From the NCBI GenBank assembly GCA_031291995.1, contig JARLHZ010000016.1, positions 1 to 54,148 of the forward strand: 54,148 nt of DNA, given 5' to 3'. The translations under genes and the position numbers were made by a program. The DNA comes from Candidatus Doudnabacteria bacterium (lineage in GTDB: Bacteria > Patescibacteriota > Doudnabacteria > UBA920). The notes under the pieces were generated by a model, which did no database searches, was not told where the DNA came from, and saw only the letters and a list, made by a program, of their open reading frames with translations. Shown here in pieces: positions 1-54,148 of the stretch (within the stretch, counting starts at the first letter, position 1; every line of letters begins with the position of its first letter).

Positions 1-105
1 CCAGAGCCGGAGACAGGCAATGCGGAAGTCAGGATTTGGCATCAGAACACCCTTACGGCGACCAAAACTATTCTGCTTAAAGACCTGCCCCAAGTCCATC
101 TTTGA
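1..105 (+). CDS. C-terminal tail of an unidentified protein (partial)
   Basis: An open frame enters from the left edge and runs 34 codons to TGA at 103-105. The tail reads EVRIWHQNTLTATK...LPQVHL and matches no family I recognise. A strong hairpin terminator follows 43 bases later, which supports a real gene end. It is the only plus-strand coding in the first 17 kb, so it converges on the minus-strand VOC/MFS genes. Too short to assign a function. Confidence 0.45.
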   Translation, partial: PEPETGNAEVRIWHQNTLTATKTILLKDLPQVHL

Positions 106-147
106 ATTTTAAGAAGTCCGGTTTTGAATTTTTGCTAACAGAATTAT

Positions 148-173
148 AAAAACCCCTAACTTAAGGGGTTTTT
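148..173. terminator. Bidirectional intrinsic terminator
   Basis: AAAAACCCCT pairs with AGGGGTTTTT around a 6-base loop. The A-run and T-run flank the stem on both sides, so it can stop the plus-strand gene ending at 105 and the minus-strand operon ending at 203. Confidence 0.85.
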
Positions 174-202
174 GAGCTCAAAACTAAAAATAAAAGATCA
201 AA

Positions 203-628
203 CTATTTAATTGGCCTGCTCCCTAAGTCCTGAAAAAACCTTAGTAGATAACCATCCGGATCTTGTACCAAAAATTGTTTATTACCAACTTCTTTATCGC
301 TCGCTCGGTACCATTTTTCTTCCATCTCGAAAAAAATCGGATGACCAGCTTGCTTAAAATTGTTATACAAGCTCTGCACGTTAGCAACTTCAATTTGAAA
401 ATGCATGCCACGACCAAAAGGTCTTTCTAATTTTCCAACATTCCAAGTGCGACTTTTTTCTGTCAGGCCTTCTATCATAAGGCAAGCCCCGTTCAACCCA
501 AGCATGGCGAAGTCCTCCTCTGGCCGATCATACAGAACGTCAAAACCAGCAAGTCTTGTATAAAAATCGAGACTCGATTTAAAATCCAGCACCTTAAGCT
601 CAGGAATTAATGTTGCTTTTCTAATCAT
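203..628 (-). CDS. VOC-family (glyoxalase/bleomycin-resistance fold) protein
   Basis: A 141-residue protein with the paired beta-alpha-beta-beta-beta layout of the vicinal oxygen chelate superfamily. The N-terminal half reads LDFYTRLAGFDVLYDRPEEDFAMLG and the C-terminal half ends FLVQDPDGYLLRFFQ, the usual closing strand. The length is normal for one-domain members related to bleomycin-binding proteins. The start overlaps the end of the upstream MFS gene by 8 bases, so the two are translationally coupled. VOC proteins of this type sequester or modify small toxic molecules, and a neighbouring efflux pump fits a resistance role. That role is inferred; the substrate is unknown. Confidence 0.8.
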   Translation of the reverse strand: MIRKATLIPELKVLDFKSSLDFYTRLAGFDVLYDRPEEDFAMLGLNGACLMIEGLTEKSRTWNVGKLERPFGRGMHFQIEVANVQSLYNNFKQAGHPIFFEMEEKWYRASDKEVGNKQFLVQDPDGYLLRFFQDLGSRPIK

Positions 629-1799
629 AATTTTTCACTACTTCCTTTTGATAATTTTTAAAGAGTCTCCAGTAGAGGTATACAACAGAAAGCGAAAGAG
701 TCTCGGTAATAATGATTGGGCCTTTTACTCCCAGACGATCGGCAACCAAACCGAATAGGTAAGCAAAAATTGCAAAAAAAATGTTCCCAAAAAATGAATT
801 GATCGAACCCATTGTAGCGCGTTGTTGATTGCTGAACTCCCTGTGCATCAATGCATTTAAAGCAATTGACGTAACACCAAATGCGATGGAAGTAAGAGCA
901 ATAAGGATTGGCGACCAAACCCCGGAGTATAGCACTGCTAAAACTGTAACTGCCATACCAATCACTTGTCCGACAATCAATACCTTGAATGAGAAAAACT
1001 TTTTTAAGATAGGTCCTGCTTGATGTGAACCAAGGAACGTAAATAAATTGTTCATGGCTTTTGAAATTCCCAGCGCCCAAACTGGCCATACCGTGCTAAT
1101 AAATGCCGGCATGAACTGGTTCTCAACTTCACCCATTCCGAAGTTTAAGATAGATGACAAGCTCAGGTCGCGAAGTTTATTGTTTTGTTTGAAGGCAATA
1201 AAAGACTCCCGTAAATGCGAGTAAACATTTCCGGAATTAGCGGCGCGCTGGATTTTTGGCTCGACAAGTTGGAAGCCAATAACAAGTGCAATCGCCAACG
1301 GGACAATAGAAAACCAAAAAATCCAGCTAAGCGAAAATCCAAACACAAAGGTGGCGATAATGGCTGAAGTCCCGAGACCCAACGGAATCATTGCATTGAT
1401 TTTCCCTAAATGCTCATCGAGTGTTTTCTGCTCGTTTGTTTCAGCCAGAGTGTCGTAAATGAGCGAGTCGTTATTGCCACTGAAAAGGGAATCCGAGAGC
1501 CCGGCAAAAATCGCTCCGATAGCAAGAAACCAAAATGAGCCGCCTATGGCATAGAAAGCAACACACAAAATGCTTGCCAGCACCCCAAACATCAATGTCT
1601 TTTTGCGACCGATTCTATCTGAATAAATACCAGTTGGAATCTCAAAAATGCACGTTGAAATTGAAAAAATTGAAAAAACCAAAAGAGCCAAGGCATAAGA
1701 CTTGGTCACTTGTGCAAAATAAACGATAGCGATTGGGTTATAGGGTTTAAAGCTCAAAAAGAAATTAAACCACTTCATCAATTTCAGATTTCTGTGCAT
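621..1799 (-). CDS. Major facilitator superfamily transporter
   Basis: A 392-residue hydrophobic protein with about 12 membrane segments. MFS motif A is visible after segment 2: GIYSDRIGRKKT, at about residues 57-68. The central cytoplasmic loop (about residues 182-200, VEPKIQRAANSGN) separates the two six-helix halves. It most resembles drug/metabolite:proton antiporters. The start at 1799 (MHRNLK) is the first ATG; MKWFNF seven codons later is an alternative. Its 3' end overlaps the VOC gene. The substrate cannot be read from sequence. Confidence 0.88.
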   Translation of the reverse strand: MHRNLKLMKWFNFFLSFKPYNPIAIVYFAQVTKSYALALLVFSIFSISTCIFEIPTGIYSDRIGRKKTLMFGVLASILCVAFYAIGGSFWFLAIGAIFAGLSDSLFSGNNDSLIYDTLAETNEQKTLDEHLGKINAMIPLGLGTSAIIATFVFGFSLSWIFWFSIVPLAIALVIGFQLVEPKIQRAANSGNVYSHLRESFIAFKQNNKLRDLSLSSILNFGMGEVENQFMPAFISTVWPVWALGISKAMNNLFTFLGSHQAGPILKKFFSFKVLIVGQVIGMAVTVLAVLYSGVWSPILIALTSIAFGVTSIALNALMHREFSNQQRATMGSINSFFGNIFFAIFAYLFGLVADRLGVKGPIIITETLSLSVVYLYWRLFKNYQKEVVKNYD

Positions 1800-1937
1800 A
1801 ACATTTTTGCTAACATAATTCTAAATTTCATGGCGCCAAGCTCAATTCTCATAGATGGCCAAAACCCTAGTTTGGTCAGGGCTTATAAGTAAAAACCATA
1901 AGGGAAAGAGATTCTTCTATTTATTATCTTAAAATTA

Positions 1938-2459
1938 TTAATGACCGATTGCCACCATAATCCTGTCGGCCATCTGTTGTGTGGTTTCTTCCGAATCAAT
2001 AGGAACTGCTCCGGATTTGAGCATATTATCCTCAAACTCTTTATACCAAGACAAAATATGTTCCTGTTCCGACTTGTCTTTGGCAAACTGGTTCTCCCCA
2101 TCGCGGGTGCTTAAGCGATGGATAAAAGTTTCTTCTTTGCAACGAAGTAGGAAAATCTTTTCAAACAGAGATTGAAAGTCGTTCTGATTGGAAGCCAGCC
2201 CGAGAACTGCGACATCTCCTGATTGTCCAGCTAAAAGCCCTTCCAACTTATCCTGATCGCATATCCATTCGTGAGCCTCCAGCCAGTCCTTGCCAATGCC
2301 GTATTGGTATTCAGCTCTTTGTTTGGTTTGCCTGTTTCTCCAATGACAAAGGTCAGAAATGGCATCAATATCAAAACAAACAACCCCCCGCTTGGCCAGC
2401 TCTTCTGTCAGGGTTGATTTTCCCGTACCCGAAACACCGGTAATGTAGATTTTACTCAT
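1938..2459 (-). CDS. Small P-loop kinase (shikimate/adenylate-kinase-like)
   Basis: A 173-residue protein opening MSKIYITGVSGTGKSTL, so the Walker A motif (GVSGTGKS) lies at residues 8-15. The following lines, CFDIDAISDLCHW and the late helix TTQQMADRI, are typical of small nucleotide or metabolite kinases. The substrate is not recognisable. It lies 9 bases downstream of the APH-like gene and is the last gene of the kinase cluster. The 138-base gap after it before the MFS gene has no clear terminator. The P-loop is certain; the chemistry is open. Confidence 0.72.
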   Translation of the reverse strand: MSKIYITGVSGTGKSTLTEELAKRGVVCFDIDAISDLCHWRNRQTKQRAEYQYGIGKDWLEAHEWICDQDKLEGLLAGQSGDVAVLGLASNQNDFQSLFEKIFLLRCKEETFIHRLSTRDGENQFAKDKSEQEHILSWYKEFEDNMLKSGAVPIDSEETTQQMADRIMVAIGH

Positions 2460-2468
2460 AGTGTTGCC

Positions 2469-3509
2469 TTAAGAAAAAAGGTAGTTATAGTCATTTAACT
2501 CCAAAGTTTTTATGGGGAACTTCATCCATTCTAGGGCCTTTGGCGATGACTGGTTTTTTAAATACCAATCCATCGTCCACAGAAGCATATAGAACATATA
2601 AGCCTTTAGCGCAATTTTAAGAAGATGATTCTCTCGCGGTAAATCAAGCTCACTTTTTCCGAAAGCTTTCCTGTATGCCCTCAGGCCTAAGTTAACCCTG
2701 CGTTTGTTATATTTCCCGGTGTTAATGCCCTTGTAGCGATAGCAAGACTGGCCAATAGTGCCAGCCAAGTCCGTAATGCGGCTGTCAAAACGAACCCAGT
2801 CAAAATCAAAGATCCCTGAAACCTTATCGCCGGAAAAATTAACATTGCCGGGGTGCAGGTCAAAATGGACTACTTGTTTTGGTAGTTTATCATAACCCGC
2901 CTTGTCCAGTTCTTTTTTATTTTCTTCAATAAATTTTAAAATGAATTTTCTATTTGCACTTAGCAATTTTCTGACATCTGAGTTAGGCATTCGATTAAGC
3001 AAGCCATTGAACAGCTTTGCGCCATTCTTTGCGTAATAGTATATTGGTCTGTTGTGTTTTATTTTAGTTTTGAAACCGGCTACAGTTTTTGTAAATTTTG
3101 CCGATGCTATAAAAAAATTGGCCAACTTTTTGTCGCTGAACCGGGTTAAATTGTTCCAGCTGGCTTGGGTTTTGCCAGGCATAAAATTCTGCAAAATGTA
3201 AAACCTTTTGTTATAGATAGTAATGTCCTTGCCTAGGTTATTTTGGATAGCATAAGGCGTCAATTTAAACCGCTTGTTTCTTAAATAATTTAAGACAGCA
3301 ATTTCCAATTTTAAGTGATGTATGGACTTTTTAGGTTCTGACTCCCGAAGCACAAACTGCTTCTTTAAGCCCTGAACAATAAAAATGTTATTATTGTTTG
3401 CAACTGTGTTTTTACTCAATCTGATTTTTTGCAGACCAAACCCGTAGCCCTCAAGGACTTTAAGAACTCTGATTTTTTCTTGTGATGTTAAAATTTTACC
3501 TTGGGCCAT
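2469..3509 (-). CDS. Aminoglycoside-phosphotransferase-fold kinase
   Basis: A 346-residue protein from the ATG at 3509. The catalytic loop HFDLHPGNV (about residues 215-223) and the magnesium motif FDFDW (about 234-238) are the signature of the APH/choline-kinase/homoserine-kinase-II fold. I chose the ATG of MAQGKI rather than the GTG 45 bases upstream: the GTG would overlap the previous gene by 35 bases, whereas the ATG starts 10 bases after its stop and follows AGAGGG. It belongs to a five-gene cluster of phosphate- or nucleotide-transferring enzymes. The substrate may be an antibiotic or a metabolite. Confidence 0.78.
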   Translation of the reverse strand: MAQGKILTSQEKIRVLKVLEGYGFGLQKIRLSKNTVANNNNIFIVQGLKKQFVLRESEPKKSIHHLKLEIAVLNYLRNKRFKLTPYAIQNNLGKDITIYNKRFYILQNFMPGKTQASWNNLTRFSDKKLANFFIASAKFTKTVAGFKTKIKHNRPIYYYAKNGAKLFNGLLNRMPNSDVRKLLSANRKFILKFIEENKKELDKAGYDKLPKQVVHFDLHPGNVNFSGDKVSGIFDFDWVRFDSRITDLAGTIGQSCYRYKGINTGKYNKRRVNLGLRAYRKAFGKSELDLPRENHLLKIALKAYMFYMLLWTMDWYLKNQSSPKALEWMKFPIKTLELNDYNYLFS

Positions 3510-3519
3510 TTCAATAAAA

Positions 3520-4614
3520 TTAATCCCTCTTATAGGCAAACTCAAGTTGCTCACAAAGTTTTAAATTCTCTACGACATCGGTGCTATCGGTAAATTGGTC
3601 AACAGAACCGATGTTGGTTTTAATGCCTTTGACTCTTGGATCTTTGATTACCTTTTTTATGGCCTCTGCAAAAACATCAGCGTGAATGACTAGGTACGGC
3701 CGACCGTAATAGCTACTCACTTTTGATGACAAAGGCTTAGTAATTTTTAATGCGTTATAATTTTTTGCTACAATTTCGTAAGCTTGAGCCAGCCACTTCT
3801 CCCTTTCCTTCCAATTTTTTGACACCAAAACTTTCCGTAACACTGGCGCTAAATTTTTGGAGATTTTAAGTGCGCCGAATGCCGCGCCAAACCATTTACT
3901 GTACGGGTAGTATCTCTTTTCCATTAAAAAGCAAAGCTTCATTATTTCCCTTACAATTCTGGCAGCAACTATCTGCGAACCAAGCTCATCGCCAACATCG
4001 CCAGCCCGTCCGACAAAGGCCTCTTCCTGCGAAATTTTAATCCACTGACAGGCTAGCATATAAAGCCAAACGTCTTTGGGGTAGTAGCTGAATTTTTCCC
4101 TGACTTTTTTCAATTCTCCCAAGCCGTCATAAAATACTTCACCGCTCACCATTTCCAAGAGCCGTTGTTGGGGAAACGTTAGCCAGTTTTCTACCGTGAT
4201 ATTTTTTGTTTGGTCAAACCTTAATCGTAATTCATAAAAAGATTTTACGGTATAAACATTGACCATGTGATCTACTGGGCCGGATGTAATTTTTATAGCA
4301 CGGCGGACACCATTTGGCGCCGGTTTGCTGTAGTTTGTTGAGTAACCCATAAAATCATAGGGTAAGTTGTTAGCTATAGCTTTATGAATTTTATCCTTTA
4401 ATTTCGGATAATCTTTTTCGCTGAGAAATATAAAAACCCGCGGTCCCCAATGGTGGTCCCGTGATATCTCCGTATCGTAACCCAAAACCTCACTACCCCA
4501 GCCAAACAGGGCGGCCGAGTATTTTAATTTTGAAAACTCTTTATCCAAAATTGGTTTGATTTCTTTTTGATAAAACAGTTTGCTTAATTCTAAGCCGGGA
4601 ATAAATTTTGTCAT
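3520..4614 (-). CDS. DUF4037-like putative nucleotidyltransferase
   Basis: A 364-residue protein. Near residue 40 it has FGWGSEVLGYDTEISRDHHW, the hallmark GS...D..SRDHHWG pattern of the DUF4037 family, a distant nucleotidyltransferase relative. The rest is helical with no other motif I can name. The start ATG overlaps the stop of the upstream kinase gene as ATGA, so the genes are translationally coupled. Family biochemistry is unknown, and adenylyl transfer is only suggested by the fold. Confidence 0.65.
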   Translation of the reverse strand: MTKFIPGLELSKLFYQKEIKPILDKEFSKLKYSAALFGWGSEVLGYDTEISRDHHWGPRVFIFLSEKDYPKLKDKIHKAIANNLPYDFMGYSTNYSKPAPNGVRRAIKITSGPVDHMVNVYTVKSFYELRLRFDQTKNITVENWLTFPQQRLLEMVSGEVFYDGLGELKKVREKFSYYPKDVWLYMLACQWIKISQEEAFVGRAGDVGDELGSQIVAARIVREIMKLCFLMEKRYYPYSKWFGAAFGALKISKNLAPVLRKVLVSKNWKEREKWLAQAYEIVAKNYNALKITKPLSSKVSSYYGRPYLVIHADVFAEAIKKVIKDPRVKGIKTNIGSVDQFTDSTDVVENLKLCEQLEFAYKRD

Positions 4615-5147
4615 ATATTTAATAATCCTTGATCCGTATCAATTAGTTTTTCTAATTCCGCAGCATCAACCTCCGGCGAGTTTATATTCTGATATACATA
4701 CCCTGGCCAAGATTCGATTTTGTCACGATCCTGCTGATCTTTGTATAAATCGATAAGCGAATGCCGCCCTCTTTGCTCAAGCCTTCGTTTCCGTAGCGCA
4801 AAAGGCACGTTTAAGTGATAAAGATATACCGGCACTTTTTTAGTCACCTTACTGCTATAGCGCAAAACACCCTCTTTTATTAGGAACCTGTCTCCAATTC
4901 CGATAACTATAAAGCCCTCAGCGAGAAATTTATTTAAATCACTGGTAAAATCAGCTCTGGCCTTAAGCAAATCATCCTCTTTTTGATGGTCATTATCCCA
5001 AATCCATGTTGGGCAAAATTTTTCTATATATGTGTCCAAGTCTAGCAAGATTGATTTTTTTCCGTGCGCAATAAAGTCCTCAACTAATATCTTGCCAAGC
5101 GTATTCTTTCCTGATGCCGGCCCTCCATCAATTAATATCAATTTCAT
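4611..5147 (-). CDS. Small P-loop kinase
   Basis: A 178-residue protein from the ATG at 5147, opening MKLILIDGGPASGKNT with the Walker A motif at residues 8-16. Later lines include a lid-like stretch RKRRLEQRGRHS, as in nucleotide and metabolite kinases. An upstream in-frame start would add 18 residues that run into the previous gene, so the internal ATG is preferred; it begins 10 bases after that gene ends. Asn replaces the more usual Ser/Thr before the last Thr of the P-loop. Substrate unknown. Confidence 0.7.
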   Translation of the reverse strand: MKLILIDGGPASGKNTLGKILVEDFIAHGKKSILLDLDTYIEKFCPTWIWDNDHQKEDDLLKARADFTSDLNKFLAEGFIVIGIGDRFLIKEGVLRYSSKVTKKVPVYLYHLNVPFALRKRRLEQRGRHSLIDLYKDQQDRDKIESWPGYVYQNINSPEVDAAELEKLIDTDQGLLNI

Positions 5148-5157
5148 AAAAAATATA

Positions 5158-5736
5158 TTATATTCCTTTTGCTTCAAAGTCCTCAACCGATTTAACGCCA
5201 TTCTCTAAAACGGCAGTATAAATATCAAAACTTTTTATGTTGTCTTTGTACTTTACGCCGTCAAAATAAGCCTCTTTAATTTTGAGAATTATTTCCGCTT
5301 TTTTAGGATCAGCGGCTAACAGTGGTTCAAACTTATTTATGGAATCGCGCACTAGATGGGCATAACTTTCATCAGGCTTTAGGTACCAAACATCAAACTT
5401 CCAGTTTTTGTCCTCGTGCGGTATTATCAACTCCCAAAAAAATCCAAGCGGCATATCATAAGCAGGATAATTTTGATAATCAGCTGTGCCGATTGTCTGA
5501 AAAATATCCTTATCAATTAACTCTTTGGTTATTTGATGGGCCTTATTTTTCTCAATGCTGTCTGATATAACAAAGAGGTCGATATCGCGACGGTACATAA
5601 GCTTCAAACGAAGGCTGCCGATTTTTTCAACCTTCCCCAATTTTGAAAAGACTTCCACAACGCCTGTTTTGGTTATAATTTCCTCTGCTGACTTGCAAAA
5701 ATTTTGGGAATTTTGGATTAGGTTATTTTCAGTCAT
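5158..5736 (-). CDS. Nucleotidyltransferase-fold protein
   Basis: A 192-residue protein with IGSLRLKLMYRRDIDLFV at about residues 38-55. This is the G-S-x(n)-D-x-D core of the polymerase-beta-like nucleotidyltransferase fold seen in aminoglycoside adenylyltransferases. A WKFDVWYLKP strand supplies the third acidic position (FD). It is the first gene of the kinase cluster, about 65 bases downstream of Int B. It may be a resistance enzyme or a tRNA/metabolite-modifying enzyme; neither can be chosen here. Confidence 0.65.
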   Translation of the reverse strand: MTENNLIQNSQNFCKSAEEIITKTGVVEVFSKLGKVEKIGSLRLKLMYRRDIDLFVISDSIEKNKAHQITKELIDKDIFQTIGTADYQNYPAYDMPLGFFWELIIPHEDKNWKFDVWYLKPDESYAHLVRDSINKFEPLLAADPKKAEIILKIKEAYFDGVKYKDNIKSFDIYTAVLENGVKSVEDFEAKGI

Positions 5737-5800
5737 AAAAGGAATTCTTTTACCTTTATTTTAACACATTTTTCACTTTAAAGTAGGACTTTTGACGAGG

Positions 5801-6790
5801 CTAATAATTCAAAAACTTTCCATGCGCTTCCTTGGCCTTGGTTTTATCTAGACCCAAGTAATAACGGCAGGTGGTCTCGAGCCGGTCATGGCCGAGGATT
5901 TCTTTTACGTGAGAAATTGGGCAGCCGTTAAATAAAAGGTTGGTGGCCATGGTATGCCGCAGAATGTGCGGCGTTATTTTTTTAGTAATGCCAGCTTTCC
6001 TGGCCTGCCAGCTGAAGGCCTTACTAATGTCGGACTTGGTTAAGCGCGTGCGGTTTTGGGTTATAAACAGCGCCGGGTTATTGTCCTTGCGATGCTCAAG
6101 ATAATGCTTAATCCAGTCCAAGGATCTCTGGTTAAAAAATACCGTGCGCTCCTTGCTGCCCTTGCCGATAATTTTGGCCTCGGCCTTTTCAAAGTCTATG
6201 CTGTCGCGGTTTAAAGACAGGGCTTCGGAAATTCTCATACCGGAGCCGAGCAGAACCTCGACCAGCGTCCGGAACCTTAAGCCGTTCATCCTGACTCCGG
6301 GCTTACGCAAATGGCCGGTGTGCTTTTTTTCTATGCTGATGCTGTTTACGAACTGCTCAATCTCCTCGTTGGTTAAAAACAGCACGTCGCGGCGCCTCCG
6401 CTTGGGCGACTTTATTCTTTTGCTATCAAGCACCGGCAGATCTAAAAAGTCCTTGCAGTATTTTAAAAAACTTTTAGTGGCAAACACAATGGAATAAATC
6501 CTGGCCTCGCTGGCCCCTCTGGCCAGGACTTTTTGTTTGACCTCGGTTATGTGGATGAGGTTTAGTTGGTTTATGGGCAAATCGCCGATATACCGGATGA
6601 CCCAATGCAGGCAGTCCCCGTATTTATCCACTGTGCCGGGAGAGAACGACAGCTCAAACTGGCCGTATTTTAAAAACCCCGGAATCAGCTCGCTGAATTT
6701 CGGGCAGGTTGGCGCCTGTGGGCTGGCCAAAATTGGCACGGCCAAAGTTCCTACATTTGTATTTGATTCTAAGGCAATCCCCGGATACAT
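5801..6790 (-). CDS. Tyrosine recombinase Int B
   Basis: A 329-residue integrase of the XerC/D type. The N-terminal SAM-like DNA-binding domain is at about residues 45-140. The catalytic domain has Arg in GMRISEA, Lys in GKGSKER, HILRH, GHD and the nucleophile Tyr in CRYYLG. I chose the ATG at 6790 (MYPGIALES) because it aligns with the start of Int A and follows the conserved GCGAGGCTTTTT. An in-frame ATG at 6835 lies inside the leader. Int B is strongly similar to Int A along its whole length and lies next to a copy of the 16S 3' end. It probably integrates a second, downstream element at that site. Confidence 0.92.
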   Translation of the reverse strand: MYPGIALESNTNVGTLAVPILASPQAPTCPKFSELIPGFLKYGQFELSFSPGTVDKYGDCLHWVIRYIGDLPINQLNLIHITEVKQKVLARGASEARIYSIVFATKSFLKYCKDFLDLPVLDSKRIKSPKRRRRDVLFLTNEEIEQFVNSISIEKKHTGHLRKPGVRMNGLRFRTLVEVLLGSGMRISEALSLNRDSIDFEKAEAKIIGKGSKERTVFFNQRSLDWIKHYLEHRKDNNPALFITQNRTRLTKSDISKAFSWQARKAGITKKITPHILRHTMATNLLFNGCPISHVKEILGHDRLETTCRYYLGLDKTKAKEAHGKFLNY

Positions 6791-6827
6791 AAAAAGCCTC
6801 GCGTCAATTGATGACACAAGGCTCTTT
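6791..6827 (-). terminator. Terminator/SD-sequestering hairpin abutting the Int B start
   Basis: Read on the minus strand, AGCCT...GTCA pairs with TGAC...AGGCT and is followed by TTTTT and then directly by the ATG. The 3' arm contains GCGAGG, the only candidate ribosome-binding site of Int B. The same layout, with compensatory base changes, precedes Int A. Confidence 0.75.
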
Positions 6828-7052
6828 AATTGCAATTTCGTTAAGTTCCCTTAACGGCTAAATAGTGACCCCGAGCATTAAAGGCGCTCAGGCTCCGCAT
6901 AATCTTGCGATTATATGGAGAAGAATTACCGTACAAAACCGTTTACGTTAACGTCGTTTCTTAGAGTCAGGATTGCGTTAAAAATCGAAATAATTAACGA
7001 CGACCAACAGAATGCCGCAAATAGTAAGATCGAAATCCATACTTTTGCGGAA
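6828..7052 (-). promoter_or_regulatory. Structured leader of Int B, homologous to the Int A leader
   Basis: On the minus strand this holds, in order: a block CATTCCG (7048-7054), GGTTTTGTAC (6931-6940), a hairpin CTCCATATAATC/GATTATGCGGAG, a hairpin CTGAGC/GCTCGG, and a hairpin CGTTAAG/CTTAACG. The terminator hairpin follows. The first two blocks are complementary to the 16S leader. The hairpins are preserved in the Int A leader with different but still pairing bases. I see no promoter. Confidence 0.7.
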
Positions 7053-7072
7053 TGTTCCTTAGAAAGGAGGTG
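7053..7072. repeat. Attachment-site core, element-distal copy
   Basis: TGTTCCTTAGAAAGGAGGTG is identical to 40670-40689, where it is the 3' end of 16S rRNA (anti-Shine-Dalgarno region). Here it stands alone, with no rRNA on its right side. This is the pattern of a duplicated attachment core at the far end of an integrated element. Confidence 0.85.
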
Positions 7073-7276
7073 TTTATCCCGACCACTACCTGAAATAAAA
7101 AATATGACCAAAAACTGTATTAATTTTTTAACTTTCTGTAGGAAGAATAACTCTAAACTTGTAAAGTTGCAAATCGTAAATTGTGGAAATCTAAAACTAT
7201 ATTACCTGCCGCGTTTGTCATCGGGACAGCGGTACAAAAATTTAAATTTTTCTTTTGGCATATTGGTTTACTGCAT
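7073..7276. other. Element end, no gene seen
   Basis: About 200 AT-rich bases between the distal core and the zeta-operon terminator. No convincing reading frame, tRNA or repeat array is visible. It probably carries recombinase arm sites, but none can be defined by eye. Confidence 0.4.
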
Positions 7277-7306
7277 CAAAAAACCGCCCTGGTTTTAGGT
7301 GGCTTT
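7277..7306 (-). terminator. Terminator of the exonuclease/zeta operon
   Basis: On the minus strand AAAGCCACC pairs (one mismatch) with GGGCGGTTTT and is followed by a T-run. The stem overlaps the last codons and stop of the 60-residue gene. Confidence 0.65.
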
Positions 7307-7477
7307 ATGATTAGCTCTTTGGTACTGCTCCACCAGCTCTCGCTGATCCTGGTTGGCTTTGCGGATAACATCTTCCATCAGCGTGCGCTTTTCTTCCGGT
7401 GAGGCATGATTAAAAAAAGAGGAAAAATTTTTCTTCTCCGATTTGGGAGTAAATAATTGCTTAAGTTTCTTGATCAT
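7295..7477 (-). CDS. Small charged protein coupled to the zeta-like kinase
   Basis: A 60-residue, mostly helical, highly charged protein with no recognised domain (QLFTPKSEKK, SPEEKRTLMEDVI, RELVEQYQRA). Its ATG overlaps the TGA of the zeta-like gene (ATGA), so it is made by coupled translation, and a terminator follows. Position and size would suit an antitoxin or regulator. However, known epsilon antitoxins lie upstream of zeta and look different, so this role is only a possibility. Confidence 0.7.
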   Translation of the reverse strand: MIKKLKQLFTPKSEKKNFSSFFNHASPEEKRTLMEDVIRKANQDQRELVEQYQRANHKAT

Positions 7478-8172
7478 AATAGCTTCTCCAACGCTTCTTT
7501 AGTATACACTTTTGGCAAATACACATCAAGGCTTTCGACATTATCATAAAGTTTTTCAAAACTTTTGCTAAAATCCTTGATAACTAAGTTAAGTTCAATT
7601 TTGGAGCCAAAATGGGCTTTAGCCTGGCTGACGTTCTCCCGGGCGCGAACGAAGGAATGTATAAAGACTTCCTTGGAAACATGGCGACCCTCCTTTTCTT
7701 CGCGAATCTTGGTAAACGTCCAGGCCACGACCGGGTCCTGAAACAAGTAATAAATCACCACGCGCCGGTTGTGCTTAAGCGAACGCTCTATATTCTCCAT
7801 CGCCCGCTCATAGGCAAAAGTGCCGTCTAAAATAGCGTTGATATTATTGTGCAGGACGTAATCAAATAACACGTTAACACCCAGGGTGCAGGCACGCTGA
7901 AAAATATGGGAATTGTTGCCGTTATAGTCTGGAAAAATCGCTCTTATATCGTCGGCGTCAATTCTCACCGGCTGACTGCCGTCAAAGACCTCAATTAACC
8001 GTTTTGATACTTCGGTTTTGCCAGCTCCGGGAGAGCCAGCCATAAACAAAGAAACCGGCTGCGCTTCCGGCTTATAAATTTTAGGGTTGGCGAAACGTTC
8101 AACCAACTCAAACTTATGTTCTTTGATGTATTGGTAAGCCGAGTCACTAAGTTGTTGATCATCTTCTAGCAT
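7474..8172 (-). CDS. Zeta-toxin-family P-loop kinase
   Basis: A 232-residue protein from the ATG at 8172, preceded by GGGAGAAAGG. Walker A is MAGSPGAGKTEVSK at about residues 42-55. It is followed by RIDADDIRAIFPDY, the zeta/chloramphenicol-phosphotransferase-like substrate loop, and by AILDGTFAYERAMENI. Zeta enzymes phosphorylate UDP-N-acetylglucosamine; relatives act on other sugars, nucleotides or RNA ends. It lies 7 bases after the exonuclease gene and overlaps the 60-residue gene. Either a toxin or a nucleic-acid end kinase is possible; the exonuclease neighbour favours considering the latter. Confidence 0.82.
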   Translation of the reverse strand: MLEDDQQLSDSAYQYIKEHKFELVERFANPKIYKPEAQPVSLFMAGSPGAGKTEVSKRLIEVFDGSQPVRIDADDIRAIFPDYNGNNSHIFQRACTLGVNVLFDYVLHNNINAILDGTFAYERAMENIERSLKHNRRVVIYYLFQDPVVAWTFTKIREEKEGRHVSKEVFIHSFVRARENVSQAKAHFGSKIELNLVIKDFSKSFEKLYDNVESLDVYLPKVYTKEALEKLL

Positions 8173-8179
8173 AGTTGTA

Positions 8180-8695
8180 TTACCTTTCTCCCTGCAACAT
8201 TCTCTCAAAAGCCTCCACATTACCCATGGAGTCATGCACCGGATTATGGTCATGTAGGGTAACGCGCAACTTTTTCCAAGATTGAGTATTAGTAAAGTCG
8301 CCAACAAGACCGGCATAAAAGTCACTAAGCCTTCTTGCGGAATGCCCAAAAGGAATTCTGCCAAGCGTTCTCCAAAAGCTGTCGTTAATCCATTGCCAAT
8401 CAAAAGCCGGGTTGTCGCTGACAAAAATTGGACGTTCGTGCTTCGTCAGATTTAAAATCCACTTTTCAAACTTCTCAAAGATTTCCCGCTCATCATAAAT
8501 TTTTCCGGTAGGGGCAGGGATCATAGGATTCCCCTCAGATGGCTTGGTTTCAGCCAGGACTCCGTGAAAAGTCGCTTTGGAAGGATATGCGACCGCGCCA
8601 AACTCGGTAAGTTTCCCTAACGCTGGACACTTGCCATACGCTTCACAATCCACGAAAATTAAATTGGTTAAGTTTCCACTCTTCATATATTTCAA
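8180..8695 (-). CDS. DEDDh-type 3'-5' exonuclease-like protein
   Basis: A 171-residue protein. Exo I is FVDCEAYG with Asp and Glu at about residues 15-17. A middle motif is VSDNPAFDWQWIND, and Exo III is HNPVHDSMGNVEAF with the conserved His and Asp. This fits the exonuclease fold used by DNA proofreaders and oligoribonucleases. The ATG at 8695 is used, with another ATG three codons later; neither has a strong ribosome site. It is first in a three-gene operon behind its own promoter. DNA versus RNA substrate cannot be told. Confidence 0.75.
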   Translation of the reverse strand: MKYMKSGNLTNLIFVDCEAYGKCPALGKLTEFGAVAYPSKATFHGVLAETKPSEGNPMIPAPTGKIYDEREIFEKFEKWILNLTKHERPIFVSDNPAFDWQWINDSFWRTLGRIPFGHSARRLSDFYAGLVGDFTNTQSWKKLRVTLHDHNPVHDSMGNVEAFERMLQGER

Positions 8696-8713
8696 TAATG
8701 TTACTTATACCAG

Positions 8714-8742
8714 AATATATCCCTTTTCCTATAATCGTGCAA
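8714..8742 (-). promoter_or_regulatory. Sigma-70-like promoter of the exonuclease/zeta operon
   Basis: On the minus strand TTGCAC (8737-8742) and TATATT (8714-8719) are separated by 17 bases, about 20 bases upstream of the exonuclease start. Confidence 0.6.
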
Positions 8743-8755
8743 GGCTTTACGCTAA

Positions 8756-9319
8756 TTAGTGCGTGAGCTTATAAACCTCAACCCATTGGTTGCTAATAAG
8801 TTCCTGGGCTTCCGGCAGGCTGATTTGGCCGGAACAAAGCTTGTCATGAAGAAAATTTTCTACTTCGTCTTTTTCATGAAACCCTGGCTTTGGTTCAGCC
8901 GCTTCCGGCCACAAGTTGGCAATATCATTGGAGCCGCCAAGCTCCAGGCTGATATAATGGTCAACTTCATACTGTCCGGCGGCATGGGCTGTAATGCCAT
9001 ATTCAGCATAAACTTGATTTTTAGTAGATTCTGAAACGTCCCTGGTTGATTTGCTGTAGCCCGAACTACAGATTTGGTCCTTGGTAGCAGTGGCAATAAT
9101 GGCTCCTGGGGTACAGGATGAATCGGGCAACGCACCGCTGATTACGCAATTATTAGTCTTAGTCCTTGGCGCTAAATGAAATTGCTGGGTTACTAATTGG
9201 TGAAGTTTTTTCAACTGTTCCGCCGACTTATACTGGTTCACGCCGTAGCTTACCCCTAAAACAGCGGCAATAACAGCCACGCTTAATACTATTTTATGTT
9301 TGGTTTTGATTTTCATCAT
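8756..9319 (-). CDS. Exported HNH-type nuclease
   Basis: A 187-residue protein with an N-terminal membrane anchor or signal (KHKIVLSVAVIAAVLGVSYGV, about residues 7-27). The C-terminal core is YEVDHYISLELGGSNDIANLWPEA, the DH...LGG..D..NLWP pattern of HNH endonucleases. Four cysteines (NNCVISG, SSCTPG, DQICSSG, KLCSGQ) could form disulphides outside the cell. It probably acts at the surface, for nucleic-acid scavenging, defence or attack on neighbours; the choice is inference. It lies 32 bases after Int C. Confidence 0.78.
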   Translation of the reverse strand: MMKIKTKHKIVLSVAVIAAVLGVSYGVNQYKSAEQLKKLHQLVTQQFHLAPRTKTNNCVISGALPDSSCTPGAIIATATKDQICSSGYSKSTRDVSESTKNQVYAEYGITAHAAGQYEVDHYISLELGGSNDIANLWPEAAEPKPGFHEKDEVENFLHDKLCSGQISLPEAQELISNQWVEVYKLTH

Positions 9320-9351
9320 TAGGTTTATTATAGCCTAATTTTAAAATTTTA

Positions 9352-10317
9352 TTAATCGTATTTTAAATATTTTTCGTGCGCTTCTTTTAGTTTCTTTTTG
9401 TCGGTGCCAAGATAATATTTCGCCGTTGTGGAGATCGTGGAATGTCCGAGGATATCTTTGATAAACATAATGTCGGCGCCTTGGTGGAGCATTAGAGTGG
9501 CCATGCTGTGGCGCAAAATATGGGGCGTAACTTTTTTCTTGATACCGGCTTTTGCAGCGTAACGCCTGAATTCTTTGCCCAAATCGTGCCGTGTGAGCCG
9601 ATTGGAAGTACCAAAGGCTACAAACAATGCAGGCTCGGAATCGGTACGCTGTTTGAGATATTTATTAATCCATTCAATGGTACGCGGTTTTAGATATACC
9701 GTCCGCTCCTTATTGCCCTTACCAATAATATTTACTTCCAAATTCTTTAAATCCAAATCTTGGCGGTTCAAAGAAAGAGCTTCACCGATACGCATACCGG
9801 TGGCCAAAAGCAATTCCATAAGAGCCCGCATCCGCAAACCGTAAATGCTGTCCACATTAATGCTGTTGAGCAGTTGCTGGATTTCTTCCTTGTCTAAAAA
9901 TGTAACCTGACGTTTTGGTAACTTCATAGGCTTAATGTCCTCAATATTAATAATTGTAGCAATTTTTTGAATTTCCTGGCAGTAAGCCAAAAATTTTCTT
10001 AAGGCGAAAAGAATACTATTCGTCCTTGACTCCCCGGCTCCGCGTTCCTGAATCCGCTGCTTTAGCAGGGTTATATCTTCCAGACATAGGATAGACGGAC
10101 TCAACACTTTCGGTAAATGCTTCATTACCCACTTTAGAGACTCTCCATATTTTTGCACCGTCTGCGGTGACAATTTAAGATCGTAAGCTGCATAGCCTAT
10201 AAACTTCGGGGTCAACTCTAAAAAAGTCTTGTCTGGCGACTTACGCGGGGCTGTGAGTTCAGTAGCGCCAAAAGGCCTGTTCAAAAGCACAGAGCTGTCT
10301 AAGATGGCTGTATCCAT
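9352..10317 (-). CDS. Tyrosine recombinase Int C
   Basis: A 321-residue XerC/D-like recombinase. It has Arg in GMRIGEA, Lys in GKGNKER, HILRHSMA, GHS and Tyr in AKYYLG. It is clearly related to Int A and Int B but more diverged, and lacks their leader and 16S-end flank. It lies 30 bases downstream of the primase-helicase gene in the same orientation, so it is likely expressed with replication genes. A role in resolving element multimers, or as a relic of an older inserted element, are both possible. Confidence 0.9.
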   Translation of the reverse strand: MDTAILDSSVLLNRPFGATELTAPRKSPDKTFLELTPKFIGYAAYDLKLSPQTVQKYGESLKWVMKHLPKVLSPSILCLEDITLLKQRIQERGAGESRTNSILFALRKFLAYCQEIQKIATIINIEDIKPMKLPKRQVTFLDKEEIQQLLNSINVDSIYGLRMRALMELLLATGMRIGEALSLNRQDLDLKNLEVNIIGKGNKERTVYLKPRTIEWINKYLKQRTDSEPALFVAFGTSNRLTRHDLGKEFRRYAAKAGIKKKVTPHILRHSMATLMLHQGADIMFIKDILGHSTISTTAKYYLGTDKKKLKEAHEKYLKYD

Positions 10318-10347
10318 AATCGTATAGTTATGACACGGCGGCGCAAA

Positions 10348-13176
10348 CTAAAAGCCGAGTTCCTTTTCCAATTCCGCTGATTTTCCATCATCGGCAGCAA
10401 TACCCAGGGTATCCTGAACCTGCTTTAATTGTTCTTCGGTAATGGTAACTTCCACGGCTGGCTCTTTTACCAACGGCAGTAACTCCCCGGTAACTGGATT
10501 ATAAGGTTTGGATTGGTCCGCACCGCCATACTTCGCCCACAGGGCGGCTACTTCGGGGAGAATAACAGAATCGGCCGCGCCTTCTTTGCCGGTTAGCGCG
10601 TACTCTCCTGATCTGCGGCCGGCCCCGGCTAGTTCAAGGCTAATGTAGCCCTTGTCTGTCAGAGGATCCATCCATTTCAGCACAGTATCATAATTCAGCT
10701 TAGTGCGACTAACTATTTCTGTAATGGTAAAAGTCAACTTTTTTGGCTCGGTGGACTTCTGGTTTTCCGCCACAATCGTTTTGGCAATCTGAAAAATCTC
10801 CTTGCACCTCGGCGGCAAGTCAAAGATAGTTTCCCGCAAAATTTTGTCCGCGATTATTTTAGCGATTACATAATCCGTTATTTCGGCGACCAGGTATGGT
10901 TGCCCTTTAATCTCGGTTATTTTCCTTTGATACTGATGGAAAAAAGCCGAAGCTTCAACCAAGGCCAAAAAACGCTTGTAGTCGCGACGCACGCGTACCG
11001 GCTCCGTGGGAAAAACCCGCCGGATTTCCTCTACAAAGGGAATTTGCACCCGCTCATAAATCTTTAAAATTTCAGGATGTTGGACCAATCGCCAGCCATT
11101 TAGTTCGTCTTCCCCCATTTCGCTGATACCGCGATATTTGGAATCTGTCATTTCAAACGTCCGCACGGTTTGGTCTTCGGACTCATCCACATACAGCGAA
11201 AAATTACGCGTTTCATTTTCGGCATGAATACTGGCGCTGGTCGTGGTGGTAATAAATCCGGTAGGGCCTTCAACTTCCTTAATCTCGACGTGAAAATTCC
11301 CGGTTTCCGGGTCCTTAACCGTCAGCTGTAACTTTAGCTTACCTTCGGACTGCAGGGATCTAATGGAGTAGTCCGTCTGTTCGGCTCCGTGCTTTTCAAA
11401 CAGAATAATCATTTTATGTTTATAGGCATCGGACTCTACGTGGTAAAAACTCCTGGCCGTCGCGTCAGTAATATCCACATACTCGCCGGGCGGAAACAAT
11501 TTTAAACACTGGCCGACGCCATATGATTTTCCCCCGCTGCTAGCTCCTTTGGCAATTACTGAGATAGGGCTACTTAATAGACGTGAAGTCAAGGCCAAGT
11601 ATGTAAGTAGCCAATTTTCGGACTCTCCCGCAACCAGCAATTTCGGACGCAAATTGCAAACGTCAGCCAATAGAGTCGGAGACTGCAGTATTTTTTCCGC
11701 ATCCTGCCGTTGCTCGTCTGTAAACGCAGGCTCTGTTGGCGCGATTTTTAATTCTGATAATCGTTTGAATTTTAACGCATCACGGAATTCAATAATCCGC
11801 CTGATGTCTAACAAAATAGCGGCAAAATCAGAAACTTCAACGCCACAGCCACGGGCAAACCGATTCCGACTAATGGAGGAATCAAAAGTAAGGTTATCGC
11901 AATACAAGAGTTTTTCTTGCCTGGAATATTCAATCGCCGCCTGCAAACCCTTATCGTCAGTATCCATAATCCTTTTAACAAAAAGGGAGTGACTATCAAG
12001 TGTTATGGTTAAACCGCCGCCGAAGTCTTCGATAATCCGATAACGTTGCAGGTCATCGGGCAACTGGTATTCCAGAGTAGTTTTAGAATCTCTAAGTAGC
12101 TGCTGGAAATCTTCTTTAGAATGGCCGGCCACGGTAAATTCGTTAATGTCCTTGCCGGCGTGGCCTTCCTTAGTCGTAAAAGCCGGCAAGGTAATAATTT
12201 TTGCCTTACTGCCGATTCTTTCAGCAAGTTTTAGTGGATCACTCTGTCCGTCCGTATCAAGACAAATGCCAATAGTATCGCAATGGGAAAATTTTTCAGC
12301 CAGACCATCTTTTAGCTGGTTGCCGAGCAAAGCAACGGCCGGCAGCTGCCATTGCAACAGGCTAAGGCAATCCGGAATTCCTTCGCACAAAATTACTTCT
12401 TTATTATCCCGTAGCGCGTCTTCGTTATAGAAGTAATCGTTGCGGATAAATTCATTCACCGGCAAATGGCGATTCTTGGCCTCCTCCCATTTATGCGTAA
12501 GCGTGTGGTCAGTTTTGCGGCCAGTCATATAGACCACTCGGCCATTCTTAATAAGCGGAAAAGTTATGCGAAATTGGAAAAAATCATGTTTTCCCGTTTT
12601 AGTATCTACTATCAAGCCTGTCTTAATAACTTCTTCTACCGTAAAGCCTAACTTTTCCAACGCGGGCATGAGTGACTCGTCCGGGCCGGCAAAGCCAATT
12701 AAATTTTCAATCAATAACTCCTCAGACCAGGCGCGTTGCTTCAATTTCTCAAGCACGTCTTTGGCCATAAAGTCATCACCCATAAGCCTTTGATGATATA
12801 AGTTCGCGGCCGCAGTGAGCACTTCCTGGCAACGCCGGCTTTGGGAAATCTTTTGTTCGGCTTCCGGGGTTAACGGTTTTAGTTCAATATGATATTCCGC
12901 AGCCAGCCATTTAATTGCTTCGGTTGTCGAACATTGTTTTATTAGCTCCACAAGATCAATGACATCGCCGCCGCTTCGACCTTTCGGTGTTTTGTCACCT
13001 GCAAAGTGAAACCATGATTCGGTCCTGGTATATATTCTCAAAGCTGGGGTTACCTCGCCGCGTGCGGTGGTAACATAATCAGCTCCCGACTTCTTCAAAG
13101 TCAATCCCAGCTTTTCCGCGACTTCCACGATAGATGCGCGTTGCTTGATTTGCTCAATGATGGAATGTGTTATCAT
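10348..13176 (-). CDS. Primase-helicase-like replication protein
   Basis: A 942-residue protein. The N-terminus is DnaG-like (SIIEQIKQRASIVEVAEKLGL, then GRSGGDVIDLVELI at about 67-80) but the zinc-binding cysteines and histidine are missing. A Toprim domain follows at about 259-315 (ILCEGIPDCLSLL, then CLDTDG). A P-loop ATPase follows with Walker A KGASSGGKSYG (543-552) and Walker B KMIILFE (587-593). The last third is helical with a winged-helix-like segment. This is the layout of plasmid and phage primase-helicases. It starts 2 bases after the upstream gene. Priming activity is inferred from the domains. Confidence 0.85.
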   Translation of the reverse strand: MITHSIIEQIKQRASIVEVAEKLGLTLKKSGADYVTTARGEVTPALRIYTRTESWFHFAGDKTPKGRSGGDVIDLVELIKQCSTTEAIKWLAAEYHIELKPLTPEAEQKISQSRRCQEVLTAAANLYHQRLMGDDFMAKDVLEKLKQRAWSEELLIENLIGFAGPDESLMPALEKLGFTVEEVIKTGLIVDTKTGKHDFFQFRITFPLIKNGRVVYMTGRKTDHTLTHKWEEAKNRHLPVNEFIRNDYFYNEDALRDNKEVILCEGIPDCLSLLQWQLPAVALLGNQLKDGLAEKFSHCDTIGICLDTDGQSDPLKLAERIGSKAKIITLPAFTTKEGHAGKDINEFTVAGHSKEDFQQLLRDSKTTLEYQLPDDLQRYRIIEDFGGGLTITLDSHSLFVKRIMDTDDKGLQAAIEYSRQEKLLYCDNLTFDSSISRNRFARGCGVEVSDFAAILLDIRRIIEFRDALKFKRLSELKIAPTEPAFTDEQRQDAEKILQSPTLLADVCNLRPKLLVAGESENWLLTYLALTSRLLSSPISVIAKGASSGGKSYGVGQCLKLFPPGEYVDITDATARSFYHVESDAYKHKMIILFEKHGAEQTDYSIRSLQSEGKLKLQLTVKDPETGNFHVEIKEVEGPTGFITTTTSASIHAENETRNFSLYVDESEDQTVRTFEMTDSKYRGISEMGEDELNGWRLVQHPEILKIYERVQIPFVEEIRRVFPTEPVRVRRDYKRFLALVEASAFFHQYQRKITEIKGQPYLVAEITDYVIAKIIADKILRETIFDLPPRCKEIFQIAKTIVAENQKSTEPKKLTFTITEIVSRTKLNYDTVLKWMDPLTDKGYISLELAGAGRRSGEYALTGKEGAADSVILPEVAALWAKYGGADQSKPYNPVTGELLPLVKEPAVEVTITEEQLKQVQDTLGIAADDGKSAELEKELGF

Positions 13177-13178
13177 AA

Positions 13179-13811
13179 TTATTTAAGACTACTGTTAGCT
13201 TTTTCTGAATTATGGTCGGTTGTGGACTTTGCAGATTCGGTTGGCGGAGTTGGTTCTAAAAGCCCTGATAGTTTTCCCATGAGGGATTTAAGGACTTTGT
13301 CAGCCTCCAAATAAAAAAGGTGAAAATCTTTAACTTGATACTTATCTGGCACTAAGGCCTCACCCTCAACATGGGAGCTGCAGCGCCAGAGCATCTCGAT
13401 GGAGGCGGTGCGGTAAACCCTCAGCCAATCGATGATTTCGTAAATTTTCATTATCATCTTATCCTTGTCTTCGGGCTCTTCCACAAATTCCAGGGTATTT
13501 ACAGCTGTGTCAATAAACATACTTGCGTTATGCATATTTTTCACTGACTCCGATACAATAAAGGGATTTGCCACAACATCAAAGGTTGAGGCGAATTTAG
13601 ATTTACTGGTCGGCACATAATCAGGTAAATAAAGCTTCCCTTCTTCCTGAAACGCCGCGCTCGGATCAAATGTTTTTACTATAACCACGGAGACCCCCGG
13701 GCGGGCTTGGCCTGATTTAATAGAGACCGAAAGTTGATCCGGCGTGGTCGTTGCCTTGTGATCTTTATCTCGATTAGATTTATTGGCTACTGGCTTTAGA
13801 ATTTTGTCCAT
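13179..13811 (-). CDS. Unidentified protein preceding the primase-helicase
   Basis: A 210-residue protein from the ATG at 13811, which follows AAAGAAAGGT at good spacing; a longer frame would start at 13847 without such a site. It has low-complexity ends (KSNRDKDHKATTTP; TPPTESAKSTTDHNSEK) and a helical middle (MIMKIYEIIDWLRVYRTASIEMLW). No family is recognised. It ends 2 bases before the primase gene, so an accessory replication or DNA-binding role is possible but not shown. Confidence 0.75.
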   Translation of the reverse strand: MDKILKPVANKSNRDKDHKATTTPDQLSVSIKSGQARPGVSVVIVKTFDPSAAFQEEGKLYLPDYVPTSKSKFASTFDVVANPFIVSESVKNMHNASMFIDTAVNTLEFVEEPEDKDKMIMKIYEIIDWLRVYRTASIEMLWRCSSHVEGEALVPDKYQVKDFHLFYLEADKVLKSLMGKLSGLLEPTPPTESAKSTTDHNSEKANSSLK

Positions 13812-13892
13812 ATATATTACCTTTCTTTGTTCGGGGAAGGCACGCACATCGCTGGACGTACCTGTCCTCCCCGAACCTTACCTAAACCTAAT

Positions 13893-15074
13893 TTAATGAT
13901 TATTGTTTAACCTAGCCTTGGCAATATCCACATATCCTTGGAATTTTTCTATCCCGATAAATGGATGACCTAAAGTTTTGGCGGCTACCAAGGTTGAGCC
14001 AGAGCCTGCAAAACAATCCAGCACAATGCCATTGGGCGGCGTGATAAGCTTTATAAGATACTGCATCAGGGCTTGGGCTTTGACGGTGGGGTGGTTATTT
14101 TTCGTTGGTTTGGTTCTGGCCGCTTCGTTCTCTCTTGGAGCATTAGTCCGTATGCCCGCTTTGGCTTCCATGTTTTCTAGCCCCAAATCACGTTCGGCTT
14201 TGCTGGCCTTGGCGCAATAAAAGAATCTGGCTTTAGGTAACTCCGCCAGCACTATCGGCGAGCCATCGTGAATCAAATTAGCAGGGAAGCGTCCTTTAGT
14301 GTTCCATAGACCCTGCTTTTCAATTTTCTTTTTTTTAAGATTCCAGCTATACCTGCCCGTGCCGCTTCGTTGACCATATTCAGCCGAGATAACTTCATCA
14401 GTTTCCACCCGGCAAGCGTCAATATTTAAGCCGCCAACATCCCACTTTAAAACATTCTCCGCTATTGTCTTTTCGCTTAACGGCTTTCGCGCCAACAGCC
14501 AATGCTCTACGGCGGGCTTTAAGGCTGTACCCCAACCCTGCCACTGTTTAGCTGATTCGCTAATGGGCGTGTTCTTTGGGTGCTTAACCTCTTGTTTTCT
14601 GTCAATCGCTTTGGAGATATTAAGGCTCTTGGGAAATCCGGTGCCAAATAAATGGTGCTGAATATCTCTAATTTCAAACCCAGCATTCTCTAAAGCAAAT
14701 GCCGTCCAATGAGAAGTTCTTGGCAAAGCCCATACCAAAGCGTGCCCGCCAGGTTTTAAAACCCTATTACATTCACACAGAATCCTTGCCAGCCATTCAA
14801 TCCATTTATCACGACCTCCTTTGTCGCTGTCCCATTCTTTATTCATAAAGCCAATTCCAGCCGGGGGATCAGTCACCACGCTGTCTATGGAGTTATCGGG
14901 AATAAGCTTTAATACTTCCAAGCAATCTCCGATGGTAACATTATTTATAAATTTTTTACCATGTAAAACACGGCCAGCCAACTCAACAAGCTTAGCTCGC
15001 GCTAGTAGTTGACCGGGACGACATTCCCGCCAAACGGCTTTGAATTCTTTTAAATCCTTGTCTGTTGGTTGCAT
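13893..15074 (-). CDS. Site-specific DNA methyltransferase (N4/N6 class)
   Basis: A 393-residue protein. Motif IV is VTDPPAGIGFM at about residues 66-76, then LKPGGHALVWALPR. The AdoMet-binding motif I is VLDCFAGSGSTLVAAK near residue 355, so the order is beta-class (IV before I). The catalytic site is DPPA instead of the common DPPY. Phage and plasmid orphan methylases often have this form. No restriction nuclease is adjacent, so it is likely an orphan that protects or regulates the element. It starts 3 bases after the 67-residue gene. Confidence 0.88.
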   Translation of the reverse strand: MQPTDKDLKEFKAVWRECRPGQLLARAKLVELAGRVLHGKKFINNVTIGDCLEVLKLIPDNSIDSVVTDPPAGIGFMNKEWDSDKGGRDKWIEWLARILCECNRVLKPGGHALVWALPRTSHWTAFALENAGFEIRDIQHHLFGTGFPKSLNISKAIDRKQEVKHPKNTPISESAKQWQGWGTALKPAVEHWLLARKPLSEKTIAENVLKWDVGGLNIDACRVETDEVISAEYGQRSGTGRYSWNLKKKKIEKQGLWNTKGRFPANLIHDGSPIVLAELPKARFFYCAKASKAERDLGLENMEAKAGIRTNAPRENEAARTKPTKNNHPTVKAQALMQYLIKLITPPNGIVLDCFAGSGSTLVAAKTLGHPFIGIEKFQGYVDIAKARLNNNH

Positions 15075-15077
15075 GTA

Positions 15078-15281
15078 TTAAAAATCTTTTAGGGATTTAG
15101 TATTAATCATCATCTGGCACAAGTACCTGTTATTATCTTTGCCTAACTTTTTGCTACAAATGGAGAGGAACGCCAGGGGAATCTCGGGAAAAAAGTCAGA
15201 ATCTTTCAACTTTTTAGCCCTCATTCCATCTTTTATCATTCTGTTCGTCCTATCCCACTCTTTTTTGGACACGTAGCACAT
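15078..15281 (-). CDS. Small unidentified protein upstream of the methyltransferase
   Basis: A 67-residue basic protein (MCYVSKKEWDRTNRMIKDGMRAKKLKD...). Its stop is 3 bases from the methyltransferase start, which supports translation in one operon. No family recognised. It could be a small DNA-binding or regulatory protein. Confidence 0.6.
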   Translation of the reverse strand: MCYVSKKEWDRTNRMIKDGMRAKKLKDSDFFPEIPLAFLSICSKKLGKDNNRYLCQMMINTKSLKDF

Positions 15282-15343
15282 AAATGACAGATTAATTTTT
15301 TAATTATCTGCCGTGAGTGTATAATTTGGCCCTGTGACCAAAG

Positions 15344-15368
15344 TTGCTAACGGTTTGCTAACGGTTTG
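15344..15368. repeat. Two 11-bp direct repeats (operator or iteron-like)
   Basis: TTGCTAACGGT occurs twice back to back and is followed by TTG. It lies between the terminator of the 269-residue gene and the start of the methyltransferase operon, where an operator or replication-protein site would be expected. Confidence 0.55.
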
Positions 15369-15377
15369 GGTAAACAA

Positions 15378-15404
15378 AAAAGCAGCCCGTTTTAGGCTGC
15401 TTTT
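15378..15404. terminator. Bidirectional intrinsic terminator
   Basis: AAAAGCAGCC pairs with GGCTGCTTTT around a 7-base loop, 17 bases after the stop of the 269-residue gene. Confidence 0.85.
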
Positions 15405-15420
15405 GACAGTAGTTAACTGC

Positions 15421-16230
15421 TTACGAAGGGGGTAATTTTACCCTTAATTGATGTTGATTTCCCCGTGTTTCGAAAACCTCAAATCCAAGGTTCTCCGTTT
15501 TTTTTGCCCTATCATTTAAATTAAATACTGTTGACCTTATTGCGCCATACTGATCTCCGGTTTCTTCAAGGGTTCTTGCCTGATCAGTACTACCTCTGAT
15601 AAATACCATTTCGTTAATCTTTTTATAGGTGACCCAATCACCAATCTTATAATCTGCCAGCCACTCATCGTCAGCTATACTCACGTGTGCTCCGTGTTCG
15701 TCCTCGTCATGGATAGGATGATTAAACAGGAAAAGACATAAATTAAGCGCATGGGCTCCGAACTGCCCGCCCCCCGGCCTTACCGACATACGTTTGTCTT
15801 TAAATCTAAATTCGTAGTCCCGAGGGTTAAAAACTAGCAGATGATAATCAGGGCCTGCCAGCATTTCCCGCAATCCGCTGTCCAGACGACCCAAATACCA
15901 ACCAAAGTCTTCTTTGTCATAAAGTAAATTTATCGTTCCACCGTTGCGATAGTGATTTTCCAAATCATCTAAAATTTCAGGTCCCCGAATCTCAAGCAAG
16001 GGCTGCCGTTGGCTATTTTGACCGTCGGCAAGACGGAGCAATATTTTATGTAATTCTCTTAAGTCGGATGTATTTAAACCTTGCCTTTCAGACTTACCAA
16101 AAGCTTCCCTAAAATCCCTTAGAGGAATCGTTATAGGCTCAAGGACACCTGGCTCATAAAGACGTTTTTGGTATAAAAAATTGCAAACCGCAATAAGCAA
16201 TCTTTTGTCTGGTATGTTAGGCATACCCAT
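15421..16230 (-). CDS. Unidentified element protein, possible replication initiator or regulator
   Basis: A 269-residue soluble protein (MGMPNIPDKRLLIAVCNFLYQ...). The first 90 residues look like a helical DNA-binding domain with a loop ITIPLRDFREAFGKSE. The middle has LLVFNPRDYEFRFKDKRMSVRPGGGQFGAHALNLCLFLFNH, a strand-rich stretch. No family is recognised with confidence. It is single-gene sized, lies between a terminator and a promoter region, and has iteron-like repeats just beyond its end. This is why a Rep-like role is worth testing. A second ATG lies two codons downstream. Confidence 0.7.
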   Translation of the reverse strand: MGMPNIPDKRLLIAVCNFLYQKRLYEPGVLEPITIPLRDFREAFGKSERQGLNTSDLRELHKILLRLADGQNSQRQPLLEIRGPEILDDLENHYRNGGTINLLYDKEDFGWYLGRLDSGLREMLAGPDYHLLVFNPRDYEFRFKDKRMSVRPGGGQFGAHALNLCLFLFNHPIHDEDEHGAHVSIADDEWLADYKIGDWVTYKKINEMVFIRGSTDQARTLEETGDQYGAIRSTVFNLNDRAKKTENLGFEVFETRGNQHQLRVKLPPS

Positions 16231-16357
16231 ATTTTACCCCAAAATCGCCCATAAAGCCAAAGGTAGAAAAAATAAGCTTCGACCCATACAGAACTTGTAC
16301 CGCTGTCCCGCCTAAGGTTGCCAAAACAATATTAAACTTTACTTGTCTTCTGTTCAT
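16217..16357 (-). CDS. Small hydrophobic protein overlapping the next gene
   Basis: A 46-residue frame (MNRRQVKFNIVLATLGG...) with one hydrophobic stretch. It ends 14 bases inside the start of the 269-residue gene, a coupling overlap. A palindrome ACTTTTAAAGT lies just upstream of its ATG. It may be real or a chance frame; no family recognised. Confidence 0.4.
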   Translation of the reverse strand: MNRRQVKFNIVLATLGGTAVQVLYGSKLIFSTFGFMGDFGVKYGYA

Positions 16358-16468
16358 GTAATCTTACTTTTAAAGTAGGAAGAAATTCATTTTATAAAAC
16401 TGTAGTAATACTTAGGCGCAAGTCCCTTCAAGCCCCCACACCACGAAAACCTGCGGACTTACAAGAGT

Positions 16469-17140
16469 CTACCCCAGCTGTTTATAGACTTGGGCCACCA
16501 AATCAGGGCTTCTGTGCCATTTGTTGGCTAAATGCATAAACGCCCCCGCCCGCCTGGTATAGCGCTCTAGGCCGACGGTTTTGTCCATATAGAAAGGACG
16601 GCGGATTAAGCTTTGCATCAAATGCAGTTTGTCGCTGCGGTTTTGATAGTAAAGAAAAGCGTTAAGCTTCCAGCGCTTATCTACTTCCTTAATGCCGTAC
16701 CTAATCGGCTGACAGCAGTCAAAACACATAAAGTAAATGCAATCGGGGCGAAGGTACAACTTACCCGCGTGGCCGCAATCACACACCAGCCGTGGCTTAT
16801 TGCCCAGCGTGGTCGGGATGGTATCCAGGCGGATGGTCTGTTCTCTAAAATTTGTATTATCGACGCTATAGCGAATAAGGATATTAGGATTAACGCGGCC
16901 GAGTTGTACCTGAAAACTTATTAGCATATTCGCCGCCAGGCTTGGCTTTATAACTGCCGTAATGCCAACTTTACCGCCACCGCCCGCCCTTGGGTGTAGC
17001 AGGTTGCGGGTAAAGGTTCCGGCGGTAATGGCAAAACAATCCTCCACGTTAACTTTTGGCAATGACTTAACCGCCTTGTCCGGAACATATTCGCCATCTT
17101 CGTCATTTTCTATTATGTTGTCCCATAAATATTCTTCCAT
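16469..17140 (-). CDS. Zinc-ribbon protein of unknown function
   Basis: A 223-residue protein with a perfect ribosome site (AAAGGAG) before its ATG. The N-terminal half is strand-rich. A cysteine cluster at about residues 119-143 (VCDCGHAGKLYL then CIYFMCFDCCQ) looks like a zinc ribbon. The C-terminal third is basic and helical (RRPFYMDKTVGLERYTRRAG). A nucleic-acid-binding role is suggested. It is divergent from the plus-strand cluster starting at 17452. Confidence 0.75.
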   Translation of the reverse strand: MEEYLWDNIIENDEDGEYVPDKAVKSLPKVNVEDCFAITAGTFTRNLLHPRAGGGGKVGITAVIKPSLAANMLISFQVQLGRVNPNILIRYSVDNTNFREQTIRLDTIPTTLGNKPRLVCDCGHAGKLYLRPDCIYFMCFDCCQPIRYGIKEVDKRWKLNAFLYYQNRSDKLHLMQSLIRRPFYMDKTVGLERYTRRAGAFMHLANKWHRSPDLVAQVYKQLG

Positions 17141-17392
17141 GGTTATAACTCCTTTATTTATATTTTAGAACTAGTCATTGGCTTGGGCAATTTTGAAAAA
17201 ATTTGGGTTCCATTTTTTTTGATTCCTAAATTTTTTATTCCATTTATTTTAAAAACAAAATACCTCTTTTTTATAAAAGTCTTATGGGCCTGGGCGGTGG
17301 GGCCAACTAACTTCAAATCCAACAACCGTATGGAACTGCCCACAAACCGCTCCCCATCCGGTTTCCCGCGCGACTTACGCGTGCCAGATTAC
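17141..17392. other. Divergent control region, no gene seen
   Basis: An AT-rich stretch (17150-17280) followed by a GC-richer one, between two divergent gene groups. It must hold promoters for both, but no -35/-10 pair stands out. A 61-codon minus-strand frame here has atypical composition and I do not call it. Confidence 0.4.
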
Positions 17393-17444
17393 CAATTCCT
17401 TTTGCTTGAATTATTAATGCGTAATTTCTTACGCAAAGGAATTG
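17393..17444 (+). promoter_or_regulatory. Nested hairpin sequestering a ribosome-binding site
   Basis: The outer arms CAATTCCTTT (17393-17402) and AAAGGAATTG (17435-17444) enclose an inner hairpin GCGTAA/TTACGC (17419-17434). The only Shine-Dalgarno sequence of the next gene, AAAGGA (17435-17440), is buried in the outer stem. Confidence 0.6.
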
Positions 17445-17451
17445 ATAATAT

Positions 17452-17574
17452 ATGCAGCACAACATCAACTTCTTCGGCACAGCCCAGCAACTTAAGGACT
17501 ACACATCCGCCCTCGCTTGGCTCGAGGCCGAGGCCTGGGAGCCAGTTGACGGATGGCCGGACGAACATCATTAG
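17452..17574 (+). CDS. Small acidic protein
   Basis: A 40-residue protein (MQHNINFFGTAQQLKDYTSA...WPDEHH). The ATG lies 11 bases after AAAGGA. A terminator follows 40 bases after the stop, so this is a complete one-gene unit. Composition is coding-like (amphipathic helix, Trp-rich end). No family recognised; it may be a small regulator or leader protein of the plus-strand cluster. Confidence 0.6.
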   Translation: MQHNINFFGTAQQLKDYTSALAWLEAEAWEPVDGWPDEHH

Positions 17575-17613
17575 TCCCCATATTTACCAGCCGCTTTAAG
17601 CGACTCAACGGCT

Positions 17614-17647
17614 AAAGCCCGATGCCGTTTCCAAGTCCGGGCTTTTT
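17614..17647 (+). terminator. Intrinsic terminator
   Basis: AAAGCCCG pairs with CGGGCTTT, followed by a T-rich tail. Confidence 0.8.
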
Positions 17648-17663
17648 ATTATTAACCTAACTA

Positions 17664-17781
17664 ATGTATGTAAGAGAAAAATCGCTGTTCCCAATGTAAT
17701 TGGCCGCTCGACTACGAAGACCAGGAGAACATGAACTGTCCCGATTGCGGTTATTCGTGGGCTGAGAATGTAGAAAAATAA
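17664..17781 (+). pseudogene. Frameshifted zinc-ribbon mini-protein
   Basis: From the ATG at 17664 the frame reads MYVREKS and then stops early. After removing one A from the A5 run at 17677-17681 it continues RCSQCNWPL...MNCPDCGYSW...VEK to a stop at 17781, giving a compact CxxC...CxxC zinc ribbon of 38 residues. The downstream part has no other start codon. It is a single-base frameshift, a sequencing error in a homopolymer, or a slippage-controlled gene. Confidence 0.6.
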
Positions 17782-17849
17782 AAAAACAAAAATACCTTTG
17801 TAATGACTTGCAAGTCAAAAACAAAAACTTAATAATTAACGACAACTTT

Positions 17850-18065
17850 ATGAATAGAACTGTCACGGTGGCAATCCCTGACCATAACTGTCCTGGCTTT
17901 AATGGCTGCCCGGTATGCCGGGACTTTTTGTTTGCCCGCTCGCGTCAAAAATGGAACGCCTTGCAGGAAAAATGGTCCTTAGTCCGGCAACGCATGAACC
18001 GGCCATACCAGCCGGACGCGATGGTGATCGCAGCCATAATGAGTCCGGAAAAGGAGGAAAAATAA
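17850..18065 (+). CDS. Small cysteine-containing protein
   Basis: A 71-residue protein from the ATG at 17850 (MNRTVTVAIPDHNCPGFNGCPVCRDFLFARSR...). NCPGFNGCPVC suggests metal binding. A TTG start 42 bases upstream is possible but less likely. The second half is basic and helical. It ends 2 bases before the ArdC-like gene, with the next ribosome site (AAAGGAGG) inside its end, so the two are co-translated. Confidence 0.65.
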   Translation: MNRTVTVAIPDHNCPGFNGCPVCRDFLFARSRQKWNALQEKWSLVRQRMNRPYQPDAMVIAAIMSPEKEEK

Positions 18066-18067
18066 AA

Positions 18068-18367
18068 ATGCAAAGCGTAGCACAAGTTCTAAGTTCGTGG
18101 CGTGGTAGTCCACTCACGGAAAGCAAAACTCGCGAGATCATTTTGCAGAGATTCGGACCCAAGGCCGCGGAAATCTATAATCCACGAACCAACGCAATGA
18201 CCTACAAAAATTGGCTTCGTTGCGGCCGGCGGGTTATAAAGGGGCAAAAGTCCATCCCCTCGGTCACAATCGTGGAGAAACGAAACTCCAAGGGAGAGGT
18301 AGAAAAGAAGTACGCTAAAGTCGCGCATCTTTTCTTTATCGCCCAGACAGAGCCAATCAGCCAATAG
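18068..18367 (+). CDS. ArdC N-terminal-like protein
   Basis: A 99-residue protein behind AAAAGGAGG. The segment TYKNWLRCGRRVIKGQKS, later followed by VAHLFFIAQTEPI, resembles the single-strand-DNA-binding N-terminal domain of ArdC antirestriction proteins (W/L..G..V+KG+K..., then ...F...QTE). The metalloprotease part of full ArdC is absent. Such proteins are common on plasmids and conjugative elements. Similarity is by pattern only. Confidence 0.55.
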   Translation: MQSVAQVLSSWRGSPLTESKTREIILQRFGPKAAEIYNPRTNAMTYKNWLRCGRRVIKGQKSIPSVTIVEKRNSKGEVEKKYAKVAHLFFIAQTEPISQ

Positions 18368-18445
18368 AATCAAATCGTCAGCTTGCCTGACTTAAGCGTT
18401 GCCGGATCGTAAACAACCGGCTCCAAAAAATAATATCCAAAATCT

Positions 18446-18916
18446 ATGCAATATTTAGTAAACCTAAATTGCAAAATTAACGCCGATACCGAAGAACAAG
18501 CCAAGGCTCAGGCCTTGATGAATATCCAAATCCGGGAAGCCACATATGCAATCACTACACCCCTAAGCGTCTATGAACGACTTAAAACCATTAGAGGCAG
18601 GGCCAAAGAACACCTCATTGTTTTCCTGTTAAATGTTCATCACAAAATAATTAAACAGGAAGTCGTCTCCGTGGGGACGCTCGATTCGTCTTTGTTGCAC
18701 CCGAGGGAAATTTATCGCTCCGCAATTAAGGCGGGTTGTTCCCACATAATTTTGGCCCATTCACATCCAAGCGGGAGTCTTGAACCAAGCGAGGCTGACT
18801 TGACGGCTACCCGACGTATCGCGGACTCCGGCCGGCTTCTTGGAATCGAACTTCTCGATCACGTGATTGTGACTAAGCATGGCTACTACAGCCTAAAAGA
18901 ACACAATAATTTATAA
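18446..18916 (+). CDS. RadC-like JAB/MPN-domain protein
   Basis: A 156-residue protein. The JAMM motif is visible as HSHPSGSLEPSEAD (about residues 109-122). It is preceded by FLLNVHHKIIKQEVVSVGTL and the HPREIYRSAIKAG signature of the RadC/YeeS group. The helix-hairpin-helix of long RadC is missing, as usual in mobile-element versions. The role of these predicted metal-dependent proteins on elements is unsettled (DNA repair, antirestriction or deubiquitinase-like). It is in the plus-strand cluster with the ArdC-like gene. Confidence 0.85.
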   Translation: MQYLVNLNCKINADTEEQAKAQALMNIQIREATYAITTPLSVYERLKTIRGRAKEHLIVFLLNVHHKIIKQEVVSVGTLDSSLLHPREIYRSAIKAGCSHIILAHSHPSGSLEPSEADLTATRRIADSGRLLGIELLDHVIVTKHGYYSLKEHNNL

Positions 18917-18959
18917 AGCCAACGCTGCTAAACCAGCGATTGGTAAGAAAGGTAACCCC

Positions 18960-19340
18960 GTGAACACGAAAATACAATTAAATTTTTCCAGCAAAGTTAA
19001 TGCGGAAAATCGCGTTTTGGAACGTTCGACTTTGTGCAATATAGCTACAAATTCAATTTCCGAAGCCGCAGAATTATACGAGCAATTAAAAGCCGCCCTG
19101 GGCGGCGAGGTGTTGGTTAGCCAGCATGAAAATCTCCCGCAGATTCATTATGTCGCACCGGCCAGGCTACCAGCGCCAGCGCCTGTAGTCACGACATCCC
19201 GGCAAACCGAACTCGGATGTTGCCCGCATTGTGATGCGCCGCTCCGGCAATTCGTAAGCAGAAAGAATAATAAAACCTACGTAGCCTGCCCTCGCTTTAG
19301 GACAACGGGCTGTAGTTTTATTCAGGAATTGGAAAAGTAA
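18960..19340 (+). CDS. Zinc-ribbon protein (topoisomerase-type ribbon)
   Basis: A 126-residue protein with a GTG start at 18960 behind AAGAAAGG. The C-terminus CCPHCDAPLRQF...KTYVACPRFRTTGCSF is a four-cysteine ribbon of the kind at the C-terminus of topoisomerase I. The N-terminal 80 residues have a helix (ISEAAELYEQLKAAL) and a proline-rich linker. A strong terminator follows. Probably binds single-stranded DNA. Confidence 0.72.
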   Translation: MNTKIQLNFSSKVNAENRVLERSTLCNIATNSISEAAELYEQLKAALGGEVLVSQHENLPQIHYVAPARLPAPAPVVTTSRQTELGCCPHCDAPLRQFVSRKNNKTYVACPRFRTTGCSFIQELEK

Positions 19341-19344
19341 ACAA

Positions 19345-19385
19345 AATAAGGGCTTAGGCTTTAACGGCCTGGCCCTTATTTTTTT
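19345..19385. terminator. Bidirectional intrinsic terminator
   Basis: AATAAGGGC pairs with GCCCTTATT, followed by T7. It separates the plus-strand cluster from the convergent membrane-protein gene. Confidence 0.85.
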
Positions 19386-19420
19386 ATGTTACCCTAGTCC
19401 CACGTTGTTAGCTTAAAACT

Positions 19421-20662
19421 TTACTTAACAAAACCCATTCCCTTACTTAACATACAGATTTGATAGTAACCGCCAAGTGTATTAGAGTCCGGGCTTGATC
19501 CCCATTGAGCGGCAGCCGTACGGTAACATTCTTGTCTGATAGATTCCGGCCGGATCTGAAACCAATAAAAAAGGAGAACCGCAATCAATATTAACCCCAA
19601 ACCGCCCACGATTTTTGGGTTAGCTTTCATCTTATTCCAAACTATTTTTATTACAGTTTTAAAATCAGCTAGGTAGGGAACAATATAAAGTATGCTACGG
19701 TATATAATATCGCGCACCAAAAAGAATCCAATCAACGGCAAGAAAATTGTCAGCAGTATATAACCTACCATTGCCCAAATGGTGCCTGCTCCTACCTGGT
19801 GCATTCTAAAAGATTTAAAGGACAAACCGTTAAGCGCCCCGGATTGCCGCAGTTGCTCTAGTTCATTGCTATCGGTAAAATACCCAACGCTACCGGGCAT
19901 ACGAAAGTTCCAAAGCTGGCTGTTTTCAATACCGTTCCCAGTTTCATAAGGTAAGGTTGCCTTAAAATAATTGGGAAAGTAATTGGGGGCGGATTCAGCG
20001 AAGGCTCTGGTTAAGTCACCGCCGCACCAGAGGACGTATCCTGTCCCCAGCACTTGGGAACCTAAACCTCCGGTGGTAATTTGAACCTTTTGCATACTAC
20101 AGGACACCGGGTCGCCCGGTACCGAGGCATAACCCTGCTCAAAACTGAATTTGTTGCTATATGTGTAGTCACTTGATTGATCCCAAGGTTGAGCCTGAAT
20201 TGTCCAGCCCGCTAATAGGATGAAGGCGACGACGGCACTGGCATAGATTAAAACCATAGCCAGTCGATGCCACCATTTACGTTTTAGTTCCAGATCATTT
20301 TGGTATTTATTTTTGAAACTTAAGGACACGCCAGTTACTATTAAAAGGCTGGCTATAATTGAAATAAAGAAGTTGGCAGGTGAACCATAGAAAAAAATAT
20401 ATATTCGCGATGCCTGTGGCGCAAATAAGGATAGCAAAATTACCGCTACAAGGCATAACCCATAATAACGGAAGGCAAATAAAAAGTCTAACTTTTTGCC
20501 CGGTTGTTTAGGCTTAATTCCTAATGGCAATAAAAGGACAAAGCACAGCAATAAACCCGAAAGGCCTAATATAATGCTTTTTGGGAAATCTGGTTGCGAC
20601 AAAGCGCCTATCAAAATTAATATGACCCAGACAGCAAAAATCACAAGAAATGTTTTGCGCAT
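19421..20662 (-). CDS. Multi-pass membrane protein with a large outer domain
   Basis: A 413-residue protein. Four hydrophobic segments occur before residue 155, then an outside region of about 130 residues with cysteines (PVSCSMQ, VLWCGGD), then segments at about 295-320 and 355-370. The tail is CYRTAAAQWGSS...YYQICML. No family recognised. It starts 15 bases after the lipase-like gene and is almost certainly in the same operon, so it may help anchor, export or protect against that protein. Confidence 0.75.
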   Translation of the reverse strand: MRKTFLVIFAVWVILILIGALSQPDFPKSIILGLSGLLLCFVLLLPLGIKPKQPGKKLDFLFAFRYYGLCLVAVILLSLFAPQASRIYIFFYGSPANFFISIIASLLIVTGVSLSFKNKYQNDLELKRKWWHRLAMVLIYASAVVAFILLAGWTIQAQPWDQSSDYTYSNKFSFEQGYASVPGDPVSCSMQKVQITTGGLGSQVLGTGYVLWCGGDLTRAFAESAPNYFPNYFKATLPYETGNGIENSQLWNFRMPGSVGYFTDSNELEQLRQSGALNGLSFKSFRMHQVGAGTIWAMVGYILLTIFLPLIGFFLVRDIIYRSILYIVPYLADFKTVIKIVWNKMKANPKIVGGLGLILIAVLLFYWFQIRPESIRQECYRTAAAQWGSSPDSNTLGGYYQICMLSKGMGFVK

Positions 20663-20677
20663 AATTTTAACTATATG

Positions 20678-23600
20678 TTATGGGAACATACTGTCGGTGG
20701 TCAGGGCTTGATCTCTGGATTGTACTGTAGTGCTTTCAGGCAAGTTCACGTCCGATGTATTGGCTTTGACAACCAAACTAAACGCCAAACCATAGGAGTT
20801 AAATACATCCAAAGATGGGAAGCCGTGGCGCTGGCCATTGTTAATCCACCAAACTGTTTTGTTGCCCAAAACCAAAGCGCCGTCCGGATGCGGGTCGCTG
20901 CTGGAACTAATAAACGGTCCTGCTTGGTAATCCGCTAAGTTTATTTTTCTGGCTTGGCTGAATTTGTAGCCTAAGTCTTTAAAAACTTTGGCTGACACAA
21001 AGCCGCGTTTAATTCCGCCCGCGCCAATGAGGTAGATGGTGCCTTTGCCGGAAGTATCCAAAACCAGCATACCGTCCATAGCGCGCATAACGGGGCCTTC
21101 CGGAATATCCTTAATTGCGTCGCTGGTGATGGCGTCGGAAAACTTAAAACCGTAACTTAAAAATTCCGCCGCCGAAACAAACGGCCGCTTTTGTCCTTTG
21201 CTTATCAGATAGATGACAGAACCGTCCAAGACCAGCGTACCGTCTTTAATGGCAGCCGTGCCTAAAATTTGCCCTTGTGGTGCTATGGTAACAGGTGTAG
21301 TTGTGGGCGTTGTGGTTGCCGCAGGTGTTGGCGCAACATAATAATAGCCACCCCCGCCTCCACCACCCGAACTTACGGGAGCTGGGATAGCAGTCTGTAT
21401 ATAGGTAATGAACGTAGTGAAGTGCTTGGTCCAGACTATAAGATTGCCCTTGCCATCGTCGTTTATCTTGCAGTTACCACCATCGGGAAACGCCGTATCG
21501 CCATTGATAGTCGTATTGCTTGCGTTGGAGTCACAGATATCCGTTATCTCATGGTAAACGCCAGCTTGCGACCAACCCACAGAACTCCCTGTCTGCTCCA
21601 GGAACGTCAGTTCTGCTGGCACACTCAACTCCATTGGGATCTCGCCGAGGCCGATTTCAATTGCCGATGTGCCCGACACGGTATCTCCGGCATCCGGCGG
21701 AGGGGGTGTAAATATATTAGTAAATGTCGGGAGGTTAAAAATACCGTTCCAGACCGGCGTCGCCGCAGTAATAACCTCCCCTGCCGGAATAGAGACCGTC
21801 ATAGCAGCCCCCGGCGGCGTTTCTACGGTCGCATTAATTTCACCTGGAAGCGTAGCCGCATCTCCTCCTGTAACAAGGGAGCTAAGGTCAAGAGTTGGGT
21901 TAGTTACGCCGGGTAGGATCGTGATAGGCAACGCACCCGTGTCGGTACTATTAATTGTCATGGAAGGAGCTGCGGAAGACAGCTGATGGGCACAATCGTG
22001 CGTCACAAATGGAAGAAAAACGCAGGGTTGTGGTTGTGTCCCCAGACTATATTGTGTGGGAAGCAATGGCAGTGCTGACTCGAGAGATAATTGAAAACCA
22101 TATTTGGTGGGGATGTCAATATATTTGTAAACGAGCGATGATTGTAATCCCGATCCTATGAAGGGATTCTCAAGAACGGTGTTCGTCGTGTTGTATATGC
22201 TATCTTGATACCAAACTTCTGGCCAGAAATGCACTTCATTTAGATAAGGGAAGGGGGTTGCCCCGCCACCAATACCGTCACAGTTCGGTATATTATCGGC
22301 GAAAGATGTGCACGGATCTAATGCCGTAACATCAAAATTATAAGCGTATTGCAGAGTAAGAGCAGCATTGTCAAGAATGGGGCGTCCGTTCGTGTCAACG
22401 TATTGCTCCGCCCACCACGTTCCTGGACTATTGGGGTCTGGATCCTCGCCATACGCCAACTGTTCTTCGTTCGGATCATAGGCACTGAGAAACGTAAGAT
22501 GAAGGTTGGTACTTGGGGAATTCTCTCGAATAGACTCTGCGGCCTTTTGAATCACGTTGGATCCGGCGCTATGCGCGATAAAATGTATAGTCGCCCACTT
22601 GGTTTGGGATAAATCAATTTGGCTTCCTTTGTTCAGCACTTGGATGCCCGTATTTGACCAAGGTCCTGGTAATAAAGCATGACCTAAACTCGTACCATCG
22701 GGTCCTGCATTGGCGACCGCAAGATTCGGAGCTGTAGCTGGGTTTGAACCAGTATCTGCACCATTGTGCCAGTCAAACGCGCAAACATCCCAACTGGCCA
22801 ACTCCGCTGGAGGTATTCTGTTAGCGATTGATCGTGCCATAGTCTGAACCCATCCAGTCAAAGTAGTGGCGTTATCGTTCCATCCATGTGTTATCACAAC
22901 TATGTTTATTGCATTCGTTGAATACTGGGCGCTACAGTCCAATGTATTTACCGTGGGAACATACGTGAATTGATCTGCGTCGTTCTTGGCACTCGTACCT
23001 TCGGGAGATACAACTGTAATATCAACGGTACCGGCACTACTAGTTGCCGGAGAAGTCGCGGTTATTGATGTATCGGAGGTGGTGGCAAAGCTGGTCGCGG
23101 CGGTATTTCCAAAGTATATGGCAGTCGCATCGTTGAAACCGCTGCCGGTTATTGTTACAGAAGTACCACCGGCAGTGTCGCCGGTAAGCGGTGAAATAGA
23201 AGAGACCACGGGTGCCGATGTGACAGGCGCGGTAATGCTTAACGGAACCAGATTGCTTTCCGACCCACCTACCCCATCATTGACGCTAAGAATGTATGAG
23301 CCGAGAGTTGTTACCGACGGAACGGTAAAACTAACCTCGGTCGACGAGATCAGGTTAACATCAACGTCGCCACAGCCTGGCGCATTCGAACTGGCAAGAC
23401 TTATACATGCAACGCTGTTTTGATCGAAGTTCGTGCCGTAAACATAGACAGTGCCGCCTTCGGCTGCTGTCGTCGGATTGATATGCGAGATCGTAGGAGC
23501 TAGTGCTGATGCTGACGTCACGGTGATTGTCTCCGTGCCAATAACCCTTGAGCCATCGTTAGCCGTCGCCGTCACGGTCACGGTTCCCGGACTTCCTGCC

Positions 23601-25087
23601 GTAAGTAAACCGGATAAAAAATCAATGGTCGCTGTCCCACTGCCGTTGGTTACGGACCAGGTAACGGCTGGCTTGCTGGCATTCTGCGGCAACACGGTCG
23701 CGCTCATTTGCAGACTGCCGCCGCTGGCAACGGTGGTGGTTCCATTGGCGGCTGATACTGTGATGCCAGTTACCGGCGTGTCGGTTAAAGTGCCAATGGT
23801 TAAGCTGATCCCGGTAGAAGTTAACGGCGAGCTTGGAGAAAGCCAGGACGATGTTGCGCCTTGGAAAGCATTGGCCGGGGCCACTAGATCGGCGCGCACT
23901 GCGGAAACCGCGCCGGTATATAACGCGCCATCGCCTTTAACGGCTAAAGTTACAGTTGTCCCGGCCAGTATAGTAAAAAGGTTGGCGGTAGAAAAAGAAT
24001 AAGTAAAGGTGTTGTGATTGCCATCAGCTTGGGCGTTGAGCGAAGGGCCGACTTGGCTGCCATTTGCGTAGAGGCTCAAGTTGTTAAAACCGTCTACGCT
24101 GGCCGGAGTGCCGGTATAGTTTAACACAACCTGCAAGGACTGGACTTTCATATCCTCGCTATAGCCGGTCATGATCCATTGTCCCAGTGTTACCCCGGAC
24201 TGGTTACCAGGGAACGGACTAGCTGTAAAAGTTGGATCTTGTTGCAGGGTGATTGAACCGGGATTAATATAAATTATTCCGGCAGCGTTTGGAACTCCGG
24301 AAGCAGTAATATTTACAGAAGCCTGCGGGTCGGTAATTGTTAAGTCAGACGCCTGCTGAATTGAAAATTGGACGTGAGTACCCGCGCCTATACTCTCTGG
24401 AATATCCGCTCGCACCTCAATTGCATGTGAGCCAGTTGTCAAACTGATAGGAGCTGACGTAAAATCAAACACCGCATAGTTAGAGCCGCTGATTGCTGTA
24501 ACTGTCGCGGTCTTACCGGCATCACTGCCATCAACTAACATTTTAATGTTTGTCAGGGCATTCGCGGGCGCGGTGTCGGTCATTAAAAAATTGGCTGTTT
24601 TTAACACAACCGCTTCGTTGGCAACCTGAAATGTGCTTAACCAGATGCTATAACCTAATGTGCCGGCGTTTACGTTTCTCGTTCCCAGATTGCTGCCAAT
24701 GCTGACTGTGGCTTGGCTGGCCACCGGCCCGGTCAGAATATAATATCTTGCTGTTGTTGTTCCGTCCTCGGCCGTTACCAATAAAAAATTGTCATTTTCT
24801 ACCGGATCCGCAATGTTAGAATCGTCCCAAGTTTGTCCGACTTGGCCTTTGCTTAACGCAGCCTTAAAGTCAACCTTAGATGTTCCAACAGGAATACCAG
24901 TAATAGAAAAGATGTTTCCCGGTCCTCCTGTAACCGGGCCTATTAAATAAGTTGAAGAGGTTATTGTAGTATCGCTTGAATTTGCCCTGACGGTCGCCAC
25001 AAAGCCGGGTGCGATTGGCAAAACTATCATTGCTGCAGACAAAGCAATGTGGATGAATCTTTTAAAATATTTGGTGCGTGTTTTCAT
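20678..25087 (-). CDS. Giant secreted surface protein with Ig-like, TIG and lipase-like hydrolase domains
   Basis: A 1469-residue protein from the ATG at 25087 (a TTG 15 bases earlier is less likely). Signal peptide at about 1-35. Beta-rich domains occupy about 40-440. A bacterial Ig-like (Big_2) domain lies at about 440-525, and two IPT/TIG domains at about 530-710. An alpha/beta hydrolase follows at about 725-1000, with VVITHGWNDN and the nucleophile elbow IAHSAGSN (Ser near 841). A Gly/Tyr linker leads to three C-terminal repeats of the form DGxLVL...YLI..G.KR.FVS...F...GY, common in Patescibacterial surface proteins. Probably surface-bound and acting on lipids or esters of a host or neighbour; the substrate is unknown. 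Confidence 0.85.
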   Translation of the reverse strand: MKTRTKYFKRFIHIALSAAMIVLPIAPGFVATVRANSSDTTITSSTYLIGPVTGGPGNIFSITGIPVGTSKVDFKAALSKGQVGQTWDDSNIADPVENDNFLLVTAEDGTTTARYYILTGPVASQATVSIGSNLGTRNVNAGTLGYSIWLSTFQVANEAVVLKTANFLMTDTAPANALTNIKMLVDGSDAGKTATVTAISGSNYAVFDFTSAPISLTTGSHAIEVRADIPESIGAGTHVQFSIQQASDLTITDPQASVNITASGVPNAAGIIYINPGSITLQQDPTFTASPFPGNQSGVTLGQWIMTGYSEDMKVQSLQVVLNYTGTPASVDGFNNLSLYANGSQVGPSLNAQADGNHNTFTYSFSTANLFTILAGTTVTLAVKGDGALYTGAVSAVRADLVAPANAFQGATSSWLSPSSPLTSTGISLTIGTLTDTPVTGITVSAANGTTTVASGGSLQMSATVLPQNASKPAVTWSVTNGSGTATIDFLSGLLTAGSPGTVTVTATANDGSRVIGTETITVTSASALAPTISHINPTTAAEGGTVYVYGTNFDQNSVACISLASSNAPGCGDVDVNLISSTEVSFTVPSVTTLGSYILSVNDGVGGSESNLVPLSITAPVTSAPVVSSISPLTGDTAGGTSVTITGSGFNDATAIYFGNTAATSFATTSDTSITATSPATSSAGTVDITVVSPEGTSAKNDADQFTYVPTVNTLDCSAQYSTNAINIVVITHGWNDNATTLTGWVQTMARSIANRIPPAELASWDVCAFDWHNGADTGSNPATAPNLAVANAGPDGTSLGHALLPGPWSNTGIQVLNKGSQIDLSQTKWATIHFIAHSAGSNVIQKAAESIRENSPSTNLHLTFLSAYDPNEEQLAYGEDPDPNSPGTWWAEQYVDTNGRPILDNAALTLQYAYNFDVTALDPCTSFADNIPNCDGIGGGATPFPYLNEVHFWPEVWYQDSIYNTTNTVLENPFIGSGLQSSLVYKYIDIPTKYGFQLSLESALPLLPTQYSLGTQPQPCVFLPFVTHDCAHQLSSAAPSMTINSTDTGALPITILPGVTNPTLDLSSLVTGGDAATLPGEINATVETPPGAAMTVSIPAGEVITAATPVWNGIFNLPTFTNIFTPPPPDAGDTVSGTSAIEIGLGEIPMELSVPAELTFLEQTGSSVGWSQAGVYHEITDICDSNASNTTINGDTAFPDGGNCKINDDGKGNLIVWTKHFTTFITYIQTAIPAPVSSGGGGGGGYYYVAPTPAATTTPTTTPVTIAPQGQILGTAAIKDGTLVLDGSVIYLISKGQKRPFVSAAEFLSYGFKFSDAITSDAIKDIPEGPVMRAMDGMLVLDTSGKGTIYLIGAGGIKRGFVSAKVFKDLGYKFSQARKINLADYQAGPFISSSSDPHPDGALVLGNKTVWWINNGQRHGFPSLDVFNSYGLAFSLVVKANTSDVNLPESTTVQSRDQALTTDSMFP

Positions 25088-25104
25088 ATTATTATTTAGC
25101 AACT

Positions 25105-25316
25105 TTAAAAAAATAAAAAACCCTAAAAAAGAGCATCCTTTTTACGGGCTGTACTTAATCAATCCGCTTATTGAGTTATTTTGCAACATTGGGTTTGGTG
25201 GCGGTCGTCTTCTTGTGCCGCTCTTCCAAAAAATAAAAAGCTATCCCCTAGAAGTCATCCGTTGGAGGAACTCCTATAAGATGGCTCTTTACTCTCGAGC
25301 TTAACTATACAACTAT
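25105..25316 (-). promoter_or_regulatory. Structured leader with terminator before the surface-protein gene
   Basis: On the minus strand several hairpins (GCTC/GAGC, CATC...GGAG/CTCC...GATG, CCGC/GCGG) lead to CCC-TAAAAAG/CTTTTTTA-GGG (25121-25148) and a T-rich run. This looks like an intrinsic terminator about 35 bases before the ATG, suggesting attenuation or a riboswitch. It matches no riboswitch class I know. Confidence 0.55.
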
Positions 25317-25344
25317 ATTGTAGACCTTTTGAGCTAAGAATCAA
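25317..25344 (-). promoter_or_regulatory. Promoter of the surface-protein operon
   Basis: On the minus strand TTGATT (25339-25344) and TACAAT (25317-25322) have a 16-base spacer. The implied leader is about 220 bases. The rest of the gap to 25440 shows no gene. Confidence 0.6.
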
Positions 25345-25440
25345 GCGCCGATTTTTTCCCCACATTTTCCACCGGTTTTCCCCTCCATACACCCTTTTTG
25401 TCTGCTGAAATTTTATAACCCGTAACCGGTTAGGGCAAAG

Positions 25441-26010
25441 CTACCTGATTATGCTTAAAAACCAACCGCCATAAGCCCACAAGAAAATTATCAAAGCAAT
25501 CGCCAGCCGGATCCAGCCGGGATTCTCATGACTAATCCGAATCCCTAACCACTTGTCCCAATAAAAACTTTGGTGGTTTATAAAATAAAAATAATTGCCT
25601 ATGGCAAAGGCCAGCATTAGCAAAGGGGTGGCTAGGGCGACATAACTTTCGTGGCCGCTATAAATAAACATTAAAGCTACAAACGGGACTGCCGCATAAC
25701 CTATTCCAAATAGTAGAACTAATACGCTTCTAACTAAGGCCTGGGCGTAGGTTAGCTTTCCGCTTTCCGCTTTTTCCATTTTTATTCTTAGTAGCCACCA
25801 CGCCGGTGTGGTTCCCCAGCCTGCCAGCAGTAATGGTTCAAGTATGACAAACCACAAGGCCAAAGTCAGCAATACGGCCAAGTCCATACTCTGGTTATTA
25901 ATGGTATGTCCGGATATTGCAAAAATTGCTATCAGGATAAAGTCCGAGACTAGGATGTTAAGGCCAATGGCGATTAGGCGAAGCAATGGATGAAATAGTT
26001 TTGTATTCAT
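25441..26010 (-). CDS. RDD-family membrane protein
   Basis: A 189-residue protein with about five membrane segments. GTTPAWWLLRIKMEKAESGKLTYAQALVRSVL (about residues 66-97) is the RDD pattern: a Gly-x-x-x-Ala-W-LL-I-K loop followed by A..R. The first Asp lies in SDFILI. Function in the family is mostly unknown; some members are ion antiporters. It is the last gene of a three-gene operon starting near 26862. Confidence 0.75.
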   Translation of the reverse strand: MNTKLFHPLLRLIAIGLNILVSDFILIAIFAISGHTINNQSMDLAVLLTLALWFVILEPLLLAGWGTTPAWWLLRIKMEKAESGKLTYAQALVRSVLVLLFGIGYAAVPFVALMFIYSGHESYVALATPLLMLAFAIGNYFYFINHQSFYWDKWLGIRISHENPGWIRLAIALIIFLWAYGGWFLSIIR

Positions 26011-26039
26011 ATGTACTTTGTTAATTTTTTAAAACAATT

Positions 26040-26348
26040 TTAATTCCCTGGCGGGTCCAAACTGGGATAAAATTGGCCATTGCCGCATTCTGTACCGGTT
26101 TCTGTTGTTGGTATATTCCCGTTAATGAATAACTGCTTGCCCTGTTCGTCCCGAATGATGGTCGTTTCGGTTACCGTAACCGAATGGCAGGTAGAATCAA
26201 CCGCTACGGGATAGTTAGGGCTGGCTGGGCGGTTAAATACTATTGCCCAATAAAAAAACAATATAACCCCTATTAAAAATAGGAAAATTTTCCACTTGCC
26301 TTTAACCGCCAGAGCGGGATTTTTATTATTTGGCGGACTTGGATTCAT
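26040..26348 (-). CDS. Single-pass membrane protein
   Basis: A 102-residue protein with a cytosolic N-terminus (NPSPPNNKNPALAVKGK), one membrane segment at about 20-37 (FLFLIGVILFFYWAIVF) and an outer domain with two cysteines. No family recognised. It lies 25 bases after the cysteine-rich gene and 29 before the RDD gene. Confidence 0.65.
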   Translation of the reverse strand: MNPSPPNNKNPALAVKGKWKIFLFLIGVILFFYWAIVFNRPASPNYPVAVDSTCHSVTVTETTIIRDEQGKQLFINGNIPTTETGTECGNGQFYPSLDPPGN

Positions 26349-26373
26349 ACAGTTGAACTAAAATCAATTACTT

Positions 26374-26691
26374 TTAGAAAGGCCTGCCTTCATCGTCAGG
26401 TTCTTTATGGATGGGGGTTGTGGCGAGTTCTTCCATATTGGGATAGTCTAGCATTTTAGTTTTCGTTACAGGCTGTTTGTAATTTTTTATTTCTTCTTCG
26501 TCCGGCATTTCAAGCCAAGGATTATAGTCACCGCACGAGCATGGATCGTCACTGCCGCATAAATCACAGGGCGGATCAAATTCGCCGCAAGCCCGGCCAC
26601 AACCCTGGCACATTATTATAGTTTCCGGGCCATCATCCCCGGATCTCTGGCCGTATTTAACCTTGGCTCTGCAACATTTAGAAATAGGCAT
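26374..26691 (-). CDS. Cysteine-rich zinc-binding protein
   Basis: A 105-residue protein from the ATG at 26691 (MPISKCCRAK). Cysteine pairs CC, CQGC, C, CDLC and CSC within residues 6-60 could bind two or three zinc ions. The tail is acidic and disordered. An in-frame TTG 18 bases upstream is possible. It is first after a structured leader with a strong -10 element. Likely nucleic-acid or protein binding; no family assigned. Confidence 0.65.
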   Translation of the reverse strand: MPISKCCRAKVKYGQRSGDDGPETIIMCQGCGRACGEFDPPCDLCGSDDPCSCGDYNPWLEMPDEEEIKNYKQPVTKTKMLDYPNMEELATTPIHKEPDDEGRPF

Positions 26692-26709
26692 AAATAATTT
26701 ATTAGACAA

Positions 26710-26878
26710 TCAAAAAGGGCCACCCGCTTGCCCCACCTAACCTTTCGGTTAGGGACCTCTATAAAGGCTAAGACAAGACAGGTGACCGTCTTCGCTTTAT
26801 AGAGGATTTATGCCATGCCCGTAACTTACGCGGCGGGTTTAGGCAAACTTATTCAGTTTTACTGCTTATATTATAGCA
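26710..26878 (-). ncRNA. Structured leader RNA or small RNA with extended -10 promoter
   Basis: The minus-strand extended -10 TGCTATAAT (26870-26878) would start RNA near 26862. Downstream are three hairpins: GCC..CCCG/CGGG..GGC (26812-26844), an 11-bp perfect stem CCTCTATAAAG/CTTTATAGAGG (26756-26805) with an inner AAGAC/GTCTT, and CCTAACC/GGTTAGG (26736-26753) with a 4-base loop. A weak GGGC/GCCC plus T5 precedes the cysteine-rich gene. No known RNA class is recognised. Confidence 0.6.
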
Positions 26879-26904
26879 TTATTTTGGCTTTTGTTCATTA
26901 TCCA

Positions 26905-27609
26905 CTAGGGTTTTAGCAATTCTTCAATTTGCTGGCGGTCTTTTGGGAAATGGTAAAAAGGGTGGGAGGCAATAAGCTTTTGAACCCACTGTTTTTGAAT
27001 AACGTAGGTATTCTCTAAGGGCTTGAGGCCAAAAGTTATTCTGGCTCTGGAAAAAACAATAGCGGGTTTTATATAAATATCTACACCTAGTTTTTCCTTA
27101 AGAAAATTATGCAGGCATAAAGCCTCGGACTTGGCTTGCCTTAAAAAGTCTTTTTCCAATAGTTGTCCGTGCCTGGTTAGCTCGCTGCCGTTAAAGTTAA
27201 TTATGCCTCTATGGCTCTTAACTTCAATCGTAAATATTCCCGTAGGGCCAACCAGTACAAAGTCTATATTCCCCTGTCCCGGCTTAACCACAACATCAGC
27301 ATAGACGGAGTATGCGTCCGGCAGTTTTTTAAGTTCGTCAGCTACCGCGTCCTCTCCATTTAGGCCTTGAAAAAATCTACCAGCCAATCCATCTTCTTTG
27401 GCCATCAAATTTTTAATTAGCAAAAAAATCGGGCTAAAAACAAGCAACACTACCACAATGTAACCGGGCTGGGATATATGGCTGATCAGTTGACCAAAAT
27501 ATTTATACAAAGCCCAAAGACCAATTAGTCCGTAAGCCGAAACCCCAAACACGGAGACCCAGGCCATACGCAGAGAATATTTGCTTCTACTTCCAAAAAA
27601 TTGCGCCAT
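26905..27609 (-). CDS. NERD-domain nuclease-like membrane protein
   Basis: A 234-residue protein with two N-terminal membrane segments, then a NERD domain. It has GLNGEDAVADELKKL, NIDFVLVGPTGIFTIEVKSHRG and a later strand PAIVFSRARI. The D...E-x-K triad is that of PD-(D/E)xK nucleases. NERD proteins are often tied to DNA processing or defence. It is the last gene of the long minus-strand operon headed by the PLD-helicase and starts 4 bases after its neighbour. Confidence 0.82.
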   Translation of the reverse strand: MAQFFGSRSKYSLRMAWVSVFGVSAYGLIGLWALYKYFGQLISHISQPGYIVVVLLVFSPIFLLIKNLMAKEDGLAGRFFQGLNGEDAVADELKKLPDAYSVYADVVVKPGQGNIDFVLVGPTGIFTIEVKSHRGIINFNGSELTRHGQLLEKDFLRQAKSEALCLHNFLKEKLGVDIYIKPAIVFSRARITFGLKPLENTYVIQKQWVQKLIASHPFYHFPKDRQQIEELLKP

Positions 27610-27613
27610 ATAG

Positions 27614-28186
27614 TTATAACTCAGGCCCCCAATAAATTACGTGGTGAATCCAAGTATGCCAAAGCCAGCTGGTTTGTAAGCCCGAATCTACAAACATTTT
27701 CCAGGCAAAAAATCTTACTAACAGGTTTGGTGTCATGCAGGCCGCTTTCTCGTGAGCATCAAAAAATTCCATATGAATTTTGCCTGAGCCAACATCGGAA
27801 TATCTTAATACTGCCCTATAGTCTGCGCCAAAATGAATGACATTTAGGTTAACCTGCGGACCGTCAACTTCTGTTATTATTCTGCCATCGTACGCGGTAC
27901 GTGTAGTTACGTAAAAACCATATTTCTTTTGCAAGTCAGAAATATTGGCAGGGACTTGGTTACCATATCCGATATACAAAATATCCGCTTGCACTCCATT
28001 TTTTCTGGCCTCCACAGCCACTTGCCTTAAGTCATACGTTCCTTGAATTTCCATCGCGTTTCCGACGATGCTTTTATAGTCACAAAACGCCAGGCTTCCG
28101 AAGTCAAAAACGCAGTAGTTAATCGCGGGTAAAACTATAAAAATTATTAACAGCCAAAACCAAACCTTTTTGTAATATTTTTTCAC
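27614..28186 (-). CDS. Membrane-anchored unidentified protein
   Basis: A 190-residue protein with an N-terminal anchor (VWFWLLIIFIVLPAINYCVF) and a mixed alpha/beta outer domain. No motif recognised. It is packed between the 65-residue gene (2-base gap) and the NERD gene (4-base gap), so it belongs to the same operon. The two anchored proteins may act together. Confidence 0.65.
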   Translation of the reverse strand: MKKYYKKVWFWLLIIFIVLPAINYCVFDFGSLAFCDYKSIVGNAMEIQGTYDLRQVAVEARKNGVQADILYIGYGNQVPANISDLQKKYGFYVTTRTAYDGRIITEVDGPQVNLNVIHFGADYRAVLRYSDVGSGKIHMEFFDAHEKAACMTPNLLVRFFAWKMFVDSGLQTSWLWHTWIHHVIYWGPEL

Positions 28187-28188
28187 AG

Positions 28189-28386
28189 TTAAATATTTTT
28201 ATTTGTTTTAAGAAATTCAACCATTTTGGCCACGGCTTCTTCCAGAGTTTCCCCGGTTTCTTTATGCTGGCTTCCGCCACTAAAATAAGTTCTAACCAAG
28301 CAATCGCCGGGTTTGTAGTACAAGCTAAAGGTGTTTTTATGAGCCAGCGAAATTAATTCTTGAAATTGATTCTCCATAGGCGTCAT
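28189..28386 (-). CDS. Small unidentified protein
   Basis: A 65-residue protein (MTPMENQFQELISLAHKNTFSLYYKPGDCLVRTYF...). It has a strand-rich middle and a C-terminal helix (GETLEEAVAKMVEFLKTN). A second ATG lies three codons in. It is 7 bases after the 51-residue gene. Looks like a small folded partner protein. Confidence 0.6.
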   Translation of the reverse strand: MTPMENQFQELISLAHKNTFSLYYKPGDCLVRTYFSGGSQHKETGETLEEAVAKMVEFLKTNKNI

Positions 28387-28393
28387 TAAGAAT

Positions 28394-28549
28394 TTATAAA
28401 TCTAAATCATCAACATCAATTCCTAAATTTCCCATCCGCTCTAAAGCCTCGTCCGCGTCGCCATTGTTAATCTGCTCGGCCAATTCTTCCTTAAGCCCGT
28501 CTTCGTCCACTTCCATTCTTATTTCGTCCACTAAATCTTCAAGTGGCAT
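28394..28549 (-). CDS. Small acidic protein
   Basis: A 51-residue, strongly acidic protein: MPLEDLVDEIRMEVDEDG...GNLGIDVDDLDL. The gaps to both neighbours are short (18 and 7 bases). The start MPLEDL echoes MSLEDL of the 17-residue frame at 28711-28764, hinting at a local duplication. It could be an inhibitor or DNA mimic by charge, which is only a suggestion. Confidence 0.6.
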   Translation of the reverse strand: MPLEDLVDEIRMEVDEDGLKEELAEQINNGDADEALERMGNLGIDVDDLDL

Positions 28550-28567
28550 AGGTTTTAACTATTTGAT

Positions 28568-28717
28568 CTATCTTCTCCGGTTGTGCTTATTTCCAAGACT
28601 AAATAAAGCCCAAACGACAGAAAGCAGGCTTAAGAAAATTGCCAGTCCTTTGTGTCCGGTCTTAAAAAGGGCGTATATTAAGCAACAAAATGCTACAAAT
28701 AGTATGAAGTCTAACAT
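28568..28717 (-). CDS. Small membrane protein
   Basis: A 49-residue protein with two hydrophobic stretches (FILFVAFCCLIYALF and LAIFLSLLSVVWALF) and a basic tail NKHNRRR. Its ATG overlaps the stop of the 17-residue frame (ATGTTAG). No family. Confidence 0.55.
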   Translation of the reverse strand: MLDFILFVAFCCLIYALFKTGHKGLAIFLSLLSVVWALFSLGNKHNRRR

Positions 28718-28764
28718 TGGAGTTTGGTTATAATTTTTTCGTCTTCCAAATCTTCAAGCGACAT
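28711..28764 (-). CDS. Possible 17-residue peptide
   Basis: MSLEDLEDEKIITKLQC, ending inside the next start codon. It fills the gap between two operon genes and resembles the start of the 51-residue protein. It may be a truncated duplicate or a coupling peptide. Confidence 0.3.
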   Translation of the reverse strand: MSLEDLEDEKIITKLQC

Positions 28765-28783
28765 AAATTACTTTATTAAGTTT

Positions 28784-29884
28784 TTAGGGTTGCTTCAATT
28801 CTTTAAGTAAAACATCCCAACCTATTCTGCCGGCTGTATAATCTGCAAAAATTTTATCCCAGCCCTCATTTGGAAGAAAACCGCTGTATTCAAGTTTAAT
28901 TTCATGGTCAAAATTATTTTTTGCTCTTAGTGTTTCTAGCACTTGTTTGTTAAATTGATCCACTAAATACTTTCTCCAATCATTGAGAGTTTTTTTATAT
29001 CTAATTACAGTGTAAACATCATAATAGGTGGTTACGGCCACATCCTGAGAAAGTAGCGACTTAAACGCGTAACCTATTTCCCCCTTAATAATATCATGTT
29101 TTCGCTTTTCTTTTTTATAATTGGTGTACCTAGTGAATTCTATCGGTAAATAGCGCTCGGTTGGCTCGTTGCTTCCTTTTCCTTGTTTGATACCGAACAT
29201 CCAAAATTTTTTTATACTGGGATAATAGCCTAAAGTTTTTTGTACGGGAGATCTTTTTGACAAAGGATTTTCATAATACAACACTTCATCCCTGTCAAAT
29301 TCATATTTTCTTGGTTTCAACTGTCCTTCCCAATCCCTAAAACGGTTGTTAGTAAGATAGGTTAACCAACTGTATTTTTGTTGATAAGTAACACTGCCTC
29401 CTATACCACTTACCCTTTTCATTGTTTCGGTAGGGAGGAAATTAAAATAAACCGGCAAAATTAATTTTTTACCTTTTAACTCAACCTCTCCCCAATCTAC
29501 TCCACAAAAGCATTTGTTTAAAGTTAACACCTCTCGGCAAGCCCAAGCAAGATACCCAGCAATATTGTATCCAAAAGAAAATAGATTATCTCTGGCAACA
29601 AGGCCGGAAAAAAAATGCCTGTTTAAAATATCCGGTAAACCCGCAACTTCTGTCTTTATAGTAAAATAATCATGTTCATAAGTGACATATCCTGGACGGT
29701 CATCTACTGGCCTTGCACGGGACGGAAAGAGTGACTCGGTTATACCTTCAATTTCTGAACGGCATCCAAAGTTAACATCACCGGCCACCCTCTCAAGTTG
29801 AGAATACCCTTTAACGAAATTTAAAAAGTAATCGGGTTGCTTAAATCCTTTGCTGGATTGGGCTTTGCTGCTATGTTTTTGCAT
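28784..29884 (-). CDS. Unidentified 366-residue operon protein
   Basis: A soluble, aromatic-rich protein with no motif I recognise. The N-terminus is basic and Ser-rich (MQKHSSKAQSSKG). The middle includes RHFFSGLVARDNLFSFGYNIAGYLAW and KPRKYEFDRDEVLYYENP. It overlaps the 831-residue membrane-protein gene by 14 bases, so the two are translationally coupled and probably act together. It is a candidate new component of the methyltransferase/helicase system. Confidence 0.7.
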   Translation of the reverse strand: MQKHSSKAQSSKGFKQPDYFLNFVKGYSQLERVAGDVNFGCRSEIEGITESLFPSRARPVDDRPGYVTYEHDYFTIKTEVAGLPDILNRHFFSGLVARDNLFSFGYNIAGYLAWACREVLTLNKCFCGVDWGEVELKGKKLILPVYFNFLPTETMKRVSGIGGSVTYQQKYSWLTYLTNNRFRDWEGQLKPRKYEFDRDEVLYYENPLSKRSPVQKTLGYYPSIKKFWMFGIKQGKGSNEPTERYLPIEFTRYTNYKKEKRKHDIIKGEIGYAFKSLLSQDVAVTTYYDVYTVIRYKKTLNDWRKYLVDQFNKQVLETLRAKNNFDHEIKLEYSGFLPNEGWDKIFADYTAGRIGWDVLLKELKQP

Positions 29885-32366
29885 AGGCGTAATTTGCCAA
29901 AATATTTACCATTTTATTTAATAAATCCTGTCTTTCTTTTACATATTCTACAAAAGCCTCAATGCTATCTTCTTCATAGTTTGAAACTCCATAGCTTAAC
30001 TCCCTAATCAACTTGCTTGGGTGGGCCGCCACCTCCTGTAATCCTGAATAAAAACGGACATTATCATAAGTTTTTGGTAGCAGACTAATTTTATACATAA
30101 TTTGTCCAAACCAATGATTATAGCGCGAAACTTCGCGGCTGATAAGTTTTAATTTTAGATTTAAGCCACCAAGGCTTTGAGGATCAGATAGTGTCTCTAC
30201 AGCCTTAGCAAAAAAGCCAGGTTTATATATTCTTTCCATCTCGTATATATACTTGGTAACAAAACTCCAGTCTTGTTCAAACTCTGCTGTCAAATAACAA
30301 ACGCCGCCCGTAATCACAATGATCCTGTTCGTTGTTACTAATTTTTCAACATCGGTTTCCTTATCATTTAATATGGTCAACATCATAGACAATGCTCTAA
30401 CGGAACCAGCAAACAACTTTTTTTGTTTTTCTATAATTGCTGGAAAGATAATCTTTTCTAACTGCTCAAGCATCTCATAGTCAACCAAGTCCTTTTTTGA
30501 TAGGCTTAATAAGTACCCGATGGTCATTTTAGAAAAAATTTTGTCCGATTCTTCCTCTGCTATTTCATATTTTTCTAAAAATATTAACCGTGCCAACCAT
30601 TCCATTCTAATCTTTAACCATTGAACAATCTGCTTTCCTTGCCCCACATTAACCAATCCAAGCATTATCTTATCTTGATTTTCTAAAATCATCCTAAAAT
30701 ATTTAGCCGTCATCGTTTTTTCTGTTTGCTTTAAGTCATCTATTATTTCCTTTTTTAACAAAGGCGCGGGTGTTATTATCTTGCCTTCAAATGATTGCTC
30801 TGCCTCTAAGCGATACCAATAATCCTTAATTTTTTCGTAAAAAATTGTTGGCAGATTGGCAGTTAGAACCTGTCTTTCTTTTATCCCTAAAATGGAATTT
30901 GTAGCTATAAGTTTGCCAACCCAACTTTCAACTTTTGAATAATCACCAAACCCGTCTAATATACTCAGGCTAATTGCAAAGTAGTCATTTACATATTCGT
31001 CTGACTCTATTTCTTTATTAGAGTCAATTTTTGGATAAAGATAAATAAAATTATTAAAAAACTTTTCTGCTAGTTCCATTTCCTGGGCTTCAAATAAACC
31101 AGGAAGAATTTTTTGGTATCTGTTAAAATTATCTCGGGAATAATTGCCCACCAATATTGTTTTATAAGCTTCAATTATACTAAGTAGAAGTGCGCTCCCC
31201 TCCAGGGTTTTTTCTACCTTTTGTTCTATACCATTTATTATTTTTTCCACTTTATTCTCAAACCAGGCGAAATCTGATTCTGTAAGATAAAGCGGCCCTT
31301 GCCCGCGCATCTCATAATTCAATTTTAAATTTATGGCAACCATATTGTCCGATTTAACCTGTTTATATTTTGTGGCGGCCCACCAGCCCGTGTCTTTATC
31401 TATATACCTTTTCTTTGCAGAGTAGTTATTCATAACATAAGCCAAAACCGGCAAAGCATATTGTGCGTTGGTATAGTTACCCGCTTTCCACAAGTCTTCA
31501 AATAGCTGCTCAATTAGCGTCAGGCTATTACGCGCCTTTGTTTGGGCATTTTGAATCACACTCCAGCTGTAAAAAGTAATTTTTTTGCGGTTGGTAGCAA
31601 GGCTTATAGAATCTATTATGTCGCTTCCTAATTTTTCAAATAGACGCTTAGGCTTTAGGGATAAAATATAGTGATCTTTAAAAATAAGTATCCCTAAGAT
31701 TGAAACAGTTGCCAAAATAATGACTGCGGGAAAGCTAAAAAAGGGCTGGCTATTCAAAAACTTTATTTTTATCAAAACAAAAAGTGCATACAAGTCCGTA
31801 AAGACCAAAAGCTTAAAAAAGAAATTTGTTACTGTGTCTTGATTAATGAAATTTGAGACTTCGGCTGAATATTTTTCCGTAGTCAATTGGAGGCCAACTG
31901 CGTATAGGGCAAAAATTAATCCTAAAATAGCGGATATGGCACCAATAATTATTTCTAGAGCGAGCTGGAAAAAATTACTATCGGGGAAGGTGAAGCGAGG
32001 AATGTCCGTAAATTGGCCAATTGATCTTAGATGAAATAAGTTCAACTCTTTAATTTGTATATAGTAATGCTGAAGCGCGGAATCAAAAAAGAGTGAAAAC
32101 ACAGCAAGGGCAAACAATTCCCAAAGGAGTTTTTTTGAGTGCTTTAATATTTGTAAGTCAATGGTATATTCTGTTCTTTCTCTATCCTCCTGGGCCTTCC
32201 ATACCCTAGCCCGTTCTTTTAGGTTTTGATAACTATGGTAAAAAACGCCCGCTATCCGGCCAGAATAGAGAGCGAAAAAACTCGGTTCTTTTCCTGGTTC
32301 AAAATCATCCCTATCTTTAGGGAAAATTTTATACCAAAAATATTGAATTATCCTAATCAAAGACAT
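29871..32366 (-). CDS. Large membrane protein, DUF2254-like N-terminal half
   Basis: An 831-residue protein. Membrane segments lie at about 80-100, 135-160, 180-205 and 212-232. The stretch LGLIFALYAVGLQLTTEKYSAEV resembles the FS...V.LQL.S..FSPR core of DUF2254 proteins, a weak pattern match. Residues 240-831 are a long helical cytosolic domain, perhaps a TPR-like solenoid. The gene starts 2 bases after the methyltransferase stop. A membrane effector paired with a DNA-sensing helicase and methylase would fit an abortive-infection design, but this is inference. Confidence 0.65.
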   Translation of the reverse strand: MSLIRIIQYFWYKIFPKDRDDFEPGKEPSFFALYSGRIAGVFYHSYQNLKERARVWKAQEDRERTEYTIDLQILKHSKKLLWELFALAVFSLFFDSALQHYYIQIKELNLFHLRSIGQFTDIPRFTFPDSNFFQLALEIIIGAISAILGLIFALYAVGLQLTTEKYSAEVSNFINQDTVTNFFFKLLVFTDLYALFVLIKIKFLNSQPFFSFPAVIILATVSILGILIFKDHYILSLKPKRLFEKLGSDIIDSISLATNRKKITFYSWSVIQNAQTKARNSLTLIEQLFEDLWKAGNYTNAQYALPVLAYVMNNYSAKKRYIDKDTGWWAATKYKQVKSDNMVAINLKLNYEMRGQGPLYLTESDFAWFENKVEKIINGIEQKVEKTLEGSALLLSIIEAYKTILVGNYSRDNFNRYQKILPGLFEAQEMELAEKFFNNFIYLYPKIDSNKEIESDEYVNDYFAISLSILDGFGDYSKVESWVGKLIATNSILGIKERQVLTANLPTIFYEKIKDYWYRLEAEQSFEGKIITPAPLLKKEIIDDLKQTEKTMTAKYFRMILENQDKIMLGLVNVGQGKQIVQWLKIRMEWLARLIFLEKYEIAEEESDKIFSKMTIGYLLSLSKKDLVDYEMLEQLEKIIFPAIIEKQKKLFAGSVRALSMMLTILNDKETDVEKLVTTNRIIVITGGVCYLTAEFEQDWSFVTKYIYEMERIYKPGFFAKAVETLSDPQSLGGLNLKLKLISREVSRYNHWFGQIMYKISLLPKTYDNVRFYSGLQEVAAHPSKLIRELSYGVSNYEEDSIEAFVEYVKERQDLLNKMVNILANYAYAKT

Positions 32367-32368
32367 AA

Positions 32369-35300
32369 TTAAAAATTTCCTACAATTTTAATTTCCTCAC
32401 CGGTTAGGCCATAAAGTTTATAAACCATTTTGTCTATCTGTTCTTCAAGGTCGTGGACTTTGGCTTTTTTGGCGGCATTGTTTAAATAATCGTCTGATTT
32501 CGTTATAACTAAAATTATATCAACAATCTCGTTAAACTGCTTTTGTATATTTTCACCGACAATTTTAATTGGTATTTCAGAAACGGGATTTCCTATAAGT
32601 TCTAATATTTCACCTTTTCTTTTACCTCGGTGATATAACCATAGATAATAAAGTTTAGAATTTAATAACGCCAAAATATATTTTAAATCTATATTTTTAT
32701 AGTCTCCTTTTTGAGTTATAAAAAAAACATCCGACATGGCATACCAAGTAACCTCATTGTAGCCAAATGTATTTGTATTGCTTCTTTGCGGGAACACGAT
32801 TTTAGGACCGTCAAAGTTTAATTTTCTACTTGTGGACATAACGTACCAGTATCCGTTATTGAAAGCAGATTCTAGTGTGCCAGTTCTCGGCCTGTCGGTT
32901 AAAAGTTTTTCAAATCTTTTTAAATGCTTTTTTATTTTTGGGTAGGCATTTAAATCCGGCCTATCTGTATACCTCAAATTTATCAAGTTCAGCTCATTTT
33001 TTGTATTTGTATAAAACTTTTTTATATCGGAATTTTTAAACAAGGGCTTAATTATTTTAGTCTCGTCATTAGAAAAACCATTATCCTTCACTTCCTGGTT
33101 TGTTAAAATGAAGATCCCTTCGCCTGTACTCGCGTCATTTATTTTATATTTACTTTTTTTATCCGCGCTCAACTTATCGGCTCCGGCAAAAACTCCGTTA
33201 TTAACATTACAAATGGTGCCTAGTAAGGCTCCTTGTAGTTTTATTTTGTTTAACAAAATTTGAATTGGGTCACTATTATTTGACGAAGCTCCGCTTAATC
33301 TAATATAATATTCATCGCCGTCGAACAAATCTTTTTGTTTAACGTCAAAATATTCAGTTTCATTATCTTGCCAGCTCACTATTTCACTAAGGATTTTTGA
33401 ATTAGCAATCCCCGCTTGCTTTGTTATAGCGGTTTTTGCCATAATTTGATCATTTTGCCCTTTTGATAAAATGGTGACCATATTATGCTGCCCCATTGCT
33501 GATTCAAAGATTCTCAAATCGTTAAAATTAATTAGCCTTCTGATTATTGTTCTGTTTCTAAAATCCTCTCGTAATTTTTTCGCACCCAAAGCTGTTGGGT
33601 AGTAATCTGTTGTTATAAAAGCTATCTGCGAATTTACATTTCCTAAATTTAGGGCTAAATGAAAAAAGAAATAGAAAAAATCCATTTTCCCCAGATAAAA
33701 CTTACCAAGAAAATCACTATTTTTTATCTCTCTAAATGATTCCTTATGGCCTTTTTCGCCAATATAGGGTGGGTTTGCTATCAAAACATCAAAGCCGCCT
33801 TTCTGTTGAAATACTTCAGCAAAGTTAAGTTTCCAAAGGAAAAATGGCTTCGTATTAGTTTGCTTTAGTTGCTCAAGCTTTTTTAACTCGGAGGTTTTTT
33901 TATTTTCTTCCAGGCTTGCTTCAATCAAATCCCATTCCAGATTTTCAATTTTTCTCTTTAATTCTTCTTTTGTTCGTTTGTTGGTTTCTTCAAAGAATTT
34001 TTTATGCAGATTTTCCAGCTCATCCCTAATCTGCTTTGACTCTGCAACGCTGGCAAACAGATCTTTTTGCTCAATACTACTGTTGTTTGGTAGTCGCTTT
34101 TTCTCTTTAAGGATTGCCCGGAGCTGAGTTTCCATATTAACGACTTCCAGCGGCTTAACAGCTTCTTTGTTATTCATCCATTCCGGATTTTTCATGTAAA
34201 ATTTTAACAGCTCACCTTGCAAAGAAATTATTTTTTGGTTGTCCGGCTGGAATATTCGCGCATCAATGATTGGCGATTCAAGGAGCTTCTCATCAAAAAG
34301 TTTTATACCCTCAAACTCTTCCAGGAGGCTGTTGCCCTGCATAATCTTGTAATCCAGGTTTGGCAATGGCTTAATGTCCTTAATATCCTCTTCGTCCACA
34401 ATTAAAGACAGCCAAAGCCGCAACTTGGCTATTTCCACGGCTCCGGGGTCAATATCCACACCATAGAGCGAATTTTGAATGCAGTCGCGCTTAAAGCTAT
34501 ATATAGTCCTACTTTCCTGGTACGCGGCCATTTGTTCCGCGTGCGGAGCGAGTAGATAATTAGAAAGCACGTTCCTGGCTTTTACAATCTCGCTCATCAT
34601 ACCGACGGGGAAAGCGCCGGACCCAATGGCTGGATCGCAGACTTTAATATTCGCCAGTTTGTAATCTATGTCGGCCGCGCTATGATAAATATTTTTTGAA
34701 AGCTGATGGTAGTAGGTTTCCGTTTCTTTACCAAGTTTCTCTACCTGGGCTTCGTTCTCGGCTATCAACTCCCCATATTTAACCAACTGCTCAATTTCTT
34801 CCTTTGGTATGCTATTTTCAAATTCAGTAGCCAGATAGTTAATTAGGCTTTGCTGGCACATATAATGGACGATTTCGCGCGGTGTGTAATAAGTGCCTTT
34901 GGACTTGCGGTCCTTAACTTCCAGTAAGTTTTCAAATACTTTCCCGAGCATTTCCGGGTCAACGGCTACCTCTTTTTCCAAGGGCTCATCTTCCTTAACC
35001 GTAAAGTTATAACGGTCAAAAATATCCAAAATGCCGGTGCCGATGTCTCCGGTTTTTAAATCTTTAACTTCGTTTGAAAATAACTCATTGGGCAACTCAA
35101 TGTCCGTATGCACCCAGTCATAATTCCTTAATGGATCAAAAAGTCCGCCGTTTAAAAAAGGAATTTTGCAGTTAAACCTGTCCGACCAGTCATCCTGGCG
35201 CTCCACAGCCAGGGCGTTATAGAACAGCGGCTCCAAAACATCATTAAAGAAATTTTTGTACTCACAGTAACGCTTTACGTACAGCCGGCGCAAAAAGTCT

Positions 35301-36115
35301 TTTGGCCCAGTGCCCCATTCGCTATCCCTTTCTACACCAAACCAGCCCTTTTTTTGCAGGAAGTAGAGGAAAACAATCTGGCCTAAAAGTTTTTTGGCAA
35401 AGTCTGCTGTTTCGACAGCTTTACTGGAAAATTCCTGTTTTATTTTAAAATCGGTTTCCAAAACTTTATCCAAAGCCTCTTTGACCTCAAGGAATAACTC
35501 ACGGTATTTATTAAAGAACTCCTTAGTAACAATTTCAATGTTAAATGCCGTTTCAAGATCGGAAAGTAATGGATTATTTTGGTCATCCGCCAGTATCGGC
35601 AAAAGCTGTTTTTGGGCGGTATGGCTGTTTTCATTCTTGCCAACCAGGAAAGAAAAGCGTTTGGCTGGGGTTAACTCTTTGGTGACTTTGCTTTTGCCTT
35701 TGTCATCCTTGCCCAGCTGGTAATCCATTTTGATAAGCGAAAAACGCCAATCCTCGGATTCGTCAGTATAAAAGGCCACAACGGCCGCGTCTTTAAGCTC
35801 GCCTCCTCTGCTGCCATTTAAATACCACGCAACGAAATTACGCTGCATGGTTCGGGCGTGTTCAATGGATTTTACTTTTTTGAGACGAACTATTAGGATG
35901 TCTAGCCTATTGCCTTCCGCGTCCGTATATTTGCCTAAGCGTTCTAGGGTATGGATGAATGGCTGATAAGCCTGCGGCACAGTGTTGCCCCGATACACAA
36001 AAGTCGCAACTTCAATTTTGTTGAAAAGCTCTTTTATGAATTTGGTAAAACGTTCTTTATCAAAAGAATTTTGGAATGTTTCCCGGACAATTCTTTTCGC
36101 GGCATTTGTGTCCAT
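32369..36115 (-). CDS. Eco57I/PglX-like adenine DNA methyltransferase (type IIG-like)
   Basis: A 1248-residue protein. The AdoMet site is VCDPAIGSGAFPVG (492-505), after TYYTPREIVHYMC (409-420). The catalytic motif is NPPY (781-784), so it is an N6-adenine methylase of gamma order. A charged coiled-coil-like insert spans about 660-750. The last 270 residues look like a target-recognition domain. The N-terminal 250 residues include LDILIVRLKK (71-80), which might be a PD-(D/E)xK strand. It starts 10 bases after the PLD-helicase gene. Together they resemble DNA-modification-based defence modules (type IIG, BREX or DISARM parts) without the other marker genes. Confidence 0.88.
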   Translation of the reverse strand: MDTNAAKRIVRETFQNSFDKERFTKFIKELFNKIEVATFVYRGNTVPQAYQPFIHTLERLGKYTDAEGNRLDILIVRLKKVKSIEHARTMQRNFVAWYLNGSRGGELKDAAVVAFYTDESEDWRFSLIKMDYQLGKDDKGKSKVTKELTPAKRFSFLVGKNENSHTAQKQLLPILADDQNNPLLSDLETAFNIEIVTKEFFNKYRELFLEVKEALDKVLETDFKIKQEFSSKAVETADFAKKLLGQIVFLYFLQKKGWFGVERDSEWGTGPKDFLRRLYVKRYCEYKNFFNDVLEPLFYNALAVERQDDWSDRFNCKIPFLNGGLFDPLRNYDWVHTDIELPNELFSNEVKDLKTGDIGTGILDIFDRYNFTVKEDEPLEKEVAVDPEMLGKVFENLLEVKDRKSKGTYYTPREIVHYMCQQSLINYLATEFENSIPKEEIEQLVKYGELIAENEAQVEKLGKETETYYHQLSKNIYHSAADIDYKLANIKVCDPAIGSGAFPVGMMSEIVKARNVLSNYLLAPHAEQMAAYQESRTIYSFKRDCIQNSLYGVDIDPGAVEIAKLRLWLSLIVDEEDIKDIKPLPNLDYKIMQGNSLLEEFEGIKLFDEKLLESPIIDARIFQPDNQKIISLQGELLKFYMKNPEWMNNKEAVKPLEVVNMETQLRAILKEKKRLPNNSSIEQKDLFASVAESKQIRDELENLHKKFFEETNKRTKEELKRKIENLEWDLIEASLEENKKTSELKKLEQLKQTNTKPFFLWKLNFAEVFQQKGGFDVLIANPPYIGEKGHKESFREIKNSDFLGKFYLGKMDFFYFFFHLALNLGNVNSQIAFITTDYYPTALGAKKLREDFRNRTIIRRLINFNDLRIFESAMGQHNMVTILSKGQNDQIMAKTAITKQAGIANSKILSEIVSWQDNETEYFDVKQKDLFDGDEYYIRLSGASSNNSDPIQILLNKIKLQGALLGTICNVNNGVFAGADKLSADKKSKYKINDASTGEGIFILTNQEVKDNGFSNDETKIIKPLFKNSDIKKFYTNTKNELNLINLRYTDRPDLNAYPKIKKHLKRFEKLLTDRPRTGTLESAFNNGYWYVMSTSRKLNFDGPKIVFPQRSNTNTFGYNEVTWYAMSDVFFITQKGDYKNIDLKYILALLNSKLYYLWLYHRGKRKGEILELIGNPVSEIPIKIVGENIQKQFNEIVDIILVITKSDDYLNNAAKKAKVHDLEEQIDKMVYKLYGLTGEEIKIVGNF

Positions 36116-36125
36116 ATCATTTGAA

Positions 36126-39100
36126 TCATTTGGCGGTTAAAAATTCCGACAAGATAACTTCTCTCGGCCCGGAAGTTTTGGCGCTGTTTTCAGCCAGTGT
36201 CTCCTGGAAGAACTCCTCGGCTATATTGGTTTTCAATATCCCAAGAATCTTTAGAGGGTTAGTTTCTTCTTTCAGCGCCTGAACTAAAACTTTTGTGGTT
36301 TGTTTGGGCAGGCCGCCTTCTTCAAGGAGTTTAATAAGCTTCTTTATATAGGCTTCGTCCTCGTCGGTGTAGCCCTTAAAGTCCTTAATCTGCTTGGATT
36401 TTAAATATCTTAAAACCATTGAGGCGTTATCACGCCCTGCCTTAGTCGCCAACTCCACAGCCTGATCCGTAGTGGCAAACTGGAATTCTTTTTTATTGAA
36501 CTCCAAGAGTTGGTAAAAGTCAGTTTCCAATTTTTCCTGTTTGGTGTCGGCCGTGGCTTCTAAAGTTTTAGCCGCCTGGACAAAGTCCAGTTCATTAGCC
36601 GCTGAAATATCGGCAAGATAAAACTTTTGGATTTTGCCCTTTCGAAAATATGTTAACAAGGCGTTCCCTTTGTCTTTGTTTGCCCTGGCAGTCCGTGCCT
36701 TTTTGGGCAATCTTTTTATTTTTTCAAACATATCGGGCTGATTGTCCCGAAGGTCCCGAATGACTTTTAGATACTTCAAATCGCTGTCCTCGGCCTCACC
36801 CTCTTGGGTTAAAGTTTCTTTGGAAGTTAAACGGCGGAATAAATCGTGAGACTTAATTTCTTCGCCCTCGGTTAACAGCCTGGCATCGGCTCCCAGCATT
36901 TCTATAAAGGCCTGAATTTTATATTCCGCAGCCTCTTTGAGCTTTAACAGGTTGTTGGATTGGACAGTGGGAAAGAAATTAAAGGTGTAAATTTTCGGGA
37001 ACTTGGTATCTACCCTGTTTATGCGCCCGACTCTCTGGATTAGCCTTGTGGGGTTCCAGGGGATGTCATAGTTAATAACCACGCAGGACCGGTGTAGGTT
37101 TACGCCTTCGGCCAATATTTCGGTGGTGATTAAAAGGCGGTATTCATCTTTAGGAAACCTGACTTTAGCGTCAAAGTTTTGGATAACTTTTTCGCGGACA
37201 ATGGAACTGGAAGCCCCGGAAAATGCTATAACCTGGCTGCCGAATTTTTCCCTTAGGTTCTTTTCCAAGTAGTCGGCCGTTTCCTTGGACTCGGTAAAAA
37301 TAATTAGCTTGTTATCTTTTAATATCTGATTCTCGGAAAGAATCTTAATAAATGTCAGAAGTTTTGGATCACGGTTAACCGAATCCCATAACTTGGATAT
37401 TTGCTTTAGCACTTCTAAATCTTTTTCTAAGTCATTTTTAAACTGGGCTTCAAAATCTTTTGCTGCCAGCCTGGTGGCCTTGTCTTCATCAATCAATTTT
37501 TGAACCGCGTCGTCATTGCCGTCTTCCAGGAACTCAAAAATTTTGTTTGTGTACTTTTTGCTGACGTAAACGCTGCCTTTATCAAATTCGCCTATAAACT
37601 GCTCGTAGGAATGGATAAAACGGCGCAGCGACTGCTTAAAGGCGTAAAAGCTGCTTTCAAGGCGTTTAACCATCAAGATTTTTAAGAACTTGCGCATGTT
37701 GGTTTGCGCCATCTCTTCGCTTTGATTTTTCTCCCCTTTGTAATACAAATAAGGGATGTAACGGGAGTATTTAAATTTATTTAAAAGCAGGTTTATGGTT
37801 TCGTTAAAAACTTTGTCCTCGTTTTCATCCAATTCATAAAACACGGCTTCCGGCTTTTCCACATCGGGGAACTTTAATTTTTGTTTGATTAAATCGTCCT
37901 CAAAGTATTTAATAATCTCGTTGCGGGTGCGGCGAACCATTAAATATTTTAAGACTTTATCGCGGATTTCCTGGGCATTGGATTTAACTATTTCCAGATA
38001 CTTTTCCCTGTCCTTTTGCCTGTCTAAGTTTTTTAGTTTTTTTTCAAGATTGCCAAAGAAACTATCCAAATCAGCCACATTAGGGATAGTGCTTTTTTTG
38101 GATTTTTGGAAAAGTTTAATCAGCCCCAAAATATCTTTTGGGGAGTTGTTTAGGGGCGTGGCCGAAACTAAAATGATTCTTTTGCCACGGCAGACTTGGG
38201 CCAGTTTTTCGTATGTAAAGTTTGTTTCGTTGCGGAAACGATGGGCTTCATCAATAAAGATGTTTTTATATTTTTCCGTACCCTTTTGGACCAGAGCATC
38301 CAGTTTTCCTAAAGACTGATAATCAGCGTGGACTTTGAAATCGGAAAAAACATTTTTCCAGGAGCCAGGGTTTTCTTCATCTAGTAAAACTGGCGGCGCA
38401 ATAACCAAACTCCTACCGTCAAGCTGTTGTGCCAGCATTGCTGAAATATAAGTTTTACCAAGACCAACCACATCAGCAATAAAAACTCCGCCATACTCTT
38501 CTAATTTTGCCTTGGCATCCTTTACGGCTTCGGTTTGGTATTCCAGATCAAGAAAATTTTCCGGCAGGTATTTTTTAAAAATACTTTCCTGATCCGTATT
38601 GATTTTTTCCTTAAAATATTCGTATAAAAATTTGAGATAAAGCTCATAAGGCGTGATGGTGTTGCTTAGCCAAGTTTTATTCTCAATAGTTTCAATGTAT
38701 TTTTCGCTTACATCAACCGCGTTAGCCCACAGCTCATTGAATTTTTCCAGGGCATAATCGTAATCGGCGCGGGTCTTTAACTCCACATTAAATTCCAAAT
38801 TGTCTATAAGCCCGGCTCTGGTAAAATTGCTTGAGCCTGTTATCACTCTGCCAGCGTCTCTGTCTCCCTCCGCAAACGTCATTATGTAAAGCTTGGCATG
38901 GATATTGGCGGAAGGGTAGGCTTTTATTTCCAGCTTGCCACTTTTCAGCCATTCGATAAATTTTGTAACGCCGTCTTCAACTTCCCGGCTGTCTTCGGAT
39001 TTTTCCAGTTCGCCTGTTACTAACCCAGAAAAAGTTTCCTTAACTTCGGCATGGGAAAAATTCATTTCCTGCTGCTCTTCCTTGGCTTCCTGAATTGAAT

Positions 39101-39311
39101 CATAAACTTTTTGATCAGTATTTATGCCAATAAGGACACGGACTTTGTCGGTGTGTGCAAGAGACTTATAAATAGCGTGAAAACCGCTTGTATAAAAATA
39201 GCCAACCAAGGCGTCAAAAAATTGAGTATCCTTGATTAAAACTTTAAAGCGATCTAAAAGATTCCGTTCCTTTTCATTAGTGATAAAGGTTAGGTCGTGG
39301 TTTGTGTTCAT
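36126..39311 (-). CDS. PLD-nuclease/SNF2-family helicase fusion
   Basis: A 1061-residue protein. The N-terminal phospholipase-D-like domain has one HKD half-site: H138-A-K140 and GSSN (159-162). A SF2 helicase follows, with Walker A DVVGLGKT (280-287), DEAH (354-357), VSATPLNNSP and C-terminal lobe motifs TTEILAEGVNL and QRVGRINR. One HKD half-site implies a dimeric nuclease. It heads a tight operon of about ten genes. The likely role is restriction or surveillance of DNA together with the adjacent methylase. Confidence 0.9.
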   Translation of the reverse strand: MNTNHDLTFITNEKERNLLDRFKVLIKDTQFFDALVGYFYTSGFHAIYKSLAHTDKVRVLIGINTDQKVYDSIQEAKEEQQEMNFSHAEVKETFSGLVTGELEKSEDSREVEDGVTKFIEWLKSGKLEIKAYPSANIHAKLYIMTFAEGDRDAGRVITGSSNFTRAGLIDNLEFNVELKTRADYDYALEKFNELWANAVDVSEKYIETIENKTWLSNTITPYELYLKFLYEYFKEKINTDQESIFKKYLPENFLDLEYQTEAVKDAKAKLEEYGGVFIADVVGLGKTYISAMLAQQLDGRSLVIAPPVLLDEENPGSWKNVFSDFKVHADYQSLGKLDALVQKGTEKYKNIFIDEAHRFRNETNFTYEKLAQVCRGKRIILVSATPLNNSPKDILGLIKLFQKSKKSTIPNVADLDSFFGNLEKKLKNLDRQKDREKYLEIVKSNAQEIRDKVLKYLMVRRTRNEIIKYFEDDLIKQKLKFPDVEKPEAVFYELDENEDKVFNETINLLLNKFKYSRYIPYLYYKGEKNQSEEMAQTNMRKFLKILMVKRLESSFYAFKQSLRRFIHSYEQFIGEFDKGSVYVSKKYTNKIFEFLEDGNDDAVQKLIDEDKATRLAAKDFEAQFKNDLEKDLEVLKQISKLWDSVNRDPKLLTFIKILSENQILKDNKLIIFTESKETADYLEKNLREKFGSQVIAFSGASSSIVREKVIQNFDAKVRFPKDEYRLLITTEILAEGVNLHRSCVVINYDIPWNPTRLIQRVGRINRVDTKFPKIYTFNFFPTVQSNNLLKLKEAAEYKIQAFIEMLGADARLLTEGEEIKSHDLFRRLTSKETLTQEGEAEDSDLKYLKVIRDLRDNQPDMFEKIKRLPKKARTARANKDKGNALLTYFRKGKIQKFYLADISAANELDFVQAAKTLEATADTKQEKLETDFYQLLEFNKKEFQFATTDQAVELATKAGRDNASMVLRYLKSKQIKDFKGYTDEDEAYIKKLIKLLEEGGLPKQTTKVLVQALKEETNPLKILGILKTNIAEEFFQETLAENSAKTSGPREVILSEFLTAK

Positions 39312-39345
39312 ATAGGTATTTCATATATAAAGCAGGGAAGCCAAA

Positions 39346-39446
39346 GCGAAAAGGCGAGGCACAGTCTGCATTATTGCCTTTATTTTCGCATTTTTTCAGC
39401 TATAAGTCAAAGCTCTAAAGATGTATAGTACGTCGCCAAATACGAC
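39346..39446 (-). promoter_or_regulatory. Control region of the PLD-helicase operon
   Basis: A possible promoter is TTGACT (39405-39410, minus strand) with a weak -10 near 39381-39387. Inverted repeats are GCGAAAA/TTTTCGC (39346-39389, with inner GGC/GCC) and GTCG-N7-CGAC (39432-39446). The latter could be an operator. The promoter call is weak. Confidence 0.4.
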
Positions 39447-39447
39447 A

Positions 39448-40416
39448 TCAATAATTCAAAAACTGCTTGTGGGCTTCCTTGGCTTTGGACTTATCTACCC
39501 CCAAGTAATATTTACAAGTTGTCTCGAGCCGGTCGTGGCCAAGTATTTCCTTGACGTGATTAATAGGACAGCCATTGAAAAGTAAATGCGTTGCCATGGT
39601 ATGACGCAAGGTGTGCGGTGTAAGGTGTTTGGTAATGCCGGACTTTTTAACATAGCGTTTAAATAGGCCGCTAACGTCTTCCCTGCTAAAGCGGGTGCCA
39701 CGGCTGGTTATAAATATCGGTTCCAGGGTGTCGCTTCTTTGTTCCAAATAATATTTTACCCAATCCAAAGACCGCTGGTTAAAAAATACCGTCCGCTGTT
39801 TGTTTCCTTTGCCGATTATTTTAGCTTCGGCCTTTTCGTAATCTATCTGGCCGCGATCAAGCGACAAGGCTTCGGAAATTCTCATACCGGTGCCAAGCAG
39901 GACTTCCACCAGCGTCCTAAACCTTAAGCCGTTGATGCGCACGGCTTTCTTACGAATCTTGCCCTGCCACTTCCTGTCTATTTTTATAGAATTTACAAAT
40001 TGCTCTATTTCTTCTTTGGTTAAAAAAATGACTTCCCGCCGGTGGTGCTTAGGCGGCTTGATTCTTGTCTGGTCCATTACCGGCAATTCCAGGACTTCGG
40101 CGCAAAACTTAAGGATGCCTTTTAAGGCAAAGACAATTTGCGAAACCCTGGACTCGCCGCAACCGCGCATAAACATTTTTTGTTTAACCGCGATAACGTT
40201 TTCCAGTTTTATGTCGGTTACCGGGATTGTTCCGATGTCCCGATGGGTATAGAGCAGGTTCTCTTTATACTTGGCAATAGTCTGCGGCGCGAGGGAAAGT
40301 TCAAACTGGGCATACTGCAAAAAGCGGGGAATAAGCTCTAAAATAGTCGGCTTAAATATAGGGGGAACGGGTGTGCCTACTATCGTGGTTGTTTCTAAGG
40401 ATGTTTCCTGCAACAT
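39448..40416 (-). CDS. Tyrosine recombinase Int A (element integrase)
   Basis: A 322-residue recombinase nearly collinear with Int B. Its Arg (GMRISEA), Lys (GKGNKQR), HTLRH, GHD and Tyr (CKYYLG) are all present, so it should be active. The ATG at 40416 directly follows GCGAGGCTTTTT, the 3' arm and T-run of a terminator hairpin. It lies about 250 bases downstream of the 16S 3' end, which is the attachment core. It most likely catalyses integration and excision of the 33.6-kb element. Expression probably depends on read-through from rRNA transcription, since no promoter is visible in the leader. Confidence 0.94.
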   Translation of the reverse strand: MLQETSLETTTIVGTPVPPIFKPTILELIPRFLQYAQFELSLAPQTIAKYKENLLYTHRDIGTIPVTDIKLENVIAVKQKMFMRGCGESRVSQIVFALKGILKFCAEVLELPVMDQTRIKPPKHHRREVIFLTKEEIEQFVNSIKIDRKWQGKIRKKAVRINGLRFRTLVEVLLGTGMRISEALSLDRGQIDYEKAEAKIIGKGNKQRTVFFNQRSLDWVKYYLEQRSDTLEPIFITSRGTRFSREDVSGLFKRYVKKSGITKHLTPHTLRHTMATHLLFNGCPINHVKEILGHDRLETTCKYYLGVDKSKAKEAHKQFLNY

Positions 40417-40453
40417 AAAAAGCCTCGCGCCAGTTAATGGTACGAGACTTTTT
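40417..40453 (-). terminator. Terminator/SD-sequestering hairpin abutting the Int A start
   Basis: On the minus strand AGTCTCG..CCA pairs with TGG..CGAGGCT and is followed by T5 and the start codon. GAGG in the 3' arm is the only ribosome site. Base changes relative to the Int B copy keep the pairing. Confidence 0.78.
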
Positions 40454-40669
40454 ATTTCAATTTCTGTTAAAAACTTTAACAGCTAAATAGTGACCCCGAG
40501 CATTATGGCTGCTCAGGCTCCCCTTATTCTTGCGAATAATTGGAGTAGAATGCCGTACAAAACCGTTTACATCAAATCGTAGAGTATGTGCACCTTCTAT
40601 CGAAATAGAAGATGACGACCACGGAATGTACCTCAACAGTCCCTTCGAAAAGGTCCAGGAGGCATATTT
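40454..40669 (-). promoter_or_regulatory. 16S trailer and structured leader of Int A
   Basis: Minus-strand order: CATTCCG (40622-40628), a hairpin CTTCTAT/ATAGAAG, GGTTTTGTAC (40555-40564), then hairpins CTCC.ATTATTC/GAATAA..GGAG, CTGAGC/GCTCGG and CTGTTAAA/TTTAACAG. The first and third elements are complementary to the 16S leader in nested order. The last three match the Int B leader in structure with compensatory changes. Confidence 0.72.
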
Positions 40670-40689
40670 TGTTCCTTAGAAAGGAGGTG
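40670..40689. repeat. Attachment-site core at the 16S 3' end
   Basis: TGTTCCTTAGAAAGGAGGTG, identical to 7053-7072. On the minus strand it contains CACCTCCTTTCT, the anti-Shine-Dalgarno end of 16S rRNA. The crossover must lie within these 20 bases if the rRNA is to stay intact. Confidence 0.88.
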
Positions 40690-41136
40690 ATCCATCGACA
40701 GCTTCCGCTACCGATGCCTTGTTACGACTTAGCCCCAGTTACGAGCTTCGGCTTAGGCCACCTTACGGTGAACTTTAGCCGCTTCCCGCTTCCATGGCTT
40801 GACGGGCGGTGTGTACAAAACCTGAGAACGTATTCACCGTGACGAGGCTGATTCACGGTTACTAGCGATTCCGGCTTCATGAGGGCGAGTTGCAGCCCTC
40901 AATCCGAACTGGGGGTAGTATTGATAGGATTTGCTCCGGATTACTCCTTGGCGTCCCTTTATTCTACCCATTGTAGCACGTGTGTGGCCCAAGTCGTAAG
41001 AGCCACGCTGATTTGACGTCATCCCCACCTTCCTCCAGCTTAAACGCTGGCAGTTCTGTGAGACACTTGTAACTCACCGTAGGGGTTGCGCTCGTTTTCA
41101 CACTTAAGTGAACACCTCACGGCACGAGCTGACGAC

Positions 41137-42036
41137 CATATTTGTCCACTATTCCTAGTGGTACGGACTATACCATATCCGTTTCATCAATTTTGATGAA
41201 GTGCGGATCCGACCGTGTTATAGCGTTATAAGATATTTGATATAAGTGTCGCTATCTAACCTTGGTGGTCAAACCAAGATTAAGTCTCTACGGGATTCAA
41301 ACGCTAATTTTTGCAACTTTAGTGAATGTTGAATGCAATTTCCAACAAACTTTTTACTTTCACTCCTGGAAACATATAGGACATAAGCACTTGATGTTCT
41401 ATAATAATAAACTTTACACAACTGTAACCCCAAGCTTTCAAGAATTTTTTTATCTTGACCAGCTTCTTGTTTGGTTGTATAACTGATTCTTAAATCTCTT
41501 TTTAAATCCTTGCCTATGTTCCGTCCCCGTCGAATCTTCCGGCCATATAGCACCACGCAACTTCTTTACTTATAAATTGCTTTATTGGCGATTGTTTGGC
41601 TCGAACAAATTCTCGAAGCAAGCCCCTGCTATTTACATACAAATGGTATGCAATATGTTTGGCTTTTTTAGAATACAAGATGGAAATAGATTTTACGCCA
41701 AAATTTAAATAATTTTTTGGCGTAGAGTCGCTAATATAAACCTTTAGACGAAGCCTCTCGTCGGTATAGGCTTGTTTTAGGAACTCAAGAAATTTTTCAA
41801 TCAGCTGTGGGTTTATGTTGCTCAATCCTATGCTGCTAGTCCTGTGGTAGCCATCGGCACACCAAAGACCCAGCACATATGCATGAGCTTTAGAGGAATA
41901 AAAGTCACAAAAATTAGCGCTTGAATTTCCCACGGTATTACCCATTCTTTAATTATATCATTAATTAAATATTGGGGCTTCACCGTTTTGAGTCGGTATT
42001 TTTCATCCCAAATTACTTTGGGAGCGGTCGATTTTC
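41137..42036 (-). mobile_element. Group I intron in 16S rRNA
   Basis: A 900-base insertion at E. coli position about 1060/1061. The 5' exon ends CGGTT, the intron begins GAAAATC-GACCG, and GACCG pairs with CGGTT to form P1 with the classic U-G at the splice site. The intron ends in G before GTCGTCAGC. Near the 3' end GGTATAGTCC resembles the conserved S element, and GAGACT could be the partner strand of P7. It holds a LAGLIDADG gene. Self-splicing is inferred. Confidence 0.85.
41269..41945 (-). pseudogene. LAGLIDADG homing endonuclease, frameshifted
   Basis: The first frame (41945 to 41514, 143 residues) has both motifs: AYVLGLWCADG near residue 22 and CYMAGRFDGDG near residue 132. It stops one codon after the second. 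The rest of the C-terminal domain (NIGKDLKRDLRISYTTKQEA...) continues in another frame to 41269. A one-base change just after the second motif restores a protein of about 225 residues, the usual two-motif length. As read, the enzyme lacks its second DNA-binding half and should be inactive. Confidence 0.85.
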
Positions 42037-42128
42037 AACCGTGCAGCACCTGTGTACCACCCTCGAAGGCTACCCTATCTCTAGAGTATGCAGGTACATG
42101 TCAAGACTTGGTAAGGTTCCTCGCTTAC

Positions 42129-42162
<34 letters not shown>

Positions 42163-42166
42163 AGGT

Positions 42167-42217
<51 letters not shown>

Positions 42218-42995
42218 TGATTTAACGCGTTAGCTATGGCACTAACGAGGGTCGATACTCGCTAGCGCCTAATCATCATCGTTTACAGCGTGGACTACTG
42301 GGGTATCTAATCCCATTCGCTCCCCACGCTTTCGTCCTAGCAGTGTCAGGTGGCACCCAGAAGCCTGCCTACGCTATTGGTGTTCCAAGCGATATCAACG
42401 CATTTCACTACTACACCGCTTGTTCCAGCTTCCTCTTTGCCCCTCTAGTTTTACAGTTTCAAAAGACAGTCTCCCAGTTAAGCTGAGAGATTTCACTTCT
42501 GACTTGTAAAACCACCTATCGGTACGCTTTACGCCCAATGATTCCGGATAACGCTTGAGGTCTCTGTATTACCGCTGCTGCTGGCACAGAGTTAGCAACC
42601 TCTTATTCTCTCGGTACGCTCAAAATATTGTTCCCGAGCAAAAGGACTTTACAACCCGAAGGCCTTCATCGTCCACGCGGCGTCGCTGGATCAGGCTTTC
42701 GCCCATTGTCCAAAATTCCAAACTGCTGCCTCCCGTAGGAGTCTGGACCGTGTCGCAGTTCCAGTGTGGGGGTTTCCCCTCTCGGGGCCCCTAACCGTCA
42801 TAGCCTTGGTAAGCCATTACCTTACCAACTAGCTGATGGTGCCCAGGCCTCACTTTAAGCGTCTTGCGACTTTGACCTTGCGGTCACATGGAGTATTATC
42901 CAATCTTTCGACTGGTTATGCTCCACTTAAAGAAAGTTCCTAGGTATTACTCACCCGTTCGCCATGCCCCTTGCGGAGCATTCGACTTGCATGTC

Positions 42996-43039
<44 letters not shown>

Positions 43040-43046
43040 TATTAGA

Positions 43047-43819
43047 ACTAAATATAAGTCTTGAATTGTCCCGCAGAGCGGGACAGAGTTATAAGTAGTG
43101 GTTCGATCTGTCTAAAAGACAAACTTTACCCTGTACCGGAGTCTCGCGAAGCGAGATGACTGGTATAGGGCTGGCTTAATTGATTTGGGAAAGGCTCAAT
43201 TAATAAAACCTATAATATATCATTGAACTCTCCCCCTCCGCATAAAGCTTCGGGGGACTGCAGCTATAAAATTAATTATAGTTTGCAGAAATTGAATTGA
43301 CGCAAACATTGCATTCCAACTGGGTTTAAATCAGTCGGAACACGATGGTTTTGTACACAATTATAACCGGGCGGTTATAATTGTTTTCTAATCACTATTC
43401 AGCTGTTAAGGTACGCCGCGGATCTAAACGCGGATAGCTACGCGGATCTGACGCTGAACCTTCAGGGTCATCTGAGCAACTATCTAAGCTTGATCTCGCT
43501 CTCCCCCTTAGGGGGAGATGTCGCCATCAGATGGCGACAGAGAGGGTGCAGTTATTAATGTGTATTTCCTGGGGACAAGAAGTGTAAATATGCTCTCCGC
43601 TTTCGTCCGCCAATGGCGGACTTCGGCGGATTGACCCTCTAATATGTAGTTATATGAGGGTCAAAAAAAACACATACGCATTTGGCGTATTATGTTCAGC
43701 TCCCAGACTTTTTGGGATCCCCAGTAATCAGCGATTTTTCGCTTACACTAGAGCAAAATTGAACCTAAGGTTTATGCCGTTTTTAAACGTTAAGATTTAA
43801 ACTTATTAAATCCTTAGCT
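43047..43819 (-). promoter_or_regulatory. Long 16S leader with hairpins and processing-stem halves
   Basis: About 770 transcribed bases. GTACAAAACC (43347-43356) and TGGAATG (43312-43318), read on the minus strand, pair with trailer blocks beyond the 16S 3' end. Many small palindromes are present, e.g. GTCCCGC/GCGGGAC (about 43070-43086), CTCCCCCTTAGGGGGAG, TGTCGCC/GGCGACA and TCCGCC/GGCGGA. A GCGGATCT-like word recurs near 43420-43450. No protein gene or tRNA seen. Confidence 0.65.
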
Positions 43820-43848
43820 ATTATATGCCTTTTTAAAAATGGTGTCAA
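43820..43848 (-). promoter_or_regulatory. Consensus sigma-70 promoter of the 16S gene
   Basis: On the minus strand TTGACA (43843-43848), a 17-base spacer and TATAAT (43820-43825). Both boxes are perfect, as expected for an rRNA promoter. Confidence 0.88.
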
Positions 43849-44265
43849 GTGAAAGTAGGAAATGTAGGAAAATGAAAGTAGGAAAATAAACCGGCAAGGG
43901 AGGGCTTGCCGGTTGCTGCGTTTTTCGGCGTCCAAACATCCTTTCGTGACGCTCCGCTGCTGCCTCCCCTCCGGACAGCGCGGGTTTAAAAAACCGTCGG
44001 AGACGTACAATCGCCGCGGCCAAGGCCGCATTTACAATTATAATCGTCAAAGACTAAAACTGCCGGTTTGGCCCTATTGGCGCCAATCATTCAATTCCGG
44101 CAGGAAACGTTTGCAGTTAAACTATATACCCTATGCGATTTATTACAACCGGATTATTTATTATCCAGTTTTATATTATTTCAAACAACTTTGTTTTAGG
44201 GGGTTGAATCCAGTTTACACCCCTTTGCCCAAAAACCGAAAATCTGTTAAATTAAAGACTATCAA
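43849..44265. other. Intergenic region with a strong hairpin, no gene called
   Basis: AACCGGCAAG/CTTGCCGGTT (43889-43914) is a good hairpin with a weak T tail. Just before it GAAAGTAGGAAA-type words repeat. Open frames on both strands here have unlikely compositions and no ribosome sites, so none is called. The promoter of the phosphoesterase gene should be near 44220-44250 but is not clear. Confidence 0.5.
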
Positions 44266-45369
44266 ATGCCTAAAAGATTTATTTTTGCTCTAGTAATAGT
44301 CCAAGCTATCCTGACTTTCCTGCATTGGCTGATGTATTTGGAGGTTTTAGCCTTGTTCCCCACGCTTGCGGCTTATAAGACTTCACTGGCCATTATAATA
44401 TTGGCTTTTTCTTTTGGATTTTTGTGTCTTTCGGCCGTTAGCCACTTTAGGGAAAATTTTGTTATTCGGGTGCTTTATGTAATTTTTGGAGCCTGGAATA
44501 TTTTTGTATTGTATTTTTTGCTCGGGGGGCTGTTGGCAGTTATATTGAAACTTCCTCTTTTCTTATCGTTGCCTTTTTTTGGAATTGGGGTTTTATCAAT
44601 CGCCATAGTTTTAACTGTGTATGGGTTGGTAAATGCCAGGATTTCCCGAGTTACCTCAATATTAGTAAAATTACCAAATTTGCCGCCCGCTTGGAATGGG
44701 AAGACTGCCGTATTGGTTTCTGATTTACATTTAGGTCATATATTAAAAACCGGTTTCGCCAGGAAAGTAGTGAAACTGATTAACTCGCAGACGCCGGATA
44801 TAGTTTTTGTCGCCGGCGATTTTTACGACGGCGTCCAGACAAATTTTCAGGAATTGGCCGATGAATTTAAAAATATTAAAGCGCCGTTAGGCACTTACTA
44901 TAGCTCGGGTAATCATGAAATTTACGCCGGTTACCAAAAATGTGAACAGGCATTGACTGCCGCCGGAATAAAAATTTTGGAAGACGCAAAAGTTGAACTT
45001 TCCGGCCTGCAAATTTTGGGTTTGGCTTATAAATCGGAAACCGACGAAACCGTGGCTGAGCGGTTGGCCAAATTAAATATAGATCCGGCAAAGCCCTCCG
45101 TATTGTTAAAGCACATTCCCGACCATTTGAAGGCCGTGGAAAAAGCCGGGGTTAATTTCCAGTTGTCAGGCCATACTCATTTGGCCCAGGTCTGGCCGTT
45201 TATGTTTATTACCCATAAAGTGTTTAAGGGATACGATTACGGGTTGAATAAAATTGGTAATCTGCAGATTTTTACATCCTGCGGCGTCGGAACCTGGGGT
45301 CCGCCTTTGCGGGTCGGAACAAAATCGGAAATAGTAAAAATAACCTTTCAACCGCTGAATGGCCGCTGA
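44266..45369 (+). CDS. Membrane-anchored metallophosphoesterase
   Basis: A 367-residue protein with four N-terminal membrane segments (to about residue 130), then a calcineurin-like phosphoesterase domain. Metal-site motifs in order are SDLHLG, GDFYDG, GNHE, LLKHIPD and GHTH. This is the YkuE/YaeI-like arrangement; related enzymes cleave lipid-linked phosphates such as UDP-diacylglucosamine, but that substrate is not shown here. The ATG at 44266 starts the first membrane segment. A strong terminator follows. Confidence 0.88.
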   Translation: MPKRFIFALVIVQAILTFLHWLMYLEVLALFPTLAAYKTSLAIIILAFSFGFLCLSAVSHFRENFVIRVLYVIFGAWNIFVLYFLLGGLLAVILKLPLFLSLPFFGIGVLSIAIVLTVYGLVNARISRVTSILVKLPNLPPAWNGKTAVLVSDLHLGHILKTGFARKVVKLINSQTPDIVFVAGDFYDGVQTNFQELADEFKNIKAPLGTYYSSGNHEIYAGYQKCEQALTAAGIKILEDAKVELSGLQILGLAYKSETDETVAERLAKLNIDPAKPSVLLKHIPDHLKAVEKAGVNFQLSGHTHLAQVWPFMFITHKVFKGYDYGLNKIGNLQIFTSCGVGTWGPPLRVGTKSEIVKITFQPLNGR

Positions 45370-45403
45370 TTCGGACACCGGCGTTGAAATGACGCTGAAA
45401 CAC

Positions 45404-45427
45404 AAAACCCTCCGCGTGGAGGGTTTT
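45404..45427 (+). terminator. Intrinsic terminator
   Basis: AAAACCCTCC pairs with GGAGGGTTTT around a 4-base loop, 35 bases after the phosphoesterase stop. Confidence 0.88.
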
Positions 45428-45507
45428 AAAATTTGGAGTTACGTTTTTGTCATTCGTACTAAATTCCGCGAGTGATCCACGTCGCAATCTGCGTGTGGAT
45501 CCGCGGC

Positions 45508-45996
45508 TTACTGGAAACCGCCCTGGGTCAGAGTATGCGGTCCGGGTGGAAGGTTACCTGTTGTGGAACCTAGACAGAAAGTAATCGCGTAAGTCGAGGC
45601 TTGGTTGTTGTTATTGTTCGGTAAAAAGTAATACTCATTGCTGTTTTGACCCTTGGCGGGACAATTTCCGTCCTTGGGTACGACCGTCTGTGGCATGGTA
45701 ACTAAGTAAGTCGGGGTTAGGCCGATGTTTAAGCTGTCCAATGGTCCGCCGAGGGTGGAAGTCGGATAACTGTTTCTGTCGCTGACAAATAACTCAAACC
45801 CTTTTAAAAGTTGGTTTAAATCGGCCACCCTTTTGGCGTCCCTGGACTTGGCGCGGGCGTTGCTTAGTGTCACTAATACTATGGATGCCAACAGTCCGAT
45901 AATGGCAATCACTACCAATAACTCGATTAAAGTAAAGCCCCCTTGGTGTGACCGGTAAGGCTGATGGTTATTTTGATTGAATTTTTTTTGTTTCAT
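45508..45996 (-). CDS. Type IV pilin-like prepilin
   Basis: A 162-residue protein from the ATG at 45996; an upstream TTG start is less likely. A short basic leader ends in GG, followed by [20 protein letters not shown], the prepilin peptidase site with Glu at +5 and the N-terminal membrane helix. Then comes [26 protein letters not shown], the pseudopilin-type continuation. Likely a pilus or pseudopilus subunit used for surface attachment or DNA uptake, as seen widely in Patescibacteria. It lies beside clpP in the same direction. Confidence 0.9.
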
Positions 45997-46049
45997 CCCA
46001 ATAGTATTCTTAACAAGGGAATTATAGAGCAAAAGTCGAAGTTGTACAA

Positions 46050-46625
46050 TTATTGGATAATTTTGTCTATAATACCGTACTTTTTGGCTTCCTCGGCGGT
46101 CATAAAGTAGTCGCGGTCGCTGTCTTTTTCAATTTTACTTATGGGCTGGCCGGTGTGCTTGGACAAAATGGAATTGATCTGATTTTTTATGCGCATCATT
46201 TCCCTGGCCTGGATTTCCACGTCTTTTTGTTGGCCTTCCGCGCCGCCCATTACCTGGTGAATCAGTACTCGGGCATTGGGCAGGCTAAAACGCTTGCCCT
46301 TGGCGCCGCAGGCCAAAAGTACGGCAGCGGCTGAGGCAGCCTGGCCGATGCAGATGGTGGAGACGTCGGCTTTAATGTGCTGCATGGTGTCGTAAAGCGC
46401 CATGGCTGAGGTTACCGAGCCGCCGGGAGAGTTTATATAAATTTTTATGTCTTCCTTGCTGTTTTCCGCGTCCAAAAATAACAGTTGCGCAATGACAGTA
46501 TTAGCAACAGCGTCATCTATGGGTTCGCCCAAAAAAATGACGCGGTCTTTTAACAAGCGGGAATAAATATCGTACCCGCGCTCCCCCTGTGGGGACTTTT
46601 CGATGACCATTGGAATTAAAGGCAT
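46050..46625 (-). CDS. clpP: ATP-dependent Clp protease proteolytic subunit
   Basis: A 191-residue ClpP with triad Ser98 ([14 protein letters not shown]), His123 (VLIHQV) and Asp172 (SDRDYFM). The oxyanion loop [18 protein letters not shown] is intact. Unusually, Ala replaces Met-Gly after the catalytic Ser. The start [10 protein letters not shown] is typical for a processed N-terminus. It forms the degradation chamber with ClpX or ClpC, which are not in the window. The leader contains a long AT-rich palindrome. Confidence 0.97.
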
Positions 46626-46629
46626 AGGT

Positions 46630-46712
46630 ATTAAATAAAATTAATTAAAATTACTAAAATTAATTAAAATTGATGAGCCCAAATTTTAATTAATTTTGGG
46701 CAATTATGGTCA
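46630..46712. repeat. AT-rich palindromic spacer upstream of clpP
   Basis: AAAATTAATTAAAATT-type words fill the left part and their complements the right part, around GCCCAAA/TTTGGGC. It lies between nusA and clpP. The stem may act as a weak terminator for nusA. Confidence 0.5.
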
Positions 46713-46728
46713 ATTTTATGTAATAATA

Positions 46729-47940
46729 TTATTCCTGCTTTGCTTCCTCTGCGGCGGTATCAATGGATTCCTGTTCAACCGTGCCTTCGGACGCAACCTC
46801 AACTTGTCCCGGTTCGGCCGATTGCTGATTGCTGTCCGCTGACGGCTCCGCCCCTGCGAGCTTTTCCCCGCTAATATCGATTTTCCATCCGGTCAACCGG
46901 GCGGCCAGGCGGACGTTTTGTCCGGCTTTGCCGATGGCTAAAGACAGTTGGTCTTCCAGTACGCCGACTTTGGCTTCTTTGGCGTCGTCGTCCAGCTGGA
47001 CATTAAGGATTTTTGCCGGAGACAGGGCGTTGGCAATAAATTTTACCGTGTCATCGCTCCACTCGATAATATCAATTTTTTCCCCGCCAAGTTCGGCCAT
47101 TACAGTTTGCACGCGGCTGCCTTTTTGGCCGACGCAGCTGCCTATTGGATCAATCCCGTCCTGGGTCGACATAACGGCGATTTTGGAGCGCGAGCCGGCT
47201 TCCCGAGCCACGGCCTTAATTTCCACGCTGCCGTTGTAAATTTCCGGAACTTCCAGTTCGAATAATTTGCGCACCATGTCCGGGTGCGAGCGCGACAGGG
47301 TAATTTTGGGTCCTTTGGTGGCCGGTTCGACATGGAGAATTAAAACTTTTACCCGCTGGCCAATGGTATAACGCTCGCCGCGAATTTGTTCGCTCGGAAA
47401 TAAAACGCCGGTGGCTTTGCCCAAGTCAACCAAAACCGTGTCGCCCTCCACACGCTGGACTATGCCGTTTTGCAGGGTGCGTTCCTTGGCTTTAAAATCG
47501 GAAAATTGCACGTTGCGTTCGGCTTCGCGTAATTTTTGAATTATAACCTGTTTGGCGGTTTGCGCGGCAATTCGCCCATAAGAAGTGCCGGTTTTGGGAG
47601 TAATGTTGGTACGAATTTCATCGCCGACTTTGTAGGATTTTTTTCCGCCGGAGGCGGATCCGCCTTTGGCGGATATGAACTCTTTGACCGCTTCCAAGTC
47701 AATCAACTTTTGCGGATCTTCTTCTGCTTCGGTGGGGGTTTCCACTACGGTCTTAACGTCAAACACTTTGGTACCCATGGTCTCCGGATCAAATTCCACC
47801 ACGACATTTTGGTCTTTAGTGCCGTAGTCTTTCCTGAAAGCCGCGGCCAAAGACGCCTCAATCATGGAGATAAGTTCCGTTCTGGAAATGCCTTTTTCTT
47901 CGGCGATTTGTTCTAGGGCTTGTTCGAGTTGTTCGTTCAT
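46729..47940 (-). CDS. nusA: Transcription termination/antitermination factor NusA
   Basis: A 403-residue NusA. The N-terminal RNA-polymerase-binding domain is at about 1-130 (ISRTELISMIEASLAAAFRKDYG). The S1 domain is at about 150-210 (GIVQRVEGDTVLVDLGKATGVLFPSEQ). Two KH domains follow, with DPIGSCVGQKGSRVQTVMAELGGEKIDI and LSLAIGKAGQNVRLAARLTGWKIDI. A short Glu/Ala-rich tail replaces the acidic repeats of longer NusA. A GC-rich insert GGSASGGKK near residue 96 contains the GGCGGATCCGCC word seen in spacers nearby. Confidence 0.97.
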   Translation of the reverse strand: MNEQLEQALEQIAEEKGISRTELISMIEASLAAAFRKDYGTKDQNVVVEFDPETMGTKVFDVKTVVETPTEAEEDPQKLIDLEAVKEFISAKGGSASGGKKSYKVGDEIRTNITPKTGTSYGRIAAQTAKQVIIQKLREAERNVQFSDFKAKERTLQNGIVQRVEGDTVLVDLGKATGVLFPSEQIRGERYTIGQRVKVLILHVEPATKGPKITLSRSHPDMVRKLFELEVPEIYNGSVEIKAVAREAGSRSKIAVMSTQDGIDPIGSCVGQKGSRVQTVMAELGGEKIDIIEWSDDTVKFIANALSPAKILNVQLDDDAKEAKVGVLEDQLSLAIGKAGQNVRLAARLTGWKIDISGEKLAGAEPSADSNQQSAEPGQVEVASEGTVEQESIDTAAEEAKQE

Positions 47941-48036
47941 AGTACGCGGATCTTAACGCGGATCTGCTACGCGGATCTTAACGCGGATCTGCAAAGATAT
48001 CCGCGTCCGGGATCGGCGTTTCAGATCCGCGGTTTA
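47941..48036. repeat. Palindromic spacer built from the word CGCGGATCT
   Basis: CGCGGATCT occurs four times (47945, 47957, 47970, 47982) and its complement twice on the right (about 47995-48005 and 48023-48031). It lies directly upstream of nusA and so in its leader. A further spacer (48040-48120) has GATGAGC/GCTCATC and a repeated GTGTTCATC word. Confidence 0.6.
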
Positions 48037-48123
48037 ATAAAAAAGATGAGCATCGCTCATCCGTAAAAACTCAAAAGAAAAAAATCCGTGTTCATCCGTA
48101 TCATATCAGTGTTCATCAGTATT

Positions 48124-48543
48124 TCAGCTCCAGTCCTCAACCGCATTCGCTATTATTTTAGCACATTTAAAGCTTTTGTCAACCTCGCTGTAATCCATCA
48201 GACAAACGTCAATTTGCGGCTGTAACTCGAAGTATTTACGGTTTCGCAAAAAATACATTTTCACCGCGGCTAAAATTTTTCGCTGTTTGTAAATATTGAC
48301 CGCTTCGGCACCGGTCCCGAATTTATTGGAGGCGATATTTCTGGTTTTTACTTCTACAAAAATTATTTTATCCTTATTAACGGCGATAAAATCTATTTCT
48401 CCCAGCTGCTTGCCTTTTTTATTGTATTCGTTGGCGGCAATAATTTGGTAACCGAGTTTTTTGTATTCTTCCCGCGCCGCTTCCTCGCCAAGCAGGCCGA
48501 GGGTCTTGGGTTTCGTGTCCGCGGGTTTGTGCCAGTTAAACAT
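48124..48543 (-). CDS. yraN: UPF0102 (YraN) nuclease-fold protein
   Basis: A 139-residue protein. GLLGEEAAREEYKKLGYQIIAANEY, GEIDFIAVNKDKIIFVEVKTR and the AVNIYKQRKILAAVKMYF helix are the UPF0102 signature. The GE-D-EVK pattern is a PD-(D/E)xK core. The family is near-universal in bacteria with unclear function, possibly DNA processing. Confidence 0.92.
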   Translation of the reverse strand: MFNWHKPADTKPKTLGLLGEEAAREEYKKLGYQIIAANEYNKKGKQLGEIDFIAVNKDKIIFVEVKTRNIASNKFGTGAEAVNIYKQRKILAAVKMYFLRNRKYFELQPQIDVCLMDYSEVDKSFKCAKIIANAVEDWS

Positions 48544-48544
48544 A

Positions 48545-48674
48545 TAGTAATCGCGAATAAACGAATCTTAATTAATATACAAAACCGTCAGTTGTAGGCA
48601 GGTCAGGATAGAAAAGATAACTTACAGTGTACGGCTTCGTATATTAATATTAATTTGTATATTCGCGATTACTA
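48545..48674. repeat. 130-bp MITE-like inverted-repeat element
   Basis: Perfect 15-bp ends TAGTAATCGCGAATA (48545-48559) and its complement (48660-48674). Further inside, TTAATTAATATAC-type words pair with GTATATTAATATTAA. It begins 2 bases from the yraN start and supplies the stop codon of the next upstream gene. No transposase. It may act as a terminator. Confidence 0.6.
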
Positions 48675-49070
48675 CTTGGGAAGGTACTTAAGCCGCACCT
48701 GCTCTTTGTCCCAAACCTGCTTGTTGCCTTTGTAATGGCGGGCCATATTTGTTACCAGCACGGCAAACCAGACAATCCCGACAACGGCAATAATTAAAGC
48801 CACAAAGTGCGTTCCCAAAAACATCGCGTTTTCGTAGCGGAGGAAATACCAGAAGATTTCGCCCAAGCCGACAGTCAAAAAAAGACCGTAAAATTTTCGG
48901 CGATATTTGGCGTCTACAGGGTTGGGGGCTAAGATGGCCGAGATTTTTAATACGATGGCCAACAACACCAGGATGATGCCGGAAATAAACACCAATTTTT
49001 CCCCGGGGCTGATGTTGGCGGAGTTAAAAGTAAATAGGAACTCTGGGCTAATGTATTGCTTTATGTTCAT
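48672..49070 (-). CDS. Three-segment membrane protein
   Basis: A 132-residue protein. Membrane segments are at about 27-48, 62-80 and 85-110, with a basic C-terminus (HYKGNKQVWDKEQVRLKYLPK). No family recognised. Its stop codon is inside the inverted repeat at 48545-48674. Confidence 0.75.
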   Translation of the reverse strand: MNIKQYISPEFLFTFNSANISPGEKLVFISGIILVLLAIVLKISAILAPNPVDAKYRRKFYGLFLTVGLGEIFWYFLRYENAMFLGTHFVALIIAVVGIVWFAVLVTNMARHYKGNKQVWDKEQVRLKYLPK

Positions 49071-49078
49071 ATGTGAAG

Positions 49079-49158
49079 TTTACGAAGTACGAAGTTTTAC
49101 GAACGTACGAATTTGGGTACTCACGTTCGTAAGTTCGTACCTGTTCGTACTTCGTAAA
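49079..49158. repeat. 80-bp palindromic spacer built from ACGAA/TTCGT words
   Basis: Perfect 15-bp ends TTTACGAAGTACGAA (49079-49093) and complement (49144-49158). TACGAA-like words iterate in the left arm and TTCGTA in the right. It lies between two minus-strand genes. Confidence 0.65.
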
Positions 49159-49163
49159 ATAAA

Positions 49164-49691
49164 TTATTTTTCAAATAGCATCGCGTAATGGTAGCCGTCC
49201 GCCTGTAGTTCTTTTTCCTTGCGGAAACCCGCCTGCATGAGCAATACTTCCAGCTTTTCCTGGTCTATCCTTTTGTTAAGCGGCGGCCCGAACGGGGTGG
49301 CGGTTTTTTTCCATTCCACTACCATTACCCTGCCAGGGCTTTTAAGTACGCGGTAAATATTTTTAATAAACTGTTCGGTCTGGCTAATTTCGTGCAAAAT
49401 ATTGCCGACAATTACCATATCGCAGGAATTGGCTTCTATGTCCAGCAGGGGTTTGCTCAAGTCGGCCCGCAATATCCGAACATTTTTATAGCCAAACTGG
49501 CTGGTAATGGACACGGTGGCCGCCAGTTTTTGTTCCATAACGTCCACGGCAATTACCGATCCGGTCGGCCCAACCATTTGCGCGGCCGGCAACACATAAA
49601 ACCCGTTACCGCACCCCAAATCCGCCACCACCTGGCCCTGCATAAGCCCGGTCTGCGCCACTACTGCCGCTGGATTTATGAATTTAGTCAT
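49164..49691 (-). CDS. Class I SAM-dependent methyltransferase
   Basis: A 175-residue protein. Motif I is VVADLGCGNGFY (residues 22-33), then SVIAVDVMEQKL, ILRADLSKPL and IVGNILHEISQTEQFIKNIYRVLKSPG. This is the UbiE-type Rossmann methyltransferase layout, at the minimal length. The substrate is unknown: a quinone or lipid in relatives, though quinone synthesis is usually missing in such reduced genomes. Confidence 0.88.
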   Translation of the reverse strand: MTKFINPAAVVAQTGLMQGQVVADLGCGNGFYVLPAAQMVGPTGSVIAVDVMEQKLAATVSITSQFGYKNVRILRADLSKPLLDIEANSCDMVIVGNILHEISQTEQFIKNIYRVLKSPGRVMVVEWKKTATPFGPPLNKRIDQEKLEVLLMQAGFRKEKELQADGYHYAMLFEK

Positions 49692-49700
49692 AGTTTTATT

Positions 49701-49886
49701 TTAATTTTTATTCCAGACTGATTTTGCCACAAAATACCCAAATACTGTTAAAAATAAACCGATCATACTCAGCTAAATTCTGTAATTAAGATCAGAATTG
49801 AAAATTGTGTCGGCCAGAAAAAGTAATCCAAGTATTATAATAATTACCGATGAGTACTTTATGAATTTACCATTATTGCCGGACAT
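49701..49886 (-). pseudogene. Small two-helix membrane protein interrupted by TAG
   Basis: From the ATG at 49886 a 37-residue frame (MSGNNGKFIKYSSVIIIILG...) ends at TAG (49773-49775). The same frame continues after the TAG with a second hydrophobic stretch (MIGLFLTVFGYFVAKSVWNKN) to TAA at 49701. It looks like a 61-residue protein broken by one stop codon, or two adjacent tiny proteins. Confidence 0.5.
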
Positions 49887-49891
49887 TTGAT

Positions 49892-50716
49892 TTATATTTC
49901 TTGATAAAGTTTTTCAACGCTCGTTGCCCGTGAATCGTTGCCCGTGATTTCTATCAGCACCCCATTTATTTGCAATACCCCGTCCTCCTCGACTTCGTTT
50001 TTAAATTTTTCTTCGGGATGTAAAAATTTTCGCAGGACGCTTTCTTTTTTTACGCCAATGACCCCGTCGCGCGGGCCGGTCATGCCGACATCGGAAATGT
50101 AGGCTGTACCGCCGGGCAATATCCTCGCGTCGGCGGTGGGCACGTGGGTGTGGGTGCCAAATACGCCGGTTACCCTACCGTCCGCGTAATATCCGAAAGC
50201 GATTTTTTCCGAGGTGGCTTCGCTGTGGAAGTCCACTATTATTATATCACCTTTTTGGCCTTCCTGAGTCAAGACCCCGTCCAAAGCAAAAAACGGATTG
50301 GCAATGCCGCCATTAAACTGTTTTTCCATAAATACCTGGCCATTGAGGTTTATAACCAAATATTGCCGGCCTTTTTTGGAAAATCGATAGTATCCGTGCC
50401 CCGGGGCCTGCTGTTTTTGGTTGGCCTTATCCAGGAGAAATTCATAGTTTAACGGGCGGATGAGCTTATTGTATTTTTCAAAACACCCCGCCGCGTCTTT
50501 GTTGAAAATATGGTTTCCGGAGGTATAGCAGTCAATATCCAAATCATCCAGTTCCGCCAAAGTTGACGGGGTCACGCCCTTGCCGTGAGCCATGTTTTCC
50601 ACGTTAACGATTACCGCGTCGGGATTATATTTTTTCCGCCACTGGGGCAGGACCTCGCGGAGAATTTTCCGTCCGCCTTTGCCGACTATATCGCCGATGA
50701 ATAAAATTTTAGGCAT
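49892..50716 (-). CDS. ymdB: YmdB-family metallophosphodiesterase
   Basis: A 274-residue protein from the ATG at 50716 (MPKILFIGDIVGKGGR). Motifs in order are GDIVGKGGRK, VNVENMAHGKG, TSGNHIFN, IIVDFHSEATSEK and GTHTHVPTADARI, all typical of the YmdB/TIGR00282 family, cyclic-nucleotide phosphodiesterases. YmdB of Bacillus works with RNase Y in RNA decay control, and rny lies immediately upstream here. The start codon is the last of a series of ATGs in a 7-base tandem repeat; upstream in-frame ATGs would add 24 repeat-encoded residues. Confidence 0.94.
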   Translation of the reverse strand: MPKILFIGDIVGKGGRKILREVLPQWRKKYNPDAVIVNVENMAHGKGVTPSTLAELDDLDIDCYTSGNHIFNKDAAGCFEKYNKLIRPLNYEFLLDKANQKQQAPGHGYYRFSKKGRQYLVINLNGQVFMEKQFNGGIANPFFALDGVLTQEGQKGDIIIVDFHSEATSEKIAFGYYADGRVTGVFGTHTHVPTADARILPGGTAYISDVGMTGPRDGVIGVKKESVLRKFLHPEEKFKNEVEEDGVLQINGVLIEITGNDSRATSVEKLYQEI

Positions 50717-50773
50717 GAAGCATGAAGCATGAAGCATGAAGCATGAAGCATGAAGCATGAAGCATGAAGCATG
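50713..50773. repeat. Heptanucleotide tandem repeat at the ymdB start
   Basis: Eight copies of GCATGAA (plus-strand reading) and a partial ninth. On the coding strand each unit TTCATGC offers an ATG, in rotating frames. The unit is not a multiple of three, so copy-number change shifts upstream starts. Confidence 0.9.
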
Positions 50774-50812
50774 GTTAGTATGTGCCATGTTTCAAGTTTC
50801 ATGTTTTATTAT

Positions 50813-52351
50813 CTATCTCGCGTACTCTATAACCCTGGTCTCCCTAATAACGTGCACTTTAATTTCTCCGGGGAACTTGAGTTCGTTTTCCAGGCGATTG
50901 GCAATTTCGCGCGCCAATTTTTGGCAGGCCAAATCGTCCAATTTGGAAGGTGTGACAAACACGCGGATTTCACGGCCGCCCTGAATGGCGTAGGTTTTTT
51001 CCACGCCTTCAAACGAGTTGGCAATATTTTCCAAATCGGTTAAACGCTTGATATAATTTTCTAATGTATCCTTGCGCGCGCCGGGTCGGGCGCCGGAAAT
51101 GTTGTCGCACGCGTCCACTATAATAGCTTCCACGCTTTGGGCGGCTTCCGATTTGCCGGAAACGTCGGTATCATGGTGGTGGGAAGCAATGGCTTCAATC
51201 ACCCGGGCATCCAGCCCGAATTTTTCGGCGACTTTTTTGCCCAAGTCCACATGACTGCCTTCCAAATCCTGATCCAAAGCTTTGCCGATGTCGTGGAGCA
51301 AGCAGCCTTGTTTGGTAATGTTAACATCGGCTTCCAGCTCTTCGGCCATAAGCGCGCCGATTTTAGCCATTTCCACCGAGTGCCTTAATATATTTTGTCC
51401 GTAAGAGGTCCTAAAAAGCAACCGTCCGATTAAATGCACCAGCTTGGGAGGGAAATTGGTAATGCCCAATTCATAAACCGCGGCTTCACCGGCCTGTTTG
51501 ATTTGCTCGTTAATTTCCGCTTTGCTTTTTTCGTATGCTTCTTCAATGCGTGCCGGATGGATGCGTCCGTCGGCCAAAAGTTTTTCCAAAGTCATTTTGG
51601 CAATATGGCGGCGGATGCTGTTAAAGCCGCTAATTACCACGGTATCCGGGCTGTCGTCAATTAAAATTTCCACGCCCAACATCTGCTCAAAAGCGCGGAT
51701 GTTGCGGCCTTCCTTGCCGATAATGCGCCCCTTCATTTCTTCGCTGGGAATTTGCACCGTTGTGGTGGTCACTTCGGCCGTTACTTCGCTGGCTACGCGC
51801 TCAATAGCCTGGGCCACAATATTGCGCCCCTGGCGCTCGGCGTCTTCGTGGGTTTGGGTCAGCAGCTTTTTATGCAAGCCGACCAGTTCCTCCTTGACGG
51901 TTTTTTCGGCGTTGTCCAAAAGGACTTTGGCCGCTTCTTCGCGGGTCATGCCGGCGATTTTTTGCAAATTGTCGAGTTGTTTTTGGCGCAACTCCTTGAT
52001 TTCTTCCTGAATTTGTTTTATTTGTTCGCCTTTTTGTTCCAGGTCGGACTTTTGTTTGTCCACGGAAGCGGATTTTTGTTCCAGCTCTTTTTCGCGCCGG
52101 TCTATCCGTTCTTCAAAACGCACAATCTGCGAGCGGAATTCGGACTCCTGCTTTTTGGCCTGCTCAATAATTTCCAAAGACCTGGTCTTGGCTTCCAAGA
52201 GCAGTTCTTTTTCACGGTTTTTAGCGTCCTCCAAAATTTTCTCGGCCCGTCCTTCGGCGCTGCCGATTTTTTTACCGGCCTGTGACTGGCGGTACAAATA
52301 GCCGCCTGCCGCTCCGGCCACTAACCCGATGACAATGTATAAGACAATCAT
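50813..52351 (-). CDS. rny: Ribonuclease Y
   Basis: A 512-residue RNase Y. It has an N-terminal membrane helix (about 1-22), a long coiled coil (about 25-190) and a KH domain (about 200-270, GRIIGKEGRNIRAFEQMLGVEI). The HD domain is at about 325-420 (ILRHSVEMAKIGALMAEEL and LLHDIGKALDQ, with SHHHD). The C-terminal domain has GGREIRVFV. It is a membrane-bound endonuclease starting mRNA decay. ymdB lies about 100 bases downstream. The 5' leader has a hairpin with the ribosome site in its 3' arm. Confidence 0.97.
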   Translation of the reverse strand: MIVLYIVIGLVAGAAGGYLYRQSQAGKKIGSAEGRAEKILEDAKNREKELLLEAKTRSLEIIEQAKKQESEFRSQIVRFEERIDRREKELEQKSASVDKQKSDLEQKGEQIKQIQEEIKELRQKQLDNLQKIAGMTREEAAKVLLDNAEKTVKEELVGLHKKLLTQTHEDAERQGRNIVAQAIERVASEVTAEVTTTTVQIPSEEMKGRIIGKEGRNIRAFEQMLGVEILIDDSPDTVVISGFNSIRRHIAKMTLEKLLADGRIHPARIEEAYEKSKAEINEQIKQAGEAAVYELGITNFPPKLVHLIGRLLFRTSYGQNILRHSVEMAKIGALMAEELEADVNITKQGCLLHDIGKALDQDLEGSHVDLGKKVAEKFGLDARVIEAIASHHHDTDVSGKSEAAQSVEAIIVDACDNISGARPGARKDTLENYIKRLTDLENIANSFEGVEKTYAIQGGREIRVFVTPSKLDDLACQKLAREIANRLENELKFPGEIKVHVIRETRVIEYAR

Positions 52352-52358
52352 AAAAATA

Positions 52359-52380
52359 CCTTACAACCGCGCGGGTAAGG
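52359..52380 (-). promoter_or_regulatory. Hairpin sequestering the rny ribosome site
   Basis: On the minus strand CCTTAC pairs with GTAAGG, with CCGCG bases in the loop able to extend it. It is followed by TATTTTT and the ATG. AAGG in the 3' arm is the only Shine-Dalgarno candidate. Confidence 0.5.
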
Positions 52381-52564
52381 GACAAAATTATGCAAAAATA
52401 GCTAATTTTAAATTAGCGGATGATCTTTCTATTGGATTTGGAACTGATGATGAAGTTCACAGTTGAAAAATCAAGAAAAATGCTGAAGTTTGCGAAATTC
52501 TGTCTTTTGCCTTGCCTTTTCGCGGAAAAATTAATCTCTTTCAATAGACCAATGCTACCATAGT
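52381..52564. other. Gap between rny and the dismutase promoter, no gene called
   Basis: A 38-codon plus-strand frame (start near 52449) has no ribosome site and unremarkable composition, so it is not called. The rny promoter should be here on the minus strand but is not distinct. Confidence 0.4.
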
Positions 52565-52593
52565 TTGGAGTTTTGGTCAAACGGGACTATAAT
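52565..52593 (+). promoter_or_regulatory. Promoter of the superoxide dismutase gene
   Basis: TTGGAG (52565-52570), a 17-base spacer and TATAAT (52588-52593). The leader to 52738 contains GTTATG-type words and their complements, another palindromic spacer. Confidence 0.65.
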
Positions 52594-52738
52594 AGGTTAT
52601 GGGTTATAAGTTATGGAAACCGGTAAGGAAAATGGATGTTGGTCTTAAGGTCTTTAGCGCTAATGGTCTACATACTAAAGCCTGTGACCTTACTAACTTT
52701 CATAACCTACAACTACTTACTATTAAATCCACAAACAT

Positions 52739-53320
52739 ATGAAGCACACATTGCCCCCCCTGCCTTACGGCTACGATGCTCTGGAACCCTACATAGACGC
52801 CAAGACAATGGAGATTCACTACACCAAGCATCACCAGGCATATATAGACAAATTGAACGCGGCTTTGGAAAAATATCCGGAATTGCAGGATATGGCGGTG
52901 GAAGTTTTGTTAAAGAACATTAAGACCTTAAAAGTTGAGGACAAGGATCGAATGGCCATCCAAAATCACGGCGGCGGTCATGCGAACCATTCGTTTTTTT
53001 GGCAGATAATGGGCCCTCAGAAAGAAGTTGATAAAAAGTTAGTTTCCGAAATCGAGTCGGCATTCGGCTCGTCGGATGAATTTAAGAAAAAATTTACGGA
53101 CGCCGCCGCATCCCGGTTCGGATCGGGATGGGCTTGGCTGGTTAAGAAGGCGGATGGAAAATTGGACGTTTATTCCACGGGCAACCAGGACAGTCCCCTT
53201 ATGGCGGGAGACACGCCGGTTATCGGACTGGATGTATGGGAACATGCTTATTACCTGAAGTATCAAAACAAGCGGCCAGATTATATTACGGCGTGGTGGA
53301 ATGTGTTAAAGTTGGTATAA
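52739..53320 (+). CDS. Fe/Mn superoxide dismutase
   Basis: A 193-residue dismutase. Metal ligands are His27 (EIHYTKHH), His84 ([10 protein letters not shown]), Asp165 and His169 ([11 protein letters not shown]). The GSGWAWLV and NQDSP stretches are standard. Fe versus Mn use cannot be read safely. It converts superoxide to peroxide and oxygen, implying at least occasional oxygen exposure. It is a single gene between its own promoter and terminator. Confidence 0.97.
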
Positions 53321-53345
53321 TCAAAATAAATTTAGTCAAAACAAA

Positions 53346-53376
53346 AGGACTGCCTAATTCGGGCAGTCCTTTTTTT
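53346..53376. terminator. Bidirectional intrinsic terminator
   Basis: AGGACTGCC pairs with GGCAGTCCT, followed by T7. It lies between the convergent dismutase and DUF378 genes. Confidence 0.9.
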
Positions 53377-53385
53377 AATTTCAAA

Positions 53386-53628
53386 TTACATAGTCGGCTT
53401 TGGCATGCCGGGGTTGGAGGATGTGCCGCACATCTTACAGTTGGTTTTGTGGGTGAATAATTCGTAAATGGCGGATAAGCCGACTAAAATGTAAACAATC
53501 ATCGGCAGAGCCGAGCGCATATCCATACCTAAGAAACCAAAAAGATCTTTGCCGAAAATACCGACCAAAAGCCAGTTAAGGCCGCCGATTATAACTAAAA
53601 TCCAGGCAATCATGTGGAGAGCTTTCAT
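53386..53628 (-). CDS. DUF378 small membrane protein
   Basis: An 80-residue protein from the ATG at 53628, behind GGGGGTG. Segment 1 is IAWILVIIGGLNWLLVGIFG, and then SALPMIVYILVGLSAIYEL, the DUF378 pattern (GGLNWLLVG, Y.L.G.SA). A C-terminal CKMC motif may bind metal. Function unknown in the family. Confidence 0.9.
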   Translation of the reverse strand: MKALHMIAWILVIIGGLNWLLVGIFGKDLFGFLGMDMRSALPMIVYILVGLSAIYELFTHKTNCKMCGTSSNPGMPKPTM

Positions 53629-53694
53629 AATACTCACCCCCTTTTTGCCCGCTGTCGAATCATTTATTCAATCAACGGTTTTTGTTTCAGTTAG

Positions 53695-53811
53695 TTTATC
53701 CAGGCACCTTCTTCAATATTCCAGATTTATGAGGAGGTTATTAAAGTTTATGACCTTTCCGCGGAGATTAAATATCCCTTGGAAAGGTGCCTGGAATTAA
53801 TTTCCGCTTAG
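53695..53811 (+). pseudogene. Possible gene remnant inside an inverted repeat
   Basis: A 38-codon stretch with protein-like composition (YEEVIKVYDLSAEIKYPLERCLELISA) and no start codon, ending at TAG. The ends of the same region form a 12-bp perfect inverted repeat TCCAGGCACCTT (53699-53710) and its complement (53784-53795). Either a decayed gene tail or a structured RNA; the data do not choose. Confidence 0.3.
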
Positions 53812-53823
53812 ACCTGAGCGGAA

Positions 53824-53858
53824 AGCCCTGTTTTTACTCGTTTTACTGAGGGCTTTTT
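53824..53858 (+). terminator. Intrinsic terminator
   Basis: AGCCCT pairs with AGGGCT and is followed by T5. A hairpin TTTCCGC/GCGGAAA lies just before it (about 53801-53823). Confidence 0.6.
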
Positions 53859-53925
53859 CAACTGCCTTAAGTATAGTAGTTAAGCCGGAATATGCCAAAT
53901 TGGAGTCTTGGTTATCCCCCAAGGG

Positions 53926-54028
53926 GAATTGACAAAAATGACAAAATTTAAAAAATTTAAAAAATTGACATAATTAGGCGCAATCTAATTTTGTCAATTT
54001 TGTTCAATTATTTAAATTTTGTCAATTC
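53926..54028. repeat. AT-rich palindromic spacer built from ATTGACA words
   Basis: Perfect 12-bp ends GAATTGACAAAA and complement (54017-54028). Inner TGACAAAATTT-type words pair with TTTTGTCAA in the right arm. No gene within. Confidence 0.6.
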
Positions 54029-54029
54029 T

Positions 54030-54148
54030 TTTTACCATCCAAACATTTTTCCCACTTCTTCCGATGTTTCGCGACGGCGGGTTTACCCGCCAAAGCGCCA
54101 AGATGGTATCGGCTGAGGTAATTATTTTACCATCCAAACATTTTTCCC
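54030..54148. repeat. 24-bp direct repeat at the right edge
   Basis: TTTTACCATCCAAACATTTT (then TCCC) occurs at 54030-54053 and again at 54125-54148. On the minus strand it could encode a gene end (KMFGW-stop) in duplicate, suggesting a local duplication of a gene tail that continues beyond the window. Confidence 0.55.

Follow-up and report, generated by a model that had tools for sequence, protein, structure and literature searches.

Introduction

A contig of Candidatus Doudnabacteria carries two related tyrosine recombinase genes, each beside a copy of the 3' end of the 16S rRNA gene, while only one 16S gene is seen and no 23S gene follows it. What arranged the locus in this way? The initial annotation suggested that a 33.6-kb element had inserted into or beside an older element downstream, represented by the recombinase Int B, and that 16S had lost its 23S neighbor as a result. 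Here, we examine this interpretation in the window, which is the whole of contig C31 (54,148 bp), taken from an assembly of 39 contigs and 1,493,676 bp (genome G000), and in related genomes. The host is probably an ultra-small bacterium; the small genomes sampled from its phylum and the sequence inserted in its 16S gene suggest Patescibacteria.

Results

Two intact recombinases share one 16S-end site

The features that define the problem are:

40682-43041, minus strand: 16S rRNA gene, the only one seen
40670-40689, minus strand: core copy 1, at the true 16S 3' end
39448-40416, minus strand: Int A, tyrosine recombinase of 322 codons
7073-40669, strand not applicable: element A, 33.6 kb between the cores
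9352-10317, minus strand: Int C, third related recombinase, inside element A (47% to Int A)
7053-7072, minus strand: core copy 2, the distal junction of element A
5801-6835, minus strand: Int B, intact tyrosine recombinase in an ORF of 344 codons

As first annotated, Int B indeed adjoins a second copy of the 16S end in the way that Int A adjoins the first, with 20-bp cores at 7053-7072 and 40670-40689. The core sequence, TGTTCCTTAGAAAGGAGGTG, comprises 12 nt from the very end of 16S, with the anti-Shine-Dalgarno sequence among them, and 8 nt of trailer; 18 of its 20 bases are conserved 16S end and trailer start, common to relatives. The two copies are identical (20/20) and flank element A as direct repeats, one of which completes the 16S gene. 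A search of the entire 1.49-Mb assembly, with up to three mismatches allowed, recovered these two copies and no third. A viral contig bearing an 18-bp stretch of the core was set aside, since the stretch lies in an unrelated phage region and was interpreted there as a ribosome-binding site.

Int B matches the Pfam family Phage_integrase (PF00589, E 9.2e-38) and is 61% identical to Int A. Translation likely begins at ATG 6790, as a TTG start further upstream would precede the terminator-like hairpin described below. Residues R201, K225, H290, R293, H316, and Y325/326, which we take to be catalytic, are invariant across Int A, Int B, and Int C, and Int B, which keeps them, displays no sign of decay. 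Differences between Int A and Int B over 316 codons amount to 0.29, 0.20, and 0.57 at the first, second, and third codon positions, respectively. Both genes are intact and under purifying selection. A tree of Int A, Int B, Int C, and the recombinases of genomes G010 and G306 (see below) gave no firm branching order, and searches of viral, plasmid, phage, and reference-genome sequences yielded integrases of at most 38% identity, or none. Int C, located 2.3 kb from the distal junction of element A, is accompanied by no core, trailer, or hairpin.

Besides Int A and Int C, element A encodes a DnaG-like primase, an N4/N6 methylase, RadC, a Zeta toxin, and a NERD protein, as well as a type IIG restriction-methylation protein and an HKD/SNF2 helicase, whose NCBIfam matches both fall below the curated cut-offs. 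The latter two belong to the following block:

28784-39311: defence-like block with the HKD/SNF2 helicase, the type IIG restriction-methylation protein, a DUF2254-like membrane protein, and an unknown

The stretch behind the 16S gene of G010 encodes a DrmD-like helicase, a type IIG protein, a SIR2-like protein, and an AAA protein, and we infer defence cargo in both genomes from these profile matches. No relaxase was found among the element A proteins scanned with Pfam (a subset of the ORFs), and in a PHROGs scan of seven proteins, likewise a subset, only integrase and primase matched.

Each integrase gene lies behind a 16S-type trailer

The "same leader" that had been noted ahead of both integrase genes is real, and it turns out to be a 16S 3' trailer plus a terminator-like hairpin:

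43389-43410, minus strand: 16S leader arm, pairing with trailers A and B
40417-40669, minus strand: trailer A, directly behind the 16S gene (helix arm 40475-40496)
40415-40455, minus strand: terminator-like hairpin A, immediately ahead of the start codon of Int A (-21 kcal/mol, z -4.3)
6836-7052, minus strand: trailer B, a 16S-type 3' trailer beside core copy 2 (helix arm 6850-6871)
6790-6828, minus strand: terminator-like hairpin B; UUUUU and then the int AUG come immediately after it (-27.2 kcal/mol, z -5.6)

Trailers A and B can each pair with the 16S leader of their own genome at 20 of 22 positions. The duplex between the trailer B arm and the leader has a predicted energy of -30.1 kcal/mol and that of the trailer A box -28.8, the strongest local duplex of trailer A involving a different segment. 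Folding of the whole-leader duplex was uninformative, and pairing was assessed locally against controls. In this genome, energy by itself is weak evidence because shuffled trailers come close (down to -27.8, vs -31.4 for trailer A), and the weight is therefore placed on covariation and on controls in which one strand is slid along the other. Leader and trailer form standard pairs at 163 of 176 positions in all eight genomes (8/8) for which a leader was found, the 16S gene of the remaining four of 12 being cut by a contig end. Both sides have changed in 6 of the 22 helix columns, and slid strands give 40-74 pairs of 152-168. Swapping leaders and trailers among relatives reduces pairing from 20.4 to 19.5 of 22; swapped pairs thus fit almost equally, which argues for a leader-trailer box that is conserved and not species-specific.

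A trailer of the same type directly follows 16S in 10 of 11 family relatives, where it is succeeded by other genes and no integrase lies behind 16S; this empty-site comparison is made with family relatives of other species. Further support comes from G010, which belongs to another genus of the same family and has an integrase 59-61% identical, with the same trailer type and hairpin, directly behind its 16S gene. In A, B, and G010 alike, a strong hairpin (z -3.9 in G010) leads into UUUUU and immediately into the int AUG. Simple consensus scans of both leaders called no terminator and no promoter, missing hairpins A and B, so that the hairpin claim is founded on folding and not on a pattern scan. 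In another relative (locus L036, G017), the trailer has a partly element-type distal half and a terminator-like hairpin, with no integrase in the ~3.2 kb behind 16S; this trailer is perhaps the scar of a lost element.

According to PMC10250234, disruption of the leader-trailer helix in E. coli abolishes translation activity. Insertion at the exact 16S 3' end would remove the 3' strand of this helix, and elements that bring one along could hence be tolerated.

A similar element in another family

A search of 379 genomes with an integrase profile (three genomes at E 1e-60) led to G306, which belongs to another family of the same phylum. Its element spans 23.8 kb at the 16S end between flanking repeats identical at 29 of 30 positions, with two integrase genes, one adjoining the far repeat on its inner side and the other 1.8 kb from 16S; a tRNA cluster lies farther out. 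Element A is similar in having Int A and Int C close to its two ends. On the same leader segment, the 16S-adjacent trailer of G306 reaches -31.7 and the displaced trailer -34.5 kcal/mol, while their shuffled versions (12 each) average -22.7 and -19.3 and go no lower than -29.7 and -22.5, respectively. The displaced trailer fits better, as would be expected if it were the original one of the host. Because the G306 element is independent of that in G000, elements at the 16S 3' end with a replacement maturation tail appear to recur, although rarely in this survey.

A 15-bp site pattern is present in 157 of 379 phylum genomes, and G000 and G306 are the only ones with two copies on one contig. Close integrases are likewise rare, being present in four of 22 family genomes with a cut-off of E 1e-40 and in two of 49 genomes of the order with one of E 1e-55. 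Second copies on separate contigs in G043, G066, and G209 were rejected as candidates, with no relative of Int A in the loci fetched and no evidence of an element; that of G209 is itself a 16S end. Isolated 16S-end patterns away from 16S and without integrase occur in locus L093 (G043) near 9474 and in locus L095 (G066) near 7704.

The left end of the contig

Two features occupy the region to the left of Int B:

203-5736, minus strand: probable element B cargo (ORFs, Pfam)
1-105, plus strand: 3' end of a multi-copy transposase gene, at the contig break

The first ~140 bp of the window recur at 98-100% at the ends of C30, C15, and C18 and near the end of C26, and internal copies of the transposase gene encode a 420-aa protein with the same terminal residues. 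As the contig starts inside this multi-copy gene, it cannot be extended leftward, and the far end of element B lies out of view. The 203-5736 segment encodes a glyoxalase-like protein, an MFS protein, a P-loop kinase, an APH-family phosphotransferase, a DUF4037 protein, a KTI12/AAA_18 kinase, and one protein without a Pfam match. The genes share one strand. A tblastn comparison with the DNA downstream of 16S in 11 relatives recovered none of them, and it is on this absence that the segment is assigned, as probable cargo, to element B. Placing the left end by synteny was abandoned: a gene that lies several kb downstream of 16S in relatives is found here on C16 among pilus-type genes, at a locus with no core or trailer match, so gene order is not conserved.

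16S and 23S are probably unlinked by ancestry

The absence of 23S behind 16S in the window, as initially annotated, is confirmed, yet its attribution to the insertion does not hold. That an element split a once-continuous 16S-23S operon has in its favor just this absence, and 23S and 5S lie together on contig C7, behind ligA-like, channel-like, and other cellular genes and preceded by a promoter-like sequence (read by eye). Moreover, Rfam scans of 3.2 to 16.6 kb of 16S-downstream DNA detected no 23S in 11 of 11 family relatives, including 10 without an integrase there. With 0/11 relatives showing 23S in this position, we reject insertion as the cause of the split and regard it as extremely improbable that the operon was ever continuous up to the arrival of an element. 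Given the location of 23S on another contig behind host genes and the lack of any relative with 23S behind 16S, the two genes were probably unlinked ancestrally. A linked 16S-23S operon does occur elsewhere in the phylum, in G066. A 23S gene missing beside 16S need not, then, mean a disrupted operon.

Discussion

Proposed history of the locus

Based on the above data, we propose that two elements, B and then A, probably stand in tandem at the 16S 3' end, each integrase being associated with a substitute 16S trailer. In this proposal, element B, an older integrative element represented by Int B, would have entered the 3' end of the only 16S gene seen, and element A (33.6 kb, with Int A) would have entered later at the same site, between 16S and element B. 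Each int gene would travel behind a substitute trailer made up of a half-site that supplies the final 12 nt of 16S, the 3' helix arm, small hairpins, and a hairpin resembling a terminator, with a U-run that directly adjoins the start codon of int. Integration would sever 16S from its own trailer, which the element trailer would replace, such that the pre-16S helix could form and maturation proceed. The observations behind this proposal are the cores, the intact integrases, the trailers with their potential pairing, the lack of 23S behind 16S in relatives, and the G306 element. The order of arrival, membership of 203-5736 in element B, excision and integration, and use of trailer A in the cell are what we infer from them. 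The tandem arrangement suggested at the outset thus stands as the best reading, supported though unproven, given two intact divergent integrases that share one 16S-end site, each behind its own core and 16S-type trailer.

The locus may, more tentatively, represent a recurrent class of elements, probably of the Patescibacteria, whose att site would be the anti-Shine-Dalgarno end of the only 16S gene and which would carry an exchangeable pre-16S maturation trailer. As the int start codon abuts the trailer terminator, transcription reading through from the rRNA promoter might be the sole source of int expression. A newcomer ahead of the resident element would in that event cut off and freeze Int B, and ribosome maturation would come to depend on a mobile RNA.

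Alternative explanations

Int B could instead be an isolated relic, or a resident gene, that remained next to a displaced 16S trailer when the rest of the older element was lost; element A would then be the only true element. The lack of a third core within three mismatches and the ordinary metabolic and transfer-enzyme types encoded at 203-5736, with no replication genes, would fit this idea. However, Int B is intact and retains its putative catalytic residues, trailer B keeps both helix arm and hairpin, and Int B is a resident gene in no relative examined, and we therefore consider a relic unlikely. An assembly chimera, or a recent local duplication of the int-trailer block, might be suspected in an assembly as fragmented as this one (39 contigs), but the A and B blocks differ at 33% of bases and their proteins at 39%, and G010 and G306 independently show the arrangement; this explanation is very improbable.

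A more serious alternative concerns the point of crossover, which might lie within the trailer, at an 18-bp block X, and not at the 16S end:

40553-40570, minus strand: block X, first copy
6929-6946, minus strand: block X, second copy, the alternative crossover site

Core copy 2 and the proximal part of trailer B would in that case be the far end of element A, and 16S would have kept its proximal host trailer. Indeed, clear similarity between the A and B copies extends from Int to block X and no further. From core to X, trailer A is 86% identical to the trailer of G007, which has no integrase there, and 63% to trailer B; the part that follows, as far as the helix box, is 88% identical to trailer B and 49% to G007. 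Trailer A is accordingly not simply element-derived, its proximal half being host-like and its distal half element-like, with the break at X. On the other hand, the G306 repeat sits at the 16S end itself and the trailers beyond it are unlike; where the trailer starts, AAGGAA is followed by C in 3 of 3 Int-linked trailers and in 0 of 10 without an integrase; and later homologous exchange within the trailer would yield the same mosaic. The G306 case favors a 16S-end crossover, leaving crossover at block X as a possibility of rather low probability, and we retain tandem integration at the 16S end as the preferred reading.

Relation to known systems

The proposed elements resemble ICEs, IMEs, and genomic islands in the 3' ends of tRNA or housekeeping genes, which likewise have a tyrosine integrase at one junction and short direct repeats, one of them restoring the 3' end of the target gene. 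Unlike in those cases, the element targets the 3' end of a 16S rRNA gene, the only one seen, and restoration would also involve a divergent trailer of ~220 nt, which pairs with RNA located 5' of 16S. Entry into gene 3' ends and tandem accretion are already known, as the excerpted text of an IME review attests (PMC5704250); this text names tRNA and protein genes as sites, and the term "16S" occurs in it 0 times. It also describes tandem accretion of ICEs, IMEs, and CIMEs, in which two elements with divergent integrases occupy one att site, the newcomer lying between the target and the old element. The present case differs in its 16S target and in that the outer limit of the older element lies beyond the contig.

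Insertion sequences or introns are found in the 16S genes of small, probable CPR genomes, and the 16S gene studied here has one as well. In the excerpt of PMC11270868, the insertions in CPR 16S genes are intragenic introns or intervening sequences, frequently accompanied by LAGLIDADG proteins, and "integrase" is mentioned 0 times. Element A cannot be classed as an rRNA intron or insertion sequence of this kind, as it is located outside the gene, from the 16S 3' end to the second core. Genomes with unlinked rRNA genes present the same separation of 16S from 23S-5S, which here is apparently family-wide and explains the missing 23S without an element. The flanks of pre-16S are complementary here as in the leader-trailer helix treated in PMC10250234, with ~20 pairs and covariation; the difference from the usual helix is that its 3' strand is carried by a mobile element.

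Our literature search found no description of the 16S 3' end as an integration site, which is limited evidence, as subscription papers lie mostly outside its scope; nor is 16S-end integration described in the excerpts of PMC11270868, PMC5704250, PMC8997704, and PMC10250234. The new part is the substitute trailer. Site-specific elements usually restore their target by an identical repeat, whereas the part lost here lies outside mature 16S, being the 3' strand of a helix that E. coli cannot do without. If our proposal is correct, a mobile element supplies RNA needed for ribosome building, tying host viability to the element, and excision or exchange of the element would amount to a direct test of leader-trailer function. 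As element A and the G010 stretch carry restriction- and defence-like genes, the 16S-end site may also be a port for defence islands in small genomes.

Other features of the window

The 16S gene carries its insertion at ~41160-41990; the ORF in it presumably encodes a LAGLIDADG protein, perhaps in two frames (41269-41556 and 41514-41945). A LOOT RNA (Rfam RF03000, 62 bits) lies inside element A at 26717-26845 on the minus strand. Long inverted repeats are located at 48545-48674 and 49079-49158, the first having relatives on C7 and on a G010 contig. The right contig end (54030-54148) is a short repeat that matches the start of C35 at 99%, which is likely a contig join.

Follow-up and report, generated by a model that had tools for sequence, protein, structure and literature searches.

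Integrative elements and prophages are known from the 3′ ends of tRNA and tmRNA genes. The element analyzed here (element A) resembles those systems in combining a tyrosine recombinase with a core located at the 3′ terminus of a conserved RNA gene, in restoring this end, and in forming tandem arrays. Unlike them, it targets the anti-Shine-Dalgarno sequence of the 16S rRNA gene and would bring a processing strand and a terminator replacing those of its target. Variable DNA has also been described next to other rRNA genes: the HVR2 island of SAR11, a 48 kb surface-polysaccharide region situated between the 23S and 5S genes, has an integrase gene, and its spread was ascribed to homologous recombination at rRNA genes, with no attachment core mentioned in the available part of the source (PMC2217521). 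As described in the same part, HVR2 is, like element A, a variable region lying against the sole rRNA gene with an integrase gene, but its site is the 23S/5S interval and not the 16S 3′ end (PMC2217521). In CPR bacteria, 16S and 23S genes are unlinked, as is the case here, where the 16S gene stands apart from the 23S gene (PMC8172020); since this separation is also found in genomes without the element, the element is not needed to explain it. Finally, the region that precedes the recombinase (trailer A) recalls transcription attenuators and riboswitches, in that a structured 5′ region ends in a terminator immediately upstream of a start codon. In contrast to these, its structure would be part of the 16S precursor and also occurs where the recombinase gene is missing downstream.

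We analyzed a window of 54,148 nt, which corresponds to positions 1 to 54,148 of the forward strand of contig JARLHZ010000016.1 (Candidatus Doudnabacteria bacterium, GCA_031291995.1). All the genomes compared, this one included, are MAG-type assemblies. We conclude that an integrative element of 33.6 kb has very probably inserted at the 16S 3′ end, with positions 40417-40669 representing its left end. The 16S rRNA gene (40682-43041, reverse strand) was identified with Rfam and its exon joints were defined from matches to intron-less relatives. The 23S gene is located on a different contig (C7), and the 16S gene is therefore a unit of its own. The 16S gene presents an intron of ~900 nt (about 41137-42035, reverse strand) with a LAGLIDADG-like ORF (41514-41945). 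In another genome (G037), we observed a match to a group II intron (L096:2163-2243) and an ORF that resembles LAGLIDADG proteins by eye (L159:7129-7671), both near where the 16S gene ends.

The sequence CACCTCCTTTCTAAGGAACA, which comprises the 16S 3′ end with the anti-Shine-Dalgarno and a few bases beyond, is found in exactly two copies in the window, both on the reverse strand: at the end of the 16S gene (40670-40689; putative attL core) and, as a displaced 16S end with AAA ahead of it in place of GAT, before a second trailer (7053-7072; putative attR core). No such 20-nt repeat is expected by chance (0 in 100 shuffles), even when allowing three mismatches. The sequence-only reading of this locus, which centered on the region upstream of the recombinase, mentioned neither this exact repeat nor integration at the 16S 3′ end. 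Each copy of the core is followed by a trailer and then by a recombinase, all on the reverse strand. The first core is followed by trailer A (40417-40669) and Int A (39448-40416), a tyrosine recombinase of 322 aa identified by Pfam (PF00589; 4.7e-40) and by alignments, whose catalytic residues are assigned by motif (R179, K203, H268, R271, H294, and Y303/304). The second core is followed by trailer B (6791-7052), defined by its homology to trailer A and its stem pairing, with a processing strand at 6848-6867 and a terminator abutting the start codon of Int B (5801-6790; PF00589 and alignments; 329 aa from the ATG that follows the terminator). Int B probably represents the left end of an older element (element B) inserted in the same site. 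The contig stops short of the far end of element B, whose right end falls outside the window together with the native trailer. Neither an excised circle nor an element-free strain was found for this genome.

Element A (7073-40669; ~33.6 kb) is delimited by these direct repeats, one of which lies in the host gene. Recombinases are found near both of its ends: Int A, a tyrosine recombinase with its catalytic residues, and Int C (9352-10317, reverse strand; PF00589), near the right end and 44% identical to Int A. The element also encodes restriction-modification functions (a type IIG restriction enzyme and a DNA methylase), a PLD/SNF2 helicase, a primase, RadC, a NERD protein, and a zeta toxin. 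No relaxase or type IV secretion genes were found among the element A proteins scanned with Pfam, which represent part of the ORFs. Integration of the tRNA or tmRNA type was rejected, as the window contains neither gene and the core is the 16S end itself. Two other features of the element are a LOOT RNA (RF03000, 62.1 bits; 26717-26845, reverse strand), just ahead of a small ORF (26374-26709), and a 1474-aa protein with TIG and Big_2 (Ig-like) domains (20678-25102, reverse strand), whose GC-content is above that of its surroundings and which is possibly a surface protein. We detected no relatives of the recombinase in IMG/VR, and the recombinases among the best matches in plasmid and phage collections present about 30% identity or less. 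The 53 matches to AAACACCTCCTTTCTA in IMG/VR were also discarded: most look like reversed ribosome-binding sites and none continues with the NGGA of the core.

Trailer A is a strongly structured region. Its predicted folding energy is −88 kcal/mol, relative to a mean of −62.9 kcal/mol for shuffled sequences (z = −5.28), and none of 200 shuffles folded as well. Trailers A and B share 81% identity across 161 nt. Across ten trailers, the GGTCGTC hairpin and its neighbors present nine pairs with changes on both sides that keep the pairing, and the terminator stem covaries as well. The sequence-only reading was thus right that the region contains multiple hairpins whose pairing is conserved, and the covariation that it asked for among homologues is present. 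A search of DNA from 191 relatives found trailer matches mostly directly 3′ of 16S genes. Five of these genomes (G015, G007, G002, G014, and G001) harbor a similar trailer with its own intrinsic terminator and without a recombinase behind it, and these trailers have in common the hairpins, a strand complementary to the 16S 5′ leader, and an intrinsic terminator. Because recombinase-free relatives possess a like trailer after a stand-alone 16S gene, the supposed leader of the recombinase appears to be the 3′ trailer of pre-16S rRNA, here carried by a mobile element. We also noted that trailer A looks chimeric, with the first ~120 nt resembling the native trailers of the genus and the remainder resembling trailer B; this could possibly reflect recombination between element and host trailers.

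The long-range pairing of the trailer agrees with this interpretation. The CACTATTTAGCTGTTAAAG segment (40473-40492, reverse strand) would constitute the 3′ strand of a pre-16S processing stem, whose 5′ strand lies in the 16S leader (43393-43412, reverse strand). The two strands pair at 19 of 20 positions, a score that is weak evidence alone given that shuffles reach 15 on average and up to 19. The same stem is found in five relatives (17-18 of 20 positions paired), in most of them about 1.7 kb from the 16S end, whereas a displaced trailer with no 16S gene ahead of it (in G003) pairs only at background level. The constant place and sequence of these strands are stronger evidence for a processing stem than the pairing score. 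This segment had been proposed as a local hairpin, the "TTAA stem", which is not seen in the trailers of most relatives. Considering this stem, the recombinase-free trailers, and the separate 16S unit, the hairpins initially attributed to a leader are best viewed as features of the pre-16S trailer.

As the sequence-only reading had noticed, the last hairpin of trailer A (40417-40455, reverse strand; −20.9 kcal/mol) is a terminator that runs up to the ATG of Int A and encloses the GAGG motif, which lies 6 nt upstream of this codon within the 3′ arm. In five copies of the terminator stem, 95% of the cells are paired and three pairs present two-sided changes; this covariation score exceeds those of 500 out of 500 shuffles and of all slid versions. 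A terminator directly precedes the ATG of the integrase in six of the seven members of its clade (Int A, Int B, G016, and L011-L013), with 0 to about 6 nt from the T run to the start codon. Most of these proteins share the motif LE[S/C/T] a few residues past the ATG, which indicates that this codon is likely the true start. The terminator and the ATG are also retained in relics found in G005 and G006. Because the terminator adjoins the integrase start in six of seven members, read-through from rRNA transcription would be the likeliest source of integrase mRNA, although we consider the odds of this to be about even. As previously proposed, no promoter was found between the 16S gene and Int A, based on a simple scan of this strand for sigma-70-like promoters. 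The promoters of Patescibacteria are poorly known, however, and it is conceivable, if somewhat doubtful, that integration at the 16S end is real but that Int A relies on its own promoter, with the terminator only shielding the gene from rRNA transcription. The strength of the terminators (−19 to −27 kcal/mol) would stop most read-through, which counts against this source, and a low level of integrase fits the usual habit of integrated elements, which keep their integrase low. Conversely, a start codon placed right after the hairpin leaves no space for a promoter between the two, and a promoter placed before the hairpin would face the same terminator.

The sequence-only reading had gone further and viewed the region as a dedicated RNA attenuator, possibly sensing a ligand, that evolved to control the recombinase through rRNA read-through. 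We consider this improbable, even though the structure and its covariation are real, the scan revealed no promoter, and the terminator adjoins the ATG and buries GAGG in the Patescibacteria copies (GAGG is found 6-7 nt ahead of the ATG in all five). The same trailer follows the 16S gene of recombinase-free relatives, so the structure is not specific to the gene, and one of the proposed stems corresponds to the 16S processing strand. The L011 and L012 terminators lack GAGG, indicating that burial of the ribosome site is not general. Moreover, no competing fold or candidate antiterminator was apparent, short of a systematic search, and the Rfam scan matched no known leader RNA, riboswitch-type family, or other family at 40417-40669. 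Of the original proposal, rRNA read-through itself stays plausible, considering the lack of a promoter in the scan and the terminator abutting the ATG; the dedicated attenuator or ligand sensor is not supported.

The interpretation of trailer A as the end of an integrated element can be compared to other Patescibacteria. A 16S end without a preceding 16S gene was found in four of the 49 genomes of the class. Six of the eight displaced copies begin with AAACACC, relative to GATCACC in the 16S gene, which is as expected if AAACACC were a fixed half-site on the side of the element. In G003, a Fic gene comes after the displaced core and trailer, with a remnant similar to Int C ahead; this gene also follows an intact 16S-trailer in G037 and G032. 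This synteny and the recombinase-free 16S-trailers of the genus provide examples of the empty site in relatives. G037 also presents a second core, a trailer, and an Int remnant 4.4 kb past its 16S gene. The clearest independent case was found in a distant member of Patescibacteria from another family of the phylum (G311): a single contig contains the 16S gene, a trailer with a terminator, a stretch of 23.8 kb with two recombinases found by homology, a repeated 16S end, a second trailer, and three tRNAs. Both trailers can base-pair at one and the same site in the 16S leader, with 18 of 18 positions paired for the displaced trailer and 16 of 18 for the left one, as expected if the displaced trailer were native and the left one carried by the element. 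G034 was left out of the full cases, its displaced core having no evident trailer. The genes that follow the 16S are not syntenic in the genus, and the native neighbor in this genome is therefore unusable for comparison.

The recombinases linked to 16S ends form a clade with a support of 98/98 (Int A, Int B, L010 of G016, Int1 of G311, L011, L012, and L013), which spans three phyla and whose seven members are all tied to the 16S 3′ end. No core was found within 800 bp upstream of the integrase in 18 loci outside the clade (L014-L034), a few of which are near contig ends. The family looks rare: strong matches were found in three of the 362 genomes of the phylum, and searches of two other phyla yielded no copies beyond the starting genomes. 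In G002 and G004, a hairpin likewise precedes the ATG of recombinases, but with neither a 16S core nor an Rfam match. These loci (L061, G002:C69; L060, G004:C9) belong to the wider clade and start right after a hairpin (CAAAACCTC..GAGGTTTTG).

Outside Patescibacteria, L011-L013 originate from three MAGs labelled Deltaproteobacteria or Syntrophobacteraceae (Myxococcota and Thermodesulfobacteriota in the tree set). Their integrases are 49-52% identical to Int A and are preceded by AAACACCTCCTTTC[T/C]AGGGAG, a trailer-like stretch, and a terminator. These copies could represent displaced 16S ends or, because the MAGs contain no 16S end besides the integrase-linked copy, the attP of a free form. 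A second recombinase belonging to its own clade is located near the 16S-linked integrase in all three MAGs (L169:7248-8273, L012:10293-11258, and L171:7709-8764). Although trailers A and B are homologous, as are Int A and Int B, and no empty site is seen in this genome, it is very improbable that the second copy arose when the 16S end, its trailer, and the recombinase gene were duplicated long ago without site-specific integration at the 16S end, since the repeat begins sharply at the 16S end, the AAACACC junction recurs in six unrelated copies from three phyla, the displaced trailers of G003 and G311 have other flanks (a Fic gene and tRNAs, respectively), and recombinases lie near the ends in each case.

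Integration at the 16S end is strongly supported by the sequence, and our results also support a model in which the element would supply a working trailer and terminator. Under this model, a tyrosine recombinase (Int A or Int C) would insert the element at the 16S end while keeping the mature 3′ end intact. The carried trailer would then take over 16S 3′ processing and termination, as its pairing and homology suggest, and the older trailer would be displaced to the far end of the element. With less certainty, the integrase would be produced from a minor fraction of rRNA transcripts, those extending past the terminator. The broadest version of this model, a cross-phylum family that combines the anti-Shine-Dalgarno as a near-universal landing site, a stand-in trailer, and an integrase produced by read-through only, such that mobility tracks ribosome synthesis, remains tentative.

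We found no tyrosine recombinase at the 16S 3′ end in the open-access literature, a coverage that leaves out most subscription papers and preprints, and its novelty is therefore provisional. The 16S 3′ end is among the most conserved sequences of bacteria, and an integrase using it could, in principle, operate in hosts that are very distantly related. In this genome, the mobile element appears to have inserted at the 16S 3′ end with ribosome production unbroken. If true, this would show that DNA can enter an rRNA gene that is essential and apparently present as a single copy in a reduced genome, with its function retained, loss of function being avoided by carrying a working copy of the signals for rRNA processing and termination. 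This also suggests a natural landing site for the genetics of Patescibacteria, for which few tools exist.
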